Made by a program: the position numbers and the translations under genes
The notes under the pieces: generated by a model
Databases searched by the model: none
Told to the model about the DNA's origin: nothing
What the model saw: only the letters and a program-made list of their open reading frames with translations
Shown: positions 1 through 64,000 of the stretch, piece after piece
How positions within the stretch are numbered: the first letter of the stretch is position 1
How the letters are laid out: each line of letters begins with the position of its first letter
Source: Candidatus Planktophila lacus
GTDB taxonomy: Bacteria; Actinomycetota; Actinomycetes; Nanopelagicales; Nanopelagicaceae
NCBI RefSeq assembly: GCF_002287925.1
Contig: NZ_CP016769.1
Location: forward strand, 1,178,001-1,242,000
Direction: 5' to 3'
Length of the DNA stretch: 64,000 nt

Positions 1-362
1 TAATAGCGACGTAGCGCCGAGAAGCGGGCGTGAAAAGCAGTTGGTGCGATCTCGATCGCATTGATTCGTACATCTTCATCAAGAATTCGATTTAACTTAT
101 AGGCAAGGTCTTCGAGCTCTAGGGTTTCTGGCAGATCAACGTGGATCACTTGACCCGTTGCATGTACTCCGGCATCGGTGCGACCGGCAACGATTGTCGG
201 TGCAGGAGATTGCGCCACGGTGCTGAGTGCGGTTTCAACTACTTCTTGCACGGTGCGGCGATCAGGTTGAATTGCCCAACCCGAAAAGTTAGTGCCGTCG
301 TATGCCAGATCTATCCGTAAACGACGAAACCCACTCTCGGGATAGAGAGTGGGCTCGGTCAT
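1..362 (-). CDS. truA: tRNA pseudouridine synthase A (partial, N-terminal part)
   Basis: TruA converts uridines 38-40 of the tRNA anticodon arm to pseudouridine. Reading the minus strand from an ATG gives an open frame that runs off the left edge. Visible are the family's first strand (IDLAYDGTNFSGW) and the catalytic block GRTDAGVHA with its invariant Asp, followed by the FHARF segment. The C-terminal half lies outside the window. It follows rplQ by about 30 bases, a common actinobacterial order (rpoA-rplQ-truA), so it is probably the tail of the alpha operon. No clear Shine-Dalgarno precedes the ATG, but no other start fits the family better. Confidence 0.93.
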   Translation of the reverse strand, partial: MTEPTLYPESGFRRLRIDLAYDGTNFSGWAIQPDRRTVQEVVETALSTVAQSPAPTIVAGRTDAGVHATGQVIHVDLPETLELEDLAYKLNRILDEDVRINAIEIAPTAFHARFSALRRY

Positions 363-395
363 TTAATTATTTGTTAACTAGTTAAAACTTGAGAA

Positions 396-761
396 TTAGT
401 TATCTTTCTCAGTTAGAACTTCGATGACTGCCATTGGTGCGTTATCGCCCTTGCGAGGACCGATCTTGGTGATACGTGTGTATCCGCCATCGCGAGCTGC
501 AAAACGTGGACCGATTTCAGTAAAGAGTGTGTGAACAACGCTCTTATTTGCAATGCGAGCCATGACCTGACGACGTGCTGGTAGGTCGCCCTTCTTTGCG
601 AAGGTGATTAACTTTTCAGCCAACGGACGCAGGCGCTTAGCCTTTGCCTCTGTTGTTGTGATCTTTCCATGTTCGAACAACTGCTCAGCAAGTGTGCGAA
701 GGATTAGACGCTCATGTGATGGGCCGGAGCCCAAACGAGGACCTTTAGTTGGTTTTGGCAT
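396..761 (-). CDS. rplQ: 50S ribosomal protein L17
   Basis: Large-subunit protein L17, 121 residues, normal length for the family. It has the conserved N-terminal GPSHER segment followed by [10 protein letters not shown] and the C-terminal GGYTRI loop. An AGGAGA ribosome binding site sits six bases before the ATG. It lies 11 bases downstream of rpoA, as in the classical alpha operon, and is followed by truA. Nothing unusual. Confidence 0.98.
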
Positions 762-772
762 TGTCGTATCTC

Positions 773-1783
773 CTAGGCCTGATCTGCTTCAGCGAAGTCG
801 TCGTCTGATGCATTGAAGTTCTGGTGCTTTGTTGGATCGAATCCAGCTGGGCTGTCCTTAAGAGACATTCCCATTGAGACAAGCTTTGCCTTGATCTCAT
901 CGATGGACTTTGAACCAAAGTTACGGATATCGAGTAGGTCTGCCTCTGAACGGTTTACCAACTCGCCAACTGTGTGAATGCCTTCGCGCTTCAAGCAGTT
1001 GTATGAGCGAACTGTTAGATCGAGATCTTCGATTGGAAGTGCAAGATCAGCAGCGAGAGCAGCATCCATAACAGATGGCCCCATCTCGATACCTTCTGCA
1101 TCAACGTTAAGTTCGCGAGCAAGTCCGAAGAGTTCAACAAGAGTCTTACCAGCTGATGCAACTGCATCGCGTGGCTTCATTGATGGCTTTGTCTCAACAT
1201 CAACAACAAGACGATCGAAGTCGGTGCGCTGTTCAACGCGAGTTGCTTCTACCTTGTATGTAACCTTCAAAACTGGTGAATAGATTGAGTCAACAGGAAT
1301 GCGACCGATCTCGGCACCCGCTTGCTTGTTCTGTACAGCAGTTACATAACCACGACCGCGCTCTACTGTGAGTTCGATTTCGAGGTTTGCCTTGCCGTTA
1401 AGTGTTGCGATGTGGAGTTCAGGGTTGTGAACTTCAACGCCACTTGGAACAGCGATATCAGCGCCTGTTACAGCTCCGGCACCTGATTTGCGGATGTAGA
1501 TGACGCTTGGCTCGTCGTTATCTGATGAGAGCACCAAGTTCTTGATGTTCAAAACGATATCGGTGAGATCTTCCTTAACGCCTTCAAGAGTGGTGAACTC
1601 ATGGAGTGCACCAGCAACGCGAATGCTTGTAACCGCTGCACCTGGAATAGATGAAAGCAGAGTACGGCGCATTGAGTTGCCGAGTGTGTAACCGAAACCT
1701 GGTTCCAACGGTTCGATGATGAACCGTGAACGGTTTTCGGAGATTACTTCTTCACTGAGGGTTGGACGTTGTGCGATTAGCAC
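773..1783 (-). CDS. rpoA: DNA-directed RNA polymerase subunit alpha
   Basis: Alpha subunit, which dimerises to nucleate RNA polymerase assembly and contacts upstream promoter DNA and activators. The 336 residues comprise the N-terminal assembly domain (about 1-230; [18 protein letters not shown] is the diagnostic block) and the C-terminal helix-hairpin-helix domain (about 250-315; [18 protein letters not shown] and [11 protein letters not shown]). A short acidic tail follows. The start is GTG, preceded by a GAGG ribosome binding site at proper distance. It sits between rpsD and rplQ in the alpha operon. Confidence 0.98.
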
Positions 1784-1844
1784 TGCTGAGCCTCTTTCTT
1801 CTCGCGGAAATCCACTATTTGATTTCCTCTTTTGGAATTAAAAA

Positions 1845-2471
1845 TTACTTGCTGTAGAGCTCAACAATGAGCTGTTCTTGAACCTGGGTATCGATTACTG
1901 AACGTGCAGGGACGCCGTGGATGATGATGCGCATCTGCGAACCAACAACCTCCATCCATGCTGGAACAGCTTTTTCACCAAGTTCAGCGCTTGCAACGAT
2001 AAATGGTGTGAGATCGAGTGACTTTGGAAGAACATCGATGATGTCCATTGGAGAAACGCGATATGAAGGAATGTTTACCTTCTTGCCATTTACGAGGAAG
2101 TGACTGTGACGAACCAACTGGCGCGCCATGTCACGGCTCTTTGCAAAGCCTGCACGGAATACAACGTTATCGAGACGTGTCTCAAGAAGAACGAGAAGGT
2201 TTTCACCAGTCTTGCCCTGCTTGCGGTTTGCCTCTTCGTAGTAACCACGGAACTGCTTTTCGAGAACACCGTAGATACGTGCGCACTTCTGCTTTTCACG
2301 CATCTGTAATAGGTATTCAGATTCCTTGGAACGTCCACGACCATGTTGTCCTGGTGGATATGGACGAGATTCGATAGGACACTTTGGTCCATCGCACTTT
2401 GCGCCCTTAAGGAAGAGCTTTACTTTTTCGCGACGGCAACGCTTGCAGTCTGCTCCGGTATAACGAGCCAT
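1845..2471 (-). CDS. rpsD: 30S ribosomal protein S4, zinc-binding form
   Basis: Primary 16S-binding protein S4, 208 residues. Four cysteines near the N-terminus (C9, C12, C26, C31) form the zinc-binding 'C+' version; many bacteria also carry a cysteine-free copy, which is not in this window. The S4 RNA-binding domain is at about 97-160 (TRLDNVVFRAGFA, then VNGKKVNIPSY). It is placed between rpsK and rpoA. S4 is a translational repressor of the alpha operon in other bacteria; I see no obvious pseudoknot leader here. Confidence 0.97.
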   Translation of the reverse strand: MARYTGADCKRCRREKVKLFLKGAKCDGPKCPIESRPYPPGQHGRGRSKESEYLLQMREKQKCARIYGVLEKQFRGYYEEANRKQGKTGENLLVLLETRLDNVVFRAGFAKSRDMARQLVRHSHFLVNGKKVNIPSYRVSPMDIIDVLPKSLDLTPFIVASAELGEKAVPAWMEVVGSQMRIIIHGVPARSVIDTQVQEQLIVELYSK

Positions 2472-2487
2472 TTATTCTCTTCCTTCC

Positions 2488-2907
2488 TTAAACTCGACGT
2501 GGTTTCGGTGGGCGGCAGCCATTGTGTGGAGCTGGAGTTACATCAGAGATGGCTCCAACTTCTAGGCCTGCTGCTTGCAATGAACGAATTGCAGTTTCGC
2601 GTCCGGAACCTGGTCCCTTTACGAAAACATCTACTTTCTTAAGGCCGTGCTCCTGTGCGCGACGAGCTGCTGCTTCTGCTGCAAGCTGTGCTGCGAATGG
2701 AGTCGACTTACGTGAGCCCTTGTAACCAACTTGGCCAGATGAAGCCCAAGAAATTACAGCGCCGGTTGGATCGGTGATAGAGATGATGGTGTTGTTAAAA
2801 GTGCTCTTAATGAACGCCTTACCAACAGCAATGTTCTTCTTCTCTTTTTTACGTGTCTTGACTTTGCCCTTTGCAGGAGCAGCAGTCTTAGATTTAGGAG
2901 CGGCCAT
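2488..2907 (-). CDS. rpsK: 30S ribosomal protein S11
   Basis: Platform protein S11, 139 residues, including a lysine/alanine-rich N-terminal extension of about 20 residues. The core has [15 protein letters not shown], the [14 protein letters not shown] segment and the C-terminal [14 protein letters not shown]. Its ATG shares bases with the rpsM stop codon (TAATG), implying translational coupling to S13. Confidence 0.98.
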
Positions 2908-3284
2908 TACTTAGTCACCTTCTTCTTACCAGCAATTGCTTTACGAGGACCCTTACGAGTACGAGCGTTTGTATGTGTGCGCTGACCACGTACAGGAAGT
3001 CCCTTGCGGTGACGGATACCTTGGTAGCTCTGAATTTCAACTTTACGACGAATGTCGCCAGCGATTTCGCGGCGAAGATCGCCCTCAATCTTGTAGTTAG
3101 CTTCGATGTATTCACGAAGCTGTGCGAGTTCTGATTCTTGCAAATCCTTAACGCGTGTATCTGGTGAAATCCCAGTTGCCGCGAGAGTTGCATGAGAACG
3201 AGTTAGACCCATTCCGAAGATATAGGTGAGTGCGATTTCCACGCGCTTTTCGCGTGGTAGATCGACACCAACAAGACGTGCCAT
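2907..3284 (-). CDS. rpsM: 30S ribosomal protein S13
   Basis: Small-subunit head protein S13, 125 residues, which contacts the P-site tRNA and the large subunit. Diagnostic blocks are [18 protein letters not shown] at the N-terminus and [15 protein letters not shown] in the basic tail. About 170 bases separate it from rpmJ upstream. That gap includes short inverted repeats and may hold an internal promoter or processing site, but I could not assign one. Confidence 0.98.
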
Positions 3285-3457
3285 TTAATCAACCGATCTG
3301 TAATCCGGAGGTCCTTCGCAGTGCTTCTCAACTTTGTCGAGTCTCGGCCTACCGGTCCGAGAGTCCTAAGTAATTACTTACTTAGTTGCACCACGCGTAT
3401 TTATTAAGTTGTAGAACTAACTAATTAACTATTCCTTCGGGTTAAAACCTAAAGGTT

Positions 3458-3571
3458 TTAACCTTGACGTTGCTTGTGACGAAGGTTCTCGCAAATCACC
3501 ATGACGCGACCCTTGCGGCGAATGACTTTGCACTTATCGCAAATCTTCTTAACGCTTGGATTAACCTTCAT
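3458..3571 (-). CDS. rpmJ: 50S ribosomal protein L36
   Basis: L36 is a 37-residue zinc-ribbon protein of the large subunit. Translating the minus strand from this ATG gives [15 protein letters not shown], then [19 protein letters not shown], ending in RQG. Zinc ligands are C11, C14, C27 and H32, so this is the zinc-containing form. It lies 19 bases after infA and before rpsM, the usual infA-rpmJ-rpsM order. Confidence 0.97.
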
Positions 3572-3590
3572 GATCTTGCTCCAGTCTTCG

Positions 3591-3812
3591 TTACTTGTAA
3601 CGGTAAATAATTCGACCTCGGGTGAGGTCATATGGACTTAGTTCTACGATCACACGATCACCAGGAAGGATGCGAATGTAGTTCTTTCGCATCTTGCCGC
3701 TGATGTGCGCAAGAATTTTGTGCCCATTAGTTAGTTCAACGCGAAACATTGCGTTAGGTAAAGCTTCTGCAACGGAACCTTCGATCTCGATGGCGCCATC
3801 TTTGCTAGCCAC
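3591..3812 (-). CDS. infA: Translation initiation factor IF-1
   Basis: IF-1 binds the ribosomal A site and guides initiation. It is a single S1-like OB fold of 73 residues: [50 protein letters not shown]. The frame is open further upstream to 3875, but the family begins with M-A-(K/S)-KDGAIE, so I chose the GTG that gives VASKDGAIE. The ribosome binding site is weak. Another in-frame GTG lies two codons upstream (3818). The gene heads infA-rpmJ-rpsM-rpsK-rpsD-rpoA-rplQ. Confidence 0.94.
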
Positions 3813-4003
3813 TAACACCCACTTCTGTTTCAAATTGAACCCACGCCCGTTTGCGAGCGCGGTTGCACCCACCAAAAACCCTCAGGATTTTCGCTAGGCG
3901 CGAAGGTGCATTCTAAAGCCCCGCCCCTTATAAAGGGAAATTGGCTAAATCGCCCCTATTGGACCCCCTAGACACGCCCAGACTTTCGGGCGAAAAGGCG
4001 GTT

Positions 4004-4975
4004 TTAGCTCTGGAAATCCTCGCGGCGGACCCAGGTGACTAGCACCCAGAGTGAGCAGACCAAGGTCACGATCAGCGCTGGGAAGTAGAAGATCTTGTCT
4101 ACGAAGATGCCGATCGGTGGAGATCCTGGCATGAGCCCGCGAAGTGAGATCAAAGAATAGGTAAGTGCTGCAGCCCAGGTAAGAGATGAAAGCGTTGGTG
4201 GGCGCTGACCGGTAACCACCATGTAAGTCATGATCGTCACTGAAACCATCGCTGTGATCATGAGTAACAGAATGATTGTTACGAGCAACTTAGTTGAATT
4301 TGAGCGAACTGCCTCAAATACTGAAGAAGATTGACCGTTGTTGAATTCTTCCACTGCCATATCAAATGACTTTGCATCATCCATAGTCACGGTGGTGAAG
4401 GCATCGTTCCAAAGGCCATGGATCATATGGATATCAAAAGTGTCGATCTTCTTTGTGTAATCCAGTGGCAAGATGTTTAGCGTTGCTTGATCGCCATCTT
4501 CCAAAGTACCGATCGCGCTCATTGGTATCTCAAATGAATACTTATCCATTGGATACCAGCCAACATCAGAACGTGCACCAGCACCTGGTTGCTCATCTAT
4601 CTGAACATCAAAGCCACCAGTTGGAACATCTTTCTTAAAGCTATAAGTATTACTTCCACCATTACTGGCTCCGATTACCGAGTCAACAATCAAATCAACA
4701 TCTTGACTAGGCACCCAACCGCTCTTTAAGCGGTAACCAACATCGTCGCTATTTGGCCAAGGCAGTACACGTGCATTTGCCGTTCCCTCAAGTGGATTAA
4801 CTCCGGTGATCTGAACCAATAGTTCGAGGCGATTATCCGAGCTCATCTCAATCAACTTGTCATCGATCGCAGTTGCATCATCGGCTGGGTTCTGTGAAAT
4901 CACCACAACTATTCCGAGATAGGCAACCGTGATCAAGATAAAGGTCTGAAAGAACTTGGTGCGGAAAACTTTCAC
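4004..4975 (-). CDS. Membrane protein, DUF4436-like
   Basis: A 323-residue integral membrane protein of unknown function. There is one N-terminal transmembrane helix (about 8-28), an exported beta-rich region (about 35-225) and three C-terminal hydrophobic helices (about 228-318). This topology and the PMDKYSFEIPMSA segment resemble the DUF4436 family of actinobacterial membrane proteins; that match is from memory and only moderately sure. GTG start. It begins eight bases after the stop of the secreted paralogue upstream, so it is probably the last gene of that operon and may be its membrane partner. Confidence 0.7.
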   Translation of the reverse strand: MKVFRTKFFQTFILITVAYLGIVVVISQNPADDATAIDDKLIEMSSDNRLELLVQITGVNPLEGTANARVLPWPNSDDVGYRLKSGWVPSQDVDLIVDSVIGASNGGSNTYSFKKDVPTGGFDVQIDEQPGAGARSDVGWYPMDKYSFEIPMSAIGTLEDGDQATLNILPLDYTKKIDTFDIHMIHGLWNDAFTTVTMDDAKSFDMAVEEFNNGQSSSVFEAVRSNSTKLLVTIILLLMITAMVSVTIMTYMVVTGQRPPTLSSLTWAAALTYSLISLRGLMPGSPPIGIFVDKIFYFPALIVTLVCSLWVLVTWVRREDFQS

Positions 4976-4983
4976 AAGAGCCC

Positions 4984-6750
4984 CTACTTCTTCTTATAGC
5001 CAGCCGGACACTTTGGTTTTACCGCAGTCACCTTTTTACTGGTCTTGCCTTTGATACATGTAATTGTGACAGCCTTCGTAACCGGTTTGGCTGAGGCGCT
5101 CGGGGTTGGAGTAGCAGATGCAGTAGGAGTTGGTGTTGGCGCTGGTGCATCTTGCTCAAGTTTTACCTTGATAGTTGGTGATGAATAAGTGAATCCGCCT
5201 GCTGAAAGATAGAGCCAGCCGTTCTTTTCACCAAGAATTTCAGTTGCAACCTTTTGATTTCCTTGATCATTAACAATTGAAAGCTCAGCCCTAATAGGTG
5301 CACTCGTAAATCCATAAACGCATCGAGCAACATCTGAGCGCATAATCAAGTCATAGGTACCAAGGAACTCATCACCCTTTGTCGTGAAGTGAGGCGCAGC
5401 AACTTGGTATTCAAGTGTGCCTTCACCTTTATTTAGAGATGGTGGCCCAGCGGAATATTGAGTTGCATTTGTTGTGACAATTCCGGTTACACCTTTATCG
5501 CCACTGGTGAAGCACTGCGAAGCACCTTGGGTTTCATTTTCATCAAGTGTACGAACCGACCATGTACCCATGAGAGTTGTTGCCTTATCCCCCACAAAAG
5601 GTAGCCACACCTTTAATTGATCCATACCAAATTTACTTGAAGCCGAAGGAGCGATGATCACATTTCTCGTCATTGGATCTTCTGTACAGGCGCTACGTCC
5701 ACAACCTTGCGGCGCTCCATTTGAATTTGGAGATCGGAGTGCGACCTCTGGTTTGTATCCACCTGTTTTAATGTCGTACTCATCTTTGAGTGCTTGTGGC
5801 ATCTCTGGATAGCGATACATCTTATAAACCACTGGAACAGCGACAGGATTTGCTGCGATATAGAAGGAATATCCACTACTAATTTCGGTAAATGACACGT
5901 CTGGCTTTGCAATTCTGCCGTGCAACCAGCCCTTTGGCTTATTTTGAAGCTTTAGCTTTATATAGAACTTCTTATCGGCAGGGAATGAATATCTCTGAGC
6001 GCACAATCTTTCTTTAGCGCTACCTGCCACACAGAAGCTAGTTCCAGAAAAACCGAAGCTAGCAAATCGCCATTGACCCACAGGATGTCCAGATCCGCCA
6101 TTGGTCTCTTTTGACATACCAGAATCAATTTCTTGGATTGCACTATCGCCAGATTCAAGTTTCACCGGATAAATCTCGATATTTAGCGCCTGCAAGTCAG
6201 CACCCGTTGATTTATTCAAAGTACCCTGCGTTAAGGCGGAAACGTAATACAAGGTTCCACCATCGTGTGGCGCACTAGGTAAATCAAAGATACTTCCCGT
6301 GGCACCAAACGGTAACCTTAATTTCTCGGATGCTTCAAATTTGTTTAACGCCTCATTAGGGAAGTATCGCGAAAATGCGGCCTTAGTAGTTTCTCCGCCA
6401 GAACTAATAACTCCAAAATCTTCAATGCAGTAAACCGTACTTAACGTTCCGCACACAGGCAGCATCGATTTAAAGCCGAGTGATCCTGCGGTGCAATTAG
6501 GGTCTTCTGCGCTCTTACATGTTGGATCTTTGTAAGCATCGCTTTGGTACTTCTGAAAATCAATCAAATATGAGGCTGGAGTTCCGGGAGGGGAATCCAG
6601 GAATCGCTGGATATGCATGCCACGGTCAGCATCGTTCGGAATGGCCCAGCTTCGTCCCGCATCGCCGACCGTTTCACCTGCTGCAACTACGGCGGAAGAG
6701 CCGCCCAATATAAATGCGATAGCAACGATTATTGAAGTTAGTTTTTTCAT
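4984..6750 (-). CDS. Secreted protein with two-Cys C-terminal tail (paralogue A)
   Basis: A 588-residue predicted exported protein of unknown function. It has a Sec signal peptide (KK, hydrophobic stretch, cleavage near AVVAA), a large beta-rich body with scattered cysteines and a GWLHGR motif near residue 280. A conserved C-terminal module follows (VAAPHF, GTYDLIMRSDVARCVYGF, EKNGWLYL). Then comes a Pro/Thr/Ser-rich linker and a tail of form ITCxKGK, KKVTAV, CPAGYKKK. The same layout recurs in the next two genes upstream. The linker suggests a cell-wall spanning or surface-displayed tail. It lies four bases after paralogue B. Confidence 0.8.
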   Translation of the reverse strand: MKKLTSIIVAIAFILGGSSAVVAAGETVGDAGRSWAIPNDADRGMHIQRFLDSPPGTPASYLIDFQKYQSDAYKDPTCKSAEDPNCTAGSLGFKSMLPVCGTLSTVYCIEDFGVISSGGETTKAAFSRYFPNEALNKFEASEKLRLPFGATGSIFDLPSAPHDGGTLYYVSALTQGTLNKSTGADLQALNIEIYPVKLESGDSAIQEIDSGMSKETNGGSGHPVGQWRFASFGFSGTSFCVAGSAKERLCAQRYSFPADKKFYIKLKLQNKPKGWLHGRIAKPDVSFTEISSGYSFYIAANPVAVPVVYKMYRYPEMPQALKDEYDIKTGGYKPEVALRSPNSNGAPQGCGRSACTEDPMTRNVIIAPSASSKFGMDQLKVWLPFVGDKATTLMGTWSVRTLDENETQGASQCFTSGDKGVTGIVTTNATQYSAGPPSLNKGEGTLEYQVAAPHFTTKGDEFLGTYDLIMRSDVARCVYGFTSAPIRAELSIVNDQGNQKVATEILGEKNGWLYLSAGGFTYSSPTIKVKLEQDAPAPTPTPTASATPTPSASAKPVTKAVTITCIKGKTSKKVTAVKPKCPAGYKKK

Positions 6751-6754
6751 ATCT

Positions 6755-8464
6755 CTATCTCTTCTTATATCCGGTTGGGCACTTTGGGTTAACGGCAGTC
6801 ACCTTCTTAGTCATTTTTCCTTTAACGCAATTGATTGAAGTCTTCTTCAAGGCCGCAGGCTTTGATGCTGCAGTTGGTGATGGGTTAGCCGCTGGCTCGA
6901 CCGCTTGAGTCAACTTAACTCGAACTGTTGGTGAAGAAAACGTGAAGCCACTTGCTGTCAGGTAAAGCCAACCATTCTTCTCACCAAGGACTGTTGTAGC
7001 AACTTGCGCCGTTCCGTCAGCGGCAACGATGGAGACTGTTGCAGAAACCGGGGCAGCGGTGAATCCGTAGATACATCGAGCAACAGAAGATCTCATAAGT
7101 AAGTTATAAGTACCTTTGAAAACTTCGCCATTTGGAAGGAAGTGAGGAGATGCAACTTTATAATCTAAGGAATTCTCTGTTTGATTGTAAACAGGTGGAC
7201 CAGATACGAAGAAGTTCGAATTGGTTGCAACGATGCCACTTAGGCTCGCATTATTTCTGAAACAACCCTTTTGATCCGATCCAGAATTTGTACTGCGAAT
7301 TGACCACTGAGTTGGCGCCATAGGTGCTTTATCTTTGAGTGCTGAGTACCATGCGATCGCTTCAGGAAATTGGCTTTCACGATAATCCAAATAGTCTTTT
7401 AATAAGGACGGCGAGACCAAACTTCCTGCCAGGCGATCACCAAAACCTGTGCCGTATGCAGATTCTTCAGGTCTCGTTGCGTAATAATCCGCTACTTGCT
7501 TTGGAATATCAGTTTTTGGAAACCAAGCATAAACGCTAGGGACTATCGAAGCGCGTCCCGAAACTTGAATTACTTGATCTCCATCGGCGGCTGTATTTAT
7601 TTCGGCAACCGTGTTGTTAGTTCTTCCATGTAGCCAGCCATTTATCTTTGCATGCATCTTCAAGCTCAGACCAAAATCTATGTCCAGCGGTAGTGGCCAT
7701 GCCAGTAAACATTCAGTCGCCGAAGATTGTGCGCAACGAGCTGTTGTGCCTGTGCTCTGATCGAATGGGACTCGTTGGTTCGAGACCATACCGAGAACCT
7801 TGAAGGCGGCAACCTCTGTTGTTGGTCCAGTAATTTGATAACGCCCTGTTACTTTGGAAACAGCAAATATTCCCAAAGAAAAGTCATTTACATTAAATAG
7901 CGGATTTCCTGCAACTTTAATACCTGTCGCTTGTGCGACCACCAAATATTGAGTGCCGGCAACGTGAGGCGCCTCAGGTATATCAACTAAAAATGTAGAT
8001 CCACCAGTGGGTAGGTTTGCCTGGAGATTTCCTTTAAATGCGTAAGCCATTTTCTCTGGGAAAGCTCCTACGTAATTCACTGCAAGCTTCTTGCCAGCCG
8101 AATTGGTAGCAGTTACCCCCTGAACGCAATCAGTTGTGAGTTCTTGGCTGCAATAACCCAAATTAGCCATGAAATTCATGAATTTGTCTTGGCCACATTC
8201 TGCAGTTCCATACTCGAAACAGTTGTTGACGCTTAAGACTTTGCTGGTACCAACTTGAGTGCCATCACTAGTGAATGCTTGAAGAGTAGAAAAGGTATTC
8301 TTCAATTTCTGAGAGTCTTCTATCACTACCCCGAATGAAGGCACATTCCCCGGCGGTGAAGAAATCACAAATTGCTCATCTGGAATATCTGCTGCGCTAA
8401 CTGGAGAAAAGACTCCGAGTGTTAGCGCAAATACTGTGCAAAATGCAATGAATATCTTCTTCAT
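6755..8464 (-). CDS. Secreted protein with two-Cys C-terminal tail (paralogue B)
   Basis: A 569-residue paralogue of the flanking genes, function unknown. The signal peptide has predicted cleavage after PVSA. The body carries the family blocks NLPTGGSTFLVDIPEAPHVA, GWLHGR, VASPHF, GTYNLLMRSSVARCIYGF and EKNGWLYLT, then a short Ala/Pro linker. The tail is INCVKGK, KKVTAV, CPTGYKKR. Several extra Cys pairs in the N-terminal third (NCFEYGTAEC and similar) suggest disulphides. The ATG overlaps the paralogue C stop by four bases (ATGA), so the two are translationally coupled. Confidence 0.8.
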   Translation of the reverse strand: MKKIFIAFCTVFALTLGVFSPVSAADIPDEQFVISSPPGNVPSFGVVIEDSQKLKNTFSTLQAFTSDGTQVGTSKVLSVNNCFEYGTAECGQDKFMNFMANLGYCSQELTTDCVQGVTATNSAGKKLAVNYVGAFPEKMAYAFKGNLQANLPTGGSTFLVDIPEAPHVAGTQYLVVAQATGIKVAGNPLFNVNDFSLGIFAVSKVTGRYQITGPTTEVAAFKVLGMVSNQRVPFDQSTGTTARCAQSSATECLLAWPLPLDIDFGLSLKMHAKINGWLHGRTNNTVAEINTAADGDQVIQVSGRASIVPSVYAWFPKTDIPKQVADYYATRPEESAYGTGFGDRLAGSLVSPSLLKDYLDYRESQFPEAIAWYSALKDKAPMAPTQWSIRSTNSGSDQKGCFRNNASLSGIVATNSNFFVSGPPVYNQTENSLDYKVASPHFLPNGEVFKGTYNLLMRSSVARCIYGFTAAPVSATVSIVAADGTAQVATTVLGEKNGWLYLTASGFTFSSPTVRVKLTQAVEPAANPSPTAASKPAALKKTSINCVKGKMTKKVTAVNPKCPTGYKKR

Positions 8465-10143
8465 TTCTTCTTATAGCCTTTCGGACAAACTGGATTTACT
8501 GCGGTCACCTTCTTACTTGTCTTTCCCTTTAGGCAAGTGATTGAGCTCTTCTTGATCGCGGCCGGCTTCACCGGCACCACTGGGGCTGCTGCCTCTTGAG
8601 TCAGCTTTACTCTTACTGTTGGTGAAGAGAAGGTGAAGTTATAGGCGGCAAGATTGAGGAAACCATCTTTTTCGCGAACCAAAGTTGTGGCAATGTTCGG
8701 TTCGCCAGATTCAGAGACAATAGAAATAGTTGCGCCAATTGGCGCTTGCGAGAATCCGTATAGGCATCTTGCAACTACTGAACTCATCACTAAATCGTAA
8801 GTACCCTTGAATACATCCCCTGTAGAAGTTAAGTGCGGTGCTGCGACTTTATAATCCAACACACCTTCGTTTTTATCAAAGCTAGGTGGACCGTCTAAGT
8901 ACTGTGCAGCATTTGTTGAAACTACTCCAGCGAACCCATTACTCTTAGCAAAACATGGACTTTCATTTTTGGTGTCACCAAAAGAGATCATCGTCTTGAG
9001 CATCCAAGCTGTGGGCATACCTTGTGCTTTATCACCGATAACTGGAAGCCAATTAACAAACTCTTTCATTGTGTTGGCATTGTTACCATCATTGCCATCG
9101 CGTCGTAGAGCGATTTCTGAAAGTGGTTGATCTTTTGTGCCAAAAGTTGTGCTTCCCCAGTTGGGAATACCTGAATAGTAATTTTTTAGCCCTGCAGGCA
9201 TGGCGTCGTTATTAACCCAAACATCAATAAGTGGAACCTTGATTGCATTTGCCTGAACTGTAAGTAATTGAGTTCCGGCGGCTTCTTTTACCAATGTTAT
9301 TGATGGTGCCTTCATGCGTCCATGCAGCCAACCGTTTAACTGGTTGTTCATTCTAAATTGCAAACCGAATGCAACGTTTTGTGGAAGTGGAAAACCTTTT
9401 GCGCATTCGGTTACCGAAGACATAACGCATTTTCCTGTCTCTGGAGGATTTCCGACTGGCGCTCCAATTAACCAATCCGTTGTTGGATATTGCTTTGGAT
9501 CAGTAGACATTGAGCTAAAACCAAAAGTGCCTTTTTCTATAGCAATAGCAAATATTCCAGTCTGCATGCGTTGCATCAAGAATTTGGCAGTCGGTGAATT
9601 ATTGGTATCACGAACGCCGACCATTTCAGATTTAATTAAATATAAATCTCCACCAGCATGTGGCGCATCAGGAATTTTTACAAGTATCGCACCACCACCT
9701 GTTGGCAAATTCTGGGAAGGGTCGCCTTGAAAGTCGTACTTTCCTTTGTCAGCAAAGATTCCAGCTGGTTGAATGTCTAGTTCCTTGCCGTCATCGGTCT
9801 TAGCAAACACCTTGGTAATGCAGTCAACTGTGTTAACAGAGTCGCACTTTGGCAAGATTGCGCGGTAGAACTGTTTTGAAGTGAACTCACAACCTGATTG
9901 CCCAAGTGAAGAGCAAGCCGTTATTGATTCGACACCTTGCGCTGAGTTAACTTTAAAGCTAATGAATCCTGAGTTGAATCGAGTTATTTCTGCTGAATCT
10001 TGGAGTAAATATCCTTGGAAATTCTTAGCTGGAGCAGGAGACGCTAGATGCTGTTCATCATACGAATCTGCGCCATGGGCCAGCGTTGGAGCAATTAGCG
10101 CTACTGAAATCAGTAGAAGTACGAATTTTCCTAAACGCTTCAC
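8461..10143 (-). CDS. Secreted protein with two-Cys C-terminal tail (paralogue C)
   Basis: A 560-residue paralogue of A and B, function unknown. GTG start with a GGGGATC ribosome binding site. The signal peptide has cleavage near LAHGA. Shared blocks are NLPTGGGAILVKIPDAPHAG, GWLHGR, VAAPHL, GTYDLVMSSVVARCLYGF and a Pro/Val/Ala linker. The tail is ITCLKGK, KKVTAV, CPKGYKKK. It is probably the first gene of a C-B-A-membrane protein operon. A strong hairpin in the 123-base gap upstream separates it from paralogue D. Confidence 0.8.
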   Translation of the reverse strand: MKRLGKFVLLLISVALIAPTLAHGADSYDEQHLASPAPAKNFQGYLLQDSAEITRFNSGFISFKVNSAQGVESITACSSLGQSGCEFTSKQFYRAILPKCDSVNTVDCITKVFAKTDDGKELDIQPAGIFADKGKYDFQGDPSQNLPTGGGAILVKIPDAPHAGGDLYLIKSEMVGVRDTNNSPTAKFLMQRMQTGIFAIAIEKGTFGFSSMSTDPKQYPTTDWLIGAPVGNPPETGKCVMSSVTECAKGFPLPQNVAFGLQFRMNNQLNGWLHGRMKAPSITLVKEAAGTQLLTVQANAIKVPLIDVWVNNDAMPAGLKNYYSGIPNWGSTTFGTKDQPLSEIALRRDGNDGNNANTMKEFVNWLPVIGDKAQGMPTAWMLKTMISFGDTKNESPCFAKSNGFAGVVSTNAAQYLDGPPSFDKNEGVLDYKVAAPHLTSTGDVFKGTYDLVMSSVVARCLYGFSQAPIGATISIVSESGEPNIATTLVREKDGFLNLAAYNFTFSSPTVRVKLTQEAAAPVVPVKPAAIKKSSITCLKGKTSKKVTAVNPVCPKGYKKK

Positions 10144-10194
10144 GCGATCCCCAGTCTTAGAAGTTTTTTAGAGTACTTACGAAGAGACCGCCCC

Positions 10195-10220
10195 CGGTTC
10201 ACTAATCTCTTAGTGAACCG
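10195..10220 (-). terminator. Perfect 11-bp hairpin between secreted paralogues D and C
   Basis: Inverted repeat CGGTTCACTAA, loop TCTC, TTAGTGAACCG. It lies just downstream of the paralogue D stop codon on the minus strand. No U-run follows the stem, so it may be a 3'-end stabiliser or a weak or factor-dependent terminator rather than a classical intrinsic one. Confidence 0.4.
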
Positions 10221-10266
10221 AGGAACGGTTTTGCCCTCGTTTATCTATATGGAAGAAGTGTCGAAA

Positions 10267-12153
10267 CTACTTCTTCTTATAACCTGCTGGACATGCTGGC
10301 TTAACTGCAGTGATCTTCTTTACAGCCTTGCCCTTAACGCATGTGATGGTTGTCTTGTTCAAGATCTTGGCAGCAGGCTTGTAGCCCTTCTTGATGCCGA
10401 TCTTGAGCTTTGGACGTGAGTATTCGAAGCCAGATACATCAATGATGATTCGGCCGTTCTTCACGCTGATGTTCTTTAGGAAGGCTGCAGTTCCGCCTTC
10501 TTCTGTTGTTAGCGAGATTTCTAGAGCTGATGCAGCATCGTTTGGATTAGTCATACCCCAAAGAAGTGCAGCATCTGCTGTAGGAATTACCGCCTTGTAG
10601 AAGCCCTTGTTCACTGTCACACCATCTGGTGCAAAGTGAGGAGCAGCTGCGCGCCATGTGAATGCCTTATCCTCTTCGCTCCAGACTGGAGTTGAGAGTC
10701 CGCAGACACCGTTTGAGCCGACGTACATTCCACCGGAAGTACCTTCAACACCGAAGCCGGAGTTGTCGTCGTTGGCTGCCATAGCAATCATCTGGAATTG
10801 ACGAACGTTGGCCTTTGATACGCCTTCTTCGCCTTCGCAATCCTTAACGTTCTTCGCAAGAGGAACAGTTACAGGAGTACCTGTGATTGAGATTGCGTTG
10901 TATTCGCCACCTGGCTCTTGCTTAACAACGATATCTGTACCAACAGCAACGGTAACGCCAGTCTGCATTTCGCCGACGCGAACCTTAACTGTAATTACGA
11001 TATCTGAATCAAGGCTTACTGCATATGCCTTGTTACCGACCTGGCCTGCGAGGTTGGTCTTCTTATCAGCACCTGTAAGTGTTGGAAGAACATCGACGAA
11101 TAGCATGCTTGATACGAACTCGTTAGGAGTACGTGCTTCAACATAAAGTCCGTCATAACCAAGTGCGCCAAGGTTTAGACCTTGCCAATCAGGGTGTGTC
11201 CAGCGACCGACAAGTGCGCGACCGGCTTCAGCTGGCGTTCCAACGGCAACACCTGGAGCTGGTGCAAGTGGAGCTGTTGCAGCTAATTCAGTTGCTTCAG
11301 CAGTTGCGCTTTCGGTTGTTGGAGTTGTTGTAGTTGCAGCAGCTGCTGGATCAGCAGGAACTGCAGCAGGTGTACCGGCAACAGCCCAGCCGTTAACAAG
11401 TGCATCACGAGTTACCCAGATAGGAATGATAATTCCTTCGGTAGCCTTAAATGTCTTGGTAGCAGCATCGTAAGTAGTTCCCCACACTGGACGCTGTTGA
11501 GTTGCTGACAGTTCAGCAAGATCAATAAATGTCACGCCAGTAAAGTTAGCAATCTGCTTTGCTGCATCTGCAGCTGTTGGATAGAAGAAGAAGAACTTAA
11601 CTTCATTATCTTGCACGAAGGCAACTGAGCCCTTGTAGCAAGCACCAAATGTTGATTTAGTTGATGACTTAGTCGCTGGATTAAAGCAATCCATTGGATA
11701 GCTATAGAAATCTAGCGGCTTGTTAATGTCATAGGTCTTTGTTTTTGGATCAAACTTCGCACCCTGTTCTGGGTGATTAGCTGTCCCGAAAAGTGAAGAG
11801 AGATCCTGCATTACGTATTTGCCTGAAGCAAGTACATCGCGCTGGTATTGAGACATCCACCAGTTGTTGTCGATTACTTTTCCACCCTTGATCTGTGCAA
11901 CTGGTGCAAAGAAATCAACTGGTGTCTTCTTAGCTGGAACTTCTGCTCCGCTTGGCACATAGGTCAAAGGAATTTTCTGTCCTGAACCTGTGGCAATTGT
12001 TACTGATTCGATGCAATAAATACCGTTTTGAATTACACAGGCATTCATTGGTGACTTAGGCAGGCGGATGGTTGCAGCACTTGCTGAAGTAGCAGTGAGC
12101 AATCCCGCGAGCATTGCTAGGGACGCAGCCCCAGCGATTAGCTTCTTTTTCAC
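10267..12153 (-). CDS. Secreted protein with two-Cys C-terminal tail (paralogue D, divergent)
   Basis: A 628-residue exported protein, function unknown, and the most divergent of the four. GTG start. The signal peptide has cleavage near ASAAT. Residues about 275-315 are an Ala/Thr-rich low-complexity linker (PAAAATTTTPTTES). The C-terminal module (AAAPHFAPDG, KGFYKAVIP, VSGFEYSRPKLKIGI) aligns by eye with the corresponding part of A-C. The tail is ITCVKGK, KKITAV, CPAGYKKK, here without a Pro-rich spacer. It has its own upstream region with competing hairpins, and downstream the sequence continues to paralogue C after a hairpin. Confidence 0.78.
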   Translation of the reverse strand: MKKKLIAGAASLAMLAGLLTATSASAATIRLPKSPMNACVIQNGIYCIESVTIATGSGQKIPLTYVPSGAEVPAKKTPVDFFAPVAQIKGGKVIDNNWWMSQYQRDVLASGKYVMQDLSSLFGTANHPEQGAKFDPKTKTYDINKPLDFYSYPMDCFNPATKSSTKSTFGACYKGSVAFVQDNEVKFFFFYPTAADAAKQIANFTGVTFIDLAELSATQQRPVWGTTYDAATKTFKATEGIIIPIWVTRDALVNGWAVAGTPAAVPADPAAAATTTTPTTESATAEATELAATAPLAPAPGVAVGTPAEAGRALVGRWTHPDWQGLNLGALGYDGLYVEARTPNEFVSSMLFVDVLPTLTGADKKTNLAGQVGNKAYAVSLDSDIVITVKVRVGEMQTGVTVAVGTDIVVKQEPGGEYNAISITGTPVTVPLAKNVKDCEGEEGVSKANVRQFQMIAMAANDDNSGFGVEGTSGGMYVGSNGVCGLSTPVWSEEDKAFTWRAAAPHFAPDGVTVNKGFYKAVIPTADAALLWGMTNPNDAASALEISLTTEEGGTAAFLKNISVKNGRIIIDVSGFEYSRPKLKIGIKKGYKPAAKILNKTTITCVKGKAVKKITAVKPACPAGYKKK

Positions 12154-12157
12154 ATTT

Positions 12158-12218
12158 CCCCCATAGAGATAGGTGAAGCCACGGGTATGGCTTCATAGTG
12201 GTTACCGCACTATGGGGG
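12158..12218 (-). promoter_or_regulatory. Leader with mutually exclusive hairpins covering the paralogue D ribosome binding site
   Basis: On the transcript the leader begins CCCCCATAG and ends CTATGGGGG just four bases before the GTG start, a perfect 9-bp pairing that would hide the GGGGG ribosome binding site. The same 5' segment can instead form CATAGTG/CACTATG (12194-12200 with 12208-12214). A separate 8-bp hairpin (12174-12181 with 12188-12195) lies between. The outer and alternative stems share bases 12210-12214, so they cannot coexist. This is an on/off arrangement typical of RNA switches or thermosensors; function is inferred. Confidence 0.45.
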
Positions 12219-12220
12219 CT

Positions 12221-12226
12221 AATTTA
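12221..12226 (-). promoter_or_regulatory. Possible -10 element for secreted paralogue D
   Basis: TAAATT on the minus strand, about seven bases before the run CCCCCATAG that would then be the 5' end of the leader. No convincing -35 is present; TTTACC lies 15 bases upstream. Confidence 0.3.
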
Positions 12227-12258
12227 TGCGCTTTGGGGGCAGGTAAAAAGGGGGTTTC

Positions 12259-12906
12259 CTATCGGAGTTGAGCTAAGTACCAGTTCCACTGCCACGTCTC
12301 ACGCGGAGAAGTCTCCAAAGAATCCTTGAATTCAGGGAAGGTATAGACCAGCAGCGCAGTGCCTCCAGGCAGAACGGTTGTTGGCCGTGAGTCGCTGACG
12401 ATTGGGGTGTGATTGGTGAAGATGCCCAATGATGGCGCAGTCGAAATCAAATCTTGAGTGTTGTTCTGCAGACTTAAAACCCAAGTAACCGGACACTGTC
12501 CTCTGCCACAACGTTCCCAAGAAATCTTCAGACCATTTGCCGTTAAACCACCGAGAGTGTCACCGATTCCACCAGCACCACTAATAGCACCGAGATCGCC
12601 AACGCTCTGTTCCCATGTAACTGGGTAATCAGATTGCAGGCCAACGATCTCCGGCTGGCTATTTGAATTAGCGCCGGTAACTCCGTTATCAGAGGCCACA
12701 ATAATTGGGGCTGGCTTTTGAATTACTTCATAAATTCCAATACTGGCCGCACCAACGGCAATTACACCAAGTAAGGCAACAAGTGCGCGACGAATTCTTT
12801 GGCGACGCACTTTGGCGATAATAATCGGAGCGAGGTCACGATTTTCAAGGACGCCAAGTGCCATCCACTGCATCTCGCGTTTAATTAGCGGATCTACATC
12901 ACTCAT
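12259..12906 (-). CDS. Putative membrane-anchored anti-sigma factor
   Basis: A 215-residue protein with a short cytoplasmic N-terminus (about 1-38, basic RRQRIRR before the membrane), one transmembrane helix (about 40-62) and an exported domain of about 150 residues with a single Cys pair (CGRGQC). No zinc anti-sigma motif (HxxxCxxC) is visible. The assignment rests on position: its ATG overlaps the end of an ECF-type sigma gene by eight bases, the usual arrangement for a sigma/anti-sigma pair, and the topology fits an envelope sensor. It could be an unrelated envelope protein. Confidence 0.6.
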   Translation of the reverse strand: MSDVDPLIKREMQWMALGVLENRDLAPIIIAKVRRQRIRRALVALLGVIAVGAASIGIYEVIQKPAPIIVASDNGVTGANSNSQPEIVGLQSDYPVTWEQSVGDLGAISGAGGIGDTLGGLTANGLKISWERCGRGQCPVTWVLSLQNNTQDLISTAPSLGIFTNHTPIVSDSRPTTVLPGGTALLVYTFPEFKDSLETSPRETWQWNWYLAQLR

Positions 12907-13501
12907 TGTTATCCACCACTTCTGCGATTACGGTTTCGATTTCAGATGGTCGCTGAGAACTTCCAGTCAACTCTTTATTTGCGGACTTTTCTAGCTCTGG
13001 AACTAACTCGACATATGCGGCTACCGCTGCTTTGCCGCGGGCTAAGTGTGAAGCTGCAGTGCCCATTGGAATCTGCAGAACGTCAGCGACTTCGCGCAAG
13101 ACCATGCCGTGCTCGTAAATCAAAACTAGAACTGCGCGTTGTGCCGCACTCAGCGACTTTAGGGCTGCTTGGACAAGTAAGCGCTGAGTTACATCATCTG
13201 TTTGATCAACTAAGTCGCGAATATTTTCAGCCAGATCCCAGGAAGTTTCCTTCTCTTGCTGACGGCGCAACCATTTGCGACGCATATCTGCATGCTTGCT
13301 AACCATTACACGCATTAAATATGCCTCAGGATTTTCGTGGCTGCGGATCTTGCTCCAGCGCTTGTAAACATCTGCCAGCGCTTCTTGCAGAACATCTTCG
13401 GCGTTCTGGGTATCAAAACAAATTACCTTTGCAGCACGCAGAAACGCCTTCTGGTTTTCGCGTAACCAGAGGGTGAACTCAACTTGGTTCTGTTGGCTCA
13501 T
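12899..13501 (-). CDS. ECF-type (SigE-family) RNA polymerase sigma factor
   Basis: A 200-residue sigma-70 family regulator with regions 2 and 4 only. Region 2 is about 20-90 (DTQNAEDVLQEALADVYKRW, then AYLMRVMVSKHADMRRKW). Region 4 helix-turn-helix is about 120-175 (LSAAQRAVLVLIYEHGM, EVADVLQIPMGTAASHLARG). A GTG two codons upstream is possible, but GGAG five bases before the ATG at 13501 favours this start. It probably directs transcription of envelope or secreted-protein genes in response to the adjacent membrane protein; the four secreted paralogues immediately downstream are obvious candidates, though no shared promoter motif was proved. Confidence 0.85.
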   Translation of the reverse strand: MSQQNQVEFTLWLRENQKAFLRAAKVICFDTQNAEDVLQEALADVYKRWSKIRSHENPEAYLMRVMVSKHADMRRKWLRRQQEKETSWDLAENIRDLVDQTDDVTQRLLVQAALKSLSAAQRAVLVLIYEHGMVLREVADVLQIPMGTAASHLARGKAAVAAYVELVPELEKSANKELTGSSQRPSEIETVIAEVVDNNE

Positions 13502-13522
13502 GCGCACTCCATGAGAGGAAGG

Positions 13523-14686
13523 TTACCTGCTTGCTGCACCAAAGAGCGAGGTCGCCAGCAATACTGATAGCCCGATAAATACTCCGCTTGCGCCAGCCGA
13601 TGCGGCGAGTGCGCCTGCGGCGGCCGGTACTAAAAATTGTCCAAAGCGATTACCCATTAAGCGCGCTGAGACGGCTAGCGCTCGTTCATTAGCGGCAGTC
13701 TTTTGTGAAACCAAGGACATTGTTAACGGTTGGCCAATTCCAAGTGAAAATCCTGCGATAAAGACAATGGCGCCAAGAGTTAGTGGTGTTTTTGCAAAAG
13801 CCATACCTGCACAAGCAATAACAGAGACTGTGGTGCTGACCATCAACAATTGATACGTAGAAAAACGTGCGCTTAGCCGGCCGAGGAAGAAGCGAGAGAT
13901 CATCGTTGTACCGGCACGAATGGCCAGAATGATTCCGATCGCATAGGGAGAGAAATTATTCTCTGTGCCGAAGAGCGGTAAGAAAACAACAAGAACATCG
14001 GCAACTGACGAGATAGCTAGTGAGACATAGATTGCAGCCAAAATGCCAGGCTTCTTTAGTAGCGCAATCGCTGCGGTATAGGTGCCTTCATCAGATTTAG
14101 CTTCAACGCTTGGCTTCTCCTTGCGCCATCTGATAACCGGCACTAGTGCAACCACACAAAGAACAAAGCCTAAAAGAAAAGCGTTAGATGTTGATTTAGG
14201 AAGTGTTCCATCGGAACCCGCAACAAGTGCAGCCACTAGCGGTCCAATTAAATGTCCAAGAGATGCGCTAAATGTGTAGTAGCCAAAGTATCTGTCGTAA
14301 TTTTCGCGAGGTGCCCGAAGTGCAACCATAGATTGGCCACCCACCATACAAGCCAGATGCGATATGCCAGCAAAGGCGGTTGCGATTGCGAGAGTAAAGA
14401 CCGAGTTAGCAAAGATTAGGGCTACGGCTGTTAGCGCCATGGAAATAGTTCCGGCGATTATGAACTTACCTTCACCGATCTTTCCTACTAATCGGCCAAA
14501 TTGCAGCGCCAATAAAACCGGAAAGAGTGCGTAGAGCGCGGCAACTACACCGATTTCATAAGTGCTGGCATCTAATTCAATCGCTCGATAGGTAATCATC
14601 GGGCGAAGAACGTAGATCGTGGCCTGAGTAAGGGTAGAACTCAATAAGAGCGGACGCGCCCACGGCAAAAGTTTTTGGGACGCCAT
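13523..14686 (-). CDS. MFS transporter
   Basis: A 387-residue major facilitator superfamily permease with about 11-12 hydrophobic helices and no signal peptide. Family hallmarks include the charged loop after helix 2 (FGRLVGKIGEGKF) and its counterpart in the second half (RFFLGRLSARFSTYQ). The substrate cannot be inferred. It starts directly after the tctA stop codon without a gap, so it is probably the last gene of a tctC-tctB-tctA-MFS operon. It may export a product of, or act in parallel with, the imported carboxylate. Confidence 0.85.
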   Translation of the reverse strand: MASQKLLPWARPLLLSSTLTQATIYVLRPMITYRAIELDASTYEIGVVAALYALFPVLLALQFGRLVGKIGEGKFIIAGTISMALTAVALIFANSVFTLAIATAFAGISHLACMVGGQSMVALRAPRENYDRYFGYYTFSASLGHLIGPLVAALVAGSDGTLPKSTSNAFLLGFVLCVVALVPVIRWRKEKPSVEAKSDEGTYTAAIALLKKPGILAAIYVSLAISSVADVLVVFLPLFGTENNFSPYAIGIILAIRAGTTMISRFFLGRLSARFSTYQLLMVSTTVSVIACAGMAFAKTPLTLGAIVFIAGFSLGIGQPLTMSLVSQKTAANERALAVSARLMGNRFGQFLVPAAAGALAASAGASGVFIGLSVLLATSLFGAASR

Positions 14687-16183
14687 TTACTTCTTTAGTG
14701 CAAGCTTCTTCTTAAAGTTCCAGATCATCGGACCGATAATCACAATAAGGAGGATTACGTAGAGGATTTTTGACATTGGAGTTGCATATAGCGCGCTAAG
14801 TTCGCCACCGCTGATCTGCAGCGCACGACGCATCTGAAGCTCAGCCATCGGCCCAAGAATTAGTCCAATAATTAGCGGTGTAATTGGAACTCCAAAACGG
14901 CGGAAGGCAAAACCGATTACACCAACACCCAGCGCGATCCAGAGATCAAAGATTGCATTGTTCGCAACGTACGCGCCCATCAATGCGAAGGCGGTGATTC
15001 CGGAGAAGAGATAAGGGCGTGGAATATTTAGAAGTTTTGCCCAGACGCGCACTAGCGGCAGATTAAGCGCCAGGAGCAAGGTGTTTCCGATAAAGAGCGA
15101 AGCGATTAAGGTCCAGACGATTTCAGGGTTTGTTGTAAATAGCAGCGGACCAGGTTGAATGTTGTAAGTCTGAAGAGCGACCAGAATTACTGCAGCAGTT
15201 GCAGATGTTGGAAGTCCAAGTGCAAGAAGTGGAACAAGAGCACCAGCGGCATTTGCATTGTTAGCAGCCTCTGGGCCTGCTACGCCTTCAATGGCGCCAT
15301 GACCAAACTCCTCTTTATTCTTCGATAAAGATTTCTCTGCCGCATAACTTAAAAATGTTGGGACTTCAGAGCCTCCGGCAGGGATAACGCCTAATGGAAA
15401 ACCAATCGCTGTTCCGCGAAGCCAGGGGCGCCAAGAACGTTTGAAGTCTTGGCGAGACATAATCGCCTTGCCCTTCATCGGAATGATCGACCAACCAGTT
15501 GCCTTCGCGCGGCCTGCGATATACAAAGCCTCGCCAAGTGCAAATAGCGAAACGATTACAGTCACTGTTTCAATTCCATCGATTGCTTGCAGGCTTCCAA
15601 AAGTTAGGCGAACTGCGCCAGATTGCAGATCAGAACCAACCAAGCCAATAACTAGGCCTACGCCAAGGGATGCCATACCGCGCAACATTGAATTTCCTAA
15701 GAGCGTTCCGACCGTTGTAAAAGCGATCAACATCAGCGCAAAGAAATCTGCCGCCGTAACTTTAAAGGCCCACTCGGCAAGTGAGGGGGCGGTAAATGCC
15801 AAGATCGCAGTTGCGATTGTGCCTGCGATGAATGAACCAATAGCTGCAGTCGCAAGGGCAGAACCAGCGCGTCCACGCTTTGCCATTTGATGGCCTTCGA
15901 GCGCTGTTATTACTGAACCGGATTCACCAGGAGTATTTAATAAAATCGAAGTTGTCGATCCGCCATACATGGCGCCGTAGTAAATAGCAGCAAACATAAT
16001 TAGCGCAGATGCCGGGCTAACTGAATAAGTAATTGGCAACAAGAGTGCGATAGCAAGTGCGGGTCCGATACCGGGAAGAACTCCGACCAGCGTTCCAAGG
16101 ATTGTTCCGAGTAGACCGAAAAGTAGATTGTTTAGGGTAAGGGCTGAGGCGAAGCCCTCCATAAGCGAGTTAAAACTACTCAT
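14687..16183 (-). CDS. tctA: Tripartite tricarboxylate transporter, large membrane subunit TctA
   Basis: Large permease subunit of the TTT family, which imports carboxylates (citrate, terephthalate, other organic acids) using an ion gradient and an extracytoplasmic binding protein. The 498 residues form about 11-12 helices. The conserved [18 protein letters not shown] block is at about residue 28-45, with a repeat-like [18 protein letters not shown] near 262. The start overlaps the tctB stop by four bases. The substrate is not predictable from the permease. Confidence 0.93.
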
Positions 16184-16668
16184 TCAAAGATCCCCAGGAT
16201 TCCTGCTGGAAGGCCAACGTTTAGACCTTTAGAAAATGCAAAATAAACGATAAAAGAGAAGATGATCGAGATAAGTAAATTCTTAAGTAGATTTTTGGCA
16301 CCGTATGCAAAGGCGACGCCAAAGAACACCACTGTGCTCGCGATGATAAATCCAGCACGCTCAATTAAAAGTGGGTAGGTCAACATTGAGCCGGCGACCA
16401 TGGCTAAAGATTTAAAGTCTGTCTTTTCAACTATTTCGCCGAACTCGGTTCCTTCAGGTACGCCGAGATTTCCGCGGAAAATTTGTACAAATAAACCCAG
16501 AGAAATAAAAATGACAAAACCGCTTACTACGTAAGGAAAAATTTGCGGACCAACGGTTCCAGATCCCGGTGGAACTAACATCTTGGAAGTGTCGTATAGA
16601 ACGACCAACCCAAGAATTAGGAGAGAGCCCGCAAAAGCGAGCTCTCCCCCAATCTTCTTAGATTTCAA
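16180..16668 (-). CDS. tctB: Tripartite tricarboxylate transporter, small membrane subunit TctB
   Basis: A 162-residue small permease subunit with four predicted helices and the family's PxxGSGTVGPQIFPYVV segment near the N-terminus. The start is TTG; an in-frame stop lies three codons upstream, so little choice exists, and no strong ribosome binding site is visible. It sits between the binding protein and TctA, the normal order. Confidence 0.88.
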   Translation of the reverse strand: MKSKKIGGELAFAGSLLILGLVVLYDTSKMLVPPGSGTVGPQIFPYVVSGFVIFISLGLFVQIFRGNLGVPEGTEFGEIVEKTDFKSLAMVAGSMLTYPLLIERAGFIIASTVVFFGVAFAYGAKNLLKNLLISIIFSFIVYFAFSKGLNVGLPAGILGIFE

Positions 16669-16674
16669 GAGGAC

Positions 16675-17796
16675 TTATGCCAAGCCAAGTGAAACTAGCG
16701 TGGTTGTGATGTCCTTCTTTTGTGATGCAAGGAATGCTTCGAAATCCTTGCCGTAATCTGTTTGGTTCTGCCAATCCTTAGCAACCAATGTTGCCTTCCA
16801 GGCATCTCCTGCACGAGTTACATCAACAGCCTTTAGCCAGTTAACGCGCTCTGCTTCGGTAAGTGCTGCTGGAGCAAGAATTCCGCGCCAGTTACCGAAT
16901 GTGAAGTTGATTCCCTGCTGGATCAATGTCTGACCCTTGATTGACTTCAAACGTGATGGTGATGAAAGGGCTAGAACACGTAGCTTTCCGGCCTTTACAA
17001 ATGAAGCGAATTCAGATGTACCTGAAACGCCAGCTACTGTCTGTCCGCTGAGTACAGAAGTTGTTACTTCTCCACCACCTGCGTATGGAACGTAGTTCAT
17101 TTCAGTGGCTTTTCCGCCAGCTTTTTCAACTAGAAGACCCATGTAAACGTGGTCAACAGTTCCCTTTGATCCACCAGCGATAGGTAGCTTTGGATTTGCA
17201 ACGATATCTGCGAGTAGTTGATTAATTGTCTTGTACTTAGAAGATGTAGGAACAACAATCGCTTCATATTCGCGCATCAATCCAGAGATTGCCTTTGAAT
17301 CTGCTTGGTTTAGCTTTGACTTAGTTGAAGCAACGCCTGCAACCATCGCAAAACCTGTAATGAAAGCAAAATCTTTAGCCTTTTGATCTTGGAAGTATCC
17401 AAGACCTACAGTTCCGGATCCGCCTGACTTATAAGCAACTGTGTAATCGCTAAGCATGCCTTCTGCCTTCATAGCATCAGCAAATGCGATTGCAGTGGTG
17501 CCGTAACCGCCACCTACGCCAGATGAAGCAACCCACTCAAGCTTTGAGAGTGGGGTTACATCTTTGTACCACCATTTCAACTTGCCTTTTAGGGTTCCAG
17601 TTGAAACTACTAAACATGTTAGATCAGAGCCTTCGACTCCACGAGCCTTTGCTACGCGACCTGCGGTAATGCAGTCATCGCCAGCCTTTGCAATTGCTGC
17701 CGCTTTTGGTGCTGCTGTTGCTGTTGGAGCAACTGTTGCAAGTACTGAAAGCGCCAATGATGCAACGAGTGCACCGGCAAATTTCTTTTTTAACAT
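16675..17796 (-). CDS. tctC: Tripartite tricarboxylate transporter substrate-binding protein TctC
   Basis: A 373-residue extracytoplasmic binding protein delivering substrate to TctAB. It has a Sec signal peptide (cleavage near TATAAP). An extra segment of about 45 residues carries two cysteines (C42, C61; DDCITAG, DLTCLVV, KLKWWY), and then comes the Bug/TctC two-lobed domain (VASSGVGGGYGTTA, KSGGSGTVGLGYF, AGGSKGTVDHVYMGLL, YVPYAGGGEV). The start is the ATG preceded by AAAGGAG; a TTG one codon earlier is less well spaced. It is the first gene of its operon, with a good promoter upstream. Confidence 0.93.
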   Translation of the reverse strand: MLKKKFAGALVASLALSVLATVAPTATAAPKAAAIAKAGDDCITAGRVAKARGVEGSDLTCLVVSTGTLKGKLKWWYKDVTPLSKLEWVASSGVGGGYGTTAIAFADAMKAEGMLSDYTVAYKSGGSGTVGLGYFQDQKAKDFAFITGFAMVAGVASTKSKLNQADSKAISGLMREYEAIVVPTSSKYKTINQLLADIVANPKLPIAGGSKGTVDHVYMGLLVEKAGGKATEMNYVPYAGGGEVTTSVLSGQTVAGVSGTSEFASFVKAGKLRVLALSSPSRLKSIKGQTLIQQGINFTFGNWRGILAPAALTEAERVNWLKAVDVTRAGDAWKATLVAKDWQNQTDYGKDFEAFLASQKKDITTTLVSLGLA

Positions 17797-17893
17797 CAAG
17801 ACTCTCCTTTAAGAGTTAGCCCACGAGGGATGGGGTTTGAGAAAGGTTATGCGTTACTGGCTAGCCAGGTAAAGGGATTTTCATAACGATTTA

Positions 17894-17922
17894 ATACTAA
17901 TTTGTGAGGTCAGACACCTCAA
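17894..17922 (-). promoter_or_regulatory. Predicted sigma-70-type promoter for the tct operon
   Basis: On the minus strand TTGAGG (17917-17922) is followed, 17 bases later, by TAGTAT (17894-17899). The spacing is ideal and each hexamer matches consensus at four of six positions. A leader of about 90 bases runs to the tctC ATG. Confidence 0.55.
17905..17921. promoter_or_regulatory. Palindromic operator overlapping the tct promoter
   Basis: TGAGGT-CAGAC-ACCTCA, a 6-bp inverted repeat around a 5-base centre, lying across the -35 element and spacer of the tct promoter. The GGTCAGAC core resembles FadR/GntR-type operators (TGGTCAGACCA-like). No regulator gene is adjacent, so the binding protein is unknown. 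Confidence 0.4.
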
Positions 17923-17938
17923 AAAGAGATTATGAGCG

Positions 17939-18751
17939 TCAGGAAAGCAGGCTTGATATTTCAATGCCTAGAGAGGCTAACTTTGCCCGTCCCCCGTCAG
18001 CAGCCGTTAATACAAATGGCTTTCCATCTGGCAAAAGTGCAAATGAATGCTCGAAGTGGGCACCTCTAGATTTATCTTGAGATACAACCGTCCAGTCATC
18101 GCCTAAAACTTTTGTCTTATGTGTTCCGCGCGTAATCATCGGTTCAATTGCAAGTGCCATCCCGACAATTAACTCAGGACCATTTCCACCTTTTCCAAAG
18201 TTTAAAACATGTGGCTCTTGATGCATCTCGGTACCGATTCCGTGGCCACCGTACTCTTGCAGAATTCCGTACTTACCTTGCGAATCGATGTAATTTTCAA
18301 TTGCTGCGCTGATATCAGTAAGGCGCGCACCTAATTTACCCGCGGCGATTCCGCGCCACATTGACTCTTCGCAGACATCCATAAGTTTTTGATCTTGTGC
18401 GTCAACGTTGCCGACTCCGACAGAAAATGCAGCATCGCCATGCCAACCATCGATGATTGCACCGCAATCGATTGAGACTAGATCACCATCGTTGATGAGG
18501 CGATCCCCAGGGATACCGTGAACGATTTCTTCATTTACTGAAACACAGATCGTTGCGGGAAAGCCGTGATAGTTAAGAAAGTTGGGGGTTGCACCGTTTC
18601 TTTTGATGCAGGCTGCTGCAACTGCATCGAGTGCGCTAGTTGTCATTCCTGGCTTAATCGCAGCTCGTATCGCTTGGTGAATTTCGGCGACTACTAAACC
18701 GGCGCGACGCATTACCTTTAATTGTTCAAGGGTTTTTATCTGGATCGCCAT
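17939..18751 (-). CDS. map: Methionine aminopeptidase, type I
   Basis: Removes the initiator methionine from nascent proteins; a di-metal enzyme of the pita-bread fold, 270 residues. Metal ligands and active-site blocks are visible: CVSVNEEIVHGIP, DLVSIDCGAIIDGWHGDAA, GHGIGTEMHQEPHV, ALAIEPMI, then HFEHSFAL. It follows adk by 16 bases in the usual secY-adk-map order. In many bacteria infA comes next, but here the tct and secreted-protein genes intervene. Confidence 0.97.
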   Translation of the reverse strand: MAIQIKTLEQLKVMRRAGLVVAEIHQAIRAAIKPGMTTSALDAVAAACIKRNGATPNFLNYHGFPATICVSVNEEIVHGIPGDRLINDGDLVSIDCGAIIDGWHGDAAFSVGVGNVDAQDQKLMDVCEESMWRGIAAGKLGARLTDISAAIENYIDSQGKYGILQEYGGHGIGTEMHQEPHVLNFGKGGNGPELIVGMALAIEPMITRGTHKTKVLGDDWTVVSQDKSRGAHFEHSFALLPDGKPFVLTAADGGRAKLASLGIEISSLLS

Positions 18752-18767
18752 AAAAGTACTTTAGTTA

Positions 18768-19400
18768 CTAGAGGCGACCGAGCGCAGTAATCGCATGCTC
18801 GGTGATTTCAGCAACGGTTCCTACTGCTGGGATAGTGATCAATAAACCTTCAGAGCGGTAGAAAGAGATGATTGGCGCGGTCTGCTCTTCATAGACCTCA
18901 AGGCGGCGTGCGATAACTTCTTCTTTATCGTCTTCACGCTGATAAAGATCGTTGCCATTGCAAGAAGCACAGTTTGTAGCTCCCGCTTCATTGGATGCAC
19001 CGCATCCACGACAGGTACGACGAGAAGATAAACGCTTAATGATTTCATCAGATGCGATAGCAAGTTCTAAAGCTGCTTGCAACGGAGTCTTGGCCTCTGC
19101 AAGAAATGCACGAAGAACTTCAGCCTGTGCCACGTTGCGTGGATAGCCATCTAGAAGAAAACCATTGGCAACATCGTCATGGGTTAGACGATCTTTGACC
19201 ATATCGTTGGTGACTGAATCGGGAACTAGTTCGCCGCGATCCATAAATGCTTTCGCTTGGTTTCCGAGTTCTGTTCCGGCCTTCAAATTAGCGCGGAAGA
19301 TATCGCCAGTTGAAATATGCGGAATTGAATAGTGCGCAGATAGGAATTGAGCTTGTGTTCCTTTACCAGCACCTGGTGGTCCAACCAGGATTAAACGCAT
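18768..19400 (-). CDS. adk: Adenylate kinase
   Basis: Interconverts ATP + AMP and 2 ADP. The 210 residues show the P-loop GPPGAGKGT, the AMP-binding STGDIFRANL and the DGYPRN motif. The LID carries four cysteines (CRGC, then CASC after ten residues), indicating zinc, but it is shorter than the common Gram-positive LID and lacks the YHxxxxPP stretch. The ATG overlaps the secY stop (TAATG). Confidence 0.97.
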   Translation of the reverse strand: MRLILVGPPGAGKGTQAQFLSAHYSIPHISTGDIFRANLKAGTELGNQAKAFMDRGELVPDSVTNDMVKDRLTHDDVANGFLLDGYPRNVAQAEVLRAFLAEAKTPLQAALELAIASDEIIKRLSSRRTCRGCGASNEAGATNCASCNGNDLYQREDDKEEVIARRLEVYEEQTAPIISFYRSEGLLITIPAVGTVAEITEHAITALGRL

Positions 19401-20695
19401 TAGCGCAAGAACCCCTCATATGAACGCTGTTGCAACTGGCTTTCGATCTGCTTTGCAGTATCAAGACCAACACCGACAACGATCAGGATCGCAGTTCCAC
19501 CGAATGGGAAGTTCTGAGTTGCACCGAATACGATCAACGCACCGATTGGAATAATCGCAACGAGCGCGAGGTATAGCGCACCTGGCGCTGTAATGCGTGA
19601 GAGAACGTATTGCAGGTATTCAGAAGTTGGGCGACCGGCACGGATGCCTGGAATAAATCCGCCGTACTTCTTCATATTGTCTGCAACTTCATCTGGATTA
19701 AAGGTAATCGCTACATAGAAGTAGGTGAAGAAGATAATCAAAGCTGAATAAGCAGTTACATAAAAGACGTTATCGCCATTTACGAGGTTACGAGAAACCC
19801 ATACCGCCCAAGCCGCTTGGCTATTGGTGAAGTTAACGATCAAAGATGGGATGTAGAGAAGTGATGAAGCGAAGATAACCGGGATAACGCCAGCCTGGTT
19901 TACCTTGATTGGAATATAAGTACTTGTTCCGCCGTAAGCCTGACGTCCAACCATGCGCTTTGCGTACTGCACAGGGATTCGGCGCTGTGCTTGTTCAACG
20001 AATACAACCGCTGCAACAACTGCAATACCGACCGCTAAAACAACGATAAATGCGAAGAGGCCCTTTTGAACGCGGATGCTCCAGAGTTGTCCAGGGAAGC
20101 TTGCTGCGATAGATGTGAAGATCAAGATAGACATACCGTTACCAATACCGCGATCAGTGATTAGCTCACCGAGCCACATGATTACAGATGTACCGGCTGT
20201 CATAACGATGATCATCGTTGCTATGCGCTGCCATGAAGTATCAGGAATGATCGCTTCATTACAGCCTGAGATCAAACGACCAGGTGTACGAGCAACTGCA
20301 ACCAAACCTGTTGATTGAAGTACTGCTAAACCGATTGTTAGATAACGGGTGTATTGAGTTAACTTCGCAGTTCCAGATTGTCCCTCTTTCTTAAGAGTTT
20401 CAAAGCGTGGAATTACAACTGTAAGAAGTTGAATAATGATCGAGCTGGTGATGTAAGGCATGATGCCAAGTGCAAAGACAGAGAGCTGAATTAGCGCTCC
20501 ACCTGAGAACAAGTTGATCAGACCGAAGAGACCACCTGTTTGAACTTGGTTAAGACATGTCTGAACTGCTGTGTATGAAACGCCAGGAGTTGGGACGACT
20601 GAACCGAAGCGGAACAGAGCCATGATTGAAAGAGTGAAGAAGATCTTCTTGCGCAGATCTGGTGTCTTAAAAGCCATTCCAAATGCTGAAAGCAT
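19400..20695 (-). CDS. secY: Preprotein translocase subunit SecY
   Basis: Channel-forming subunit of the SecYEG translocon, 431 residues with ten transmembrane helices. The first helix region (FKTPDLRKKIFFTLSIMALF) and the GIGNGMSILIFTSI loop are diagnostic. A TTG lies one codon upstream, but GAGGGAG is best spaced for the ATG used here and the family begins MLSAF. It follows rplO in the spc operon; its partner secE is at 47314-47538. Confidence 0.97.
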   Translation of the reverse strand: MLSAFGMAFKTPDLRKKIFFTLSIMALFRFGSVVPTPGVSYTAVQTCLNQVQTGGLFGLINLFSGGALIQLSVFALGIMPYITSSIIIQLLTVVIPRFETLKKEGQSGTAKLTQYTRYLTIGLAVLQSTGLVAVARTPGRLISGCNEAIIPDTSWQRIATMIIVMTAGTSVIMWLGELITDRGIGNGMSILIFTSIAASFPGQLWSIRVQKGLFAFIVVLAVGIAVVAAVVFVEQAQRRIPVQYAKRMVGRQAYGGTSTYIPIKVNQAGVIPVIFASSLLYIPSLIVNFTNSQAAWAVWVSRNLVNGDNVFYVTAYSALIIFFTYFYVAITFNPDEVADNMKKYGGFIPGIRAGRPTSEYLQYVLSRITAPGALYLALVAIIPIGALIVFGATQNFPFGGTAILIVVGVGLDTAKQIESQLQQRSYEGFLR

Positions 20696-20749
20696 CAATC
20701 TTCTCCCTCTATCAAATCAATGAAACTTTTATAAGTTTCTTTTTGAAAC

Positions 20750-21190
20750 TTATAGAACTTTGGTTGAACCACCAGCGGCAGCGATCTTTTCGACTGCTGA
20801 TGCTGAGAATGCATGTGCTGTTACAGATACCTTGACGGCGATATCGCCATTGCCAAGAACCTTTACAGGCAAGCTATCGCGTACTGCGCCCTTAGCAATT
20901 AGATCTGCAACTGTTACATCTCCACCCTTAGGGAAGAGATCGTTAATTGTTGCAACGTTAACTGCTTGGTACTCAATACGTGCTGGGTTCTTAAAGCCGC
21001 GAAGCTTAGGCAAACGCATAACCAACGGAAGCTGGCCACCCTCAAAACCTGGGCGAACAGTGTTACGTGCATGTGTTCCCTTGCCACCGCGACCGGCGGT
21101 CTTACCCTTTGATGCTTCACCGCGACCTTTACGGGTCTTAGCTTTCTTTGCACCTGGGGCTGGACGAAGGTGATGAAGTTTTAGCGTCAT
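20750..21190 (-). CDS. rplO: 50S ribosomal protein L15
   Basis: Large-subunit protein L15, 146 residues, with a long basic glycine-rich N-terminal arm ([18 protein letters not shown]) that threads into 23S rRNA and a globular C-terminus. Two bases separate its start from the rpmD stop. It precedes secY as in most spc operons. Confidence 0.97.
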
Positions 21191-21192
21191 CT

Positions 21193-21375
21193 TTATTCGA
21201 CCTCCTCAACCTTGATCAAGTGGCGTGCTGCGTACACCATGCCACGAATTTCTGGACGATCTTCTTTGACGACAACATCGTTGATGCGCTTTAGACCAAG
21301 TGAACGCAAGGTCTCGCGAATCTCAGGTTTGTTACCGACCTTAGATTTAATTTGAGTTACTTTTAAACGTGGCAT
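21193..21375 (-). CDS. rpmD: 50S ribosomal protein L30
   Basis: Large-subunit protein L30, 60 residues, the short bacterial form: [20 protein letters not shown] then [14 protein letters not shown]. Its ATG overlaps the rpsE stop (TAATG). Confidence 0.97.
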
Positions 21376-22016
21376 TAGGCACCAACTGTCATCTGTGAAG
21401 CGCGGATAATTGCTGCAGGTGCAACATCTTCAAGTGGACGACCGCGACGAGCAGCGATTGCTGCTGGTGACTCAAGCATCTTCAACGCTGCAACAGTGGC
21501 GTGGACCATGTTGATTGCATTGTTCGAGCCGAGTGACTTGGTCAATACATCTGAGATGCCAGCACATTCGAGTACTGCACGAATTGGGCCACCGGCGATA
21601 ACTCCGGTACCTGGGCTTGCTGGGCGAAGAAGAACTACGCCAGCTGCTGTTTCTCCTTGTACTGGGTGAGGAACAGTTCCTTGGATGCGTGGGACTACGA
21701 AGAATGACTTCTTTGCTTCTTCAACAGCCTTAGCGATCGCTTGTGGAACTTCCTTAGACTTTCCGTAACCAATACCGACTGTGCCATTGCCGTCGCCGAC
21801 AACTACTAGTGCGGTGAATGAGAAACGACGTCCACCCTTAACAACTTTAGATACACGGTTGATAAAGACAACGCGCTCCATGTATGGAGACTTGTCCTTC
21901 TCACGATCGTCGCGACGTTCACGGCGTTCGCCATTTCCGCGGCCACGGCCTTTTTCAGAAACCTTGTCAGCGCCCTTGTTGTCTGGTGCAGTTGCGGTTG
22001 TTGGATTTTCAGCCAT
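21375..22016 (-). CDS. rpsE: 30S ribosomal protein S5
   Basis: S5, 213 residues, involved in decoding fidelity and helicase activity at the mRNA entry. A charged N-terminal extension of about 45 residues ([18 protein letters not shown]) precedes the double-stranded RNA-binding domain (about 46-115; [31 protein letters not shown]). The C-terminal domain has the [13 protein letters not shown] loop. Start overlaps the rplR stop. Confidence 0.97.
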
Positions 22017-22393
22017 TAGAACTCCAATCCGTTCTCTCGTGCACTATCAGCAAGTGCTGCGATACGACCTGTGTACTTATTTCCTGCGCGGTCGAATACA
22101 ACGGTAGAGATACCGGCATCCTTTCCACGCTTTGCGATCAACGCGCCAATCTCGCGAGACTTTGCAGTCTTATCGCCAGTTGACTTGCGGAAGGCTTCTT
22201 CCATTGTTGATGCGTAAGCCAAAGTCTTACCTTGTGTGTCATCAATGATCTGTACGAAGAGGTGACGCGCAGAGCGAGAAACGACTAGACGTGGACGCGC
22301 AGGAGTGCCAGAGACCTTCTTGCGGACACGGAAGTGACGACGGGCGCGAGCATTAGTAGCTGACCCCTTGCGGACTTTTACACCGATTGCCAT
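22016..22393 (-). CDS. rplR: 50S ribosomal protein L18
   Basis: 5S rRNA-binding protein L18, 125 residues: [18 protein letters not shown], then [15 protein letters not shown] and the C-terminal [20 protein letters not shown]. Its ATG overlaps the rplF stop (TAATG), coupling the two. Confidence 0.97.
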
Positions 22394-22932
22394 TACTTCT
22401 TACCTGTCTTTCCTTGCTTACGGCGAACAACTTCGCCTGCCAAACGTAGGCCCTTGCCCTTATAAGGATCTGCTTTACGCAGTTTCTTAATCTTGGCTGC
22501 AACTTCACCAACGAGTTGCTTATCAATTCCGGTGATATGCAACTTAGTTGGAGATTCAACCTTGTAAGAAATTCCTTCTGGAGCTAGGAATGGAACTGGG
22601 TGGCTATATCCGAGCAAGAATTCGAGATCCTTACCCTTCTCAGCAACACGGTAACCAACACCGACGATGTCGATAGTTAGCGTGTAACCAGTTGTTACGC
22701 CGGTGACCATATTTGATACCAATGTGCGTGATAGGCCATGAAGTGAACGTGTAACGCGCTCTTCATTTGGACGAGCAACGGTGATAACACCATCTGCTTG
22801 TGAAACTTGAATTGGTTCAGCGACGTTTAGTGAAAGTGAACCCTTTGGTCCCTTAACTGAAACATTCTGACCTGCGATTGTTACTTCAACGCCAGCAGGA
22901 ACAGCGATTGGCATACGACCGATACGTGACAT
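22393..22932 (-). CDS. rplF: 50S ribosomal protein L6
   Basis: L6 sits near the factor-binding site of the large subunit, 179 residues with the two repeated domains. [17 protein letters not shown] is the N-terminal signature and [15 protein letters not shown] the C-terminal one. It begins six bases after rpsH. Confidence 0.98.
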
Positions 22933-22938
22933 ATTCGA

Positions 22939-23343
22939 TCACCATACGTAGGCGAGAACTTCTCCGCCTACACCCTGTTTGTTGGCTTGCTTATCAGTAA
23001 GCAATCCAGATGAAGTTGAAATGATTGCAACGCCGAGTCCACCAAGTACTTTTGGTAGAGCAGTTGACTTTGCGTAAACGCGAAGTCCTGGCTTGCTTAC
23101 GCGGCGAAGACCGGCGATTGAACGCTCGCGGTTTGCACCGAACTTGAGGTCAAGAACTAGGTCCTTGCCAACACCGTTTGTTGCTGATTCAACGCGATAG
23201 CCTGCGATGAAACCCTCCTTTTGAAGGATCTCTGCAATGCGTGCTTTAACCGATGAAGACGGCATTGAAACCGAATCATGGTAAGCAGAGTTCGCGTTGC
23301 GCAGACGTGTCAACATGTCTGCGATCGGATCTGTCATTGTCAT
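22939..23343 (-). CDS. rpsH: 30S ribosomal protein S8
   Basis: Primary 16S binder and, in E. coli, repressor of the spc operon. It has 134 residues: [18 protein letters not shown], then the C-terminal [20 protein letters not shown]. The frame is open to 23382, but the family starts [10 protein letters not shown], so the ATG at 23343 is used. A second ATG two codons later is possible. Confidence 0.96.
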
Positions 23344-23450
23344 ACGTGGCCTATGGCCTTTCTCGAAACAGTATCCAAGCAATTTGCCTGGACTTTCTTC
23401 GTTGTAGTTTTAACTAGCTTGCTCCGGTAAAAATGATGGCGCCATCATTT

Positions 23451-23636
23451 TTACCAAGAAGCCTTTGTAATACCTGGAAGTTCACCACGGTGCGCCATTT
23501 CACGGAAACAGACGCGGCAAATTCCAAACTTTTGATAGACAGAGTGCGGACGGCCGCAACGCTGACAACGTGTATAGCCACGAACCTTGAACTTAGGCTT
23601 GCGAGCAGCTTTAACCTTGAGTGATGTCTTTGCCAT
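23451..23636 (-). CDS. rpsZ: 30S ribosomal protein S14, zinc-binding type Z
   Basis: Short S14 of 61 residues with a zinc knuckle from C24, C27, C40 and C43 ([28 protein letters not shown]). This is the form typical of Gram-positive bacteria; no cysteine-free S14 occurs in this window. Between rplE and rpsH as usual, with about 107 bases to rpsH. Confidence 0.97.
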
Positions 23637-23638
23637 TC

Positions 23639-24196
23639 TTATGCCTCCCGGAAAGGAAAACCGAGCAACTTCAAGAGTGCGCGGCCTTCTTCGTCGTTCT
23701 TCGCTGTGGTTACAACAGTGATATCCATACCGCGTGGGCGATCGACCTTATCTTGTTCGATTTCTGGGAATACAACCTGCTCGGTTAGACCGAATGTGTA
23801 GTTGCCCTTGCCATCGAATTGCTTAGGTGAAAGTCCACGGAAGTCGCGGATACGTGGAAGAGAAATTGAGAGTAAGCGATCTGCGAACTCCCACATACGA
23901 TCTCCACGCATTGTTACGTGTGCACCAATTGGCATACCTTCACGCAACTTGAACTGCGCGATTGATTTGCGTGACTTGGTTACTTGTGGCTTCTGGCCTG
24001 TGATGATTGCTAGATCGCGGACTGCGCCTTCGATTAGCTTAGAATCACGAGCAGCTTCGCCAACACCCATATTTACAACGATCTTTACGAGCGTTGGAAC
24101 CTGCATTGGATTTTTATATCCAAATTGAGTCGTAAGTGCGCCAGCGATTTCGCTACGGTAACGAGCCTTTAAACGAACATCAGTCGTTGTTGACAT
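23639..24196 (-). CDS. rplE: 50S ribosomal protein L5
   Basis: 5S rRNA-binding protein of the central protuberance, 185 residues. Blocks: [74 protein letters not shown]. Its start overlaps the rplX stop (TAATG). Confidence 0.98.
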
Positions 24197-24507
24197 TAGA
24201 TGTCCTTTCCGGTGCGACGTGAGATGCGAACATTTTTGCCTTCTTCATCTTTACGAACGCCAAGGCGAGTTGCCTTGCCATCGCCATCGACGACCATGAC
24301 ATTTGAAATGTGGATTGTTGCTTCAGCAGTAACGATTCCGCCGACCTTGACGCCGCGTTCGGTTGTTGACTCTTTGGTGTGGCGCTGTACGCGGTTAACA
24401 CCTTCAACAAGAATGCGGTTCTTATCAACATCGAGAACCTTGCCTGTAACGCCCTTGTTCTTGCCAGCGATTACGAGCACTGTGTCATCTTTCTTGATCT
24501 TCGCCAT
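24196..24507 (-). CDS. rplX: 50S ribosomal protein L24
   Basis: Assembly-initiating protein L24 with a KOW motif, 103 residues: [20 protein letters not shown] at the N-terminus and [20 protein letters not shown] near the end. It starts three bases from the rplN stop. Confidence 0.97.
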
Positions 24508-24509
24508 GG

Positions 24510-24878
24510 TTAGAGCACCTCCGGAGCGAGTGAAATGATCTTCATGAACTTCTTGTCGCGAAGTTCGCGAGCAACTGGTCCGAAGATACGAGTTCCGCGA
24601 GGTTCGCCATCTGCTTTAAGGATGACTGCTGCGTTCTCGTCAAATTTGATGTAAGAACCGTCTGGACGACGACGTTCTTTAACTGTACGAACGATGACAG
24701 CCTTTACGACTTCACCCTTCTTTACTTGTCCGCCAGGAATTGCATCCTTAACAGAACAGACGATGATGTCTCCGATACCGGCGTAACGACGGGAGGAGCC
24801 ACCGAGAACACGAATACAGAGAAGCTCTTTGGCTCCTGTGTTATCCGCGACGCGTAGGCGCGATTCTTGTTGAATCAT
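24510..24878 (-). CDS. rplN: 50S ribosomal protein L14
   Basis: Intersubunit-bridge protein L14, 122 residues: [20 protein letters not shown], then [20 protein letters not shown] and [20 protein letters not shown]. First gene after rpsQ; this is the conventional start of the spc part of the cluster. Confidence 0.98.
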
Positions 24879-24893
24879 TTTTTATCCTGCCCC

Positions 24894-25157
24894 TTACTTA
24901 GCTTTCTCGATGATTGAAACTAGACGCCAGCGCTTTGATGCTGAAATTGGTCGTGTTTCCATGATCAAAACACGATCTCCAGTACCTGCGCTATTGGTCT
25001 CGTCGTGAGCCTTTAGCTTTGTTGAACGAGACATAACCTTTGAGTACATACCGTGCTTTACGCGGTTTGATACTTCAACGGTGATCGTCTTATCCATCTT
25101 GTCTGAAATGACAATGCCTTCACGTGTCTTGCGATCTGCGCGATTTTCGGTAGTCAT
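24894..25157 (-). CDS. rpsQ: 30S ribosomal protein S17
   Basis: S17, an OB-fold 16S binder, 87 residues: [18 protein letters not shown], then [12 protein letters not shown] and [15 protein letters not shown]. Its start overlaps the rpmC stop (TAATG). Last gene of the S10 group. Confidence 0.97.
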
Positions 25158-25369
25158 TAGGCAGCGCCTCCGATTCCTAGTTCGCGTTCGCGGATAATTG
25201 TGTAAAGACGTGCGATCTCCTTGCGGACTGCTCCGAGGCGACCATGTGATTCGAGCTGACCAGTAGCAGCCTGGAAGCGCAGATTAAAGAGTTCCTCTTT
25301 AGCCTCACGCACCTTCGATGCTAATTCGTCATCGGTTAATTGGCGTAGTTCTTCATTAACGTTAGCCAC
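25157..25369 (-). CDS. rpmC: 50S ribosomal protein L29
   Basis: L29, near the polypeptide exit tunnel, 70 residues forming a helical hairpin: [38 protein letters not shown]. The frame extends five codons upstream, but a perfect GGAGG lies seven bases before the GTG at 25369, so that start is chosen; it then clears the rplP stop instead of overlapping it. Confidence 0.95.
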
Positions 25370-25370
25370 T

Positions 25371-25784
25371 TTATGCCTCCTCACGCTTTACTACACGACA
25401 CTTCATTGGAAGCTTATGAATCGCAAGACGCATAGCTTCAGTTGCAATCGCTTCTGTTACTCCAGAGATTTCAAACATGATGCGACCTGGCTTCACGTTT
25501 GCAATCCACCATTCAGGTGAACCTTTACCGGAACCCATACGAGTTTCAGCAGGCTTCTTTGTAATTGGACGATCTGGATAAATATTGATCCAAACTTTTC
25601 CACCGCGCTTGATATAGCGAGTCATCGCAATACGAGCAGCTTCGATCTGACGGTTGGTTACATATGCAGGCTCTAGAGCTTGGATACCGAAGTCACCGAA
25701 TGCAACAGCTGTTCCGCCCTTTGATGCGCCTGAACGCGATGGGTGGTGCTGCTTACGGTGCTTGACCTTACGAGGAATTAACAT
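25371..25784 (-). CDS. rplP: 50S ribosomal protein L16
   Basis: L16 helps position aminoacyl-tRNA at the A site, 137 residues: [19 protein letters not shown], then [20 protein letters not shown] and [19 protein letters not shown]. It directly abuts rpsC. Confidence 0.98.
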
Positions 25785-26579
25785 TTACGCCTCGCCTCCT
25801 TCAGTTGCTGGTGCTGTTGCAACATCTGCTGGTGCAGTTTCAACCTGAGAGGTTGTTACTTCGGCACGTGGTGCACGTGGTGTGCGAGGTCCGCGACGTT
25901 CTGGCTTTGGAGCGCGTGCTTCTGCAAGCGCCTTTTCAGCGCGCTCTGCGCGTGAACCAATAACTTCACCCTTGTAGATCCAAACCTTTACACCCAAGCG
26001 ACCGAATGTTGTTGCGGCTTCATAGAAACCGTAATCAATATCAGCGCGAAGTGTGTGCAATGGAACGCGACCTTCACGGTAGAACTCTGAACGTGACATT
26101 TCTGCGCCACCAAGACGACCACCGCACTGAACACGAATGCCCTGTGCTCCGGCCTTCATCGCTGACTGCATTGACTTCTTCATTGCGCGGCGGAAAGAAA
26201 CGCGAGCAGCAAGCTGTTCTGCAATTCCTTGTGCAACAAGTTGCGCATCAATCTCTGGGTTCTTAACTTCGAGAATGTTTAGCTGTACTTGCTTTCCGGT
26301 TAGCTTCTCAAGCTTCTGACGAAGTACGTCAGCTTCTTGTCCGCGACGACCAATGACGATGCCAGGACGCGCAGTATGTAGATCGATACGGACGCGATCG
26401 CGAGTACGTTCGATCTCAATGCGAGATACGCCTGCGCGCTCCATACCTTTCTGCATCATGCGACGGATTTCGACATCTTCCTTGACGTAATCCTTGTAAA
26501 GCTTGTCTGCATACCAACGTGACTTGAATTCAGTTGTGATGCCCAGGCGGAACCCGTGTGGGTTAACTTTTTGACCCAT
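25785..26579 (-). CDS. rpsC: 30S ribosomal protein S3
   Basis: S3 lines the mRNA entry channel. Its 264 residues hold an N-terminal KH domain ([19 protein letters not shown] at about 76-94) and a C-terminal domain with [16 protein letters not shown] tail of about 45 residues rich in Pro, Ala, Arg and Thr (after [12 protein letters not shown]) lengthens it beyond the E. coli protein; such tails are common in actinobacteria. Start overlaps the rplV stop. Confidence 0.98.
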
Positions 26580-27040
26580 TACTTGGTCGCTCCCTTCGCT
26601 GAATCATCAGCACGCTTTGGATTACGTGTCTGAGTCTTTGTTGATGTACGTGAAATTGATTTGCTAGTTGCCTTTACATCGCTAACTGCAACTGAGATAT
26701 GGCTTGAGCGCTTCAAGATACGGAAACCGCGACCTTGTGCACGTGGGCGGAAACGCTTCATTGTGCGTCCTTCGTCCACGAGAGCTTCAACAACCCAGAG
26801 TTCAGATGCATCGCGAATTGCAGGGTTTTTAGCCTTTGCATTTGCAACAGCAGAGTTAAGGAGTGTGTAGACATCTGAACCTGCAGCCTGTGGCGCAAAC
26901 TTCAGAACGTTAAGTGCTTCATCTGCACGCATTCCACGAACCAAGTCGACAACGCGACGAGCCTTCTGTGGTGTGTGGCGGATGTCGCGCAAAATTGCGC
27001 GAGCGATCAAAGTATCTGCTTGAGGAGTTGTATTAGCCAC
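26579..27040 (-). CDS. rplV: 50S ribosomal protein L22
   Basis: L22 lines the exit tunnel; 153 residues. Core: [48 protein letters not shown]. The tail is Thr/Lys/Ser-rich. The frame is open to 27103, but a GGAGAG six bases before the GTG at 27040, and family length, favour this start, which overlaps the rpsS stop by eight bases. Confidence 0.95.
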
Positions 27041-27314
27041 GAGCTGCTCTCCGATCATCTTTAACGTGTCCACGGAATGTACGAGTTGGTGCGAATTCAC
27101 CAAGCTTGTGTCCGATCATTGCGTCAGTTACGAAAACCGGAACGTGCTTGCGGCCATCGTGTACTGCGATTGTGTGTCCGATCATTGAAGGAATAATCAT
27201 TGAGCGGCGTGACCAGGTCTTGATCACGTTCTTAGTGTTGGCATCGTTCTGTGCATCCACCTTCTTGGTGAGATGTCCATCAACGAATGGACCCTTCTTG
27301 AGACTTCTTGGCAT
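27033..27314 (-). CDS. rpsS: 30S ribosomal protein S19
   Basis: S19, in the small-subunit head with S13, 93 residues: [57 protein letters not shown]. Between rplB and rplV, the standard S10-operon order. Confidence 0.98.
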
Positions 27315-27326
27315 AAGGGTTCTCTC

Positions 27327-28160
27327 CTACCGCTTCTTGTTCGACTTGCGACGACGGACGATCATGGAATCAGATGCTTTCTTCTTACGGGTACGTGCTT
27401 CTGGCTTACCCCAAGGTGAAACTGGGTGACGTCCACCAGAAGTCTTACCTTCACCACCACCGTGTGGGTGATCGACAGGGTTCATAACAACACCACGAAC
27501 AGTTGGGCGAATACCTAACCAACGCTTGCGGCCAGCTTTTCCGTAGTTGATGTTGGATTGTTCTGCGTTTCCAACTTCACCAACAGTTGCGCGGCAACGA
27601 ACATCTACGTTACGGATTTCGCCAGAAGGCATGCGAAGTTGTGCGTATGGACCTTCTTTTGCAACGAGCTGTACAGATGCACCTGCTGAACGACCAATCT
27701 TTGCTCCTCCACCTGGGCGAAGTTCGATTGCGTGAACAGTTGTACCTACTGGGATGTTACGTAGAGGCAAGTTGTTTCCAGGTTTGATATCGGCCTTTGG
27801 ACCGTTCTCAACTGTTGCACCTTGCTCAAGTTTATTTGGAGCGATGATGTAACGCTTTTCTCCATCTGCGTAGTGAAGAAGTGCGATACGCGCTGTGCGG
27901 TTTGGGTCGTATTCAATGTGTGCGACCTTCGCTGGAATTCCATCCTTATCGTTACGGACGAAATCGATCAGACGGTATGCACGCTTGTGTCCTCCACCTT
28001 GGTGGCGAACTGTGATGCGACCTTGATTGTTACGGCCACCCTTTGAGTGGATTGGACGTACCAATGACTTTTCAGGAGTTGTGCGTGTGATTTCAGCGAA
28101 ATCAGGAACGCTTGCGCCGCGTTGACCGGGGGTCGTTGGCTTGAGTTTGCGAAGTGCCAT
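27327..28160 (-). CDS. rplB: 50S ribosomal protein L2
   Basis: L2 is needed for subunit association and peptidyl-transferase centre folding; 277 residues. The essential histidine lies in [14 protein letters not shown]. The N-terminal [20 protein letters not shown] block is also typical. It starts after a 40-base gap from rplW. Confidence 0.98.
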
Positions 28161-28200
28161 GATGATCCTTTTCTAGAAATCCCTATTCGTAAGGTTGCCC

Positions 28201-28494
28201 TTAGGAAACGGGACCTCCGAAGATGTCGATACGGTCGCCAGCGGCCACATGAACGATTGCTCGCTTTGTGTCTTTGCGCTTTCCATCACCAAAACGTGTG
28301 CGCTTGTTCTTTCCGATGCGGTTCATAGTGTTAACACTGATGACCTTGACTCCGAAAACTTTCTCGACTGCGATCTTGATCTCAGTCTTGTTGGCATCTG
28401 GAGCAACAATGAATGTGTACTTGTTCTCATCTAGCAATCCGTAGCTCTTTTCAGAAACTACTGGCGCTAGCAAGACGTCGCGGTGATCTTTCAT
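28201..28494 (-). CDS. rplW: 50S ribosomal protein L23
   Basis: L23 at the tunnel exit is the docking site for trigger factor and SRP; 97 residues: [20 protein letters not shown], then [16 protein letters not shown]. Start overlaps the rplD stop by four bases (ATGA). Confidence 0.97.
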
Positions 28495-29174
28495 GCTGTT
28501 ACCTCGCTTTCACGTGCAACAGATTTAACAGACTTACCGGCTGCCTTTGCTGTGCTCTTTGCCTTAAGGAAATCGTTGATCGCTGCTTCTGAGAAGACAA
28601 CGTCATCGCTCTTCAAGATGTCGTATGCGTTTAGCTGATCAGGAACTAGAAGGTGTAGATCATCAGCGTTGCGAAGTGAACGCCATGCAGCGTCTTCGTT
28701 ACGTGAGACAACAACCAAAAGGTTCTTGCGTGTTGAGAACTGACGAACTGCTGCAAGCGCTGCCTTTGTTGAAGGAGCCGCTGTTACAGAGTCGATAACG
28801 TGGATACGTTCGTTGCGCTGACGATCAGAGAGGACGCCGCGAAGTGCTTGTGCGATCATCTTCTTTGGTGTGCGCTGGAAGTAAGAACGTGGACGAACAG
28901 CATGTGCTGCACCACCACCGCGTTGCAAAGGAGCGCGGATCGAACCCTGACGAGCGCGGCCGGTTCCCTTCTGCTTAAACGGCTTCTTACCTGAACCAGA
29001 AGTTTCACCACGGTTCTTAGCCTTTTGAGTTCCTTGACGTGCAGCAGCAAGTTGCGCTGTCACGACTTGGTGGATCAAAGGAATATTTGTCTGCGCATCA
29101 AAGATGTCAGATGGAAGATCAACGCTTCCAACTTTCTTTCCTTCTGCGTTCTTTACTTCAACGGTAAGCGCCAT
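28491..29174 (-). CDS. rplD: 50S ribosomal protein L4
   Basis: L4 lines the exit tunnel and, in E. coli, regulates the S10 operon; 227 residues. The extended loop is visible as [20 protein letters not shown] and [19 protein letters not shown] short Lys/Ala-rich tail ends the protein. Two bases separate it from rplC. Confidence 0.98.
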
Positions 29175-29176
29175 GG

Positions 29177-29875
29177 TTATGCACCAACCTTTCCTGATGC
29201 TGTTTCAAAGATTGCTTTCTTTGCAGCAGAGCGGATAAAGACCAATGCGCCATCAGGACCTGGAACTGAACCCTTGATGAGTAGCAAGTTGTTTTCTGCA
29301 TCAACTGATTGAACTAACAAGTTCTGTGTTGTGACTTTCTCTGCACCCATACGGCCCATCATGCGCATTCCCTTGAAAACGCGACCTGGTGTAGAGCAGG
29401 CACCGATTGAACCTGGCATACGGTGCTTACGATCAACACCGTGAGATGAACCAAGACCACCGAAACCGTGGCGCTTCATAACACCAGCAGTTCCTTTACC
29501 TGTGCTTGTGCCAGTTGCATCAACGATGTCACCAGCAGCGAAAGTAGTTGCGCCGATTTCTTGGCCAACTGTGTATTCAGCAGCTGACAGTGTGCGCAGT
29601 TCTGCAACGGAGCGACGAGGAGTGACGCCTGCCTTTGCATAGTGGCCTGTTAGCGGCTTTGAAATTTTCTTTGGATCGATTGCACCGTAAGCAAGCTGCA
29701 CGGCTGAGTAGCCATCCTTTTCAGGTGTGCGAATTTGCGTTACAACACATGATTCAACTGAAACTACAGTTACAGGAATCATCTTGTTGTTGGCATCGAA
29801 AACTTGTGTCATTCCGAGCTTCTTACCGAGGACGCCCTTAATGGACGAGCCGGCAGATTGAGTTGTATATGTCAT
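29177..29875 (-). CDS. rplC: 50S ribosomal protein L3
   Basis: L3 reaches the peptidyl-transferase centre; 232 residues. [20 protein letters not shown] lies after a short N-terminal extension, and the central loop has [20 protein letters not shown] and [14 protein letters not shown]. Second gene of the S10 operon. Confidence 0.98.
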
Positions 29876-29891
29876 GTTTCTCGTCCTTTCC

Positions 29892-30200
29892 TTAGAGCTT
29901 GATCTCGATGTCGACGCCAGCTGGCAAGTCGAGACGCATCAATGAATCAACAGTCTTAGGTGTTGGGTCGATGATGTCGATTAGGCGCTTATGTGTGCGC
30001 ATCTCGAAGTGTTCGCGGCTGTCCTTATACTTGTGAGGAGAGCGAATCACGCAATACGTGTTCTTCTCTGTTGGTAGCGGCACTGGACCCGCGACCGTTG
30101 CACCTGTGCGCTCAACTGTTTCAACGATTTTCTTCGCTGAAGAGTCAATCACCTCATGGTCATAGGCCTTGAGTCGAATGCGGATCTTTTGTCCCGCCAT
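29892..30200 (-). CDS. rpsJ: 30S ribosomal protein S10 (NusE)
   Basis: S10 doubles as NusE, which binds NusG/NusB and couples transcription with translation; 102 residues: [63 protein letters not shown] lies seven bases before the ATG. It heads the S10 operon. Confidence 0.98.
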
Positions 30201-30280
30201 GTCGTTCTCCTCTTTCGTTTTTACTACTAGTTAATTTTTAGTTTTCAAGCTTTTACTTCTTTTAAAACTTTCCCTGTTTT

Positions 30281-30310
30281 TGCGCCGGCGGGTTTAACGC
30301 CGCCGGCGCA
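30281..30310 (-). terminator. GC-rich 11-bp hairpin downstream of tuf
   Basis: Perfect inverted repeat TGCGCCGGCGG / CCGCCGGCGCA with an 8-base loop, starting about 20 bases after the tuf stop. The minus-strand 3' flank is A-rich, not a U-run, so termination is likely but not certain; it could also protect the tuf 3' end. Confidence 0.5.
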
Positions 30311-30329
30311 TCAACAACGGATTTTTTGT

Positions 30330-31523
30330 TTACTTCTTGATCTTTGTAACGCGACCTGCACCTACTGTGCGGCCACCTTCGCGGATCGCAAAGCGAAGTC
30401 CTTCTTCCATAGCGATTGGTTGAATTAGCTGTACAGCCATTTCAGTGTTATCGCCAGGCATAACCATTTCGGTGCCTTCTGGAAGTGTTACTACGCCAGT
30501 TACGTCAGTTGTACGGAAGTAGAACTGTGGACGGTAGTTGTTAAAGAATGGAGTGTGACGACCGCCTTCATCCTTTGAAAGGATGTATGCAGATGCATCG
30601 AACTCTGTGTGAGGTGTGATTGAGCCAGGCTTGCAAACAACCTGACCACGCTCTACATCTTCACGCTTTAGTCCACGAAGAAGAAGACCGACGTTCTCGC
30701 CAGCCTGACCTTCGTCGAGCAACTTACGGAACATTTCAACGCCTGTAACTGTTGTCTTCTGAGCTTCAGTGCGGATACCAACGATTTCAACTTCTTCGTT
30801 GACCTTTACAACGCCGCGCTCGATACGACCGGTGATAACTGTTCCACGACCTGTGATTGTGAAAACGTCTTCAACTGGCATAAGGAATGGCTTGTCGATT
30901 TCGCGTGCTGGCTGTGGGATGAATGCATCTACTGCATCCATGAGCTCCATCAACTTATCTGCCCACTTCTGGTCACCCTCAAGTGCCTTAAGTGCTGAGA
31001 TGCGAACGATTGGAGTGTCATCGCCTGGGAACTCGTACTTAGATAGAAGTTCGCGAACTTCCATTTCAACGAGTTCAAGAATTTCTTCGTCATCGACCAT
31101 ATCTGACTTGTTAAGAGCAACAACGATTGATGGAACGCCAACTTGGCGAGCAAGAAGAACGTGCTCTTTAGTCTGTGGCATTGGACCATCTGTTGCAGCT
31201 ACTACGAGAATTGCGCCGTCCATCTGTGCAGCACCAGTGATCATGTTCTTGATGTAGTCAGCGTGGCCTGGGCAGTCAACGTGTGCGTAGTGACGCTTTT
31301 CAGTCTGGTATTCGATGTGTGCAATAGAGATCGTGATACCGCGTTGACGCTCTTCTGGCGCCTTATCGATATCAGAGAATGCTGTTGCAGCGTTAAGGTC
31401 TGGGAACTTGTCATGAAGCACCTTGGAGATCGCAGCAGTAAGAGTTGTCTTACCGTGATCGATGTGGCCAATGGTGCCGATGTTTACGTGCGGCTTAGTG
31501 CGCTCGAACTTGGCTTTTGCCAT
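30330..31523 (-). CDS. tuf: Elongation factor Tu
   Basis: EF-Tu GTPase delivering aminoacyl-tRNA to the ribosome; 397 residues in three domains. GTP motifs: [10 protein letters not shown] (G1), RGITI (G2), DCPGHADY (G3), NKSD (G4), SALKALEG (G5). Domains 2-3 carry [13 protein letters not shown] and [17 protein letters not shown]. The sequence [10 protein letters not shown], rather than TIGHVDHGKT, is a harmless conservative change. It has an AGAGGA ribosome binding site. It follows fusA in the str operon. Confidence 0.98.
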
Positions 31524-31585
31524 TTTGTTTCCTCTTTCGTTTTTCTAGTGCTAGTTATTAGGGGTTGTGCTTTGTTTAGGGAGTT

Positions 31586-33697
31586 TTATTCGCCACGAAC
31601 TTTTGCGATGATTTCTTTCATCACATTGCCTGGAACTTCGGCATAAGAATCGAATTCCATGCTGTAGCTCGCGCGACCTTGTGTTCTGGAGCGGAGATCT
31701 CCGACATAGCCGAACATCTCTGACAACGGAACTAGCGCCCTAACAACGCGGGCACCTGACCGCTCATCCATGGCCTGAATTTGGCCACGACGACTGTTGA
31801 TGTCGCCGATGACATCACCCATGAAGTCTTCAGGGGTAACAACTTCGACGCGCATCACTGGTTCGAGAATTGCAGGATCAGCAAGTTTTGCTGCTTCCTT
31901 AAACGCTGCGATACCAGCCACCTTGAAAGCGAGCTCCGATGAGTCAACATCGTGATACGCGCCGTCAAGAAGAGTTACTCGTACATCTGTAAGTGGATAG
32001 CCAGCAAGAGGACCTGCGGTCATTGCTTCACGGCAACCTGCATCAACTGAAGGGATGTACTCGCGTGGAACGCGACCACCAGTGATCTTGTTTACGAACT
32101 CGTAACCGCCTTCAACTTCACCAGTTGGAAGTGGCTCGATTGCGATCTGAATCTTTGCGAACTGACCTGAACCACCGGTCTGCTTCTTATGTGTGTAGTC
32201 GTGACGTGCAACTGGCTTACGAAGAGTTTCGCGGTAAGCAACCTGTGGCTTACCAACGTTTGCTTCAACCTTAAATTCGCGACGCATACGGTCTACGAGA
32301 ATTTCAAGGTGGAGCTCGCCCATACCAGCGATGATTGTCTGGCCGGTTTCTTCGTCAGTGTTGACGTGGAAAGTTGGATCTTCTTCAGATAGACGCTGGA
32401 TCGCGACGCCGAGTTTTTCTTGGTCGCCCTTGGTCTTTGGTTCGATAGCAACAGAGATAACTGGCGCTGGGAAGTCCATTGACTCGAGGATTACTGGCTT
32501 TGCAGGATCGCAAAGTGTTTCGCCTGTTGTTGTGTCCTTAAGTCCCATAACCGCAACGATCATGCCCGCGCCAACGTTGTCGCGTTCTTCGCGCTTGTTA
32601 GCGTGCATTTGGTAGATCTTGCCGATGCGCTCTTTGCGATCTTTTGTTGAGTTAAGAATTGTTGAACCAGTCTCAAGTACACCTGAGTACACGCGGATAA
32701 ATGTGAGCTTTCCAAGGTGTGGATCAGTCATGATCTTGAATGCAAGCGCTGAGAAAGGCTCGTCATTCTTTGGAAGACGCTTCATTTCCTTCTCTTTATC
32801 GTTCATGTCGGTACCGACGATTGCATCGATATCTAGTGGCGATGGAAGGTAACGAGTTACTGCATCGAGCATTGGCTGAACGCCCTTGTTCTTAAATGCA
32901 GAACCAGTAAGAACTGGTGAAAGCTTGGCAGCGATTGTTGCGCGACGGATACCTGCGATTAGCTCTGCCTCTGAGAGATCTTCGCCTGCGAGGTACTTCT
33001 CCATTACGACATCGTCATTTTCTGCGAGAGTTTCGATCATCTCGTGACGAGCTTGCTTTGACTTCTCCAACATATCTGCTGGAATTTCTTCAATTGTGTA
33101 ATCTTCACCCTTTTTGGTTTCGCCGCGCCATACAAGGGCCTTCATTGCTAGAAGATCGACAACGCCAATGAAATCTGATTCGTTTCCGATTGGAAGCTGT
33201 AGAACTAGAGCAACTGCATTTAGGCGATCCTTGATCATGCCTACGCACTTATCGAATGAAGCGCCTGTACGGTCTAGCTTGTTAATGAAACAAATACGTG
33301 GAACTGAGTAACGGTCTGCTTGACGCCAAACTGTTTCAGATTGTGGTTCAACACCGGCAACGCCATCGAATACAGCAACTGCGCCATCGAGAACACGGAG
33401 TGAACGCTCTACTTCAACTGTGAAGTCAACGTGGCCAGGTGTATCGATGATGTTGATGAGATGGTCTTTCCACATACATGTGGTTGCAGCAGAGGTGATC
33501 GTGATACCGCGCTCTTGCTCTTGTTCCATCCAGTCCATCGTTGCTGCACCTTCGTGCACTTCACCGATCTTGTATGAGATACCTGTATAGAAAAGGATGC
33601 GCTCAGTAGTAGTGGTTTTGCCCGCGTCGATGTGAGCCATGATTCCGATATTGCGAACCGTAGCTAGATCGATCTTTTCTACTGTTGACGTTGCCAA
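31586..33697 (-). CDS. fusA: Elongation factor G
   Basis: EF-G translocase GTPase, 703 residues in five domains. GTP motifs: [37 protein letters not shown]. The domain IV tip is at about 505-600. The start is a TTG (giving [10 protein letters not shown] after Met) with GAGG eight bases upstream; no ATG fits. It follows rpsG by about 43 bases. Confidence 0.98.
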
Positions 33698-33740
33698 TTA
33701 ATTATCCTCTTCTCAACTTTTGAATTCTTTAGTTTCTTAA

Positions 33741-34211
33741 TTACCAGCGGTAGTGAGCAAACGCCTTGTTTGCTTCTGCCATTTTGTGGGTATCTTCGCG
33801 GCGCTTTACTGCTGCTCCGAGACCGTTTGATGCATCGATTAGTTCGTTCATTAGACGCTCTGCCATTGACTTCTCGCGACGTAGTCGTGAGTAATCGATT
33901 AACCAGCGAAGTGCCAAAGTTGTTGAGCGACCAGCTTTTACTTCAACAGGAACCTGGTAAGTAGCTCCACCAACGCGGCGAGAACGTACTTCAACAGCAG
34001 GCTTGATGTTGTCGAGAGCGCGCTTCAAAGTGATGATTGGATCAACCTGAGTCTTTGTGCGTGTGCCTTCAAGTGCGTGATAGACAATGCTTTCAGCAGT
34101 TGAACGCTTGCCGTGAAGCAATACGCGGTTGATTAGTGCAGTAACAACTGGTGAGTTGTAAACAGGATCTGCAACAACTGGAGACTTTACGACCGGACCT
34201 TTACGTGGCAT
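33741..34211 (-). CDS. rpsG: 30S ribosomal protein S7
   Basis: S7, primary binder of the 16S 3' major domain, 156 residues: [20 protein letters not shown], then [20 protein letters not shown] and [12 protein letters not shown]. Start overlaps the rpsL stop (TAATG). S7 regulates the str operon in E. coli. Confidence 0.98.
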
Positions 34212-34591
34212 TAGCTAGCCTTCTTCTCTCTCTTAGCACCGTAACGTGAACGTGATTGCTTACGGTTTTTAACACCTTGTGTATCGAGTGATCCACGAAT
34301 AATTTTGTAACGAACGCCAGGTAGATCTTTTACGCGACCACCACGAACAAGAACAATGGAGTGCTCTTGTAGGTTATGACCTTCACCTGGGATGTATGCA
34401 GTAACTTCCATGCCACTTGTTAAACGAACACGTGCCACTTTGCGAAGCGCAGAGTTAGGCTTCTTAGGTGTTGTTGTGTAAACACGTGTACATACACCGC
34501 GACGCTGTGGTGAACCTTTTAGCGCAGGTGTATTTGTCTTCGTAGTCTTTTCTGCACGACCACGACGAACTAGTTGTTGAATCGTTGGCAC
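34211..34591 (-). CDS. rpsL: 30S ribosomal protein S12
   Basis: S12, the decoding-site protein, 126 residues. The streptomycin-relevant loops are wild type by eye: [13 protein letters not shown] and [15 protein letters not shown] start with GGAGA close upstream. First gene of the str operon rpsL-rpsG-fusA-tuf. Confidence 0.98.
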
Positions 34592-34708
34592 TTCGTCTCC
34601 ATTTCGGTTACTGCTTTTTTACGCTCGTTGTCCGACCCACGCGGTCGGGTGTGTTGCACCCGATGCGCAGTTGCAACTGATAATTTCTTAACAGGGGCAA
34701 GGCAAAAA

Positions 34709-34722
34709 GCTCTTAAAAGAGC
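34709..34722. promoter_or_regulatory. 14-bp perfect palindrome at the start of the str leader
   Basis: GCTCTTTTAAGAGC, fully palindromic, followed on the minus strand by TTTTTGCC. It begins one or two bases after the expected transcription start of rpsL. It could be a repressor site or an RNA hairpin with a short U-run; I cannot tell which. Confidence 0.35.
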
Positions 34723-34730
34723 AGACGCGA

Positions 34731-34760
34731 AGGGTATCGGGGTTCAGGCGTAAAGGTCAA
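34731..34760 (-). promoter_or_regulatory. Predicted promoter of the str operon
   Basis: TTGACC (34755-34760) and TACCCT (34731-34736) on the minus strand with 18 bases between. The -35 matches five of six consensus bases. It gives a leader of about 130 bases before rpsL that contains two further inverted repeats (around GACC...GGTC and GTTGCA...TGCAAC). Confidence 0.5.
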
Positions 34761-34852
34761 AACGGCCCTTTTACTCTTCTAGGGCTCCCCTGGCCTCAAA
34801 AATCCCCAAAATTCGAAGTCGGGCGTGTCTCTTTTCTGGCCTCTTTTGGGGC

Positions 34853-34858
34853 CATAAT
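34853..34858 (+). promoter_or_regulatory. -10 element placing the deoD transcript start at its ATG
   Basis: CATAAT lies six bases before the deoD ATG. A start seven bases after the -10 would make the mRNA leaderless, which is common in actinobacteria. No clear -35 and no ribosome binding site are present, which fits. Confidence 0.4.
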
Positions 34859-34864
34859 CAACCC

Positions 34865-35566
34865 ATGAGCCTTCACATTGGAGCCCAAAAGGGCGAAATT
34901 TCCGAGAAAATCCTCCTCCCAGGCGACCCTTTAAGGGCGAAATGGGTGGCCGAGAACTACCTCGATGGGGCCAAGCAGTACAACTCGATCCGAAATATGT
35001 TCGGCTATACCGGCACCTACCGCGGTGAGCGGATCTCGGTCCAAGGCACCGGAATGGGCCTTCCTTCTCTATCTATTTACGTAACTGAGCTCTTCAATGA
35101 ACACGGCGTTGAGTCAGCGATCCGTATCGGCACATGCGGTGCGATCCAAGAGAAGACAAAAGTCGGAGATTTAATTTTGGCGATGACGGCATCGACTGAT
35201 TCCAATATCAATCGTCGCTTCACAAACGGTTTGGATTTCGCACCGCATGCCGACTTCGGCTTATTGCAAGCAGCACATGAAGCTTCCAAGAAATTTGATC
35301 GCGTTCATGTTGGTGGAGTTTCATCGATGGATTATTTCTATGATGAAACCGATGCCAACGAAAAATTAATCAAGCACGGTGTACTAGCTCTTGAAATGGA
35401 AGCAAGTCAGTTGTACTCAATCGCTGCACGTAAGGGAAAGAAAGCACTTGCTGTGCTAACTGTTTCCGATCATGTGATCACGCATGAAGCGATGGATGCA
35501 GATGCCAGAGAGCGCACTCTCAATGACATGGTGGAAGTTGCACTCGCTGCGCTAAGCGCTAATTAA
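34865..35566 (+). CDS. deoD: Purine-nucleoside phosphorylase, DeoD type
   Basis: Cleaves purine (deoxy)ribonucleosides with phosphate to base plus (deoxy)ribose 1-phosphate; hexameric NP-I family. The 233 residues show GEISEKILLPGDPLRAKWVA, the RIGTCGAI phosphate-site motif, the ALEMEASQLY ribose-binding motif and SDHVITHEAM with the catalytic Asp. One of few plus-strand genes here. Its last four bases overlap the convergent PPOX-fold gene. Ribose 1-phosphate made here could feed the MtnA-like isomerase at 57608-58621; that link is speculation. Confidence 0.95.
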   Translation: MSLHIGAQKGEISEKILLPGDPLRAKWVAENYLDGAKQYNSIRNMFGYTGTYRGERISVQGTGMGLPSLSIYVTELFNEHGVESAIRIGTCGAIQEKTKVGDLILAMTASTDSNINRRFTNGLDFAPHADFGLLQAAHEASKKFDRVHVGGVSSMDYFYDETDANEKLIKHGVLALEMEASQLYSIAARKGKKALAVLTVSDHVITHEAMDADARERTLNDMVEVALAALSAN

Positions 35567-36195
35567 TTAGCGATATGTGAAGGAACAGCAATACCAGCAG
35601 CATTTGCTGCGGTAATTGGTGCACCGAGCTTTGTTTCAATCGGAAGTATGCCCGCCCAAATCGGTAGAGCTACATCTTCGTCATCATCTAAAGGATCACC
35701 TTCGCGTGACTTTGCCGAGATTTTATTGAGCGAGAGTTCAACGATCATCGTTGCAGCAATCTCTTTACTTACCAAGGGGCGACCGTATTTTGAAAGGCCA
35801 GGCACCAACTTTTCGGTAATTCGCTCCAGCGCTAGATCTTTCTCGGACTCTTCAAGTACGCGAGCAACCCCGAAGATCATTACCGATTCGTAGTTCATAG
35901 ATGAGTTAAATGATGAGCGCGCTACGACAATTGCATTTAGCTGGGTTACCGTCACACATAAGTCAATCCCCTGTGCGATCTGGCGCATCATTCGTGAACC
36001 AGTTGATCCATGGAGCAAGATGCGGTCATTGTCGCGGGCAAAGCCCATTGGGATTACAAAAGGCAGTTGGTTATCTTGATCGATAAAGCCCACGTGGGCT
36101 ACATATTGGTTATCTAACAGGCGATTTATTGCATCGCGATCAAATAGTTCGCGTTCATCGTGACGTGCAACGTGGAATTTTTTGCCATCGCTCAT
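35563..36195 (-). CDS. Pyridoxamine 5'-phosphate oxidase-fold (flavin-binding) protein
   Basis: A 210-residue split-barrel protein of the pyridoxamine oxidase-like / NimA-like group, which binds FMN or F420/heme and performs assorted reductions. Blocks: LLDNQYVAHVGFIDQDNQLP, then FVIPMGFARDNDRILLHGST and GSRMMRQIAQGIDLCVTVTQ. The substrate is unknown. It begins just after the rpoC terminator and probably uses its own promoter. It is convergent with deoD. Confidence 0.8.
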   Translation of the reverse strand: MSDGKKFHVARHDERELFDRDAINRLLDNQYVAHVGFIDQDNQLPFVIPMGFARDNDRILLHGSTGSRMMRQIAQGIDLCVTVTQLNAIVVARSSFNSSMNYESVMIFGVARVLEESEKDLALERITEKLVPGLSKYGRPLVSKEIAATMIVELSLNKISAKSREGDPLDDDEDVALPIWAGILPIETKLGAPITAANAAGIAVPSHIAN

Positions 36196-36209
36196 TGTGC
36201 GATCTTAAA

Positions 36210-36246
36210 CGAAAAAACCCGCCACTAATAGTGACGGGTTTTTTCG
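36210..36246 (-). terminator. Rho-independent terminator of rpoBC
   Basis: On the minus strand, about 12 bases after the rpoC stop: CCCGTCAC, loop TATTA, GTGGCGGG (one mismatch), flanked by A and T runs (stem extends through AAAAAA/TTTTTT), ending TTTTTTCG. Nearly symmetrical, so it may also act on plus-strand transcripts. Confidence 0.75.
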
Positions 36247-36257
36247 TTTTTTAATTA

Positions 36258-39200
36258 CTAGCGAGGAATCTCGACTTCATCCAAGCGAACTGCTTCGCCT
36301 GAACCACCCTGATCGAATGGTGTGAAGTCGTACTCATCGTATGCAGCGTAGACCGCAGCCTTTGCTGCCTCCGTTGGTTCAACGCGGATATTGCGGTAAC
36401 GAGCAAGGCCGGTACCAGCTGGAATCAACTTACCAATGATGACGTTTTCTTTCAGACCAAGCAATGGATCGCTCTTCTCTGACAACGCAGCATCTGTAAG
36501 TACGCGAGTTGTTTCCTGGAATGAAGCCGCTGATAGCCATGACTCAGTTGCAAGTGATGCCTTGGTGATACCCATAAGTTCTGGGCGACCAGAGGCTGCC
36601 TTGCCACCTGTTGTGACTACGCGACGGTTTTCGGTTTCAAAGCGACCGCGTTCTACGAGTTCGCCAGGAAGTAGATCCGCATCTCCTGCTTCAAGCACTG
36701 TAATGCGCTTAAGCATTTGGCGAACGATTACTTCGATGTGCTTATCGTGAATGCCTACGCCCTGTGAGCGATAAACAGATTGGATTTCGTTAACCAAGTG
36801 AACTTGTGTTGCACGTGGTCCGAGAATACGAAGTACCTGCTTTGGATCAATTGCGCCGACGACCATCTTCTGGCCAACTTCAACGCGTGAACCTTCTTCT
36901 ACAAGTAGCTTCTGGCGACGTGTGATTGGGTAAGCAACTTCTTCGCCACCATCATCTGGTGTTACGACGATCTTCTTACCCTTTGCATCTTCACGGAATG
37001 AAACAACGCCGGCGGTCTCTGCGATTGGCGCAACACCCTTAGGTGTACGTGCTTCGAAGAGCTCGACGATACGTGGAAGACCGTGAGTGATGTCATCACC
37101 TGCAACGCCACCAGTGTGGAAGGTACGCATTGTTAGCTGTGTACCAGGCTCACCGATTGACTGTGCAGCGATAATTCCGACTGCTTCGCCGACTGCAACA
37201 AGTTGACCTGCAGCAAGTGAGCGACCGTAGCAAGCTGCGCACTGTCCGACCTTGCTATCGCAAGTTAGAACTGAGCGGATCTTAACTTCGTCGACACCAG
37301 CAGAAACTAGTTCGTCGATGACGCGGTCACCAAGATCTGAGCCAGCCTTAGCGAGAACGGTTCCGTTAACTTCAATGTCATCAGCCAAGGTGCGACCGTA
37401 GACAGATGTTTCAACGTGATCGTGCTTTACAAGGTTGCCAGCTTGCTGACGTGTTGCGATTGGAAGTACGAGACCACGATCGGTTCCGCAATCTTCTTCG
37501 CGAATGATTACATCTTGTGCAACGTCGCAGAGACGACGAGTCAAGTAACCAGAGTCAGCGGTACGAAGCGCTGTATCTGCAAGACCCTTACGTGCACCGT
37601 GCGTTGAAATGAAGTACTCGAGTACTGAGAGACCTTCACGGAAGTTAGCCTTAATTGGGCGAGGAATAATTTCACCCTTTGGGTTAGCTACAAGTCCACG
37701 CATACCTGCGATCTGACGGATCTGCATCATATTTCCGCGAGCACCTGAGTAGACCATCATCCAAACTGGGTTGACGCGAGGGAAGTTTTCTTCCATCTCT
37801 TTACCAACTTCAGCGGTTGCCTTGGTCCAAATTTCGATGAGCTCTTGGCGACGCTCGTCATCTGTGATGAGACCCTTTTCGTATTGTGATTGAACCTTGT
37901 CAGCCTGTGTTTCGTAGCTTTCGAGGATCTCTTTCTTACGAGGAGGTGTAACAACATCTTCGATACCGATTGTTGCACCGGCGCGAGTTGCCCAATGGAA
38001 TCCAAGTGACTTCAGCGCATCAAGAGTTTGAGCAACTGTGACCTTTGGATAGAACTCAGCCAACTTATCGACGATTGCACCAAGTTGCTTCTTAGTGACA
38101 TCAAGATCGACGTATGGGTAATCAGCAGGCAGTGCTTCATTAAAGAGTGCGCGACCAATTGTTGTTTCAATTGTTTCGCCAGTCTTTGTGAGGCGGATCT
38201 TAATCTTTGCCTGCAATGAAACTGAATGCTGATCATGAGCCATGATCGCTTCAGCAACAGAACCGAATGCGCGGCCTTCGCCGAGTTCGCCTTCGCGTTC
38301 CATGGTGAGGTAGTACAAACCAAGAACCATGTCCTGTGTAGGAGATGTAATTGGTCGACCGTTAGCAGGAGACAAGATGTTGTTTGAAGACAACATCAAG
38401 ATACGAGCTTCTGCTTGCGCTTCAGCAGATAGTGGCAAGTGCACAGCCATCTGGTCACCGTCGAAGTCAGCGTTAAATGCTGTACATACGAGTGGGTGGA
38501 TCTGAATTGCTTTACCTTCAACCAGTTGTGGTTCGAAAGCTTGGATACCTAGACGGTGAAGAGTAGGAGCACGGTTTAGGAGCACAGGGTGTTCTGCAAT
38601 TACTTCTTCAAGAACATCCCAAACAACTGGACGTGCGCGCTCAACCATACGCTTTGCAGATTTAATATTCTGCGCGTGGTTGAGATCTACTAGACGCTTC
38701 ATTACGAATGGTTTGAAGAGTTCTAGCGCCATCTGCTTTGGCAGACCGCACTGGTGCAACTTCAACTGTGGACCAACAACGATTACTGAACGACCTGAGT
38801 AATCAACGCGCTTTCCGAGCAAGTTCTGACGGAAACGACCTTGCTTACCCTTGAGCATGTCAGATAGTGACTTAAGCGCACGGTTGCCGGGACCAGTTAC
38901 TGGACGACCACGACGACCGTTGTCGAACAAAGCATCAACTGCTTCTTGCAACATACGCTTTTCGTTGTTGACGATAATTTCAGGAGCACCGAGATCAGCA
39001 AGACGCTTCAAACGGTTGTTGCGGTTGATAACGCGGCGATAGAGATCGTTTAGATCTGAAGTCGCAAAGCGTCCACCGTCGAGCTGCACCATTGGGCGTA
39101 GATCTGGCGGGATAACCGGAACGCAATCGAGCACCATTGATGCTGGGTGATTGCTTGTTGTCATAAATGCATTTACGACCTTAAGACGCTTGATAGCGCG

Positions 39201-40070
39201 AGTCTTCTTTGCGCCCTTTCCATTTTCAGAAAGGTCGGTGAGGATCGCGTATTCAGCTTCGAGATCAAAAGTTTCTAGGCGCTTCTTAATTGCAGCAGCT
39301 CCCATGTCACCCTTGAAGTAGATTCCGTAACGATCGCGCATTTCGCGGTAGAGGTTCTCGTCGCCTTCTAGATCTTGAACCTTGAGGTTCTTAAAGCGAG
39401 CCCAAACATCTTCCAAGCGAGTTATTTCGCGTTCAGCGCGATCACGAAGTGCCTTGAGCTCACGCTCTGCAGATTCGCGAACCTTGCGCTTTACATCTGA
39501 CTTTGCATCTTCTGCTTCGAGTTCAGCAAGATCAGATTCGAGCTTCTTCTGGCGAGCATCGAGATCATTGTCGCGACGTGTTTCGATCTTCTTACGATCG
39601 TTAGCCAGCTTCTTCTCGAGCTGTGGCATATCTTCTTCGCGGCCTTCTGCATCAACTTCTGTGATCATGTATGCAGCAAAGTAAATAACCTTTTCAAGAT
39701 CCTTTGGAGCAAGATCAAGTAGGTATCCAAGACGTGAAGGCACGCCCTTGAAGTACCAGATGTGGGTTACAGGAGCGGCAAGCTCGATGTGTCCCATACG
39801 TTCGCGACGAACCTTGGCACGTGTTACTTCAACACCGCAACGCTCGCAGATGATTCCCTTAAATCGAACGCGCTTGTACTTACCGCAATAACATTCCCAG
39901 TCACGAGTTGGTCCGAAAATCTTCTCGTCGAAGAGTCCGTCCTTCTCTGGCTTGAGTGTGCGGTAGTTGATTGTCTCTGGCTTCTTTACTTCGCCAAATG
40001 ACCAATCACGAATGTTCTGAGCCGATGCGAGACCGATTCTTAATTCATCAAAGAAGTTGACATCTAACAT
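36258..40070 (-). CDS. rpoC: DNA-directed RNA polymerase subunit beta'
   Basis: Catalytic subunit beta', 1270 residues, actinobacterial length. The zinc-binding domain is near residues 60-85 ([20 protein letters not shown]). A long charged coiled region at about 150-230 follows. The absolutely conserved catalytic loop [12 protein letters not shown] is near 530, and a second zinc site is formed by [16 protein letters not shown]. The trigger-loop region and [19 protein letters not shown] are intact. It follows rpoB by 17 bases. Confidence 0.98.
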
Positions 40071-40087
40071 AGTTATTTATCCCTCTC

Positions 40088-43000
40088 TCAAACTTCTTCT
40101 ACAGAGCTTGGCTCAACTCGTGACAAGTTGATACCTAACTCTTCGGCGGCACGGAAAATTTCTTCGTCGTTATCGCGCATTTCAATTGCGACACCTTCTG
40201 AAGAGAGAACTTCGACATTCAAGCAGAGTGATTGCATTTCCTTGATAAGTACCTTGAATGACTCAGGGATACCTGGCTCAGGGATGTTCTCGCCCTTAAC
40301 GATCGCTTCGTAAACCTTTACGCGTCCGAGAACGTCGTCAGATTTAATTGTGAGGAGTTCTTGGAGTGTGTAAGCAGCTCCGTAGGCTTCAAGTGCCCAA
40401 ACTTCCATTTCACCAAATCGCTGACCACCGAATTGAGCCTTACCACCGAGTGGTTGCTGCGTGATCATTGAGTATGGACCAGTTGAACGTGCGTGGATCT
40501 TGTCATCAACCAAGTGGTGGAGTTTCAAGATGTACATGTATCCAACTGAAATTGGTGTTGGGTATGGCTCACCGGAACGGCCATCAAATAACTTAGCCTT
40601 TCCGCTCTTGCCGATTAGTTGAACACCATCGCGGTTTGAAAGAGTGCTTGATAGCAAACCTGAGATTTCATCTTCAAGTGCACCGTCGAAGACAGGTGTT
40701 GCGAACTTAGTTCCAGGAGTTCCCTTTTCTGCACCGATTGCGCGCATGTGCTTCTGCCACGCTTCATCGACGCCAGAGAGATCCCAACCAGTTTTTGCAA
40801 CCCAGCCGAGGTGCATTTCAAGAACCTGACCGACGTTCATACGACCTGGAACACCGAGCGGGTTAAGAACTACATCTACAGGAGTTCCATCTTCAAGGAA
40901 TGGCATATCTTCAACTGGAAGAATCTTGGAGATAACACCCTTGTTACCGTGGCGACCAGCAAGCTTGTCACCATCTTGAATCTTGCGCTTCTGTGCAACG
41001 TAGACGCGAACCAATTGGTTAACGCCAGCTGCAAGCTCGAAGCCTTCTTCTGATTCGAAGATCTTTACGCCGATAACTTTTCCTGATTCTCCGTGTGGAA
41101 CCTTAAGAGATGTATCGCGAACTTCGCGAGCCTTTTCTCCGAAGATTGCACGAAGCAAACGCTCTTCAGGTGTTAATTCAGTTTCGCCCTTTGGAGTTAC
41201 TTTTCCAACCAAAATATCGCCAGGGACGACATCTGCGCCGACGCGAATGATTCCGCGCTCGTCGAGGTCTGCAAGTACTTCTTCAGAAACGTTAGGGATA
41301 TCGCGAGTGATTTCTTCGGCACCTAGCTTGGTGTCGCGAGCATCGACTTCGTATTCCTCAATGTGGATTGATGTAAGAACATCATCTTGAACGAGACGCT
41401 GCGAAAGGATGATCGCATCTTCGTAGTTGTGGCCTTCCCATGACATAAATGCCACGAGCAAGTTCTTACCGAGAGCCATTTCACCGTTTTCGGTACATGG
41501 ACCATCTGCAATTACTGAGCCAACTTCAAGCTTCTGACCTTCAGAGACAACAACCTTCTGGTTGTATGAAGTTCCTTGGTTAGAGCGTGAGAACTTAGAT
41601 AGTGAGTATGTCTGGTAAGTACCGTCATCGCCCATGACCTTTACTTCATCGGCAGATACTTCAGTAACAACACCTGAATGAGTTGCTGTAACAACATCAC
41701 CGGCATCTACTGCAGCGCGGAATTCCATGCCAGTACCGATAAGTGGCGCTTCTGCGCGCATCAAAGGAACTGACTGACGCATCATGTTTGAGCCCATCAA
41801 CGCGCGGTTAGCATCGTCGTGCTCAAGGAACGGAATCATTGCTGTTGCAACAGAAACCATCTGACGTGGTGAAACGTCCATGTAATCAACTTCATCACCG
41901 ATGATGTATTCAACTTCGCCACCACGACGACGTACGAGTACGCGCGCTTCAGCAAAGTGGTTGTCATCTGTAAGTGGTGCGTTTGCCTGCGCGATGATGT
42001 GTTCATCTTCTTCATCTGCAGTTAGGTAATCAACCTGATCTGTAACGCGACCCTTTACGACCTTGCGGTAAGGAGTTTCGATAAATCCGAAAGCTGTTAC
42101 GCGACCGTAAGTTGCAAGCGAACCGATAAGACCAATGTTTGGTCCTTCAGGAGTTTCGATTGGGCACATACGTCCGTAGTGAGATGGGTGAACGTCGCGA
42201 ACTTCGAAGCCTGCGCGGTCACGAGATAAACCACCAGGTCCGAGCGCTGAAAGACGACGCTTGTGTGTAAGACCTGAAAGTGGGTTTGTCTGATCCATGA
42301 ACTGTGACAATTGAGATGTTCCGAAGAACTCCTTGATCGATGCAACAACCGGACGGATGTTGATCAGAGTCTGTGGAGTAATTGCTTCTACATCTTGAGT
42401 TGTCATACGTTCGCGAACTACACGTTCCATACGAGATAGACCGATGCGAACTTGGTTCTGAATTAGCTCACCAACTGTGCGAAGACGACGGTTACCGAAG
42501 TGATCGATATCGTCCTTTTCTACGCGAACTTCGCGGCCGTAATCCATTGTTAGATCGCCGCGGTGTAGCGCTACGAGGTAGCGAAGCGTTGCAACGATGT
42601 CAGAGATTGTAAGAATGCTCTGTGAAAGTTCTTGATCAAGACCGAGCTTCTTATTTACCTTAAAGCGACCGACCTTGGCCAGGTCATAGCGCTTTACATT
42701 GAAATAGAGGTTCTCGATAAGGTTTTGAGCAGCTTCCTTAGTTGGTGGCTCGCCCGGACGAAGCTTGCGGTAGATATCTAGCAGCGCTTCATCTTGTGTC
42801 TTGACTGTATCTTTTTCAAGAGTTGCACGCATTGATTCGAAGTCACCAAACTCTTCAAGAATTTGTTCTTCAGTCCAACCGAGCGCTTTCAAGAAGACAG
42901 TTACAGATTGCTTACGCTTGCGGTCGATGCGAACACCGACGAGATCTTTCTTATCAACTTCGAATTCAAGCCAAGCGCCGCGGCTTGGGATGATCTTTGA

Positions 43001-43540
43001 AGTGAATACATCTTTATCTGATGTCTTTTCGATTGTGCGTTCGAAGTAAACACCTGGTGAACGTACGAGCTGTGAAACAACAACGCGCTCGGTTCCGTTA
43101 ATTACAAATGTTCCGCGCTTTGTCATTACAGGGAAGTCACCCATGAAGACAGTCTGTGACTTAATTTCACCGGTTTCATTGTTGGTGAATTCAGCAGTCA
43201 CGAATAGTGGCTGCGAGTAAGTCATATCGCGTTCTTTGCAATCTTCGATTGAATACTTAGGTGGCTCGAAGCGGTGATCGCGGAATGAGAGCGACATAGT
43301 GCCCTGGAAATCTTCGATCGGTGAAATTTCTTCGAAGATTTCTTCTAAACCTGATTTTGATGGAAGTTCTCCACGATTTGTATTTGTTGATTGCGCAAGA
43401 CGTGAACGCCACAAGTCGTTGCCCAATAGCCAGTCAACGCTCTCAACTTGGAGCGCTAATAGGTTTGGAACTTCTAGGGGTTCGCGGATCTTGGCGAATG
43501 AAATACGTTGCGGAGCTACAGAATTCTTTTTCGCGGCCAA
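40088..43540 (-). CDS. rpoB: DNA-directed RNA polymerase subunit beta
   Basis: Beta subunit, 1150 residues. The rifampicin-determining region reads [17 protein letters not shown] then [15 protein letters not shown], with the Asp, His and Ser positions that usually mutate in resistant strains unchanged. The start is TTG (LeuAlaAlaLys frame, read as Met) with GGAAGG seven bases upstream. The 389-base region before it holds the nested-hairpin repeats, and rpoBC appears separately controlled from rplJL. Confidence 0.98.
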
Positions 43541-43756
43541 GAGATGTCCTTCCAGACAATGTTCACTTACAACATTATTTTTTTAACAATGTCGATTCAC
43601 AAAGTGCGAGAACGCACAACTATTAGGTCTCAGCCGCTATATGCCCTGACCATAGAAGATTTATGCGAAGGGCAAGAGTAACGCTCACCCCCTCAGCCTG
43701 TCCAACCGGCCTCTTATACCCCCAAACCCTCCCCTTTGTCAGGCGATTGTGGAAAG
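43541..43756 (-). other. rpoBC upstream region (no gene)
   Basis: About 215 bases without a coding frame between rpoB and the first nested-hairpin repeat. It contains a short inverted repeat ACATTGTT...AATAATGT around an A/T run close to rpoB and TGCGTTCTCGCA further up, both on the minus strand. A promoter for rpoBC is expected here, but I could not choose a convincing -35/-10 pair. Confidence 0.5.
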
Positions 43757-43821
43757 AAAATCCCTCGACTGGGCCGGGGACTTGCTCGTTAAAGTCCCCT
43801 TTTCCCCATTCGAGGGATTTC
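43757..43821 (+). repeat. Nested-hairpin repeat, copy 1 (plus orientation)
   Basis: Outer stem AATCCCTCGA / TCGAGGGATT (11 bp with flanking A-T) encloses an inner hairpin GGGGACTT, loop GCTCGTTA, AAGTCCCC. The inner loop and stem match the other two copies, while the outer stem differs, and the linkers (GGGCC, TTTTCCCC) are only partly conserved, so this copy is degenerate. It points opposite to copy 2, 33 bases away. Confidence 0.75.
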
Positions 43822-43854
43822 CTAAATTGAGCGAAAAATATTCAGAGAAAGAGA

Positions 43855-43918
43855 AAACCCCCTTGGTTGGAGCGAAGGGACTTTAACGAGCAAGTCCCAA
43901 GCCCGACCAAGGGGGTTT
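43855..43918 (-). repeat. Nested-hairpin repeat, copy 2, directly after rplL
   Basis: Outer 13-bp stem (AACCCCCTTGGT / ACCAAGGGGGTT) encloses a 38-base core (43868-43905) identical to copy 3, whose inner hairpin on the minus strand is GGGACTT, loop GCTCGTTA, AAGTCCC. It starts 12 bases after the rplL stop and is followed on that strand by TTTTCTCTTT, so it probably doubles as the rplJL terminator. Confidence 0.8.
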
Positions 43919-43929
43919 CCCCCAACTGA

Positions 43930-44316
43930 TTATTTGAGTGTGACCTTTGCGCCAGCTGCTTCGAGAGCTGCCTTTGCCTTCTCTGCTGTCTCCTTGTTTG
44001 CCTTCTCAAGAAGTGTTGCTGGAGTTGCATCAACTAGGTCCTTTGCCTCCTTCAAGCCAAGGCTTGAATTGAGGTTACGAACTTCCTTGATCACTGCAAT
44101 CTTCTGTGAGCCTGCATCTTCGAGGATAACTGTGAATTCATCTTGACCAGCATCTGCTGCGCCACCTGCTGCTGCGCCGCCTGCTGCTGCTGCTGCAACT
44201 GGTGCTGCTGCTGTTACATCGAATTCAGTTTCGAATGCCTTAACGAACTCTGAAAGTTCGACAAGTGTCATTTCCTTGAACTGAGCCATTAGATCTGTTG
44301 ATGAGAGCTTTGCCAT
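43930..44316 (-). CDS. rplL: 50S ribosomal protein L7/L12
   Basis: Stalk protein recruiting translation GTPases; 128 residues. It has an N-terminal dimerisation helix ([20 protein letters not shown]), an Ala/Gly-rich hinge (about 35-55) and a C-terminal domain ([42 protein letters not shown]). It follows rplJ by 18 bases and ends just before a nested-hairpin repeat. Confidence 0.98.
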
Positions 44317-44334
44317 TTTATATTTTCCTTTTCT

Positions 44335-44982
44335 TTATTCCGCTGGAGTTTCTGCTGCATCTGCTGCTTCAGGAGCAACTTCAGCGACAACTTCTTCTGT
44401 TACTTCTGCAACTGCTTCAGCAGCTGGTGCTGCTTCTTCAACCGCTGGAGCCTCTGCAACTGCTGGAGCTGCTTCCGCTACTGGCGCAGATGCCGGAGCA
44501 CCTGCCTCAAGTTTGATACGAAGTGCATCGAAGATACGCGCTGCCTTAGCAAGCGATCCCTTCATTGCACCAGCAAGCTTTGCCAAGAGAACCTCACGGG
44601 ACTCAAGATCAGCAAGCTGCATGATTTCTGCAGTTGTAACGAACTTGCCTTCGTAGATTCCACCCTTAACAACAAGTAGTGGGTTCTCCTTCTGGAAGTT
44701 CTTTAGATTACGAGCTGCATCAATTGGATCTCCCTTGATGAAAGCAAGTGCTGAAGGACCAACGAGTAGATCATCAGAGATGTCTACGCCGGCGTTCTTA
44801 GCTGCAATCTTTGTAAGGGTGTTCTTAACGACGCTGTACTTGGTATCTGAACCAAGGCTGCGACGCAATTCCTTCATCGAAGTCACGGTTAGACCGCGGT
44901 ATTCGGTTAGGTAGGTTGCATTAGCTGACTTGAAATCTTCAGTCAGTTCAGCAACTGCTGCTTCTTTTACTGGGCGAGCCAT
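44335..44982 (-). CDS. rplJ: 50S ribosomal protein L10, with acidic Ala-rich C-terminal extension
   Basis: L10 anchors L7/L12 dimers on the large subunit; 215 residues. The globular domain (about 1-130) has [20 protein letters not shown] and [12 protein letters not shown], and is followed by the L12-binding helix. The last 55 or so residues are almost only Ala, Glu, Pro and Val ([17 protein letters not shown]), much longer than the E. coli protein. The frame is open to 45054, but AAAGGTGA precedes the ATG at 44982 and matches the family start MARPVKE. Confidence 0.95.
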
Positions 44983-45021
44983 TCGGTTCACCTTTCCTTT
45001 TACATTACGACTTTGGTCAAT

Positions 45022-45059
45022 AAAAGAAAAAATCCGTGACGCGTAAATGCGCACGGATT
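45022..45059 (-). terminator. Attenuator hairpin in the rplJL leader
   Basis: On the minus strand AATCCGTG / CACGGATT with an inner GCGC-containing part is followed at once by TTTTTTCTTTTATT. It is a textbook intrinsic terminator about 40 bases before rplJ, so it must act as an attenuator for rplJ-rplL, presumably in concert with the L10 leader directly upstream. Confidence 0.75.
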
Positions 45060-45140
45060 AATGTGAACACCTACGCGGGCTGAGATTCCTCAATTATCTG
45101 GTTCTTAAGAACCAGACCTGCGGTCTTTGGTTATGGCAGA
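45060..45140 (-). ncRNA. L10 leader (ribosomal protein L10-binding autoregulatory RNA)
   Basis: Between rplA and rplJ. On the minus strand: AAGACCGCAGGTCT, the palindrome GGTTCTTAAGAACC, then GAGGAATCTCAG and CCCGCGTAGGTGTTCACA. These elements, in this order and place, resemble the L10 leader family as I remember it from other actinobacteria, where L10 or the L10-L12 complex binds to repress its own operon. Boundaries are approximate. Confidence 0.6.
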
Positions 45141-45181
45141 ACTTTAAGGGTTTGCGTAAAGCGGGGTCAAATCCGAGCGTA

Positions 45182-45252
45182 AAAAATCCGGCTACCGGTG
45201 GAGCGAAGGGACTTTAACGAGCAAGTCCCAAGCCCGCCGGGGCCGGATTTTT
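45182..45252 (-). repeat. Nested-hairpin repeat, copy 3, directly after rplA
   Basis: Outer 11-bp stem (AAAAATCCGGC / GCCGGATTTTT) plus a CCGG/CCGG step encloses the 38-base core (45199-45236) identical to copy 2. It begins 11 bases after the rplA stop and ends in a T-run (TTTTT on the minus strand), so it likely terminates or attenuates rplKA transcription before the L10 leader. Confidence 0.8.
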
Positions 45253-45262
45253 CCTAAAGAGA

Positions 45263-45967
45263 TTAGTTAGCTGATGGTTCGCGAACTAGGTTTGGATCTA
45301 CTTGGATTCCAGGTCCCATAGTTGTTGAAACAACTGCCTTCGCAATGTAGCGACCCTTTGATGAGTTTGGCTTAGCGCGGTGAACTTCATCGAGAGCTGC
45401 TGCATAGTTATCTGCAAGCTGTGCTGCAGTAAATGATGACTTACCGATGATGAAGTGAAGGTTTGAGTTCTTATCGATACGGAATTCAATCTTTCCGCCC
45501 TTGATGTCGTTAACTGCCTTTGTTACATCGGTTGTAACTGTTCCCGTCTTTGGGTTAGGCATAAGTCCACGTGTTCCAAGAACTTTACCGAGACGACCGA
45601 CCTTACCCATCAAATCTGGTGTTGCAACAACTGCATCGAAGTCCAAGCGACCCTTTGAAACTTCTTCAATGAGTTCATCGCCACCGACGATATCTGCACC
45701 GGCTGCGCGAGCTTCGTCAGCGCGCTCTCCGTTTGCGAATACAAGAACGCGAGCAGTCTTTCCTGTGCCGTGTGGCAAGTTAACTGTTCCGCGAATAGCT
45801 TGATCGGCCTTCTTTGGATCTACGCCAAGAACGAGTGCAACTTCAACAGTTGAGTCGTACTTGGTAGTTGTTGTCTCTTTGGCAAGTGTTACTGCCTCAA
45901 GCGGTGTGTAAAGGTGGTCTTTCTTAACCTTCTCTGCTGCCGCTGTATATTTCTTTGAGCGCTTCAT
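45263..45967 (-). CDS. rplA: 50S ribosomal protein L1
   Basis: L1 forms the mobile stalk at the E site; 234 residues. Blocks: [78 protein letters not shown]. It represses rplKA in E. coli. It follows rplK after about 100 bases that contain a perfect hairpin. Confidence 0.98.
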
Positions 45968-46039
45968 TTCTTCCTCATTCCTAAGTCTTTCGACTTAGCT
46001 AGTGGTTGTGGTTAACGAACCAGCGAGGTTCTCCCACAT

Positions 46040-46062
46040 CTACTTCTCACGGTGAGAAGTAG
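46040..46062 (-). other. Perfect 10-bp hairpin between rplK and rplA
   Basis: CTACTTCTCA, loop of three, TGAGAAGTAG, located 9 bases after the rplK stop. It has no U-run. It may be an RNA-processing or protein-binding site adjusting L11:L1 expression; I cannot match it to the L1 operator with confidence. Confidence 0.45.
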
Positions 46063-46070
46063 AAATTTAG

Positions 46071-46499
46071 TTATCCGACAGTGATACCCATTGAGCGAGC
46101 AGTACCGGCGATGATCTTGCTTGCTGCATCAATGTCATTTGCATTGAGGTCAGCCATCTTTACCTTTGCGATCTCCTGAACCTGAGCCATGGTGATATTT
46201 GCAACCTTGGTCTTGTGTGGAACTGGTGATCCCTTTTCAACTCCGGCAGCCTTCAAGATAAGACGTGATGCTGGTGGAGTCTTAGTGATAAATGTAAATG
46301 AGCGATCTTCGTAGACAGTGATCTCTACCGGAATGATCTGACCCTTTTGAGATTCAGTGGCAGCGTTGTAAGCCTTCACGAACTCCATGATGTTGACACC
46401 ATGCTGACCAAGGGCAGGACCTACTGGTGGTGCAGGTGTTGCTGCGCCAGCTTGGATCTGCAACTTGATGAATCCGGTTGCCTTCTTCTTTGGTGCCAT
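46071..46499 (-). CDS. rplK: 50S ribosomal protein L11
   Basis: L11 binds the GTPase-associated region of 23S rRNA and is the thiostrepton target site; 142 residues. [20 protein letters not shown], then [17 protein letters not shown] and the C-terminal [20 protein letters not shown]. It follows nusG. Confidence 0.98.
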
Positions 46500-46555
46500 T
46501 TTTTATTCCTTTTCTAGTTTTCCGGTAATTAAATCTTGGTCTCTTTGGATCTTCG

Positions 46556-47305
46556 TTAAATCTTCTGTACTTGTGCGAATGAAAGTTCTACTGGTGTTTC
46601 GCGTCCGAAGATTGAAACAAGAACCTTGAGTTTTGCTTGCTCAGGCATGATCTCGGAGATTGATGCTGGAAGCGTTGCAAATGGGCCATCCATAACGGTG
46701 ACTGATTCGCCAACTTCGAAATCAACGACGCGGATATCGGCCTTGTCAGATTTCTTAACAGGGCGTGGAGCAAGAATCTTTTCTACATCATCCATGCTTA
46801 GTGGACTTGGGTGATGTGCGTTTCCGACGAAGCCTGTAACGCCTGGTGTATTGCGAACTGCAGACCAAGACTCGTCAGTTAGCTCCATGCGGACAAGAAC
46901 ATAGCCTGGGTAGATATTGCGCTTAACCTGCTTGCGCTGGCCGTTCTTGATTTCCATAACTTCTTCTTCAGGAACTTCGATCTGGAAGATGAAGTCTTCC
47001 ATGTGAAGTGAAACTTTGCGGTTGTTGAGGTTATCGCGAACCTTCTTCTCATAACCTGCGTAAGAGTGGATTACGTACCAGTCGCCGATCGCTGCGCGAA
47101 GGGTGCGACGGAATTCTGCATTTGGATCGTTCTCATCTGATTCGAGATCGCCATCTTCATCGCTGGCGAGCGCAAGATCATCAACAGGTGCGTCGGTGAG
47201 AACTACTTCCTCAACGATTTCTGGTGTAGCAACCTCAGCAACGATCTCGTCGGCATTAGCCGCAAGCGCTGCTTCGAAAGCATCAGGTGTCTGGTTCTCG
47301 GTCAT
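46556..47305 (-). CDS. nusG: Transcription termination/antitermination factor NusG
   Basis: NusG couples RNA polymerase to the ribosome and Rho; 249 residues. The acidic N-terminal extension of about 70 residues (rich in Glu, Asp, Ala) is characteristic of actinobacteria. The NGN domain follows ([43 protein letters not shown]) and a C-terminal KOW domain ([20 protein letters not shown]). It follows secE by eight bases. Confidence 0.98.
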
Positions 47306-47313
47306 TGTGTTCC

Positions 47314-47538
47314 TTACCCAAATACCCAGAAGACAAGCTTGGTGATTACCAAGTCAAAGATAGAAACGACTGCGATGATGAAGGTTACGAATACCAAAAC
47401 AACGGCTGTGTATGTGCTCAGTTGCTTACGTGTTGGCCAAACTACCTTGGTAAGTTCGGAAACGACTTGGCGATAGAAAAGGCCAACGCGCGCAAATAGA
47501 CCGAGCTTCTCGGCAACTTGTTCTGTTGACTCTGTCAT
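47314..47538 (-). CDS. secE: Preprotein translocase subunit SecE
   Basis: SecE clamps the SecY channel; 74 residues with an amphipathic helix ([20 protein letters not shown]) and a single transmembrane helix. The frame opens nine codons earlier, but AAAGGAA precedes the ATG at 47538, giving MTESTEQ. It lies between tRNA-Trp and nusG as in other actinobacteria. Confidence 0.95.
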
Positions 47539-47624
47539 CGTCGTTCCTTTCAATCGGTAAAGCAATCGGTTAAGTACTTCGTAAAACTTTTACATCTTTA
47601 TTACTAATCTTTTACAACTTCTTG

Positions 47625-47698
47625 CAGGGCAGGAGGGACTCGAACCCCCAACCGGCCGCTTTGGAGACGGCAACTCTAGCCAATTGAGCTACTGCCCT
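47625..47698 (-). tRNA. trnW: tRNA-Trp (CCA anticodon)
   Basis: Minus-strand cloverleaf: acceptor AGGGCAG / CTGCCCT, D-arm TAGCTCAATTGGCTAGAG, anticodon loop CTCCAAA with CCA, T-arm GGGGGTTCGAGTCCCTC. The terminal CA is partly encoded (GCA). It lies just upstream of secE, the conserved actinobacterial position. Confidence 0.96.
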
Positions 47699-47793
47699 TC
47701 GCGAGGGCATGACAAAACCCTAGGGAATTGCAAATCCTCGTGAGCGTCGAAGTGTAGAGGGTCAAAGGGGGGTAGGTAAAACTCGCGCTCAAT

Positions 47794-47814
47794 TCTGCCC
47801 GCGCATAGGGCAGA
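47794..47814 (+). promoter_or_regulatory. Palindrome upstream of aspC
   Basis: TCTGCCC, 7-base spacer, GGGCAGA, ending eight bases before the aspC ATG. No ribosome binding site lies between, so it may be an operator overlapping the transcription start or a hairpin affecting initiation. Confidence 0.35.
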
Positions 47815-47822
47815 CTTCGCCT

Positions 47823-49019
47823 ATGAGCAGAGTTTCCGCACGTATTGCCGCAATCGCAGAATCAGCCACTTTGGCGGTAGATGCAAAGGCCAAAGCGCTA
47901 AAGGCAGCAGGCCGTCCAGTTATTGGTTTCGGAGCAGGTGAACCTGATTTTCCAACGCCTGATTACATCGTTGAAGCAGCCGCTGCTGCAACGCGCGTTG
48001 TTGCAAATCATCGCTACACACCTGCTGCTGGTCTTCCGGAACTTCGCGAAGCAATTGTCACAAAGACAAAGCGCGATTCAAATTATGAAATTACCGCTGA
48101 TCAAGTACTTGTAACTAATGGTGGAAAGCAAGCGGTCTACCAAGCATTTGCATCGATTATCGATCCAGGCGATGAAGTTCTTCTTCCATCACCATTTTGG
48201 ACAACCTATCCAGAGTGCGTGCAACTTGCTGGTGGAAAGACTGTCGAAATCTTTGCCGATGAAACACAGAATTATTTAGTAACTGTTGAACAATTAGAAG
48301 CAGCCCGCACACCAAAGACCAAGGCTCTCCTGTTCTGTTCTCCATCTAACCCAACCGGTTCGGTTTACTCTGTCGAGCAGGTAAAGGCGATCGGCGAATG
48401 GGCAGTCAAAAACAACATCTGGATCATTGCAGATGAGATTTACGAACACCTTTTATATGACGGTGCAACAGCGCCATCTCTTCCGGTTCTGGTTCCAGCA
48501 CTTGCCGATACTTGTATCATCATCAACGGTGTTGCTAAGACTTACGCGATGACTGGTTGGCGTGTGGGCTGGATGATCGGGCCAAAGGATGTAATCAAGG
48601 CGGCAACTAACTTGCAGTCACATCTAACTTCAAATGTTTCTAACGTTTCACAGCGCGCCGCGATTGCAGCTCTCACCGGAGATTTATCTGCTGTTCATAA
48701 GATGGGCGAGGCATTTAACCGTCGACGCAAGTTAATTGTTGGACTTCTCAATGAGATTCCAGGATTTGTCTGCCCAACACCAACAGGTGCTTTCTATGTT
48801 TATCCATCGGTTAAGGGCGTACTCGGAACAACTATCCGCGGTAAAACTCCAAAAACTTCTGCAGAACTTGCAACGCTTATCTTGGAAGAAGTTGAAGTTG
48901 CCGCTGTTCCAGGTGAAGCCTTTGGTCCATCTGGTTACTTGCGTTTCTCATATGCAACTAGCGATGAAGATATCGTCGAAGGTATCGGCCGCATCAAGAA
49001 GTTAATTACTGAAGGTTAA
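47823..49019 (+). CDS. aspC: Aspartate aminotransferase (class I/II, PLP-dependent)
   Basis: Transfers amino groups between aspartate/glutamate and their oxo acids. The 398 residues belong to aminotransferase subgroup I-gamma. Visible are [45 protein letters not shown], the PLP-binding lysine in [17 protein letters not shown] and the substrate-binding Arg in SGYLRFSYA. Its end overlaps the convergent murB by 14 bases. Beside murB and secE it has the same neighbours as in Streptomyces, as I recall. Related aromatic or prephenate transaminases cannot be excluded. Confidence 0.9.
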
Positions 49020-50025
49020 GCCCGATCAGATTTACTTCAGGCTCTAAGGTGATTCCGAACTTATCCTGAACATGCTGCTGAGCGCTCTTTGCAAGGGATG
49101 CAATATCTTGCGCGGTTGCATTCGCTGCATTTGTTAGTGCAAGGACGTGTTTAGTTGATACTCGCGCTCCCCCAAAAGCATCTCCTTTTTTAATTCCAGA
49201 GTTTTCAATGAGCCAAGCAGCGCTAGTTTTAATCCGTCCATCTGCTTGCGGCCAACGAGGAGCGCCTTCTGGCAAAGTTGCCGCAACTTCGGCGGAAACG
49301 ATTGGGTTTGTAAAGAAAGAACCAGCTGACCAAGAATCGCGATCGCTTGGGTTTAACAACATGCCTTTTGCTGCACGAAGTTCAAGGACTGCCTTACGCG
49401 TTGCGGCTACCGGAGCTTTTTCGCCAACTGCGATCTCTAATTTAGTGGCGAGTTCTGCATAAGTAATTGGTGTTGTTTCAACACCGATTCGAAGTTGGAA
49501 TTGCACCTCGATTACAACGTAGCGACCCGGATGAGATTTAAAGTAAGAATTGCGATAGGAAAATTCGCATTCTTGGTTTGTAAAAGTCTTAATCGCCTTT
49601 GCTTGGCGATCGTAAGTGCGTACCTGTGTAATGAATTCACTTACTTCATGGCCATAGGCGCCGATATTTTGAATCGGAGCAGCGCCAACTGTTCCTGGAA
49701 TTCCACTAAGAGTTTCCAGTCCTGCGAAACCTCTTTCAATACCGATTTGAACGAATTTATCCCAGTTCTCACCGGCTCCGATTGCCAGCGTTGCACCGCT
49801 ACATGCATCGACCTCTGACTTCAGCGCGTGATTAGTAATTCGAATTACTGTTCCGTCAAAACCGCTATCGGCAACCAAGATATTGGTACCGCCGCCGATG
49901 ATTAAGACTGGGGTATCTCCTGCAGCTTCGATCGCCGCGATAATTTCAGATTCATTGTGGGCATCGACAAAGTTCTTTGCGGGGCCGCCTACGCGCAAGC
50001 TGGTGTAATTACGGAGTTCGGCCAT
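49006..50025 (-). CDS. murB: UDP-N-acetylenolpyruvoylglucosamine reductase
   Basis: Reduces UDP-GlcNAc-enolpyruvate to UDP-MurNAc using NADPH and FAD in peptidoglycan synthesis. The 339 residues show the FAD-binding domain ([49 protein letters not shown]), the YRNSYFK block with catalytic Ser/Tyr region (type I MurB) and the C-terminal [20 protein letters not shown]. Intact. Confidence 0.95.
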
Positions 50026-50034
50026 TGAGTTAGT

Positions 50035-50919
50035 TTACCTGCGTGGAGACAAGATTGCGCTCTTGCCTCTAAAGCGCTCGAGGATACGGTCGTAGTTCTT
50101 CTTTGATTGAACTTCACGGAATTCTTCATCAGTATCGTAATAACCGTGATGGCGCGCTTGTTCTAGGGGTAGGTCTATCTGTAAAAGTCGACCATTGGCA
50201 TGGCGCAAGCGCAACGAAAATTCGATATCTGCGTTGCGATAATAAATTGCGCGGTTGTTAAATCCGCCGGCATTTGTGGCATCCAGACAGTTAATCGCTA
50301 AGAAGTAACTAAATAAGACATCGACTTCACCGGCGCCTTTGTCGTCCACACTTCGCCATTCATCTTCAGTATTAACAAGTCCTCCGCGCCATCCGACTGC
50401 GCTGTATTGGCCCTTGCTTAACTCGGCTAGGACTGGGGCCATAGCATCGCTGGTAAATCTCGTTGATGGATCCATGATGACTAGGTATTTGGATGAGATG
50501 TTTTTAAGAAGTGCGTTGGCGTTCTCGCCCCAGCCAAAGTTTTCGGTAATCGCAATCAATTGAAATTGTGTATTTATCTCATTGACAAGTTCTGCCGGAT
50601 CACCAATTACTAAGGCGATAACTGGCGTATTTGTATGAGCCTTTATGGTGCGTACAGTTTCGGCTGCATCTGCTGTGAATCCATCAACGATCATGGCAAT
50701 TGCAATATCGCCAGTTATCTTGATTGGGCGTAGGTCGCGAGTAGATGCAAAAGTTGGAAAGCGTTCTTTGGCGCGGAATTCAAAGCCACCAGCAACATCG
50801 ATTACTTCAAAGCCGAGTGCGGCTATTTGATCGCGAATTTGATCAGCCTTTATAAAATCCTTGGCTGCACGCGCATCGAGTCTTTCCTGCGCTAACTCTT
50901 CTTTGCTTTTAGAAGTCAT
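50035..50919 (-). CDS. Fusion of a CysS-type C-terminal helical segment to a glycosyltransferase-2-like domain
   Basis: A 294-residue protein, not recognised as a named gene. Residues about 8-45 (RLDARAAKDFIKADQIRD, LGFEVIDVAGG) look like the C-terminal tail of cysteinyl-tRNA synthetase and related enzymes, which have AKDFxxAD-IRD. Residues about 70-270 resemble a nucleotide-sugar glycosyltransferase family 2 fold (IAMIVDGFTADAAETVRTI, YLVIMDPSTRFTSDAMAP, then NNRAIYYRNADIEFSLRLRH). A canonical DxD is not clear; MDPSTR occupies its place. It lies between murB and hadB-like genes with ATGA-type overlap to hadB. Confidence 0.6.
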   Translation of the reverse strand: MTSKSKEELAQERLDARAAKDFIKADQIRDQIAALGFEVIDVAGGFEFRAKERFPTFASTRDLRPIKITGDIAIAMIVDGFTADAAETVRTIKAHTNTPVIALVIGDPAELVNEINTQFQLIAITENFGWGENANALLKNISSKYLVIMDPSTRFTSDAMAPVLAELSKGQYSAVGWRGGLVNTEDEWRSVDDKGAGEVDVLFSYFLAINCLDATNAGGFNNRAIYYRNADIEFSLRLRHANGRLLQIDLPLEQARHHGYYDTDEEFREVQSKKNYDRILERFRGKSAILSPRR

Positions 50920-51323
50920 TTCTTAATTACAACAGCTTTAGCCATGCCCAGCACTTTGACGCCGGCAGATGTGGCAACTAGATCGATTTTGATTTGATCA
51001 GCAGTTACTTCAGTGACTGTTCCGTTGATTGTTAAATCCACTTTTTCGCCTGCGGGCACGATCACTGGCTTAATGAAGCGAGCGCCGAATTCTTTAACGC
51101 TGGCTGTGCCGCCAGACCAATCGGTCACATATTTACCAACGAGGGCCATAGTCAACATTCCGTGGGCAATTACATTTGGAAGTCCCACAGAGACCGCGAC
51201 TTCTTCGCTCTGGTGAATTGGGTTTTGATCACCAGATGCATCGGCATAAGCCTTGAGCATTTCACGATCAACTAGGACAACTCTTTCGGGAATTGCGAAG
51301 CCAACTTCAATATTTGTAGTCAT
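50916..51323 (-). CDS. hadB: MaoC-like (R)-specific hydratase/dehydratase, HadB-like
   Basis: A 135-residue hot-dog-fold hydratase. The catalytic hydratase motif is visible (YADASGDQNPIHQSEEVAVS, then LPNVIAHGMLTMALVG) with the Asp-His pair. In mycobacteria HadB pairs with HadA to dehydrate beta-hydroxyacyl-ACP in fatty acid elongation; lacking mycolic acids, this organism may use the pair for ordinary fatty acid or acyl-CoA metabolism. Start ATG overlaps the hadA stop (ATGA). Confidence 0.85.
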   Translation of the reverse strand: MTTNIEVGFAIPERVVLVDREMLKAYADASGDQNPIHQSEEVAVSVGLPNVIAHGMLTMALVGKYVTDWSGGTASVKEFGARFIKPVIVPAGEKVDLTINGTVTEVTADQIKIDLVATSAGVKVLGMAKAVVIKK

Positions 51324-51709
51324 GCGCGCACCACCAAAGTTGACCATGAAGAGACAACTAATTCAGAGCCGCGATGTAGGTCAGAACGCACGCTAACGAT
51401 CTCGTTTCCGGCAGCTACGCGATAGCTTTCAATTGTTGCTGAGCAACTAAGTGAATCCCCTGCCTTAACTTGGGCGAAGATTTCAAACTTTTGATCGCCA
51501 TGTACTAAGCGCGACCAATCCAAACCGATTTCAGGTTGGGTGAGAATGTTTTGAAATTGATCCAATGAGATGCGGATCGTAAATGTTGGGGGTGCAATGG
51601 ATGTATCGGTCTCGCCAATTACGGCAGCGAAGGCATCGATTTCTGATTGCGAAATAGAGATTGAATCAGCACCAGCGAAGGTGCGCCCGACAGAATCGGG
51701 TGCGAGCAT
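51320..51709 (-). CDS. hadA: FAS1-like/MaoC N-terminal dehydratase domain protein, HadA-like
   Basis: A 129-residue hot-dog protein, presumably the non-catalytic or stabilising half of a heterodimer with the HadB-like product (GRTFAGADSISISQSEIDAF, APPTFTIRISLDQF, DWSRLVHGDQKFEIFAQVKAG). The ATG shares bases with the rpmG stop (TAATG); a longer frame exists but would lie inside rpmG. The rpmG-hadA-hadB order is the same as in Mycobacterium. Confidence 0.83.
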   Translation of the reverse strand: MLAPDSVGRTFAGADSISISQSEIDAFAAVIGETDTSIAPPTFTIRISLDQFQNILTQPEIGLDWSRLVHGDQKFEIFAQVKAGDSLSCSATIESYRVAAGNEIVSVRSDLHRGSELVVSSWSTLVVRA

Positions 51710-51879
51710 TAGCGAGTTTCGCGGTGTAGAGTTGAAGATTTGCAACGTGGACAGAACTTCTTGAGTTCCATACGGTCTGGATCGTTGCGACGGTTCTTCT
51801 TTGTAATGTAGTTGCGCTCTTTGCAGTCAACGCATGCCATGGTGATCTTTGGACGAACGTCCGCGCTCTTGCTTGCCAT
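51709..51879 (-). CDS. rpmG: 50S ribosomal protein L33, zinc-binding form
   Basis: A 56-residue L33: [20 protein letters not shown], then [19 protein letters not shown] and [15 protein letters not shown]. Two CxxC pairs (C16/C19, C43/C46) bind zinc. Too short for routine ORF calling but unambiguous. It follows tRNA-Met and is coupled to hadA. Confidence 0.95.
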
Positions 51880-51995
51880 GGTCTTGCTCCTTCTATCGGT
51901 TTGTATCTCGTTTAGTACGAGGCGCTTAGGTTACCTGAGCGATCTCGTTGCGCGAAATTCACGCTTATTTAACTGCCAACTGCTGGTCGAACTAG

Positions 51996-52069
51996 TAGCG
52001 GAGGCGGGATTTGAACCCACGACACAGCGATTATGAGCCGCTTGCTCTACCAAGCTGAGCTACCCCGCC
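51996..52069 (-). tRNA. trnM: tRNA-Met (CAT anticodon, elongator type)
   Basis: Minus-strand cloverleaf: acceptor GGCGGGG paired with CTCCGCT (two G-U pairs), D-arm TAGCTCAGCTTGGTAGAGC, anticodon loop CTCATAA with CAT, T-arm GTGGGTTCAAATCCCGC. G1-U72 pairing and the lack of three G-C pairs in the anticodon stem argue against initiator tRNA. A lysidine-modified tRNA-Ile cannot be excluded from sequence alone, but the rpmG-adjacent position fits Met. Confidence 0.9.
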
Positions 52070-52087
52070 AAGGGTTGTGCACTTTCG

Positions 52088-52160
52088 AGCCCCCCACCGG
52101 AATCGAACCGGTGACCTTTTCCTTACCATGGAAACGCTCTACCGACTGAGCTAGGGGGGC
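52088..52160 (-). tRNA. trnT: tRNA-Thr (GGT anticodon)
   Basis: Minus-strand cloverleaf: acceptor GCCCCCC / GGGGGGC, D-arm TAGCTCAGTCGGTAGAGC, anticodon loop ATGGTAA with GGT, T-arm ACCGGTTCGATTCCGGT. Immediately upstream of tRNA-Met, as in other actinobacteria. Confidence 0.96.
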
Positions 52161-52207
52161 AATAGGTAGAGGTGTGAGTGTACGACAGGTGCGGGGAAAG
52201 TTAAAAA

Positions 52208-53158
52208 TTAGCGAGCAGGATCAAGCGTGACTTTGCCGGTTGTAGCCCGAGCCAGCATCGCTTGATGAGCCGCTTTTGCCTCAGATAATCCATAAGTTGC
52301 ACCGATTACAGGTTTTAGCGCGCCAGATGAAATCAAAGCAAATAGCTCAATCAGAACATCGCCGAGCAACTCTTTCTTTCCAAAGCAATGTGCCAACCAG
52401 AAGCCTGCAACAGTTTTTGTTCCACCCATTAACGCACCCGGATGAATTGGAGTTGGCGCATTTCGCGATGCCATTCCGTAGGTAATCAATCGACCAAAAG
52501 GTGCAAGTACTTCAAGGCTGGCATCGAAAGTTTTTCCACCAACCATTTCTAAAACAATATCTACTTTCTTTCCACCATTTGCCGCCATCATCGCAGCAGC
52601 CAAATCGTTGGAATTTGCATCAACAACTTCATCTGCGCCCAATGATTTAGCAAGTTCATTCTTTTCCGCTGTTGATGTAACTGCAATAACTTTTGCGCCC
52701 CACATCTTGGCTAATTGAATTGCCAGAGAACCAACGCCACCGGCTGCAGCTTGAACCACAACCGTTTCACCTGGTTGCACATGCGCCATGGTTTTCAAGA
52801 TATGCCAAGCAGTTGTTCCCTGAACAAGCATTGCAACAGCTTGCGCATCAGAAACACTTTCTGGAATATCAACGCACATCGCTTTATGTGCCAGAGCTTT
52901 CTGCGCATATCCCCCGGTGCTAACACTTGCTAAAACGCGGCGACCAGATTGGGTCTTGCCGACAACTTCGAGGCCAGGAATTAACGGTAGCTCTTGCTTG
53001 GAAAGATATGAATTCTCAGTTTGGTGGGTATCGGCATAGTTGACTCCGATACAAGAGACATCGATTAACTCTTCGTTTTCACTTGGCTGAGGATCAGCCA
53101 GTTCAACTAGTTCGAGTACTTCTGGTCCGCCAAATTTCGTTATCAGGATAGCTTTCAT
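52208..53158 (-). CDS. Zinc-independent medium-chain reductase (NADPH:quinone reductase-like)
   Basis: A 316-residue MDR-superfamily oxidoreductase. N-terminal GroES-like domain (MKAILITKFGGPEVLELVEL, GVNYADTHQTENSYL) and Rossmann domain with AAAGGVGSLAIQLAKMWGA. No structural- or catalytic-zinc cysteines are present, placing it with quinone reductases or enoyl reductases. The substrate is unknown. Its ATG overlaps the stop of the small Cys-rich gene (TAATG). Confidence 0.85.
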   Translation of the reverse strand: MKAILITKFGGPEVLELVELADPQPSENEELIDVSCIGVNYADTHQTENSYLSKQELPLIPGLEVVGKTQSGRRVLASVSTGGYAQKALAHKAMCVDIPESVSDAQAVAMLVQGTTAWHILKTMAHVQPGETVVVQAAAGGVGSLAIQLAKMWGAKVIAVTSTAEKNELAKSLGADEVVDANSNDLAAAMMAANGGKKVDIVLEMVGGKTFDASLEVLAPFGRLITYGMASRNAPTPIHPGALMGGTKTVAGFWLAHCFGKKELLGDVLIELFALISSGALKPVIGATYGLSEAKAAHQAMLARATTGKVTLDPAR

Positions 53159-53277
53159 TAGTTATCGCAGGTGCAGCGTTGGTCGGCAGGCACTCCTTGA
53201 AGCGCTTCTTCAATATGTTCGCCGCAACCTGACCAGGTGTATTTACTGCACTTCTTGCATACAACACGTGAACACAT
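53158..53277 (-). CDS. Small Cys-rich protein (39 residues)
   Basis: Minus-strand frame MCSRVVCKKCSKYTWSGCGE, then HIEEALQGVPADQRC and TCDN. Six cysteines, including a VCKKC pair and a C-terminal RCTC, suggest a zinc or metal site. Similar ~40-residue proteins of unknown role occur in many bacteria, from memory. It is coupled to the oxidoreductase by a TAATG overlap, which supports it being a real gene. Confidence 0.75.
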   Translation of the reverse strand: MCSRVVCKKCSKYTWSGCGEHIEEALQGVPADQRCTCDN

Positions 53278-53313
53278 TTACTTCTCCCTTGTAGCCGATA
53301 TTAAATTCTAGCG

Positions 53314-54495
53314 TTAGAAATACTTGCGGAAAATCTTCTTAAAACGCTTAGTTATGCGCTTATTAATTTTTAAGGTCTGGTCAATCGGTGATACCGCCAT
53401 CACTTTGGCATGGGCTGGCTCATCAGGAGTGATCACATCTTTAAGTGCTGGAGAGTTTTGATCTAGTGAATCAGCGATTCGTTCGATATTGGCAACCATC
53501 GAAAGTCCACGAATGATCTGCTCTTGGTCAGCATCTTTTGCATCTTCAATTAGTGATTCGGCAAGTGCGGCACCGGCTTCGCGCGCATCATCAGTTGCCG
53601 TGGTTGTAGTTTCAAAGTCTTCTTCATCATCTATTTTGGATGAGATGGCATAACTTGCCGCAGATAGCGCAACTGCGATCTGCTTCTTGGTGGAATCTGC
53701 GATACCTCCGCTGACGGCAGAGTCAAAGAGAGTTCTGGCAATTGTGCGCACCTGAACGAGGGTGTGCTCGATCGCAATTCCTTGAACGTAAACGTCTTCG
53801 GCTACATCTTTCTCTGCTGTTGGGAACCATCTGGCATGTCCGCGCGCTTCAACTGATTGTGCACGTATCGCGGGAACTGCTTCCATTAACAACCTTGCTT
53901 TAGCTAACCAATTACCCGCTTCTTTCTGGGTGTAACCAGCGGCAACGCCTTCAGACATTTTCGCTAACAACTCAGCAGCTTTGGCAGATACATCGGTGAT
54001 CTGATCGATCGCACGATCAACTGGTGTCTTGGCGTGAGAGAAATAGGAGAAGACAATTGCAATTGCTGCGCCGATAAGAGTGGAACCAAGGCGATGCGCT
54101 GCAGTTGTTCCACTGATTCCTGGGCCGATAACGATGAGTGCAGTAACCGGGACATTTACCGATGCCACCTCACCTAAGTGAAGTGCGCGCGCAACAACTG
54201 CGCAGAAGATAACTGTTAAACCGACTGCGATAAAGCCAAAATCAAAGATAGAAACGTTGATTAAAGCAACGGTTGCACCAATGGCAGTTCCGACTATCTG
54301 CCCAAAGCCTTCGCGAACAGATTTATGAAGTGAGATGCGGATCGACAAGGTGCAGACAATTGCCGCAACTACGCCGCCATCTTCAACGAGTAGATCTCCA
54401 ACTTGCCAGGCGACTGCTCCAGCAAGGCCGGCCACGAGTATTTGACGTACCCAAACCCGGCGGTCGGCAAATAACTTCTTTAACTTTTTCCACAT
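53314..54495 (-). CDS. FUSC-family (aromatic acid exporter-like) membrane protein
   Basis: A 393-residue protein with an N-terminal half of about six hydrophobic helices (RQILVAGLAGAVAWQVGDLL, GFGQIVGTAIGATVALINV, ALIVIGPGISGTTAAHRLGS) and a long soluble C-terminal half with helical character. The layout matches FUSC/ArAE-like proteins, some of which export aromatic acids. The frame is open to 54582, but MWKKLKKLF at 54495 is the best start and avoids overlap with the gene before it. It follows the RuBisCO-like gene by 13 bases, perhaps as the operon's last gene. Confidence 0.7.
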   Translation of the reverse strand: MWKKLKKLFADRRVWVRQILVAGLAGAVAWQVGDLLVEDGGVVAAIVCTLSIRISLHKSVREGFGQIVGTAIGATVALINVSIFDFGFIAVGLTVIFCAVVARALHLGEVASVNVPVTALIVIGPGISGTTAAHRLGSTLIGAAIAIVFSYFSHAKTPVDRAIDQITDVSAKAAELLAKMSEGVAAGYTQKEAGNWLAKARLLMEAVPAIRAQSVEARGHARWFPTAEKDVAEDVYVQGIAIEHTLVQVRTIARTLFDSAVSGGIADSTKKQIAVALSAASYAISSKIDDEEDFETTTTATDDAREAGAALAESLIEDAKDADQEQIIRGLSMVANIERIADSLDQNSPALKDVITPDEPAHAKVMAVSPIDQTLKINKRITKRFKKIFRKYF

Positions 54496-54508
54496 GATGT
54501 GGCTAAGT

Positions 54509-55606
54509 TTAGTAGGCGCGCACCAATTCGCACATGCGAGCCGCGTTATCTGCAAGGTTTCCGCGCGAAAGGGCTCCACCAATCAGTAGCGCGCTGTCAT
54601 TGCCATACATCTTTATCATCTCTGGAATTCGCCCTAAATTCATTCCACCTGCAGGAGCGACAAACATTGGGTTTAACTTGCCAAGTTTTTCACGTGAAAG
54701 CTCTGTTATATCTAGACAATGATCGCTGCTAAAGGCAAAACGTCCACCGATATTTGGAAAGATCGTGATGTCGGCCCCTGCAAGTCTCATCAAAGTGCCC
54801 AAGACAATTCCGTGTGAAATTCCCTCTGCTTTAGAGGTTATTAGTGATCCCAACATGGCAGGGTGTCCCTGAATAGGAAGTGCGATCGAGTCATCGGATG
54901 CGATCTTGCGCAACGAATCAAAGCCAGTTATTCCGGGAAGAATTAACAGCGCACCTGCACCTAAATCTTTTGCCGTGTGTGCAGCGTCAACTATCTGATC
55001 AAATGGAAGATTAAGGCTCGGTGCGTAAACAGATTTTCCACCGGTGACAGCATTTGCCTCTTTTACTGCACGAGAAATTAAAGTGACTCGCTCTTTCCAT
55101 GTCGCCCAAGGTTGATTAGCAAGGCTGTGATCATCTTTAATCAAATCAAATCCCGCTAAGGCTAAGGTGCGGGCCATTTCTGCAAGTGTTTGCGCATAAG
55201 ATCCCATTGGCTTTAGAGCAGTTGAAACAAGGGGGCGGGTTTCTGCGCCAAGTAATTTACGCAATCCACTGATTCCAAAACGAGGTCCACTAAATTTCGC
55301 GAGGAAAGAATCAGGCAGTTTTAAGCCAACAATCTTTACATTAGGGAATAGCGAAACATTTCCCCAGAGCACGTTAAGAAACTGGTTTAACTCTCCGCCA
55401 GTTACATCTGGGTTATAAGAAATAGTAATTAAGTGGCTAGTTTTATCTGAGGATGAAATCTCCTCAACTTTTCCAACCACTTCTTCCTGAATCCAACTTG
55501 GAGCTAATTCATAGGGAAATTCGATCGTCTGTTCAGCACGAATTACATCAGCGATCGACTTTGGGTCTTCGCCAGTGAATTTATAGGTTACGTAGATACG
55601 ATCCAC
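54509..55606 (-). CDS. RuBisCO-like protein (type IV RuBisCO large-chain family)
   Basis: A 365-residue member of the RuBisCO large-chain superfamily, shorter than true RuBisCO. The catalytic lysine is in STALKPMG (K132). The metal site reads IKDDHSLANQ, so the carbamylated-lysine cluster KDDE has His in place of Glu. C-terminal barrel loops GHPAMLGS and LLIGGALSRG bind phosphate in relatives. Family members act as enolases, isomerases or decarboxylases on sugar phosphates, including 3-oxo-isoapionate-4-phosphate decarboxylase (OiaX). A strong GGGGAGG precedes the GTG chosen; an ATG at 55630 is an alternative. Its neighbours suggest sugar-acid catabolism. Confidence 0.85.
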   Translation of the reverse strand: MDRIYVTYKFTGEDPKSIADVIRAEQTIEFPYELAPSWIQEEVVGKVEEISSSDKTSHLITISYNPDVTGGELNQFLNVLWGNVSLFPNVKIVGLKLPDSFLAKFSGPRFGISGLRKLLGAETRPLVSTALKPMGSYAQTLAEMARTLALAGFDLIKDDHSLANQPWATWKERVTLISRAVKEANAVTGGKSVYAPSLNLPFDQIVDAAHTAKDLGAGALLILPGITGFDSLRKIASDDSIALPIQGHPAMLGSLITSKAEGISHGIVLGTLMRLAGADITIFPNIGGRFAFSSDHCLDITELSREKLGKLNPMFVAPAGGMNLGRIPEMIKMYGNDSALLIGGALSRGNLADNAARMCELVRAY

Positions 55607-55640
55607 TTTAAGCGCCTCCCCATTTGCCATGGGCAATTAT

Positions 55641-57611
55641 CTACCTAGGAAATGCCGCCGCAACACCACCATCGACGGCGATAACGCTTCCTGTTGTGCG
55701 TGAAGATTCATCACTTAAGAAGAATGCTGCAGCACGAGCCACATCTAGGCTTCTTACGCGTGCATTTAAAAGATTTCGAGAGGCATAGAAGTCCTCAAGT
55801 TCCTCTGGTTTCACACCATGTGCAGCTGCACGTTGTTCGCGAATACCGCCTTCCCACAACTTGCTGTTATCGAAGACTGCGTCAGGGTTGATTCCGTTGA
55901 AGCGAATTCCAGCGTTTCCACCTTCAAGAGCTGCAATGCGCATCAACTGCAACATTCCTGCCTTGCTAACTGAATATCCACCAAATCCTGCGCCCGGTGC
56001 AAATGCGTTCTTGCTTGCGATGTAAACGATCGAGCCACCCATTTTCTGTTTGCGCATTACCTTCATAGCTTCTTTGGTCAACATAAACGCGCTGGAAAGA
56101 TTTATATCTAAACCGCGGCGCCATTTTTCAATATCCAAGTCTTCAAGCTTGTCGCTGATACCAATACCCGCGTTAATTACAGCGCCATCAAGTCCACCGA
56201 AGTGCTTAATGGTTTTTGTAACTGTCGCCTGAACATCTGCTTCCTTTGATTGATCACCCAATACCAATAGCGGCGGATTACATTTATTCTCAGCGAACTC
56301 TTTCTCAACTTCTAGAAGTCCTTTTTCTTCGATATCGGCAAGGACTACGTGAGCGCCACGTTTTCCGAGTTCAAGTGCCACGCCTCTACCAATGCCGCTG
56401 CCGGCGCCCGTAACGATAATGATGTGTCCATCTAGTTGTGCGGGGGCTGGCTTGTTCTTTAACTTAAATAGCTCCATTGGCCAGTAATCAAAACCAAAGA
56501 TTTCCGCGTCAGAGATTGTGTCTCCATCACCAAATACATCGATGACTCGCGCTGCAACTTTGTGAGTATGTGAAGCGATATCTGCCAGCATCACATTCTC
56601 TTTAATTGTTGTTGCAGCAGTAACTGCACCTACGCCTGGAACAATAATTACGCGTGGATCATTCCCATGGCTTGAATAACCAGCAGGTAGCAGTGACTTA
56701 TTCGCTTCAAAATATGCGCTGTAGTTCTCGCGGAATTCATTGATTCCAGTTTCAGTATCTTCCAAAGTCACTGTTGCTGACTTAGGGCGGATACGCAACA
56801 TATGGTCTGCGCTAGATGCACCTAGAGCCAAGACCTTCTTCAGGTCTGGGCGCGATGCAATTTCAGCTAAACGAGTATCTGTTCTAAGTAACTGCTTCTT
56901 ACCAAGAGTTCCGCGCAACTTTAGAAGCAAATCCTTTAACTCTTCATCGGGCAGATCTTGATGTTGGAAGTTCGCCGCTGGTCGTTTATTAAGTGAATCG
57001 AGGTATTTATCAGCCAACGCCACTGCATCAAGAGTCTTTTGGTAACAACGATCTGAATCTTCATCCCAGACAACTAGGCCGTGATGAGCAAGAACTACAC
57101 CGGCATAATCGCCTAAACCGCCAACTAACTTAGACAGTTCAAAGCCCGGACGAATCCAATCGACATACGCGAATTCTTCACCGAGTGCTTCACGAACTGC
57201 TTTTTCTCCTTGTGGATGATTGGTCAGCGCACAGATCGCATCGGCATGAACGTGATCAATATGTTTAGCGGGAAGAAAACCATGTAAAAGTGTTTCGATG
57301 GATGGACGGCGTGAAGTTGGATCAACCAGAGCTCGAGTTACATAATCAACCATCGTGTCATCATCTAAAGCGTCAAAATCCCGTAACGCTAGTAGTTCTT
57401 CAAGATAAAGCGCTGGGTAATCGCGATCGATCGCGTATTGCATATCTGCGCCAGAACCTTTAACCCAGAGAACCTTCTTAAGGCGACCGAGATGGTCTTT
57501 AACTTCACCTTTACTAGATGTGTTGCCACCGCCGTAAACAACCATTGATTGGTCGGCACCGATCTTCTGTGAACGTGCGACTAGGTCGTGTAATGGCTTT
57601 AGATCACTCAT
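55641..57611 (-). CDS. Bifunctional class II aldolase / short-chain dehydrogenase
   Basis: A 656-residue fusion. Residues about 1-330 form a zinc-dependent class II aldolase (GGGNTSSKG, DHVHADAICAL with HxH, LAHHGLVVW). Residues about 395-656 form an NAD(P)-dependent SDR (VTGAGSGIGRGVALEL, NAGIG, YSVSKAGM with the Tyr-Lys pair). The architecture matches RhaEW-type rhamnulose-1-phosphate aldolase/lactaldehyde dehydrogenase, which splits a 1-phospho-ketose to DHAP plus an aldehyde and oxidises the latter. The ATG overlaps the mtnA-like stop (ATGA). The actual ketose phosphate is unknown. Confidence 0.85.
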   Translation of the reverse strand: MSDLKPLHDLVARSQKIGADQSMVVYGGGNTSSKGEVKDHLGRLKKVLWVKGSGADMQYAIDRDYPALYLEELLALRDFDALDDDTMVDYVTRALVDPTSRRPSIETLLHGFLPAKHIDHVHADAICALTNHPQGEKAVREALGEEFAYVDWIRPGFELSKLVGGLGDYAGVVLAHHGLVVWDEDSDRCYQKTLDAVALADKYLDSLNKRPAANFQHQDLPDEELKDLLLKLRGTLGKKQLLRTDTRLAEIASRPDLKKVLALGASSADHMLRIRPKSATVTLEDTETGINEFRENYSAYFEANKSLLPAGYSSHGNDPRVIIVPGVGAVTAATTIKENVMLADIASHTHKVAARVIDVFGDGDTISDAEIFGFDYWPMELFKLKNKPAPAQLDGHIIIVTGAGSGIGRGVALELGKRGAHVVLADIEEKGLLEVEKEFAENKCNPPLLVLGDQSKEADVQATVTKTIKHFGGLDGAVINAGIGISDKLEDLDIEKWRRGLDINLSSAFMLTKEAMKVMRKQKMGGSIVYIASKNAFAPGAGFGGYSVSKAGMLQLMRIAALEGGNAGIRFNGINPDAVFDNSKLWEGGIREQRAAAHGVKPEELEDFYASRNLLNARVRSLDVARAAAFFLSDESSRTTGSVIAVDGGVAAAFPR

Positions 57612-58621
57612 AGTGTTTGGCCTTCTGCTATTTCGTAGGAATGTTTCTCGGTTATGACTGCACTTATGTACTTTGCTGGCGTTACATCAAAAGCTGGATT
57701 AAAGGTCTTGGCTCCAATTGGTGCTACTTGAATTCCCTTGAAATGAGTTAACTCTTCATCTCCACGTATCTCGATATGTATTTCACTTCCGGTTTTAATG
57801 CTGCGATCAACCGTTGATTCGGGAGCGACAACTAGAAATGGAATTCCTGCAGCGTGACAAGCAAGTGCAACGCTTAGCGAACCAATCTTGTTTGCAGAAT
57901 CACCGTTTTTAGCAATTCGATCTGCGCCAATTAGAGCAGCATCAATTCGACCACTGAGAATCGCCATCGCTGCCGCCCCGTCTGGTTCGATGTGATAAGG
58001 GATATCGGATTTCATTAACTCCCAGGCGGTTAAACGTGAGCCTTGAAGAAGCGGACGAGTTTCATCTGCATAAACCTCTTTAACAAAGCCACGCTTATGC
58101 ATCTCTTTAATGACACCTAGCGCGGTTCCGGTGCCAGTTGTAGCAAGCGAACCAGTGTTGCAATGGGTCAACAAAGTCATTGGCTTACTTCCCAGTTTAT
58201 TGATCAGCCAATCTGCGCCAATATTTCCCATATCAGTACTCGATTGCTTATCTTCACTCGCTAACTGGTGGGCTGCGGCAAGAACTGCATCGCGTCCTTC
58301 TGGCAAATGTTTACGAATCTTCTCAACAGCCCAGGCCAAGTTAACTGCCGTTGGACGTGCATCGCGAAGTAAATCAAGGTTATGTTCTAACTCTTGCGCG
58401 CTATGACCTTTACGTGCAGCCTCATCAATAACCAAGACGACTCCGTAGGCACCAGCGACGCCGAGCGCAGGGGCGCCTCTAACAACCAACCTTTGAATGG
58501 CATCGATATATGGGGCTAGTTCGTCGTAAGAAATATAAGTTTCCGAGATGGGAATCTGTGTTTGATCAAGCAGAACAATCTTGTTTTCTTTCCAGACAAT
58601 CGCTTCGAACCCGCTAGACAT
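57608..58621 (-). CDS. mtnA: S-methyl-5-thioribose-1-phosphate isomerase-like (MtnA family)
   Basis: Aldose-1-phosphate to ketose-1-phosphate isomerase of the eIF2B-like fold, 337 residues. Diagnostic blocks: RGAPALGVAGAYGV, LLTHCNTGSLATTGTGTALG with the catalytic Cys, ADETRPLLQGSRLTAWEL, IGADRIAKNGDSANKIGS with the catalytic Asp, and VVAPESTVD. Known substrates are 5-methylthioribose-1-P and, in the DHAP shunt, 5-deoxyribose-1-P. Coupled to the aldolase downstream, which fits ketose-1-P cleavage. No mtnK, mtnP or mtnB-E genes are in the window. Confidence 0.85.
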   Translation of the reverse strand: MSSGFEAIVWKENKIVLLDQTQIPISETYISYDELAPYIDAIQRLVVRGAPALGVAGAYGVVLVIDEAARKGHSAQELEHNLDLLRDARPTAVNLAWAVEKIRKHLPEGRDAVLAAAHQLASEDKQSSTDMGNIGADWLINKLGSKPMTLLTHCNTGSLATTGTGTALGVIKEMHKRGFVKEVYADETRPLLQGSRLTAWELMKSDIPYHIEPDGAAAMAILSGRIDAALIGADRIAKNGDSANKIGSLSVALACHAAGIPFLVVAPESTVDRSIKTGSEIHIEIRGDEELTHFKGIQVAPIGAKTFNPAFDVTPAKYISAVITEKHSYEIAEGQTL

Positions 58622-58679
58622 TTAAATGCTCCTTATTCAAGGTCTTGAACTTATCACTTCGCTTCGCAAATAGAGATTG

Positions 58680-59465
58680 CTAAGCGTATGAATCCCAGTC
58701 GCCACCACTCAAGATTCCACCATCTATGACAATAGATTGACCAGTTATATATGAAGATGCATCCGTTGCCAGAAAGATTACTGATCCGATGATTTCGTCA
58801 GGATTTGAGAGGCGACCAATCGGAGTTGTTTCATCAAACCATTTTGTGCGGTGGGGTTCGCCCCATAGCGGCTTGGTGAAATCAGTTTTGATAACTGAAG
58901 GTTCAATGCAGTTAACTCGAATTTTATCTTTTGCCCATTCACGAGCGGTGCTGCGGGTTATTGAAGTAACCGCTGCTTTGGTCGCTGCATAAACAGAGAT
59001 CGTATTGAAGCTATAACGAGCGCTTAGAGAGCTCATATTTACAATCACTCCACCGCCGGCCGCCTTCATGATCGGATGTGCCGCCTGCGAAATAAAATAG
59101 ATCGCCTTCATATTTACCGAAACTATGGCGTTGAAATCTTCTTCGGTTACTTCAGTTATAGGTTTGCGACGATTTATTCCCGCAGTATTGATAACGATAT
59201 CTAGGCCACCCATCAACGCATTTGCTTCATTAACAACGCTGGCGCATTGATCAGGGCTAGATAAATCAGCGCTAATTGAGAAAGCCTTGCCTGATTCGCC
59301 AGAAATGGATTTGCGGACTTCATCGAGGCGTTCTTCATTTAGATCTTGGATAGTTACATCAGCGCCGCGTTCGGCAAAGGCTTTGGCGATCAACGCACCT
59401 AGCGTTCCGGCGCCACCAGTTATGAGAACGCGCTTCTGCTTAAGATCAAATAGTGGATCAAACAT
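58680..59465 (-). CDS. Short-chain dehydrogenase/reductase (gluconate-5-dehydrogenase-like)
   Basis: A 261-residue classical SDR: cofactor motif TGGAGTLG, NTAGINRR, catalytic YAATKAAV (Tyr and Lys), and the C-terminal VIDGGILSGGDWD. Closest by eye to gluconate 5-dehydrogenase, KduD and similar sugar-acid oxidoreductases. It could oxidise the sugar acid made by the lactonase-like protein upstream. Its ATG overlaps that gene by eight bases, while 58 bases follow before the mtnA-like gene. Confidence 0.8.
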   Translation of the reverse strand: MFDPLFDLKQKRVLITGGAGTLGALIAKAFAERGADVTIQDLNEERLDEVRKSISGESGKAFSISADLSSPDQCASVVNEANALMGGLDIVINTAGINRRKPITEVTEEDFNAIVSVNMKAIYFISQAAHPIMKAAGGGVIVNMSSLSARYSFNTISVYAATKAAVTSITRSTAREWAKDKIRVNCIEPSVIKTDFTKPLWGEPHRTKWFDETTPIGRLSNPDEIIGSVIFLATDASSYITGQSIVIDGGILSGGDWDSYA

Positions 59466-61221
59466 TTGCTACCCCTGTAATTTCTAAATAAGTAACGCTC
59501 TCGGGAGTTAAAGTCTGTGGCTTTAAATCAATTCCAGAGAATTTCACTTCCTGCTCAATGGTACTGAAATTCACCAAAATAGCCTCTGTTTTTTCAGCTG
59601 ATGTAATGATCAGGCAATCAACTAACTCTGGAAGAGATGAAGCAGTTGGCCTGGCATGAGTAAACCCTTTGAGATGCTTGAACAAGCGCCATACTGGAAA
59701 TTCTTCACCTGCTTTACTAGCAAAGTTGAGTGCATCTTCACTTCCAGTAGATATCTCGCGTATGCCACGCCATCCCAGAGTTTCGAAGTAAGTCACGGTT
59801 GAAATTGACTCAGACTCTGCAATCGAGCGGATAGACATTGCTGTCCAGCCTTCCGCCAACCAAGTGCGCTGGCGGGCATCGACCGACGATGGCAGAGGTG
59901 TATTGCTGACATCTTTATCGGGTTGAGTTGCATTTGGGTTGTACCTAGGACGTAGCGTTATTGGCCCAATACTTACCTTTTTTCCTTTGGCAATCCGATG
60001 AGCATTTGTGGAAATCACTTTCTGGGTAGCAGTGTTTTGTATAAGAGTTCGATCGTCAAATGAGTGCACCTGGGGGTTAATTGAAAAATTGACTTGATCA
60101 ACGAAATCGACTGAGCCTTGATTGCGATTGAGTTCGGTGAAGTACAGATCTGTACCACCAATGATTTTCGACTTATCCCCTAGTAACTCTTCGGCCGCTT
60201 GAATAAAACCAAGTGGCGCTGTTTTATCGCTTACCGAGAAGATATAGAAAGAACGAACCTGATCCTTTAATTCAGCTATTGGCTGCAGTATTGCTTGAAG
60301 TTGCTGCGGGCTATCGGCGGTTATCGCAAGATCAAGATCAATCTTTAGCTTCTGAGTTACCAGTAACGCCTTCTCCACTGCAGAGCGAATTTGAGAATTG
60401 CCGTTAAGTGCCAGGCGAAGATGTTTAATCGCAAGGTCCTCAAACCCCGCATACTCACTGACGATTAAATGTGCGGGATCTTCACTTAGCCCCAAACCAA
60501 TTTCGGGAAGTTTAATCTCTTCGGCTCCGACTGTAATAACGGCGCTTTCATTCTTTGAAATTGCTGTCGTGTGCTCGCCGGAAATTGAGATGGTTATCTT
60601 TTGGCTAAGCACCTCCCCCGGAGTAACTTGCGCAGGAAAGGGTAGAGAAATTGGTGTGCAGTAAGTCTTATATGAGGCATCACTCCAGTTACGGTGATCT
60701 TCGCTTTCAAATATCTCACCTTTGAAATTAACTGATACAACTTGCCCGCTTTGAAGCTTATGACTGATTCCAGATAAATTTAAGAATGGTTGATTTGGAG
60801 AAATCGCATCTGGAAATCTGGATATTTCTACAGCGCCATCTGCCTTAGTTAATTCACATTCGCGGCCAGCTAAGCCTGCAATGGGATGAAGCAGGCAGAG
60901 CCCCAAGCGGTTTCTCATAAATGACACTGCTGTAGATGCGCTAAACCCGTAGGTGATTTCTCCGCTTTCCGAGCCGGTTATCTCTAACTCAACAGATAAA
61001 TCTTTAGCGTCGTGCGAACCCTGCGCTTTGATCTTGGCACTGAACGAACGATCAGCAACATCCCAAATCTCATCTTTGATAACAAAAGGTCGAGAAGTCC
61101 AGTTAATATCCTGGAATACGAGGTAGATCCGGCGAATTGCCTCTTCACTGCCGTTACTGATATTCCAAAGACTTCCCTCGGAATACTCCAGAGTTAACGG
61201 ACCAGCGACAAGTTTTCTCAT
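59458..61221 (-). CDS. Three-domain protein resembling D-apionolactonase (ApnL)
   Basis: A 587-residue cytoplasmic protein. It appears to have an N-terminal beta domain (about 1-215), a central alpha/beta barrel-like region (about 230-505; RPRYNPNAT, DVSNTPLPSSVDARQ) and a small C-terminal beta domain (about 510-587). The segment FESEDHRNWSDASYKTY (about 171-187) matches my memory of a signature of the D-apionate lactonase family, whose N-terminal/TIM-barrel/C-terminal layout is the same. ApnL opens D-apionolactone to D-apionate. The call rests on recollection and on the adjacent Gfo/Idh/MocA gene; it could be another glycan-acting protein. Confidence 0.55.
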   Translation of the reverse strand: MRKLVAGPLTLEYSEGSLWNISNGSEEAIRRIYLVFQDINWTSRPFVIKDEIWDVADRSFSAKIKAQGSHDAKDLSVELEITGSESGEITYGFSASTAVSFMRNRLGLCLLHPIAGLAGRECELTKADGAVEISRFPDAISPNQPFLNLSGISHKLQSGQVVSVNFKGEIFESEDHRNWSDASYKTYCTPISLPFPAQVTPGEVLSQKITISISGEHTTAISKNESAVITVGAEEIKLPEIGLGLSEDPAHLIVSEYAGFEDLAIKHLRLALNGNSQIRSAVEKALLVTQKLKIDLDLAITADSPQQLQAILQPIAELKDQVRSFYIFSVSDKTAPLGFIQAAEELLGDKSKIIGGTDLYFTELNRNQGSVDFVDQVNFSINPQVHSFDDRTLIQNTATQKVISTNAHRIAKGKKVSIGPITLRPRYNPNATQPDKDVSNTPLPSSVDARQRTWLAEGWTAMSIRSIAESESISTVTYFETLGWRGIREISTGSEDALNFASKAGEEFPVWRLFKHLKGFTHARPTASSLPELVDCLIITSAEKTEAILVNFSTIEQEVKFSGIDLKPQTLTPESVTYLEITGVANV

Positions 61222-61228
61222 TTATCTA

Positions 61229-62263
61229 CTACTTGAGTAGTGAGCCAACGTTAAAGACTTGACCTGACTCGGCTGATTCATATGCGCCCAAGGTGATATC
61301 CAATAACTTGAGAGTATCTTCGCCGCTGGTTTCGGGCGTTCTGCCGGTTTTCAAACATTCAATCCAGTGCTTATTTACATTTACGACGCTATCTTGAATT
61401 CCATTCCAGGGCTGAGAAGTCCAACCATGATCCGGAATTACAACAACTTCATTAGTTACAGAAGTACCCGATACAACTTGAAGATGGTAATCAGCGGACA
61501 GGGTGATCGCCCCCTTGGTTCCCTCAATTATTACGAAGGTCTGCGGATAGGTGCTGTGATCTGATCTAGTCTCGTAACTAGCATCAACGATGCAGCTGGC
61601 ATCTGGCATATCCATCAATATCGTGGCTGAATCTTCACCTTTAATTATTGGATTTACTCGATGTGCCGAAGTAAAGATCGTATTTGGTTCACCAATAAAG
61701 TAGCGCGCAAGATCGAAGAGGTGAACTGCAACGTCAACGATAATCATTCGTTCGCTTTCAACTAGCCAAGATTGTGCCGAGTAAACATCGTGCGCAGTTC
61801 TAAATGAAATTCGCCCGAAGAACGGGCGACCAATTGCGCCGCTATCGATAATCTCTTTGATTTTTCGCATTGGGGTCTGGAATCTAAAATTCTCGTGAAC
61901 CATAAAGGGCAAGCCTTTATCTGACATCTCCTTAACCATTGACTTTGCATCAGCCATATCCCAAGCAAGTGGTTTCTGACAGATTGCTGCAACGCCATGC
62001 TTTGCCGCTAGTTCGACCATATATTTATGAGTTGGTGGAGTCGTAGCAATATCTACGAAATCTAAATCTTCATTGGCAAATAACTCTTCCGCACTTGCAT
62101 AAGCCTTGCCTCCGAAATTGGCAGCAGCCAACTTCGCTTTTTCAAAATCAACATCGCAAGTTGCAATTAGTTCGACATCGGGATTTTGGCTCCATGCATG
62201 GAGGTGGTTCTGGGCAAAGAAGCCACATCCAATTAAGGCATATCTATATTTCTTCTGGGTCAT
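61229..62263 (-). CDS. Gfo/Idh/MocA oxidoreductase, D-apiose dehydrogenase-like
   Basis: A 344-residue NAD(P)-dependent sugar oxidoreductase: Rossmann start ALIGCGFFAQNHLHAW, DIATTPPTHKYMVELA, then the active-site motif as ICQKPLA (Gln replacing Glu of the usual EKP), MVHENFRFQTPM, and the C-terminal domain with HLFDLARYFIG and KGEDSATILM. These details resemble D-apiose dehydrogenase (ApsD) as I remember it. The product, apionolactone, would be the substrate of the adjacent lactonase-like protein. The sugar is not proven. ATG overlaps the sulfurtransferase stop (ATGA). Confidence 0.6.
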   Translation of the reverse strand: MTQKKYRYALIGCGFFAQNHLHAWSQNPDVELIATCDVDFEKAKLAAANFGGKAYASAEELFANEDLDFVDIATTPPTHKYMVELAAKHGVAAICQKPLAWDMADAKSMVKEMSDKGLPFMVHENFRFQTPMRKIKEIIDSGAIGRPFFGRISFRTAHDVYSAQSWLVESERMIIVDVAVHLFDLARYFIGEPNTIFTSAHRVNPIIKGEDSATILMDMPDASCIVDASYETRSDHSTYPQTFVIIEGTKGAITLSADYHLQVVSGTSVTNEVVVIPDHGWTSQPWNGIQDSVVNVNKHWIECLKTGRTPETSGEDTLKLLDITLGAYESAESGQVFNVGSLLK

Positions 62264-63108
62264 AGCGCAATTTCTCTACTTGGATCTGTGATCCACTCGC
62301 TCCAAGAACCAACATACATTTTGCTTCCCGTGAAACCAGCGTGCTCCATAGCTAAGACATTTTGTGCAGCAGTTACGCCAGAGCCGCAATAGAAAATTGT
62401 GTTATCGGCGCTAACACCGTTGGTAAGTGATTCGTAGTGCTTCTTTAAATCAGCCTTGCTCTTAAAGAGCCCTTGCGCATCTGTAATTTCAGCGCGATCT
62501 GCCAGACCAGCGCCAGCGATATGTCCGCGTATTGGGTCATAGTATTTTCCGCCCCCGTGATATCCCTCTGCACCTCTGGAATCAAATACGCAGTAATTGG
62601 AATCATTTCTGGCCATTTCAACTTTTTCGACTTCGACTAAGAGATCGTTACGTAGCTTTGGAATGAAATTTGTAGGCGTTAAAACTTTCTTCTCTTGGTT
62701 TAAAGGTAAAGATTCGCGGTTCCATGCATTTAGGCCGCCATCTAGAACGGCAACTTTTTCATGTCCCATCCAGCGAAACATCAACCAAAGGCGTGATGCC
62801 GCCATCAAACCTGATTCTGCGTCGTAACAAATTACTTGGGTATCTGGGGTTATTCCCCAGTTAGAGAGAGTCTTAGTGAACGCTGCAACCGTTGGAAAAG
62901 GTCGGCGACCAGTTACACCCGGAATAATTTCTCCAGACATATCAGTAGATAAATCTGCGTAATGTGCACCTGGTATGTGGGATTGGTTATAAACCTTTCT
63001 TCCCCAGGATTCGTCATCTAATGTGAAGCGAACATCAAAAATTACAAACTCAGAATTTTCTAAGTTGCGCGCCAAATCGCTAGTGGATATCAACGTTGTA
63101 TAACTCAT
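62260..63108 (-). CDS. Thiosulfate/3-mercaptopyruvate sulfurtransferase (tandem rhodanese)
   Basis: A 282-residue protein with two rhodanese domains: an inactive N-terminal one (VIFDVRFTLDDESWGRKVYN, HIPGAHYADLSTDM) and an active C-terminal one whose persulphide Cys lies in FYCGSGVTAAQN. CGSGVTA is typical of 3-mercaptopyruvate sulfurtransferases, though thiosulfate may also serve. It is the first gene of the leftward operon, divergent from ilvD with only 47 bases between. Whether it works with the sugar genes is unknown. Confidence 0.88.
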   Translation of the reverse strand: MSYTTLISTSDLARNLENSEFVIFDVRFTLDDESWGRKVYNQSHIPGAHYADLSTDMSGEIIPGVTGRRPFPTVAAFTKTLSNWGITPDTQVICYDAESGLMAASRLWLMFRWMGHEKVAVLDGGLNAWNRESLPLNQEKKVLTPTNFIPKLRNDLLVEVEKVEMARNDSNYCVFDSRGAEGYHGGGKYYDPIRGHIAGAGLADRAEITDAQGLFKSKADLKKHYESLTNGVSADNTIFYCGSGVTAAQNVLAMEHAGFTGSKMYVGSWSEWITDPSREIAL

Positions 63109-63143
63109 TGCTGCACACTCTTCACAAGGTATTGGGTTGTGGT

Positions 63144-63149
63144 TAGGGT
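63144..63149 (+). promoter_or_regulatory. Possible -10 element giving a leaderless ilvD transcript
   Basis: TAGGGT lies six bases before the ilvD GTG, and no ribosome binding site is present. Its complement contributes to TACCCT on the other strand, so the divergent promoters of ilvD and the sulfurtransferase may overlap. Confidence 0.35.
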
Positions 63150-63155
63150 ACTACA

Positions 63156-64000
63156 GTGACTCTGACTCCGAGAAGTTCGCTTGTAACACAAGGCCGTGAC
63201 CGAAGCCCAAACCGCGCGATGTTAAGAGCGCTGGGCATGCAGGGCGATGATTTTAAGAAACCGCAGATTGGTATTGCATCTTCTTACAACACCATTACCC
63301 CTTGCAATATGTCGCTGCGCACCGTTGCTGAGGATGTTGCTGCAGGAGTAAGCGCTAACGGCGGATTCCCTATGGAGTTTGGAACGATCACCGTTTCAGA
63401 TGTTATTTCTATGGGACACGAAGGAATGCACTTCTCCCTTGTTAGTCGCGAAGTAATTGCAGATTCTGTGGAAACTGTTATGCAAGCAGAACGCCTAGAT
63501 GCGATGGTAACTCTCGCTGGATGTGACAAAAGTATTCCGGCGATGCTTATGGCAGCTGCGCGTATAGATGTGCCAAGTATTCTGATGTATGCCGGTTCAT
63601 TACTTCCGGGAAAAACCACTCTTCAAGATGGCACGGAAATCAAAGTAAATATCGTCACTTCTTTTGAAGCAGTTGGTGCAAATGCGCGTGGCTTAATGTC
63701 TGATGAAGATCTCGATCGCATTGAAAAGGCTGCCTGCCCAAGTGCCGGAACATGCGGCGGTATGTACACGGCAAACACGATGGCTAGCGCTTCAGAGGCG
63801 ATGGGAATGTCACTTCCAGGCTCTTCATCTCCATCTGCAGTTGATAATCGCCGCGAACCGCTTGCAAAATTAGCGGGCGAATCTGTAATCAACTTACTTA
63901 AACTTGGAATCACAACCAGCGACATCATTACTAAAAAATCTTTGGAAAATGCCATCACAGTTGTAATGGCGCTAGGCGGATCTACAAATGCAGTGCTTCA
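63156..64000 (+). CDS. ilvD: Dihydroxy-acid dehydratase (partial, 5' part)
   Basis: IlvD dehydrates 2,3-dihydroxy acids in valine, leucine and isoleucine synthesis. From a GTG the frame reads [20 protein letters not shown] and stays open to the window edge, about 281 residues. Iron-sulphur cysteines are in [14 protein letters not shown] and [23 protein letters not shown]-type and [15 protein letters not shown] blocks match IlvD closely. Related sugar-acid dehydratases (EDD, AraC-type) share the fold but differ in these blocks. An in-frame stop four codons upstream limits the start choice. Confidence 0.93.

What the first reader, a model, noticed from the sequence alone, without database searches (positions are those of the whole stretch)
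54509..62263. Candidate branched-sugar (apiose/apionate) catabolic cluster built around a RuBisCO-like protein
Seen: six co-oriented, tightly packed genes encode a RuBisCO-like protein, an aldolase/SDR fusion, an MtnA-type isomerase, an SDR, a three-domain ApnL-like protein and an ApsD-like Gfo/Idh/MocA oxidoreductase. Known: in characterised oxidative D-apiose pathways ApsD makes apionolactone, ApnL opens it, and a RuBisCO-like enzyme (OiaX or OiaT) handles 3-oxo-isoapionate-4-phosphate. Inference: this freshwater actinobacterium may consume apiose from duckweed or other plant pectin by a route that joins these enzymes to an MtnA/aldolase end, giving DHAP. ApnO and the kinase OiaK are not in the window, so the route would be a new variant or be completed elsewhere.
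Basis: partly seen in the sequence, partly recalled or inferred. Interest (0 to 1): 0.85.

Follow-up and report, generated by a model that had tools for sequence, protein, structure and literature searches.

The report
RuBisCO-like methylthioribose salvage beside apiose genes
A small freshwater actinobacterium carries, side by side, a gene set that probably recycles a sulfur-bearing waste sugar with a RuBisCO-like enzyme and the first genes of a separate route for the plant sugar apiose; far relatives of the RuBisCO-like gene are often paired with an unusual transketolase-like enzyme.

Summary
The six genes are real but form two modules. (1) 54509-58621 (RuBisCO-like protein, aldolase/SDR fusion, MtnA) fits 5'-deoxynucleoside (methylthioadenosine-type) salvage, not apiose breakdown. 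The RLP scores 77 on the OiaX model (cut-off 700) and lies apart from apionate-cluster RLPs in a tree. Among 201 genomes of the order, 28 of 29 RLP genomes have MtnA, and 16 of 17 genomes with a cupin like that of the MTA-isoprenoid shunt have the RLP. Elsewhere in this genome lie that cupin beside an O-acetylhomoserine sulfhydrylase, and a methylthioinosine phosphorylase with a deaminase and a nucleoside-type importer. (2) 58680-62263 (SDR, ApnL-like, Gfo) does resemble an apiose front end: the Gfo protein is 46-48% identical to those beside curated ApnL, and an ApnO-like gene lies elsewhere; no OiaK-type kinase was found. Most novel: in 60 of 80 related loci (Actinomycetota to Lokiarchaeota) the RLP sits beside a split transketolase in which three canonical substrate-site residues are replaced in every copy aligned (60 N, 65 C chains). 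In the order it nearly alternates with the cupin. The searches made found no paper on this pairing; only open-licence papers are held.

The parts
54509..55606 (-). RuBisCO-like protein, DeepYkr-like; proposed 5-(methylthio)ribulose-1-P 1,3-isomerase (start at GTG 55606 or TTG 55636)
   Evidence: KDDH and LKPMG invariant in all 18 sequences
55641..57611 (-). class II aldolase / short-chain dehydrogenase fusion, RhaD-type; proposed aldol cleavage of the same ketose-1-P to DHAP + aldehyde, and aldehyde oxidation or reduction
   Evidence: TIGR02632 516.7, cut-off 567.75; within 12 kb of the RLP in 38 of 80 related loci
57608..58621 (-). MtnA-type aldose-1-phosphate isomerase
   Evidence: (TIGR00512 392.3 bits, cut-off 279)
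58680..59465 (-). SDR oxidoreductase, start of the apiose-like module
   Evidence: present with ApnL and Gfo in the loci of G000, G009, G057 and G180
59458..61221 (-). ApnL-like lactonase homologue
   Evidence: NF049900 262.6 bits, cut-off 750; some conserved blocks kept
61229..62263 (-). ApsD-like Gfo/Idh/MocA sugar dehydrogenase
   Evidence: 46.5-48.1% identity to Gfo beside curated ApnL on three alphaproteobacterial plasmids
62260..63108 (-). rhodanese / 3-mercaptopyruvate sulfurtransferase-like gene, first gene of the run by overlap; role unknown
   Evidence: travels with the SDR-ApnL-Gfo block in G009, G057, G180

Best explanation
The stretch holds two abutting modules. The left module is the core of a 5'-deoxynucleoside salvage pathway. 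Shown by sequence: elsewhere in the same genome a nucleoside-type (BMP) ABC importer, an S-methyl-5'-thioinosine phosphorylase and a TRZ/ATZ-family deaminase form one run of genes, and a cupin lies beside an O-acetylhomoserine sulfhydrylase. Inferred chemistry: MTA (or 5'-deoxyadenosine) is deaminated and phosphorolysed to a 5-substituted ribose-1-phosphate; MtnA makes the ribulose-1-phosphate; the RLP moves the carbonyl (1,3-isomerisation) to give 1-methylthio-xylulose-5-phosphate; the cupin releases methanethiol, leaving DXP for isoprenoids, and methanethiol becomes methionine. The aldolase/SDR fusion is a parallel drain of the same ribulose-1-phosphate to DHAP and an aldehyde. The right module (SDR, ApnL-like, ApsD-like) is a separate apiose/apionolactone-type oxidation front end whose likely continuation (ApnO-like plus a PF01261 protein, with a ribose-type importer) lies at about 1.395 Mb in the genome and needs no RLP.
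For: RLP best solved match 3qfw (253.7 bits phmmer, 296.5 profile; next best 154.2 and 197.6). RLP versus other genes in 201 genomes (overlaps): MtnA in 28 of 29 RLP genomes; cupin in 17 genomes, 16 of them RLP+; RLP-type split transketolase (80% identity or more) in 16, all RLP+. In genus g10 (G094, G116, G175) the cupin match lies 0.55-0.58 kb from the RLP. Own cupin 50% identical to the cupin beside an RLP on a Terrarubrum plasmid; it is next to an OAH sulfhydrylase in 4 of 4 loci read (own copy 594.1 bits, cut-off 495.1; the other three judged by their printed N-termini). Phosphorylase 245.6 bits, cut-off 223; importer-phosphorylase-deaminase order in 6 of 6 genomes read, all close kin; phosphorylase and deaminase directly next to the RLP in G043. 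The order RLP, cupin, OAH sulfhydrylase is experimental in Rhodospirillum rubrum and Rhodopseudomonas palustris (PMC5893883, PMC4958253; passages read). Right module.
Against: No activity is shown for any of these proteins. The R. rubrum cupin uses glutathione, which actinobacteria are thought to lack (recalled). The deaminase is under the cut-off of all 22 models listed and could serve other adenine compounds. Nine genomes (G000, 2, 9, 12, 57, 103, 169, 180, 190) carry the RLP and the ApnO-like gene together, and no other genome of the 201 has that ApnO-like gene; eight of the nine also have the cupin. They are close kin by the RLP tree, so co-occurrence there cannot separate the two modules. 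The seven genes run in one direction without a clear break, so they may be transcribed together. The fork that joins cupin-linked and transketolase-linked RLPs apart from MtnW has support 94/96, just under the usual mark, and the tree carries long-branch warnings. The ApnL-like protein keeps 38 of 98 polar residues invariant in three curated ApnL proteins, hardly more than the remote paralogue elsewhere (35). No R. rubrum RLP sequence was in hand; that 3qfw is from R. palustris is recalled.
Confidence: 0.74

Rival explanations
1. One apiose pathway: ApsD, ApnL and the RLP with aldolase and MtnA together turn apiose into DHAP.
For: The genes are adjacent and co-oriented; ApsD-like and ApnL-like identities hold; apiose clusters in rhizobia and kin also hold an RLP; the ApnO-like gene and this ApnL occur only in RLP+ genomes of the 201.
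Against: The RLPs of those clusters are 29-33% identical over 138-268 of 365 residues, and the window RLP misses the OiaX model by a wide margin. No OiaK-type kinase in 9 of 9 genomes searched. The RLP occurs without this ApnL in 24 of 29 RLP genomes, and ApnL was near it in 2 of 92 other loci.
Confidence: 0.07
2. The true substrate is 5'-deoxyadenosine / 5-deoxyribose: the RLP turns 5-deoxyribulose-1-P straight into 1-deoxyxylulose-5-P, so the methylthio step is not needed.
For: The same chemistry with H in place of SCH3; DHAP-shunt enzymes take both sugars (PMC6079011, PMC12632272, passages read); clusters with MtnK and sugar importers and no cupin in the stretch read.
Against: In the own genome the cupin and OAH sulfhydrylase point to a methylthio substrate; the phosphorylase passes the methylthioinosine model.
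Confidence: 0.25
3. General ribose or nucleoside catabolism: ribose-1-P to ribulose-1-P to xylulose-5-P, feeding the pentose phosphate pathway.
For: Ribose-type and nucleoside-type importers beside the operons; a general purine nucleoside phosphorylase in two of the loci scanned (L053, L234).
Against: MtnK of nine genomes passes the methylthioribose kinase cut-off and MtnA the methylthioribose-1-P model; the linked transketolase has lost canonical substrate-site residues.
Confidence: 0.1
4. Both modules act on one unknown 5-modified sugar: Gfo and ApnL-like enzymes oxidise it, RLP and aldolase cut it. The nearby sulfolactate-like genes would fit a sulfosugar.
For: Co-orientation; genes resembling sulfolactate dehydrogenase and galactarate dehydratase lie just beyond the window.
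Against: The modules are separable: the RLP without ApnL in 24 of 29 RLP genomes, and other genes (an ABC importer) directly beside MtnA in G012, G103 and G169.
Confidence: 0.05

Closest known systems
MTA-isoprenoid shunt of Rhodospirillum rubrum and Rhodopseudomonas palustris (MtnP, MtnA, DeepYkr RLP, cupin methylsulfurylase, OAH sulfhydrylase)
   Same: MtnA, RLP, cupin, OAH sulfhydrylase and an MTA-family phosphorylase are all encoded; RLP and cupin are neighbours in three genomes of the same family
   Different: Actinobacterial; phosphorylase of the methylthioinosine type with a deaminase and a nucleoside-type importer; RLP away from the cupin in this genome; thiol co-substrate unknown
DHAP shunt (MtnK or MtnP, MtnA, class II aldolase Ald2/DrdA)
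   Same: MtnA plus a class II aldolase with the chemistry to make DHAP and an aldehyde
   Different: The aldolase is a RhaD-type fusion with an SDR; no MtnK over cut-off in this genome. Direct comparison with Ald2/DrdA was not made
Oxidative D-apiose/apionate pathways (ApsD, ApnL, ApnO, OiaK, OiaX/OiaT or OiaC; Carter et al. 2018, recalled, not held)
   Same: ApsD-like and ApnL-like pair in the window; ApnO-like and a PF01261 protein elsewhere
   Different: RLP not of the group found in apionate clusters; no OiaK-type kinase; ApnL homologue far under the curated cut-off
Split-chain transketolase of Carboxydothermus hydrogenoformans (6yaj/6yak)
   Same: Two-chain layout, ThDP motifs and catalytic Glu kept in the RLP-linked enzymes of relatives
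   Different: His of both GHP motifs and the Asp of GEDG are replaced in every RLP-linked copy aligned; this type is not present in the window's genome

Membership tests
OiaX (3-oxo-isoapionate-4-phosphate decarboxylase) | passes NF042437 (cut-off 700) | tested here: not met
   77.4 bits, residues 69-209 only; Shinella and Sinorhizobium 780.6 and 785.8; two other apionate-cluster RLPs also miss it, at 453.2 and 409.1
OiaX/OiaT apionate RLPs | groups with RLPs of apionate clusters in a tree | tested here: not met
   four such RLPs form one group, 100/95, without the window RLP; the OiaT label on two of them is mine
Apionate cluster with RLP | four-carbon acid sugar kinase (OiaK-type, PF17042) in the genome | tested here: not met
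   0 of 9 genomes incl. own; 3 of 14 control genomes ring
ApnL (D-apionate lactonase) | passes NF049900 (cut-off 750) | tested here: not met
   262.6 bits, though full length; three alphaproteobacterial ApnL 805.1, 1043, 899.2
ApsD-ApnL pair | Gfo protein adjacent to ApnL and close to those of apionate clusters | tested here: met
   46.5-48.1% identity over 337-341 residues; adjacent
MTA-isoprenoid shunt | MtnA | tested here: met
   TIGR00512 392.3 bits, cut-off 279
MTA-isoprenoid shunt | RLP of the group that holds cupin-linked RLPs, apart from MtnW and OiaX | tested here: met
   tree of 89 rows, fork 94/96, just under the usual mark; 3qfw pairs with the cupin-linked Terrarubrum RLP 100/100; R. 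rubrum's own sequence not in hand
MTA-isoprenoid shunt | cupin-type methylsulfurylase | tested here: met
   50% identity to an RLP-adjacent cupin; no NCBIfam hit at E 1e-20 for either cupin, so by homology and linkage only
MTA-isoprenoid shunt | phosphorylase for MTA or methylthioinosine | tested here: met
   NF006599 245.6 bits, cut-off 223; MTAP model 243.1, cut-off 274.85 not reached
MTA-isoprenoid shunt | O-acetylhomoserine sulfhydrylase | tested here: met
   TIGR01326 594.1 bits, cut-off 495.1
MTA-isoprenoid shunt | RLP 1,3-isomerase activity | not testable with these tools
   needs enzyme assay
RhaD aldolase/dehydrogenase (TIGR02632) | passes cut-off 567.75 | tested here: not met
   516.7 bits
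Methylthioribose kinase route | MtnK (TIGR01767, cut-off 275) in own genome | tested here: not met
   best 46.2 bits in G000; over cut-off in 9 of 201 genomes, 8 of them RLP+
DHAP shunt | aldolase of the Ald2/DrdA family | not tested
   no reference sequence was compared

The most novel reading that the evidence does not exclude
RLPs of this family are the partner of a previously undescribed ThDP enzyme: the RLP turns a 5-substituted ribulose-1-phosphate into a 1-substituted xylulose-5-phosphate, and the remodelled split transketolase cuts it into glyceraldehyde-3-phosphate and a two-carbon fragment bearing the substituent. This would be a third fate of the methylthioribose/deoxyribose skeleton, besides the cupin route and the DHAP shunt, found in Bacteria and in Lokiarchaeota; the window's clade would have swapped that enzyme for the cupin.
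Probability: 0.5. Interest if true: 0.82.

Novelty: new variant of a known kind. Interest (0 to 1): 0.62.

Why it matters
It moves a RuBisCO-like protein of freshwater actinobacteria from supposed plant-sugar breakdown to recycling of SAM-derived waste nucleosides, and shows that a lineage of RLPs spread through several phyla is tied to a specialised, remodelled transketolase. If that enzyme works as proposed it would give an in-vivo role to many unassigned RLPs and an oxygen-independent use of methylthioribose or deoxyribose carbon.

Tried and rejected
Apiose route through the RLP: rejected on the OiaX model, tree, gene order and missing kinase. RLP as MtnW enolase: model scores 216.2 and 168.3 against cut-offs 409 and 513.6; MtnW lies outside in the tree. 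RLP as the only source of DXP: rejected, the genome has a normal dxs (620.4 bits). Own-genome second split transketolase (L230) as the RLP partner: it keeps the GHP histidines (though it also lacks the GEDG Asp) and is 34% identical, so it is not the RLP-linked type; that it serves all the same cannot be excluded. ApnL fold: AlphaFold2 on 3 sequences gave pLDDT 39.4 and was not used further. PDB search with the ApnL-like protein gave only chance hits (E 0.51 and 0.78).

Literature searches: 'apionate + RuBisCO-like' 0 papers; 'apiose + catabol + RuBisCO' 13 listed, one read in passages; 'RuBisCO-like protein + transketolase + methylthioribose' 0; two of '5-deoxyribose / transketolase / mtnK' 9 listed, three read in passages (PMC12632272, PMC8102628, PMC6302742); two of 'isoprenoid shunt / RuBisCO-like / methylthio' 22 found, 20 listed, four read in passages (PMC5893883, PMC4958253, PMC6079011, PMC6302742); 'RuBisCO-like protein + transketolase + operon' 4, listing only; 'DeepYkr' 2; 'Nanopelagicales + methylthioadenosine' 0; two of 'apiose / apionate / decarboxylase' 70 found, 20 listed. 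Nearest in print that I saw: a passage of PMC8102628 says that a promiscuous transketolase step was suggested for 5-deoxyadenosine salvage in Methanocaldococcus jannaschii. Only open-licence PMC papers are held, so absence from print is not shown; a thesis on the DeepYkr family (Warlick 2013, cited in PMC5893883) was not available.

Rows dropped: from the RLP tree I left out 12 of 92 loci as partial or duplicate (L057, L058, L123, L130, L143, L146, L151, L155, L161, L168, L180, L191). Of 63 and 68 transketolase N and C chains found, 60 and 65 long enough were aligned. The nine plasmid RLP loci counted were chosen by me from the 40 rows shown of 363 records. In counting RLP+ genomes I left out five of the 34 listed: four with weak hits (31-33 bits, open frames of 469-479 aa, probably true RuBisCO) and one 37-residue fragment (G134). 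Of 33 genomes matched, 17 at 29-43% identity were not counted as the RLP-linked transketolase.
Full report
What is there. Pfam and NCBIfam give a RuBisCO-like protein (RLP), a class II aldolase/SDR fusion of RhaD type, an MtnA isomerase (392.3 bits, cut-off 279), an SDR, a full-length ApnL homologue (262.6 bits, cut-off 750) and a Gfo/Idh/MocA protein. A rhodanese gene (62260-63108) overlaps the last by 4 bases. The genome is a single 1.46 Mb contig, 99.96% complete; named relatives include records labelled Candidatus Nanopelagicaceae and Candidatus Planktophila, so it is probably a freshwater acI-type actinobacterium (inference).

The RLP is not of the apionate kind. It scores 77.4 bits on the OiaX model over part of its length, while RLPs from Shinella and Sinorhizobium clusters score 781 and 786 against a cut-off of 700; two more RLPs from apionate-type clusters (Microvirga, Rhizobium etli) also miss the cut-off, at 453 and 409. 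Its best solved relative is 3qfw (253.7 bits; the next, 4nas, 154.2). In a tree of 89 rows the RLPs of those four clusters form their own group (100/95), the two MtnW proteins another (100/100), and the window RLP lies inside a well-supported set of 9 rows that includes two transketolase-linked RLPs (99/92), itself nested among many more; 3qfw pairs with a cupin-linked RLP (100/100) inside the larger group (fork 94/96). The program warns of long branches for RuBisCO and three plasmid RLPs. KDDH and LKPMG are invariant in all 18 sequences aligned.

What travels with it. I read the surroundings of the RLP in 28 genomes of the order. Recurrent neighbours are the aldolase/SDR, MtnA, a split transketolase, MtnK (TIGR01767, 388 bits in G088, cut-off 275), ribose-type ABC genes and a GntR regulator; ApnL/Gfo/SDR are in G000, G009, G057 and G180 (and ApnL in G002). 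Over 201 genomes: RLP 29, MtnA 39 with 28 shared, RLP-type transketolase at 80% identity or more 16, all RLP+, cupin 17 with 16 shared, MtnK over cut-off 9 with 8 shared, this ApnL 5, all RLP+ (three others have only a remote paralogue at about 25%). Among the 29 RLP genomes, 12 have the cupin only, 12 the transketolase only, 4 both, 1 (74% complete) neither (Fisher p 5e-4, not corrected for kinship).

The rest of the pathway in this genome. PNP_UDP-family genes: 9 of 9 RLP-negative genomes searched have one; 19 of 20 RLP-positive ones have two or more, the other has one. One of the own genome's two passes the methylthioinosine phosphorylase cut-off (245.6 over 223; the other, in the window at 34865-35566, is DeoD-type). 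It is followed by a TRZ/ATZ deaminase and preceded by an ABC importer whose binding protein is PnrA/BMP-type; the same order is seen in 6 of 6 genomes read, all close kin, and in G043 phosphorylase and deaminase lie directly beside the RLP. A cupin at 497,552-498,007 is 50% identical to the cupin that sits beside an RLP on a Terrarubrum plasmid and 61-64% to cupins 0.55-0.58 kb from the RLP in three genomes of the same family; next to it is an O-acetylhomoserine sulfhydrylase (594.1 bits, cut-off 495.1), and by their printed N-termini also in G012, G057 and G088. In R. rubrum and R. palustris this enzyme set is shown by experiment to turn MTA into methanethiol and DXP and on to methionine, and the RLP to make 1-methylthioxylulose-5-P from 5-methylthioribulose-1-P (PMC5893883 and PMC4958253, passages read). 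R. palustris also runs an aldolase branch beside it, as the aldolase/SDR fusion here suggests. The genome has its own dxs, so DXP from this route would be a by-product or supplement.

The right-hand module. Plasmid clusters of Sinorhizobium sp. B11, Microvirga ossetica and Shinella sp. H4-D48 hold Gfo and ApnL side by side with an RLP, a four-carbon acid sugar kinase and an ApnO-type protein (the ApnO label is recalled); the window Gfo is 46.5-48.1% identical to theirs, the ApnL-like protein 27-30%. It keeps blocks such as NWSDASYKTY and YFTELNR, but only 38 of the 98 polar residues invariant in the three curated proteins are kept in all three Nanopelagicales copies compared, against 35 in the remote paralogue. 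At 1,394,946-1,395,788 lies an ApnO-like protein (40-42% to theirs), followed by a PF01261 protein, an SDR, that remote ApnL paralogue and a ribose-type importer. The ApnO-like gene is in 9 of 201 genomes, all RLP+. No PF17042 kinase was found in 9 genomes. So an apiose route may exist, by way of a non-RLP decarboxylase (OiaC is recalled as a PF01261 protein), without the RLP. This part is weaker: the ApnL cut-off is not met and the substrate is untested.

The wider find. Of the 80 best relatives of the RLP kept from named genomes, 60 have the transketolase C chain within 600 bases, 44 MtnA, 24 MtnK and 38 the aldolase/SDR within 12 kb (scan), from Actinomycetota to Bacillota (Clostridium ljungdahlii: RbsBAC-MtnK-MtnA-TKn-TKc-RLP), Chloroflexota, Elusimicrobiota, Planctomycetota and a Lokiarchaeote. 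Of nine plasmid loci of this RLP type that I read, eight have the pair and one the cupin instead; in Ponticoccus a purine nucleoside phosphorylase, deaminase, MtnA, molybdopterin oxidoreductase, the pair and the RLP run together, with a divergent BMP-type importer. The paired enzyme keeps the ThDP and metal residues and the catalytic Glu, but the His of the first GHP motif is Tyr in 60 of 60, the second GHP His is Met, Leu or Ile in 60 of 60 (the exact column is unsure), and the Asp of GEDG is Gly in 65 of 65, unlike the C. hydrogenoformans split transketolase and human transketolase. That these residues contact the substrate's hydroxyls (C1 of the donor for the second His) is recalled from work on yeast transketolase; if so, their loss fits a donor without a C1 hydroxyl, which is what the RLP would supply. 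This mechanism is inference.

Verdict. For this genome it is a new variant (actinobacterial, deaminase first, RhaD-type aldolase) of known pathways; the transketolase-linked relatives may be something new.

Noticed in passing
G000:C1:1242838-1247244 (L060:12839-17245), just beyond the window: YeiH-family exporter, sulfolactate-dehydrogenase-like, hydroxyacid-dehydrogenase and galactarate-dehydratase-like genes in a run, resembling sulfolactate breakdown (naming recalled), followed by a Gfo gene and a LacD-type aldolase gene.
   Followed up: partly
window 62260-63108: Rhodanese gene overlaps the Gfo gene and travels with the SDR-ApnL-Gfo block in the four genomes read; no role proposed.
   Followed up: no
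L228 (G021) 2702-9733: MtnA, aldolase/SDR, MtnK and an amino-acid-type ABC importer without any RLP in the genome, suggesting that the aldolase branch can work alone and that this importer may carry the sugar.
   Followed up: partly
L235 (Vibrio nigripulchritudo plasmid) 5994-11629: Transketolase pair and RLP with a FGGY kinase, and no MtnK or MtnA in the stretch read, as if a ketose-1-phosphate were made directly.
   Followed up: no
L031 and places in G115, G147, G133, G022, G043: Weak RLP-query hits in 418-479 aa open frames look like true RuBisCO large subunits in a few genomes of the order.
   Followed up: no
L230:5419-8586 (G000 about 1.414 Mb): A second split transketolase pair beside a glycerol-kinase-like FGGY gene; the RLP-linked C chain used as query matches such genes at 34-36% in ten genomes, seven of them RLP+.
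   Followed up: partly
L251:6992-8110 (NT-25 plasmid): An RLP beside the transketolase pair is annotated as a transcriptional regulator.
   Followed up: no
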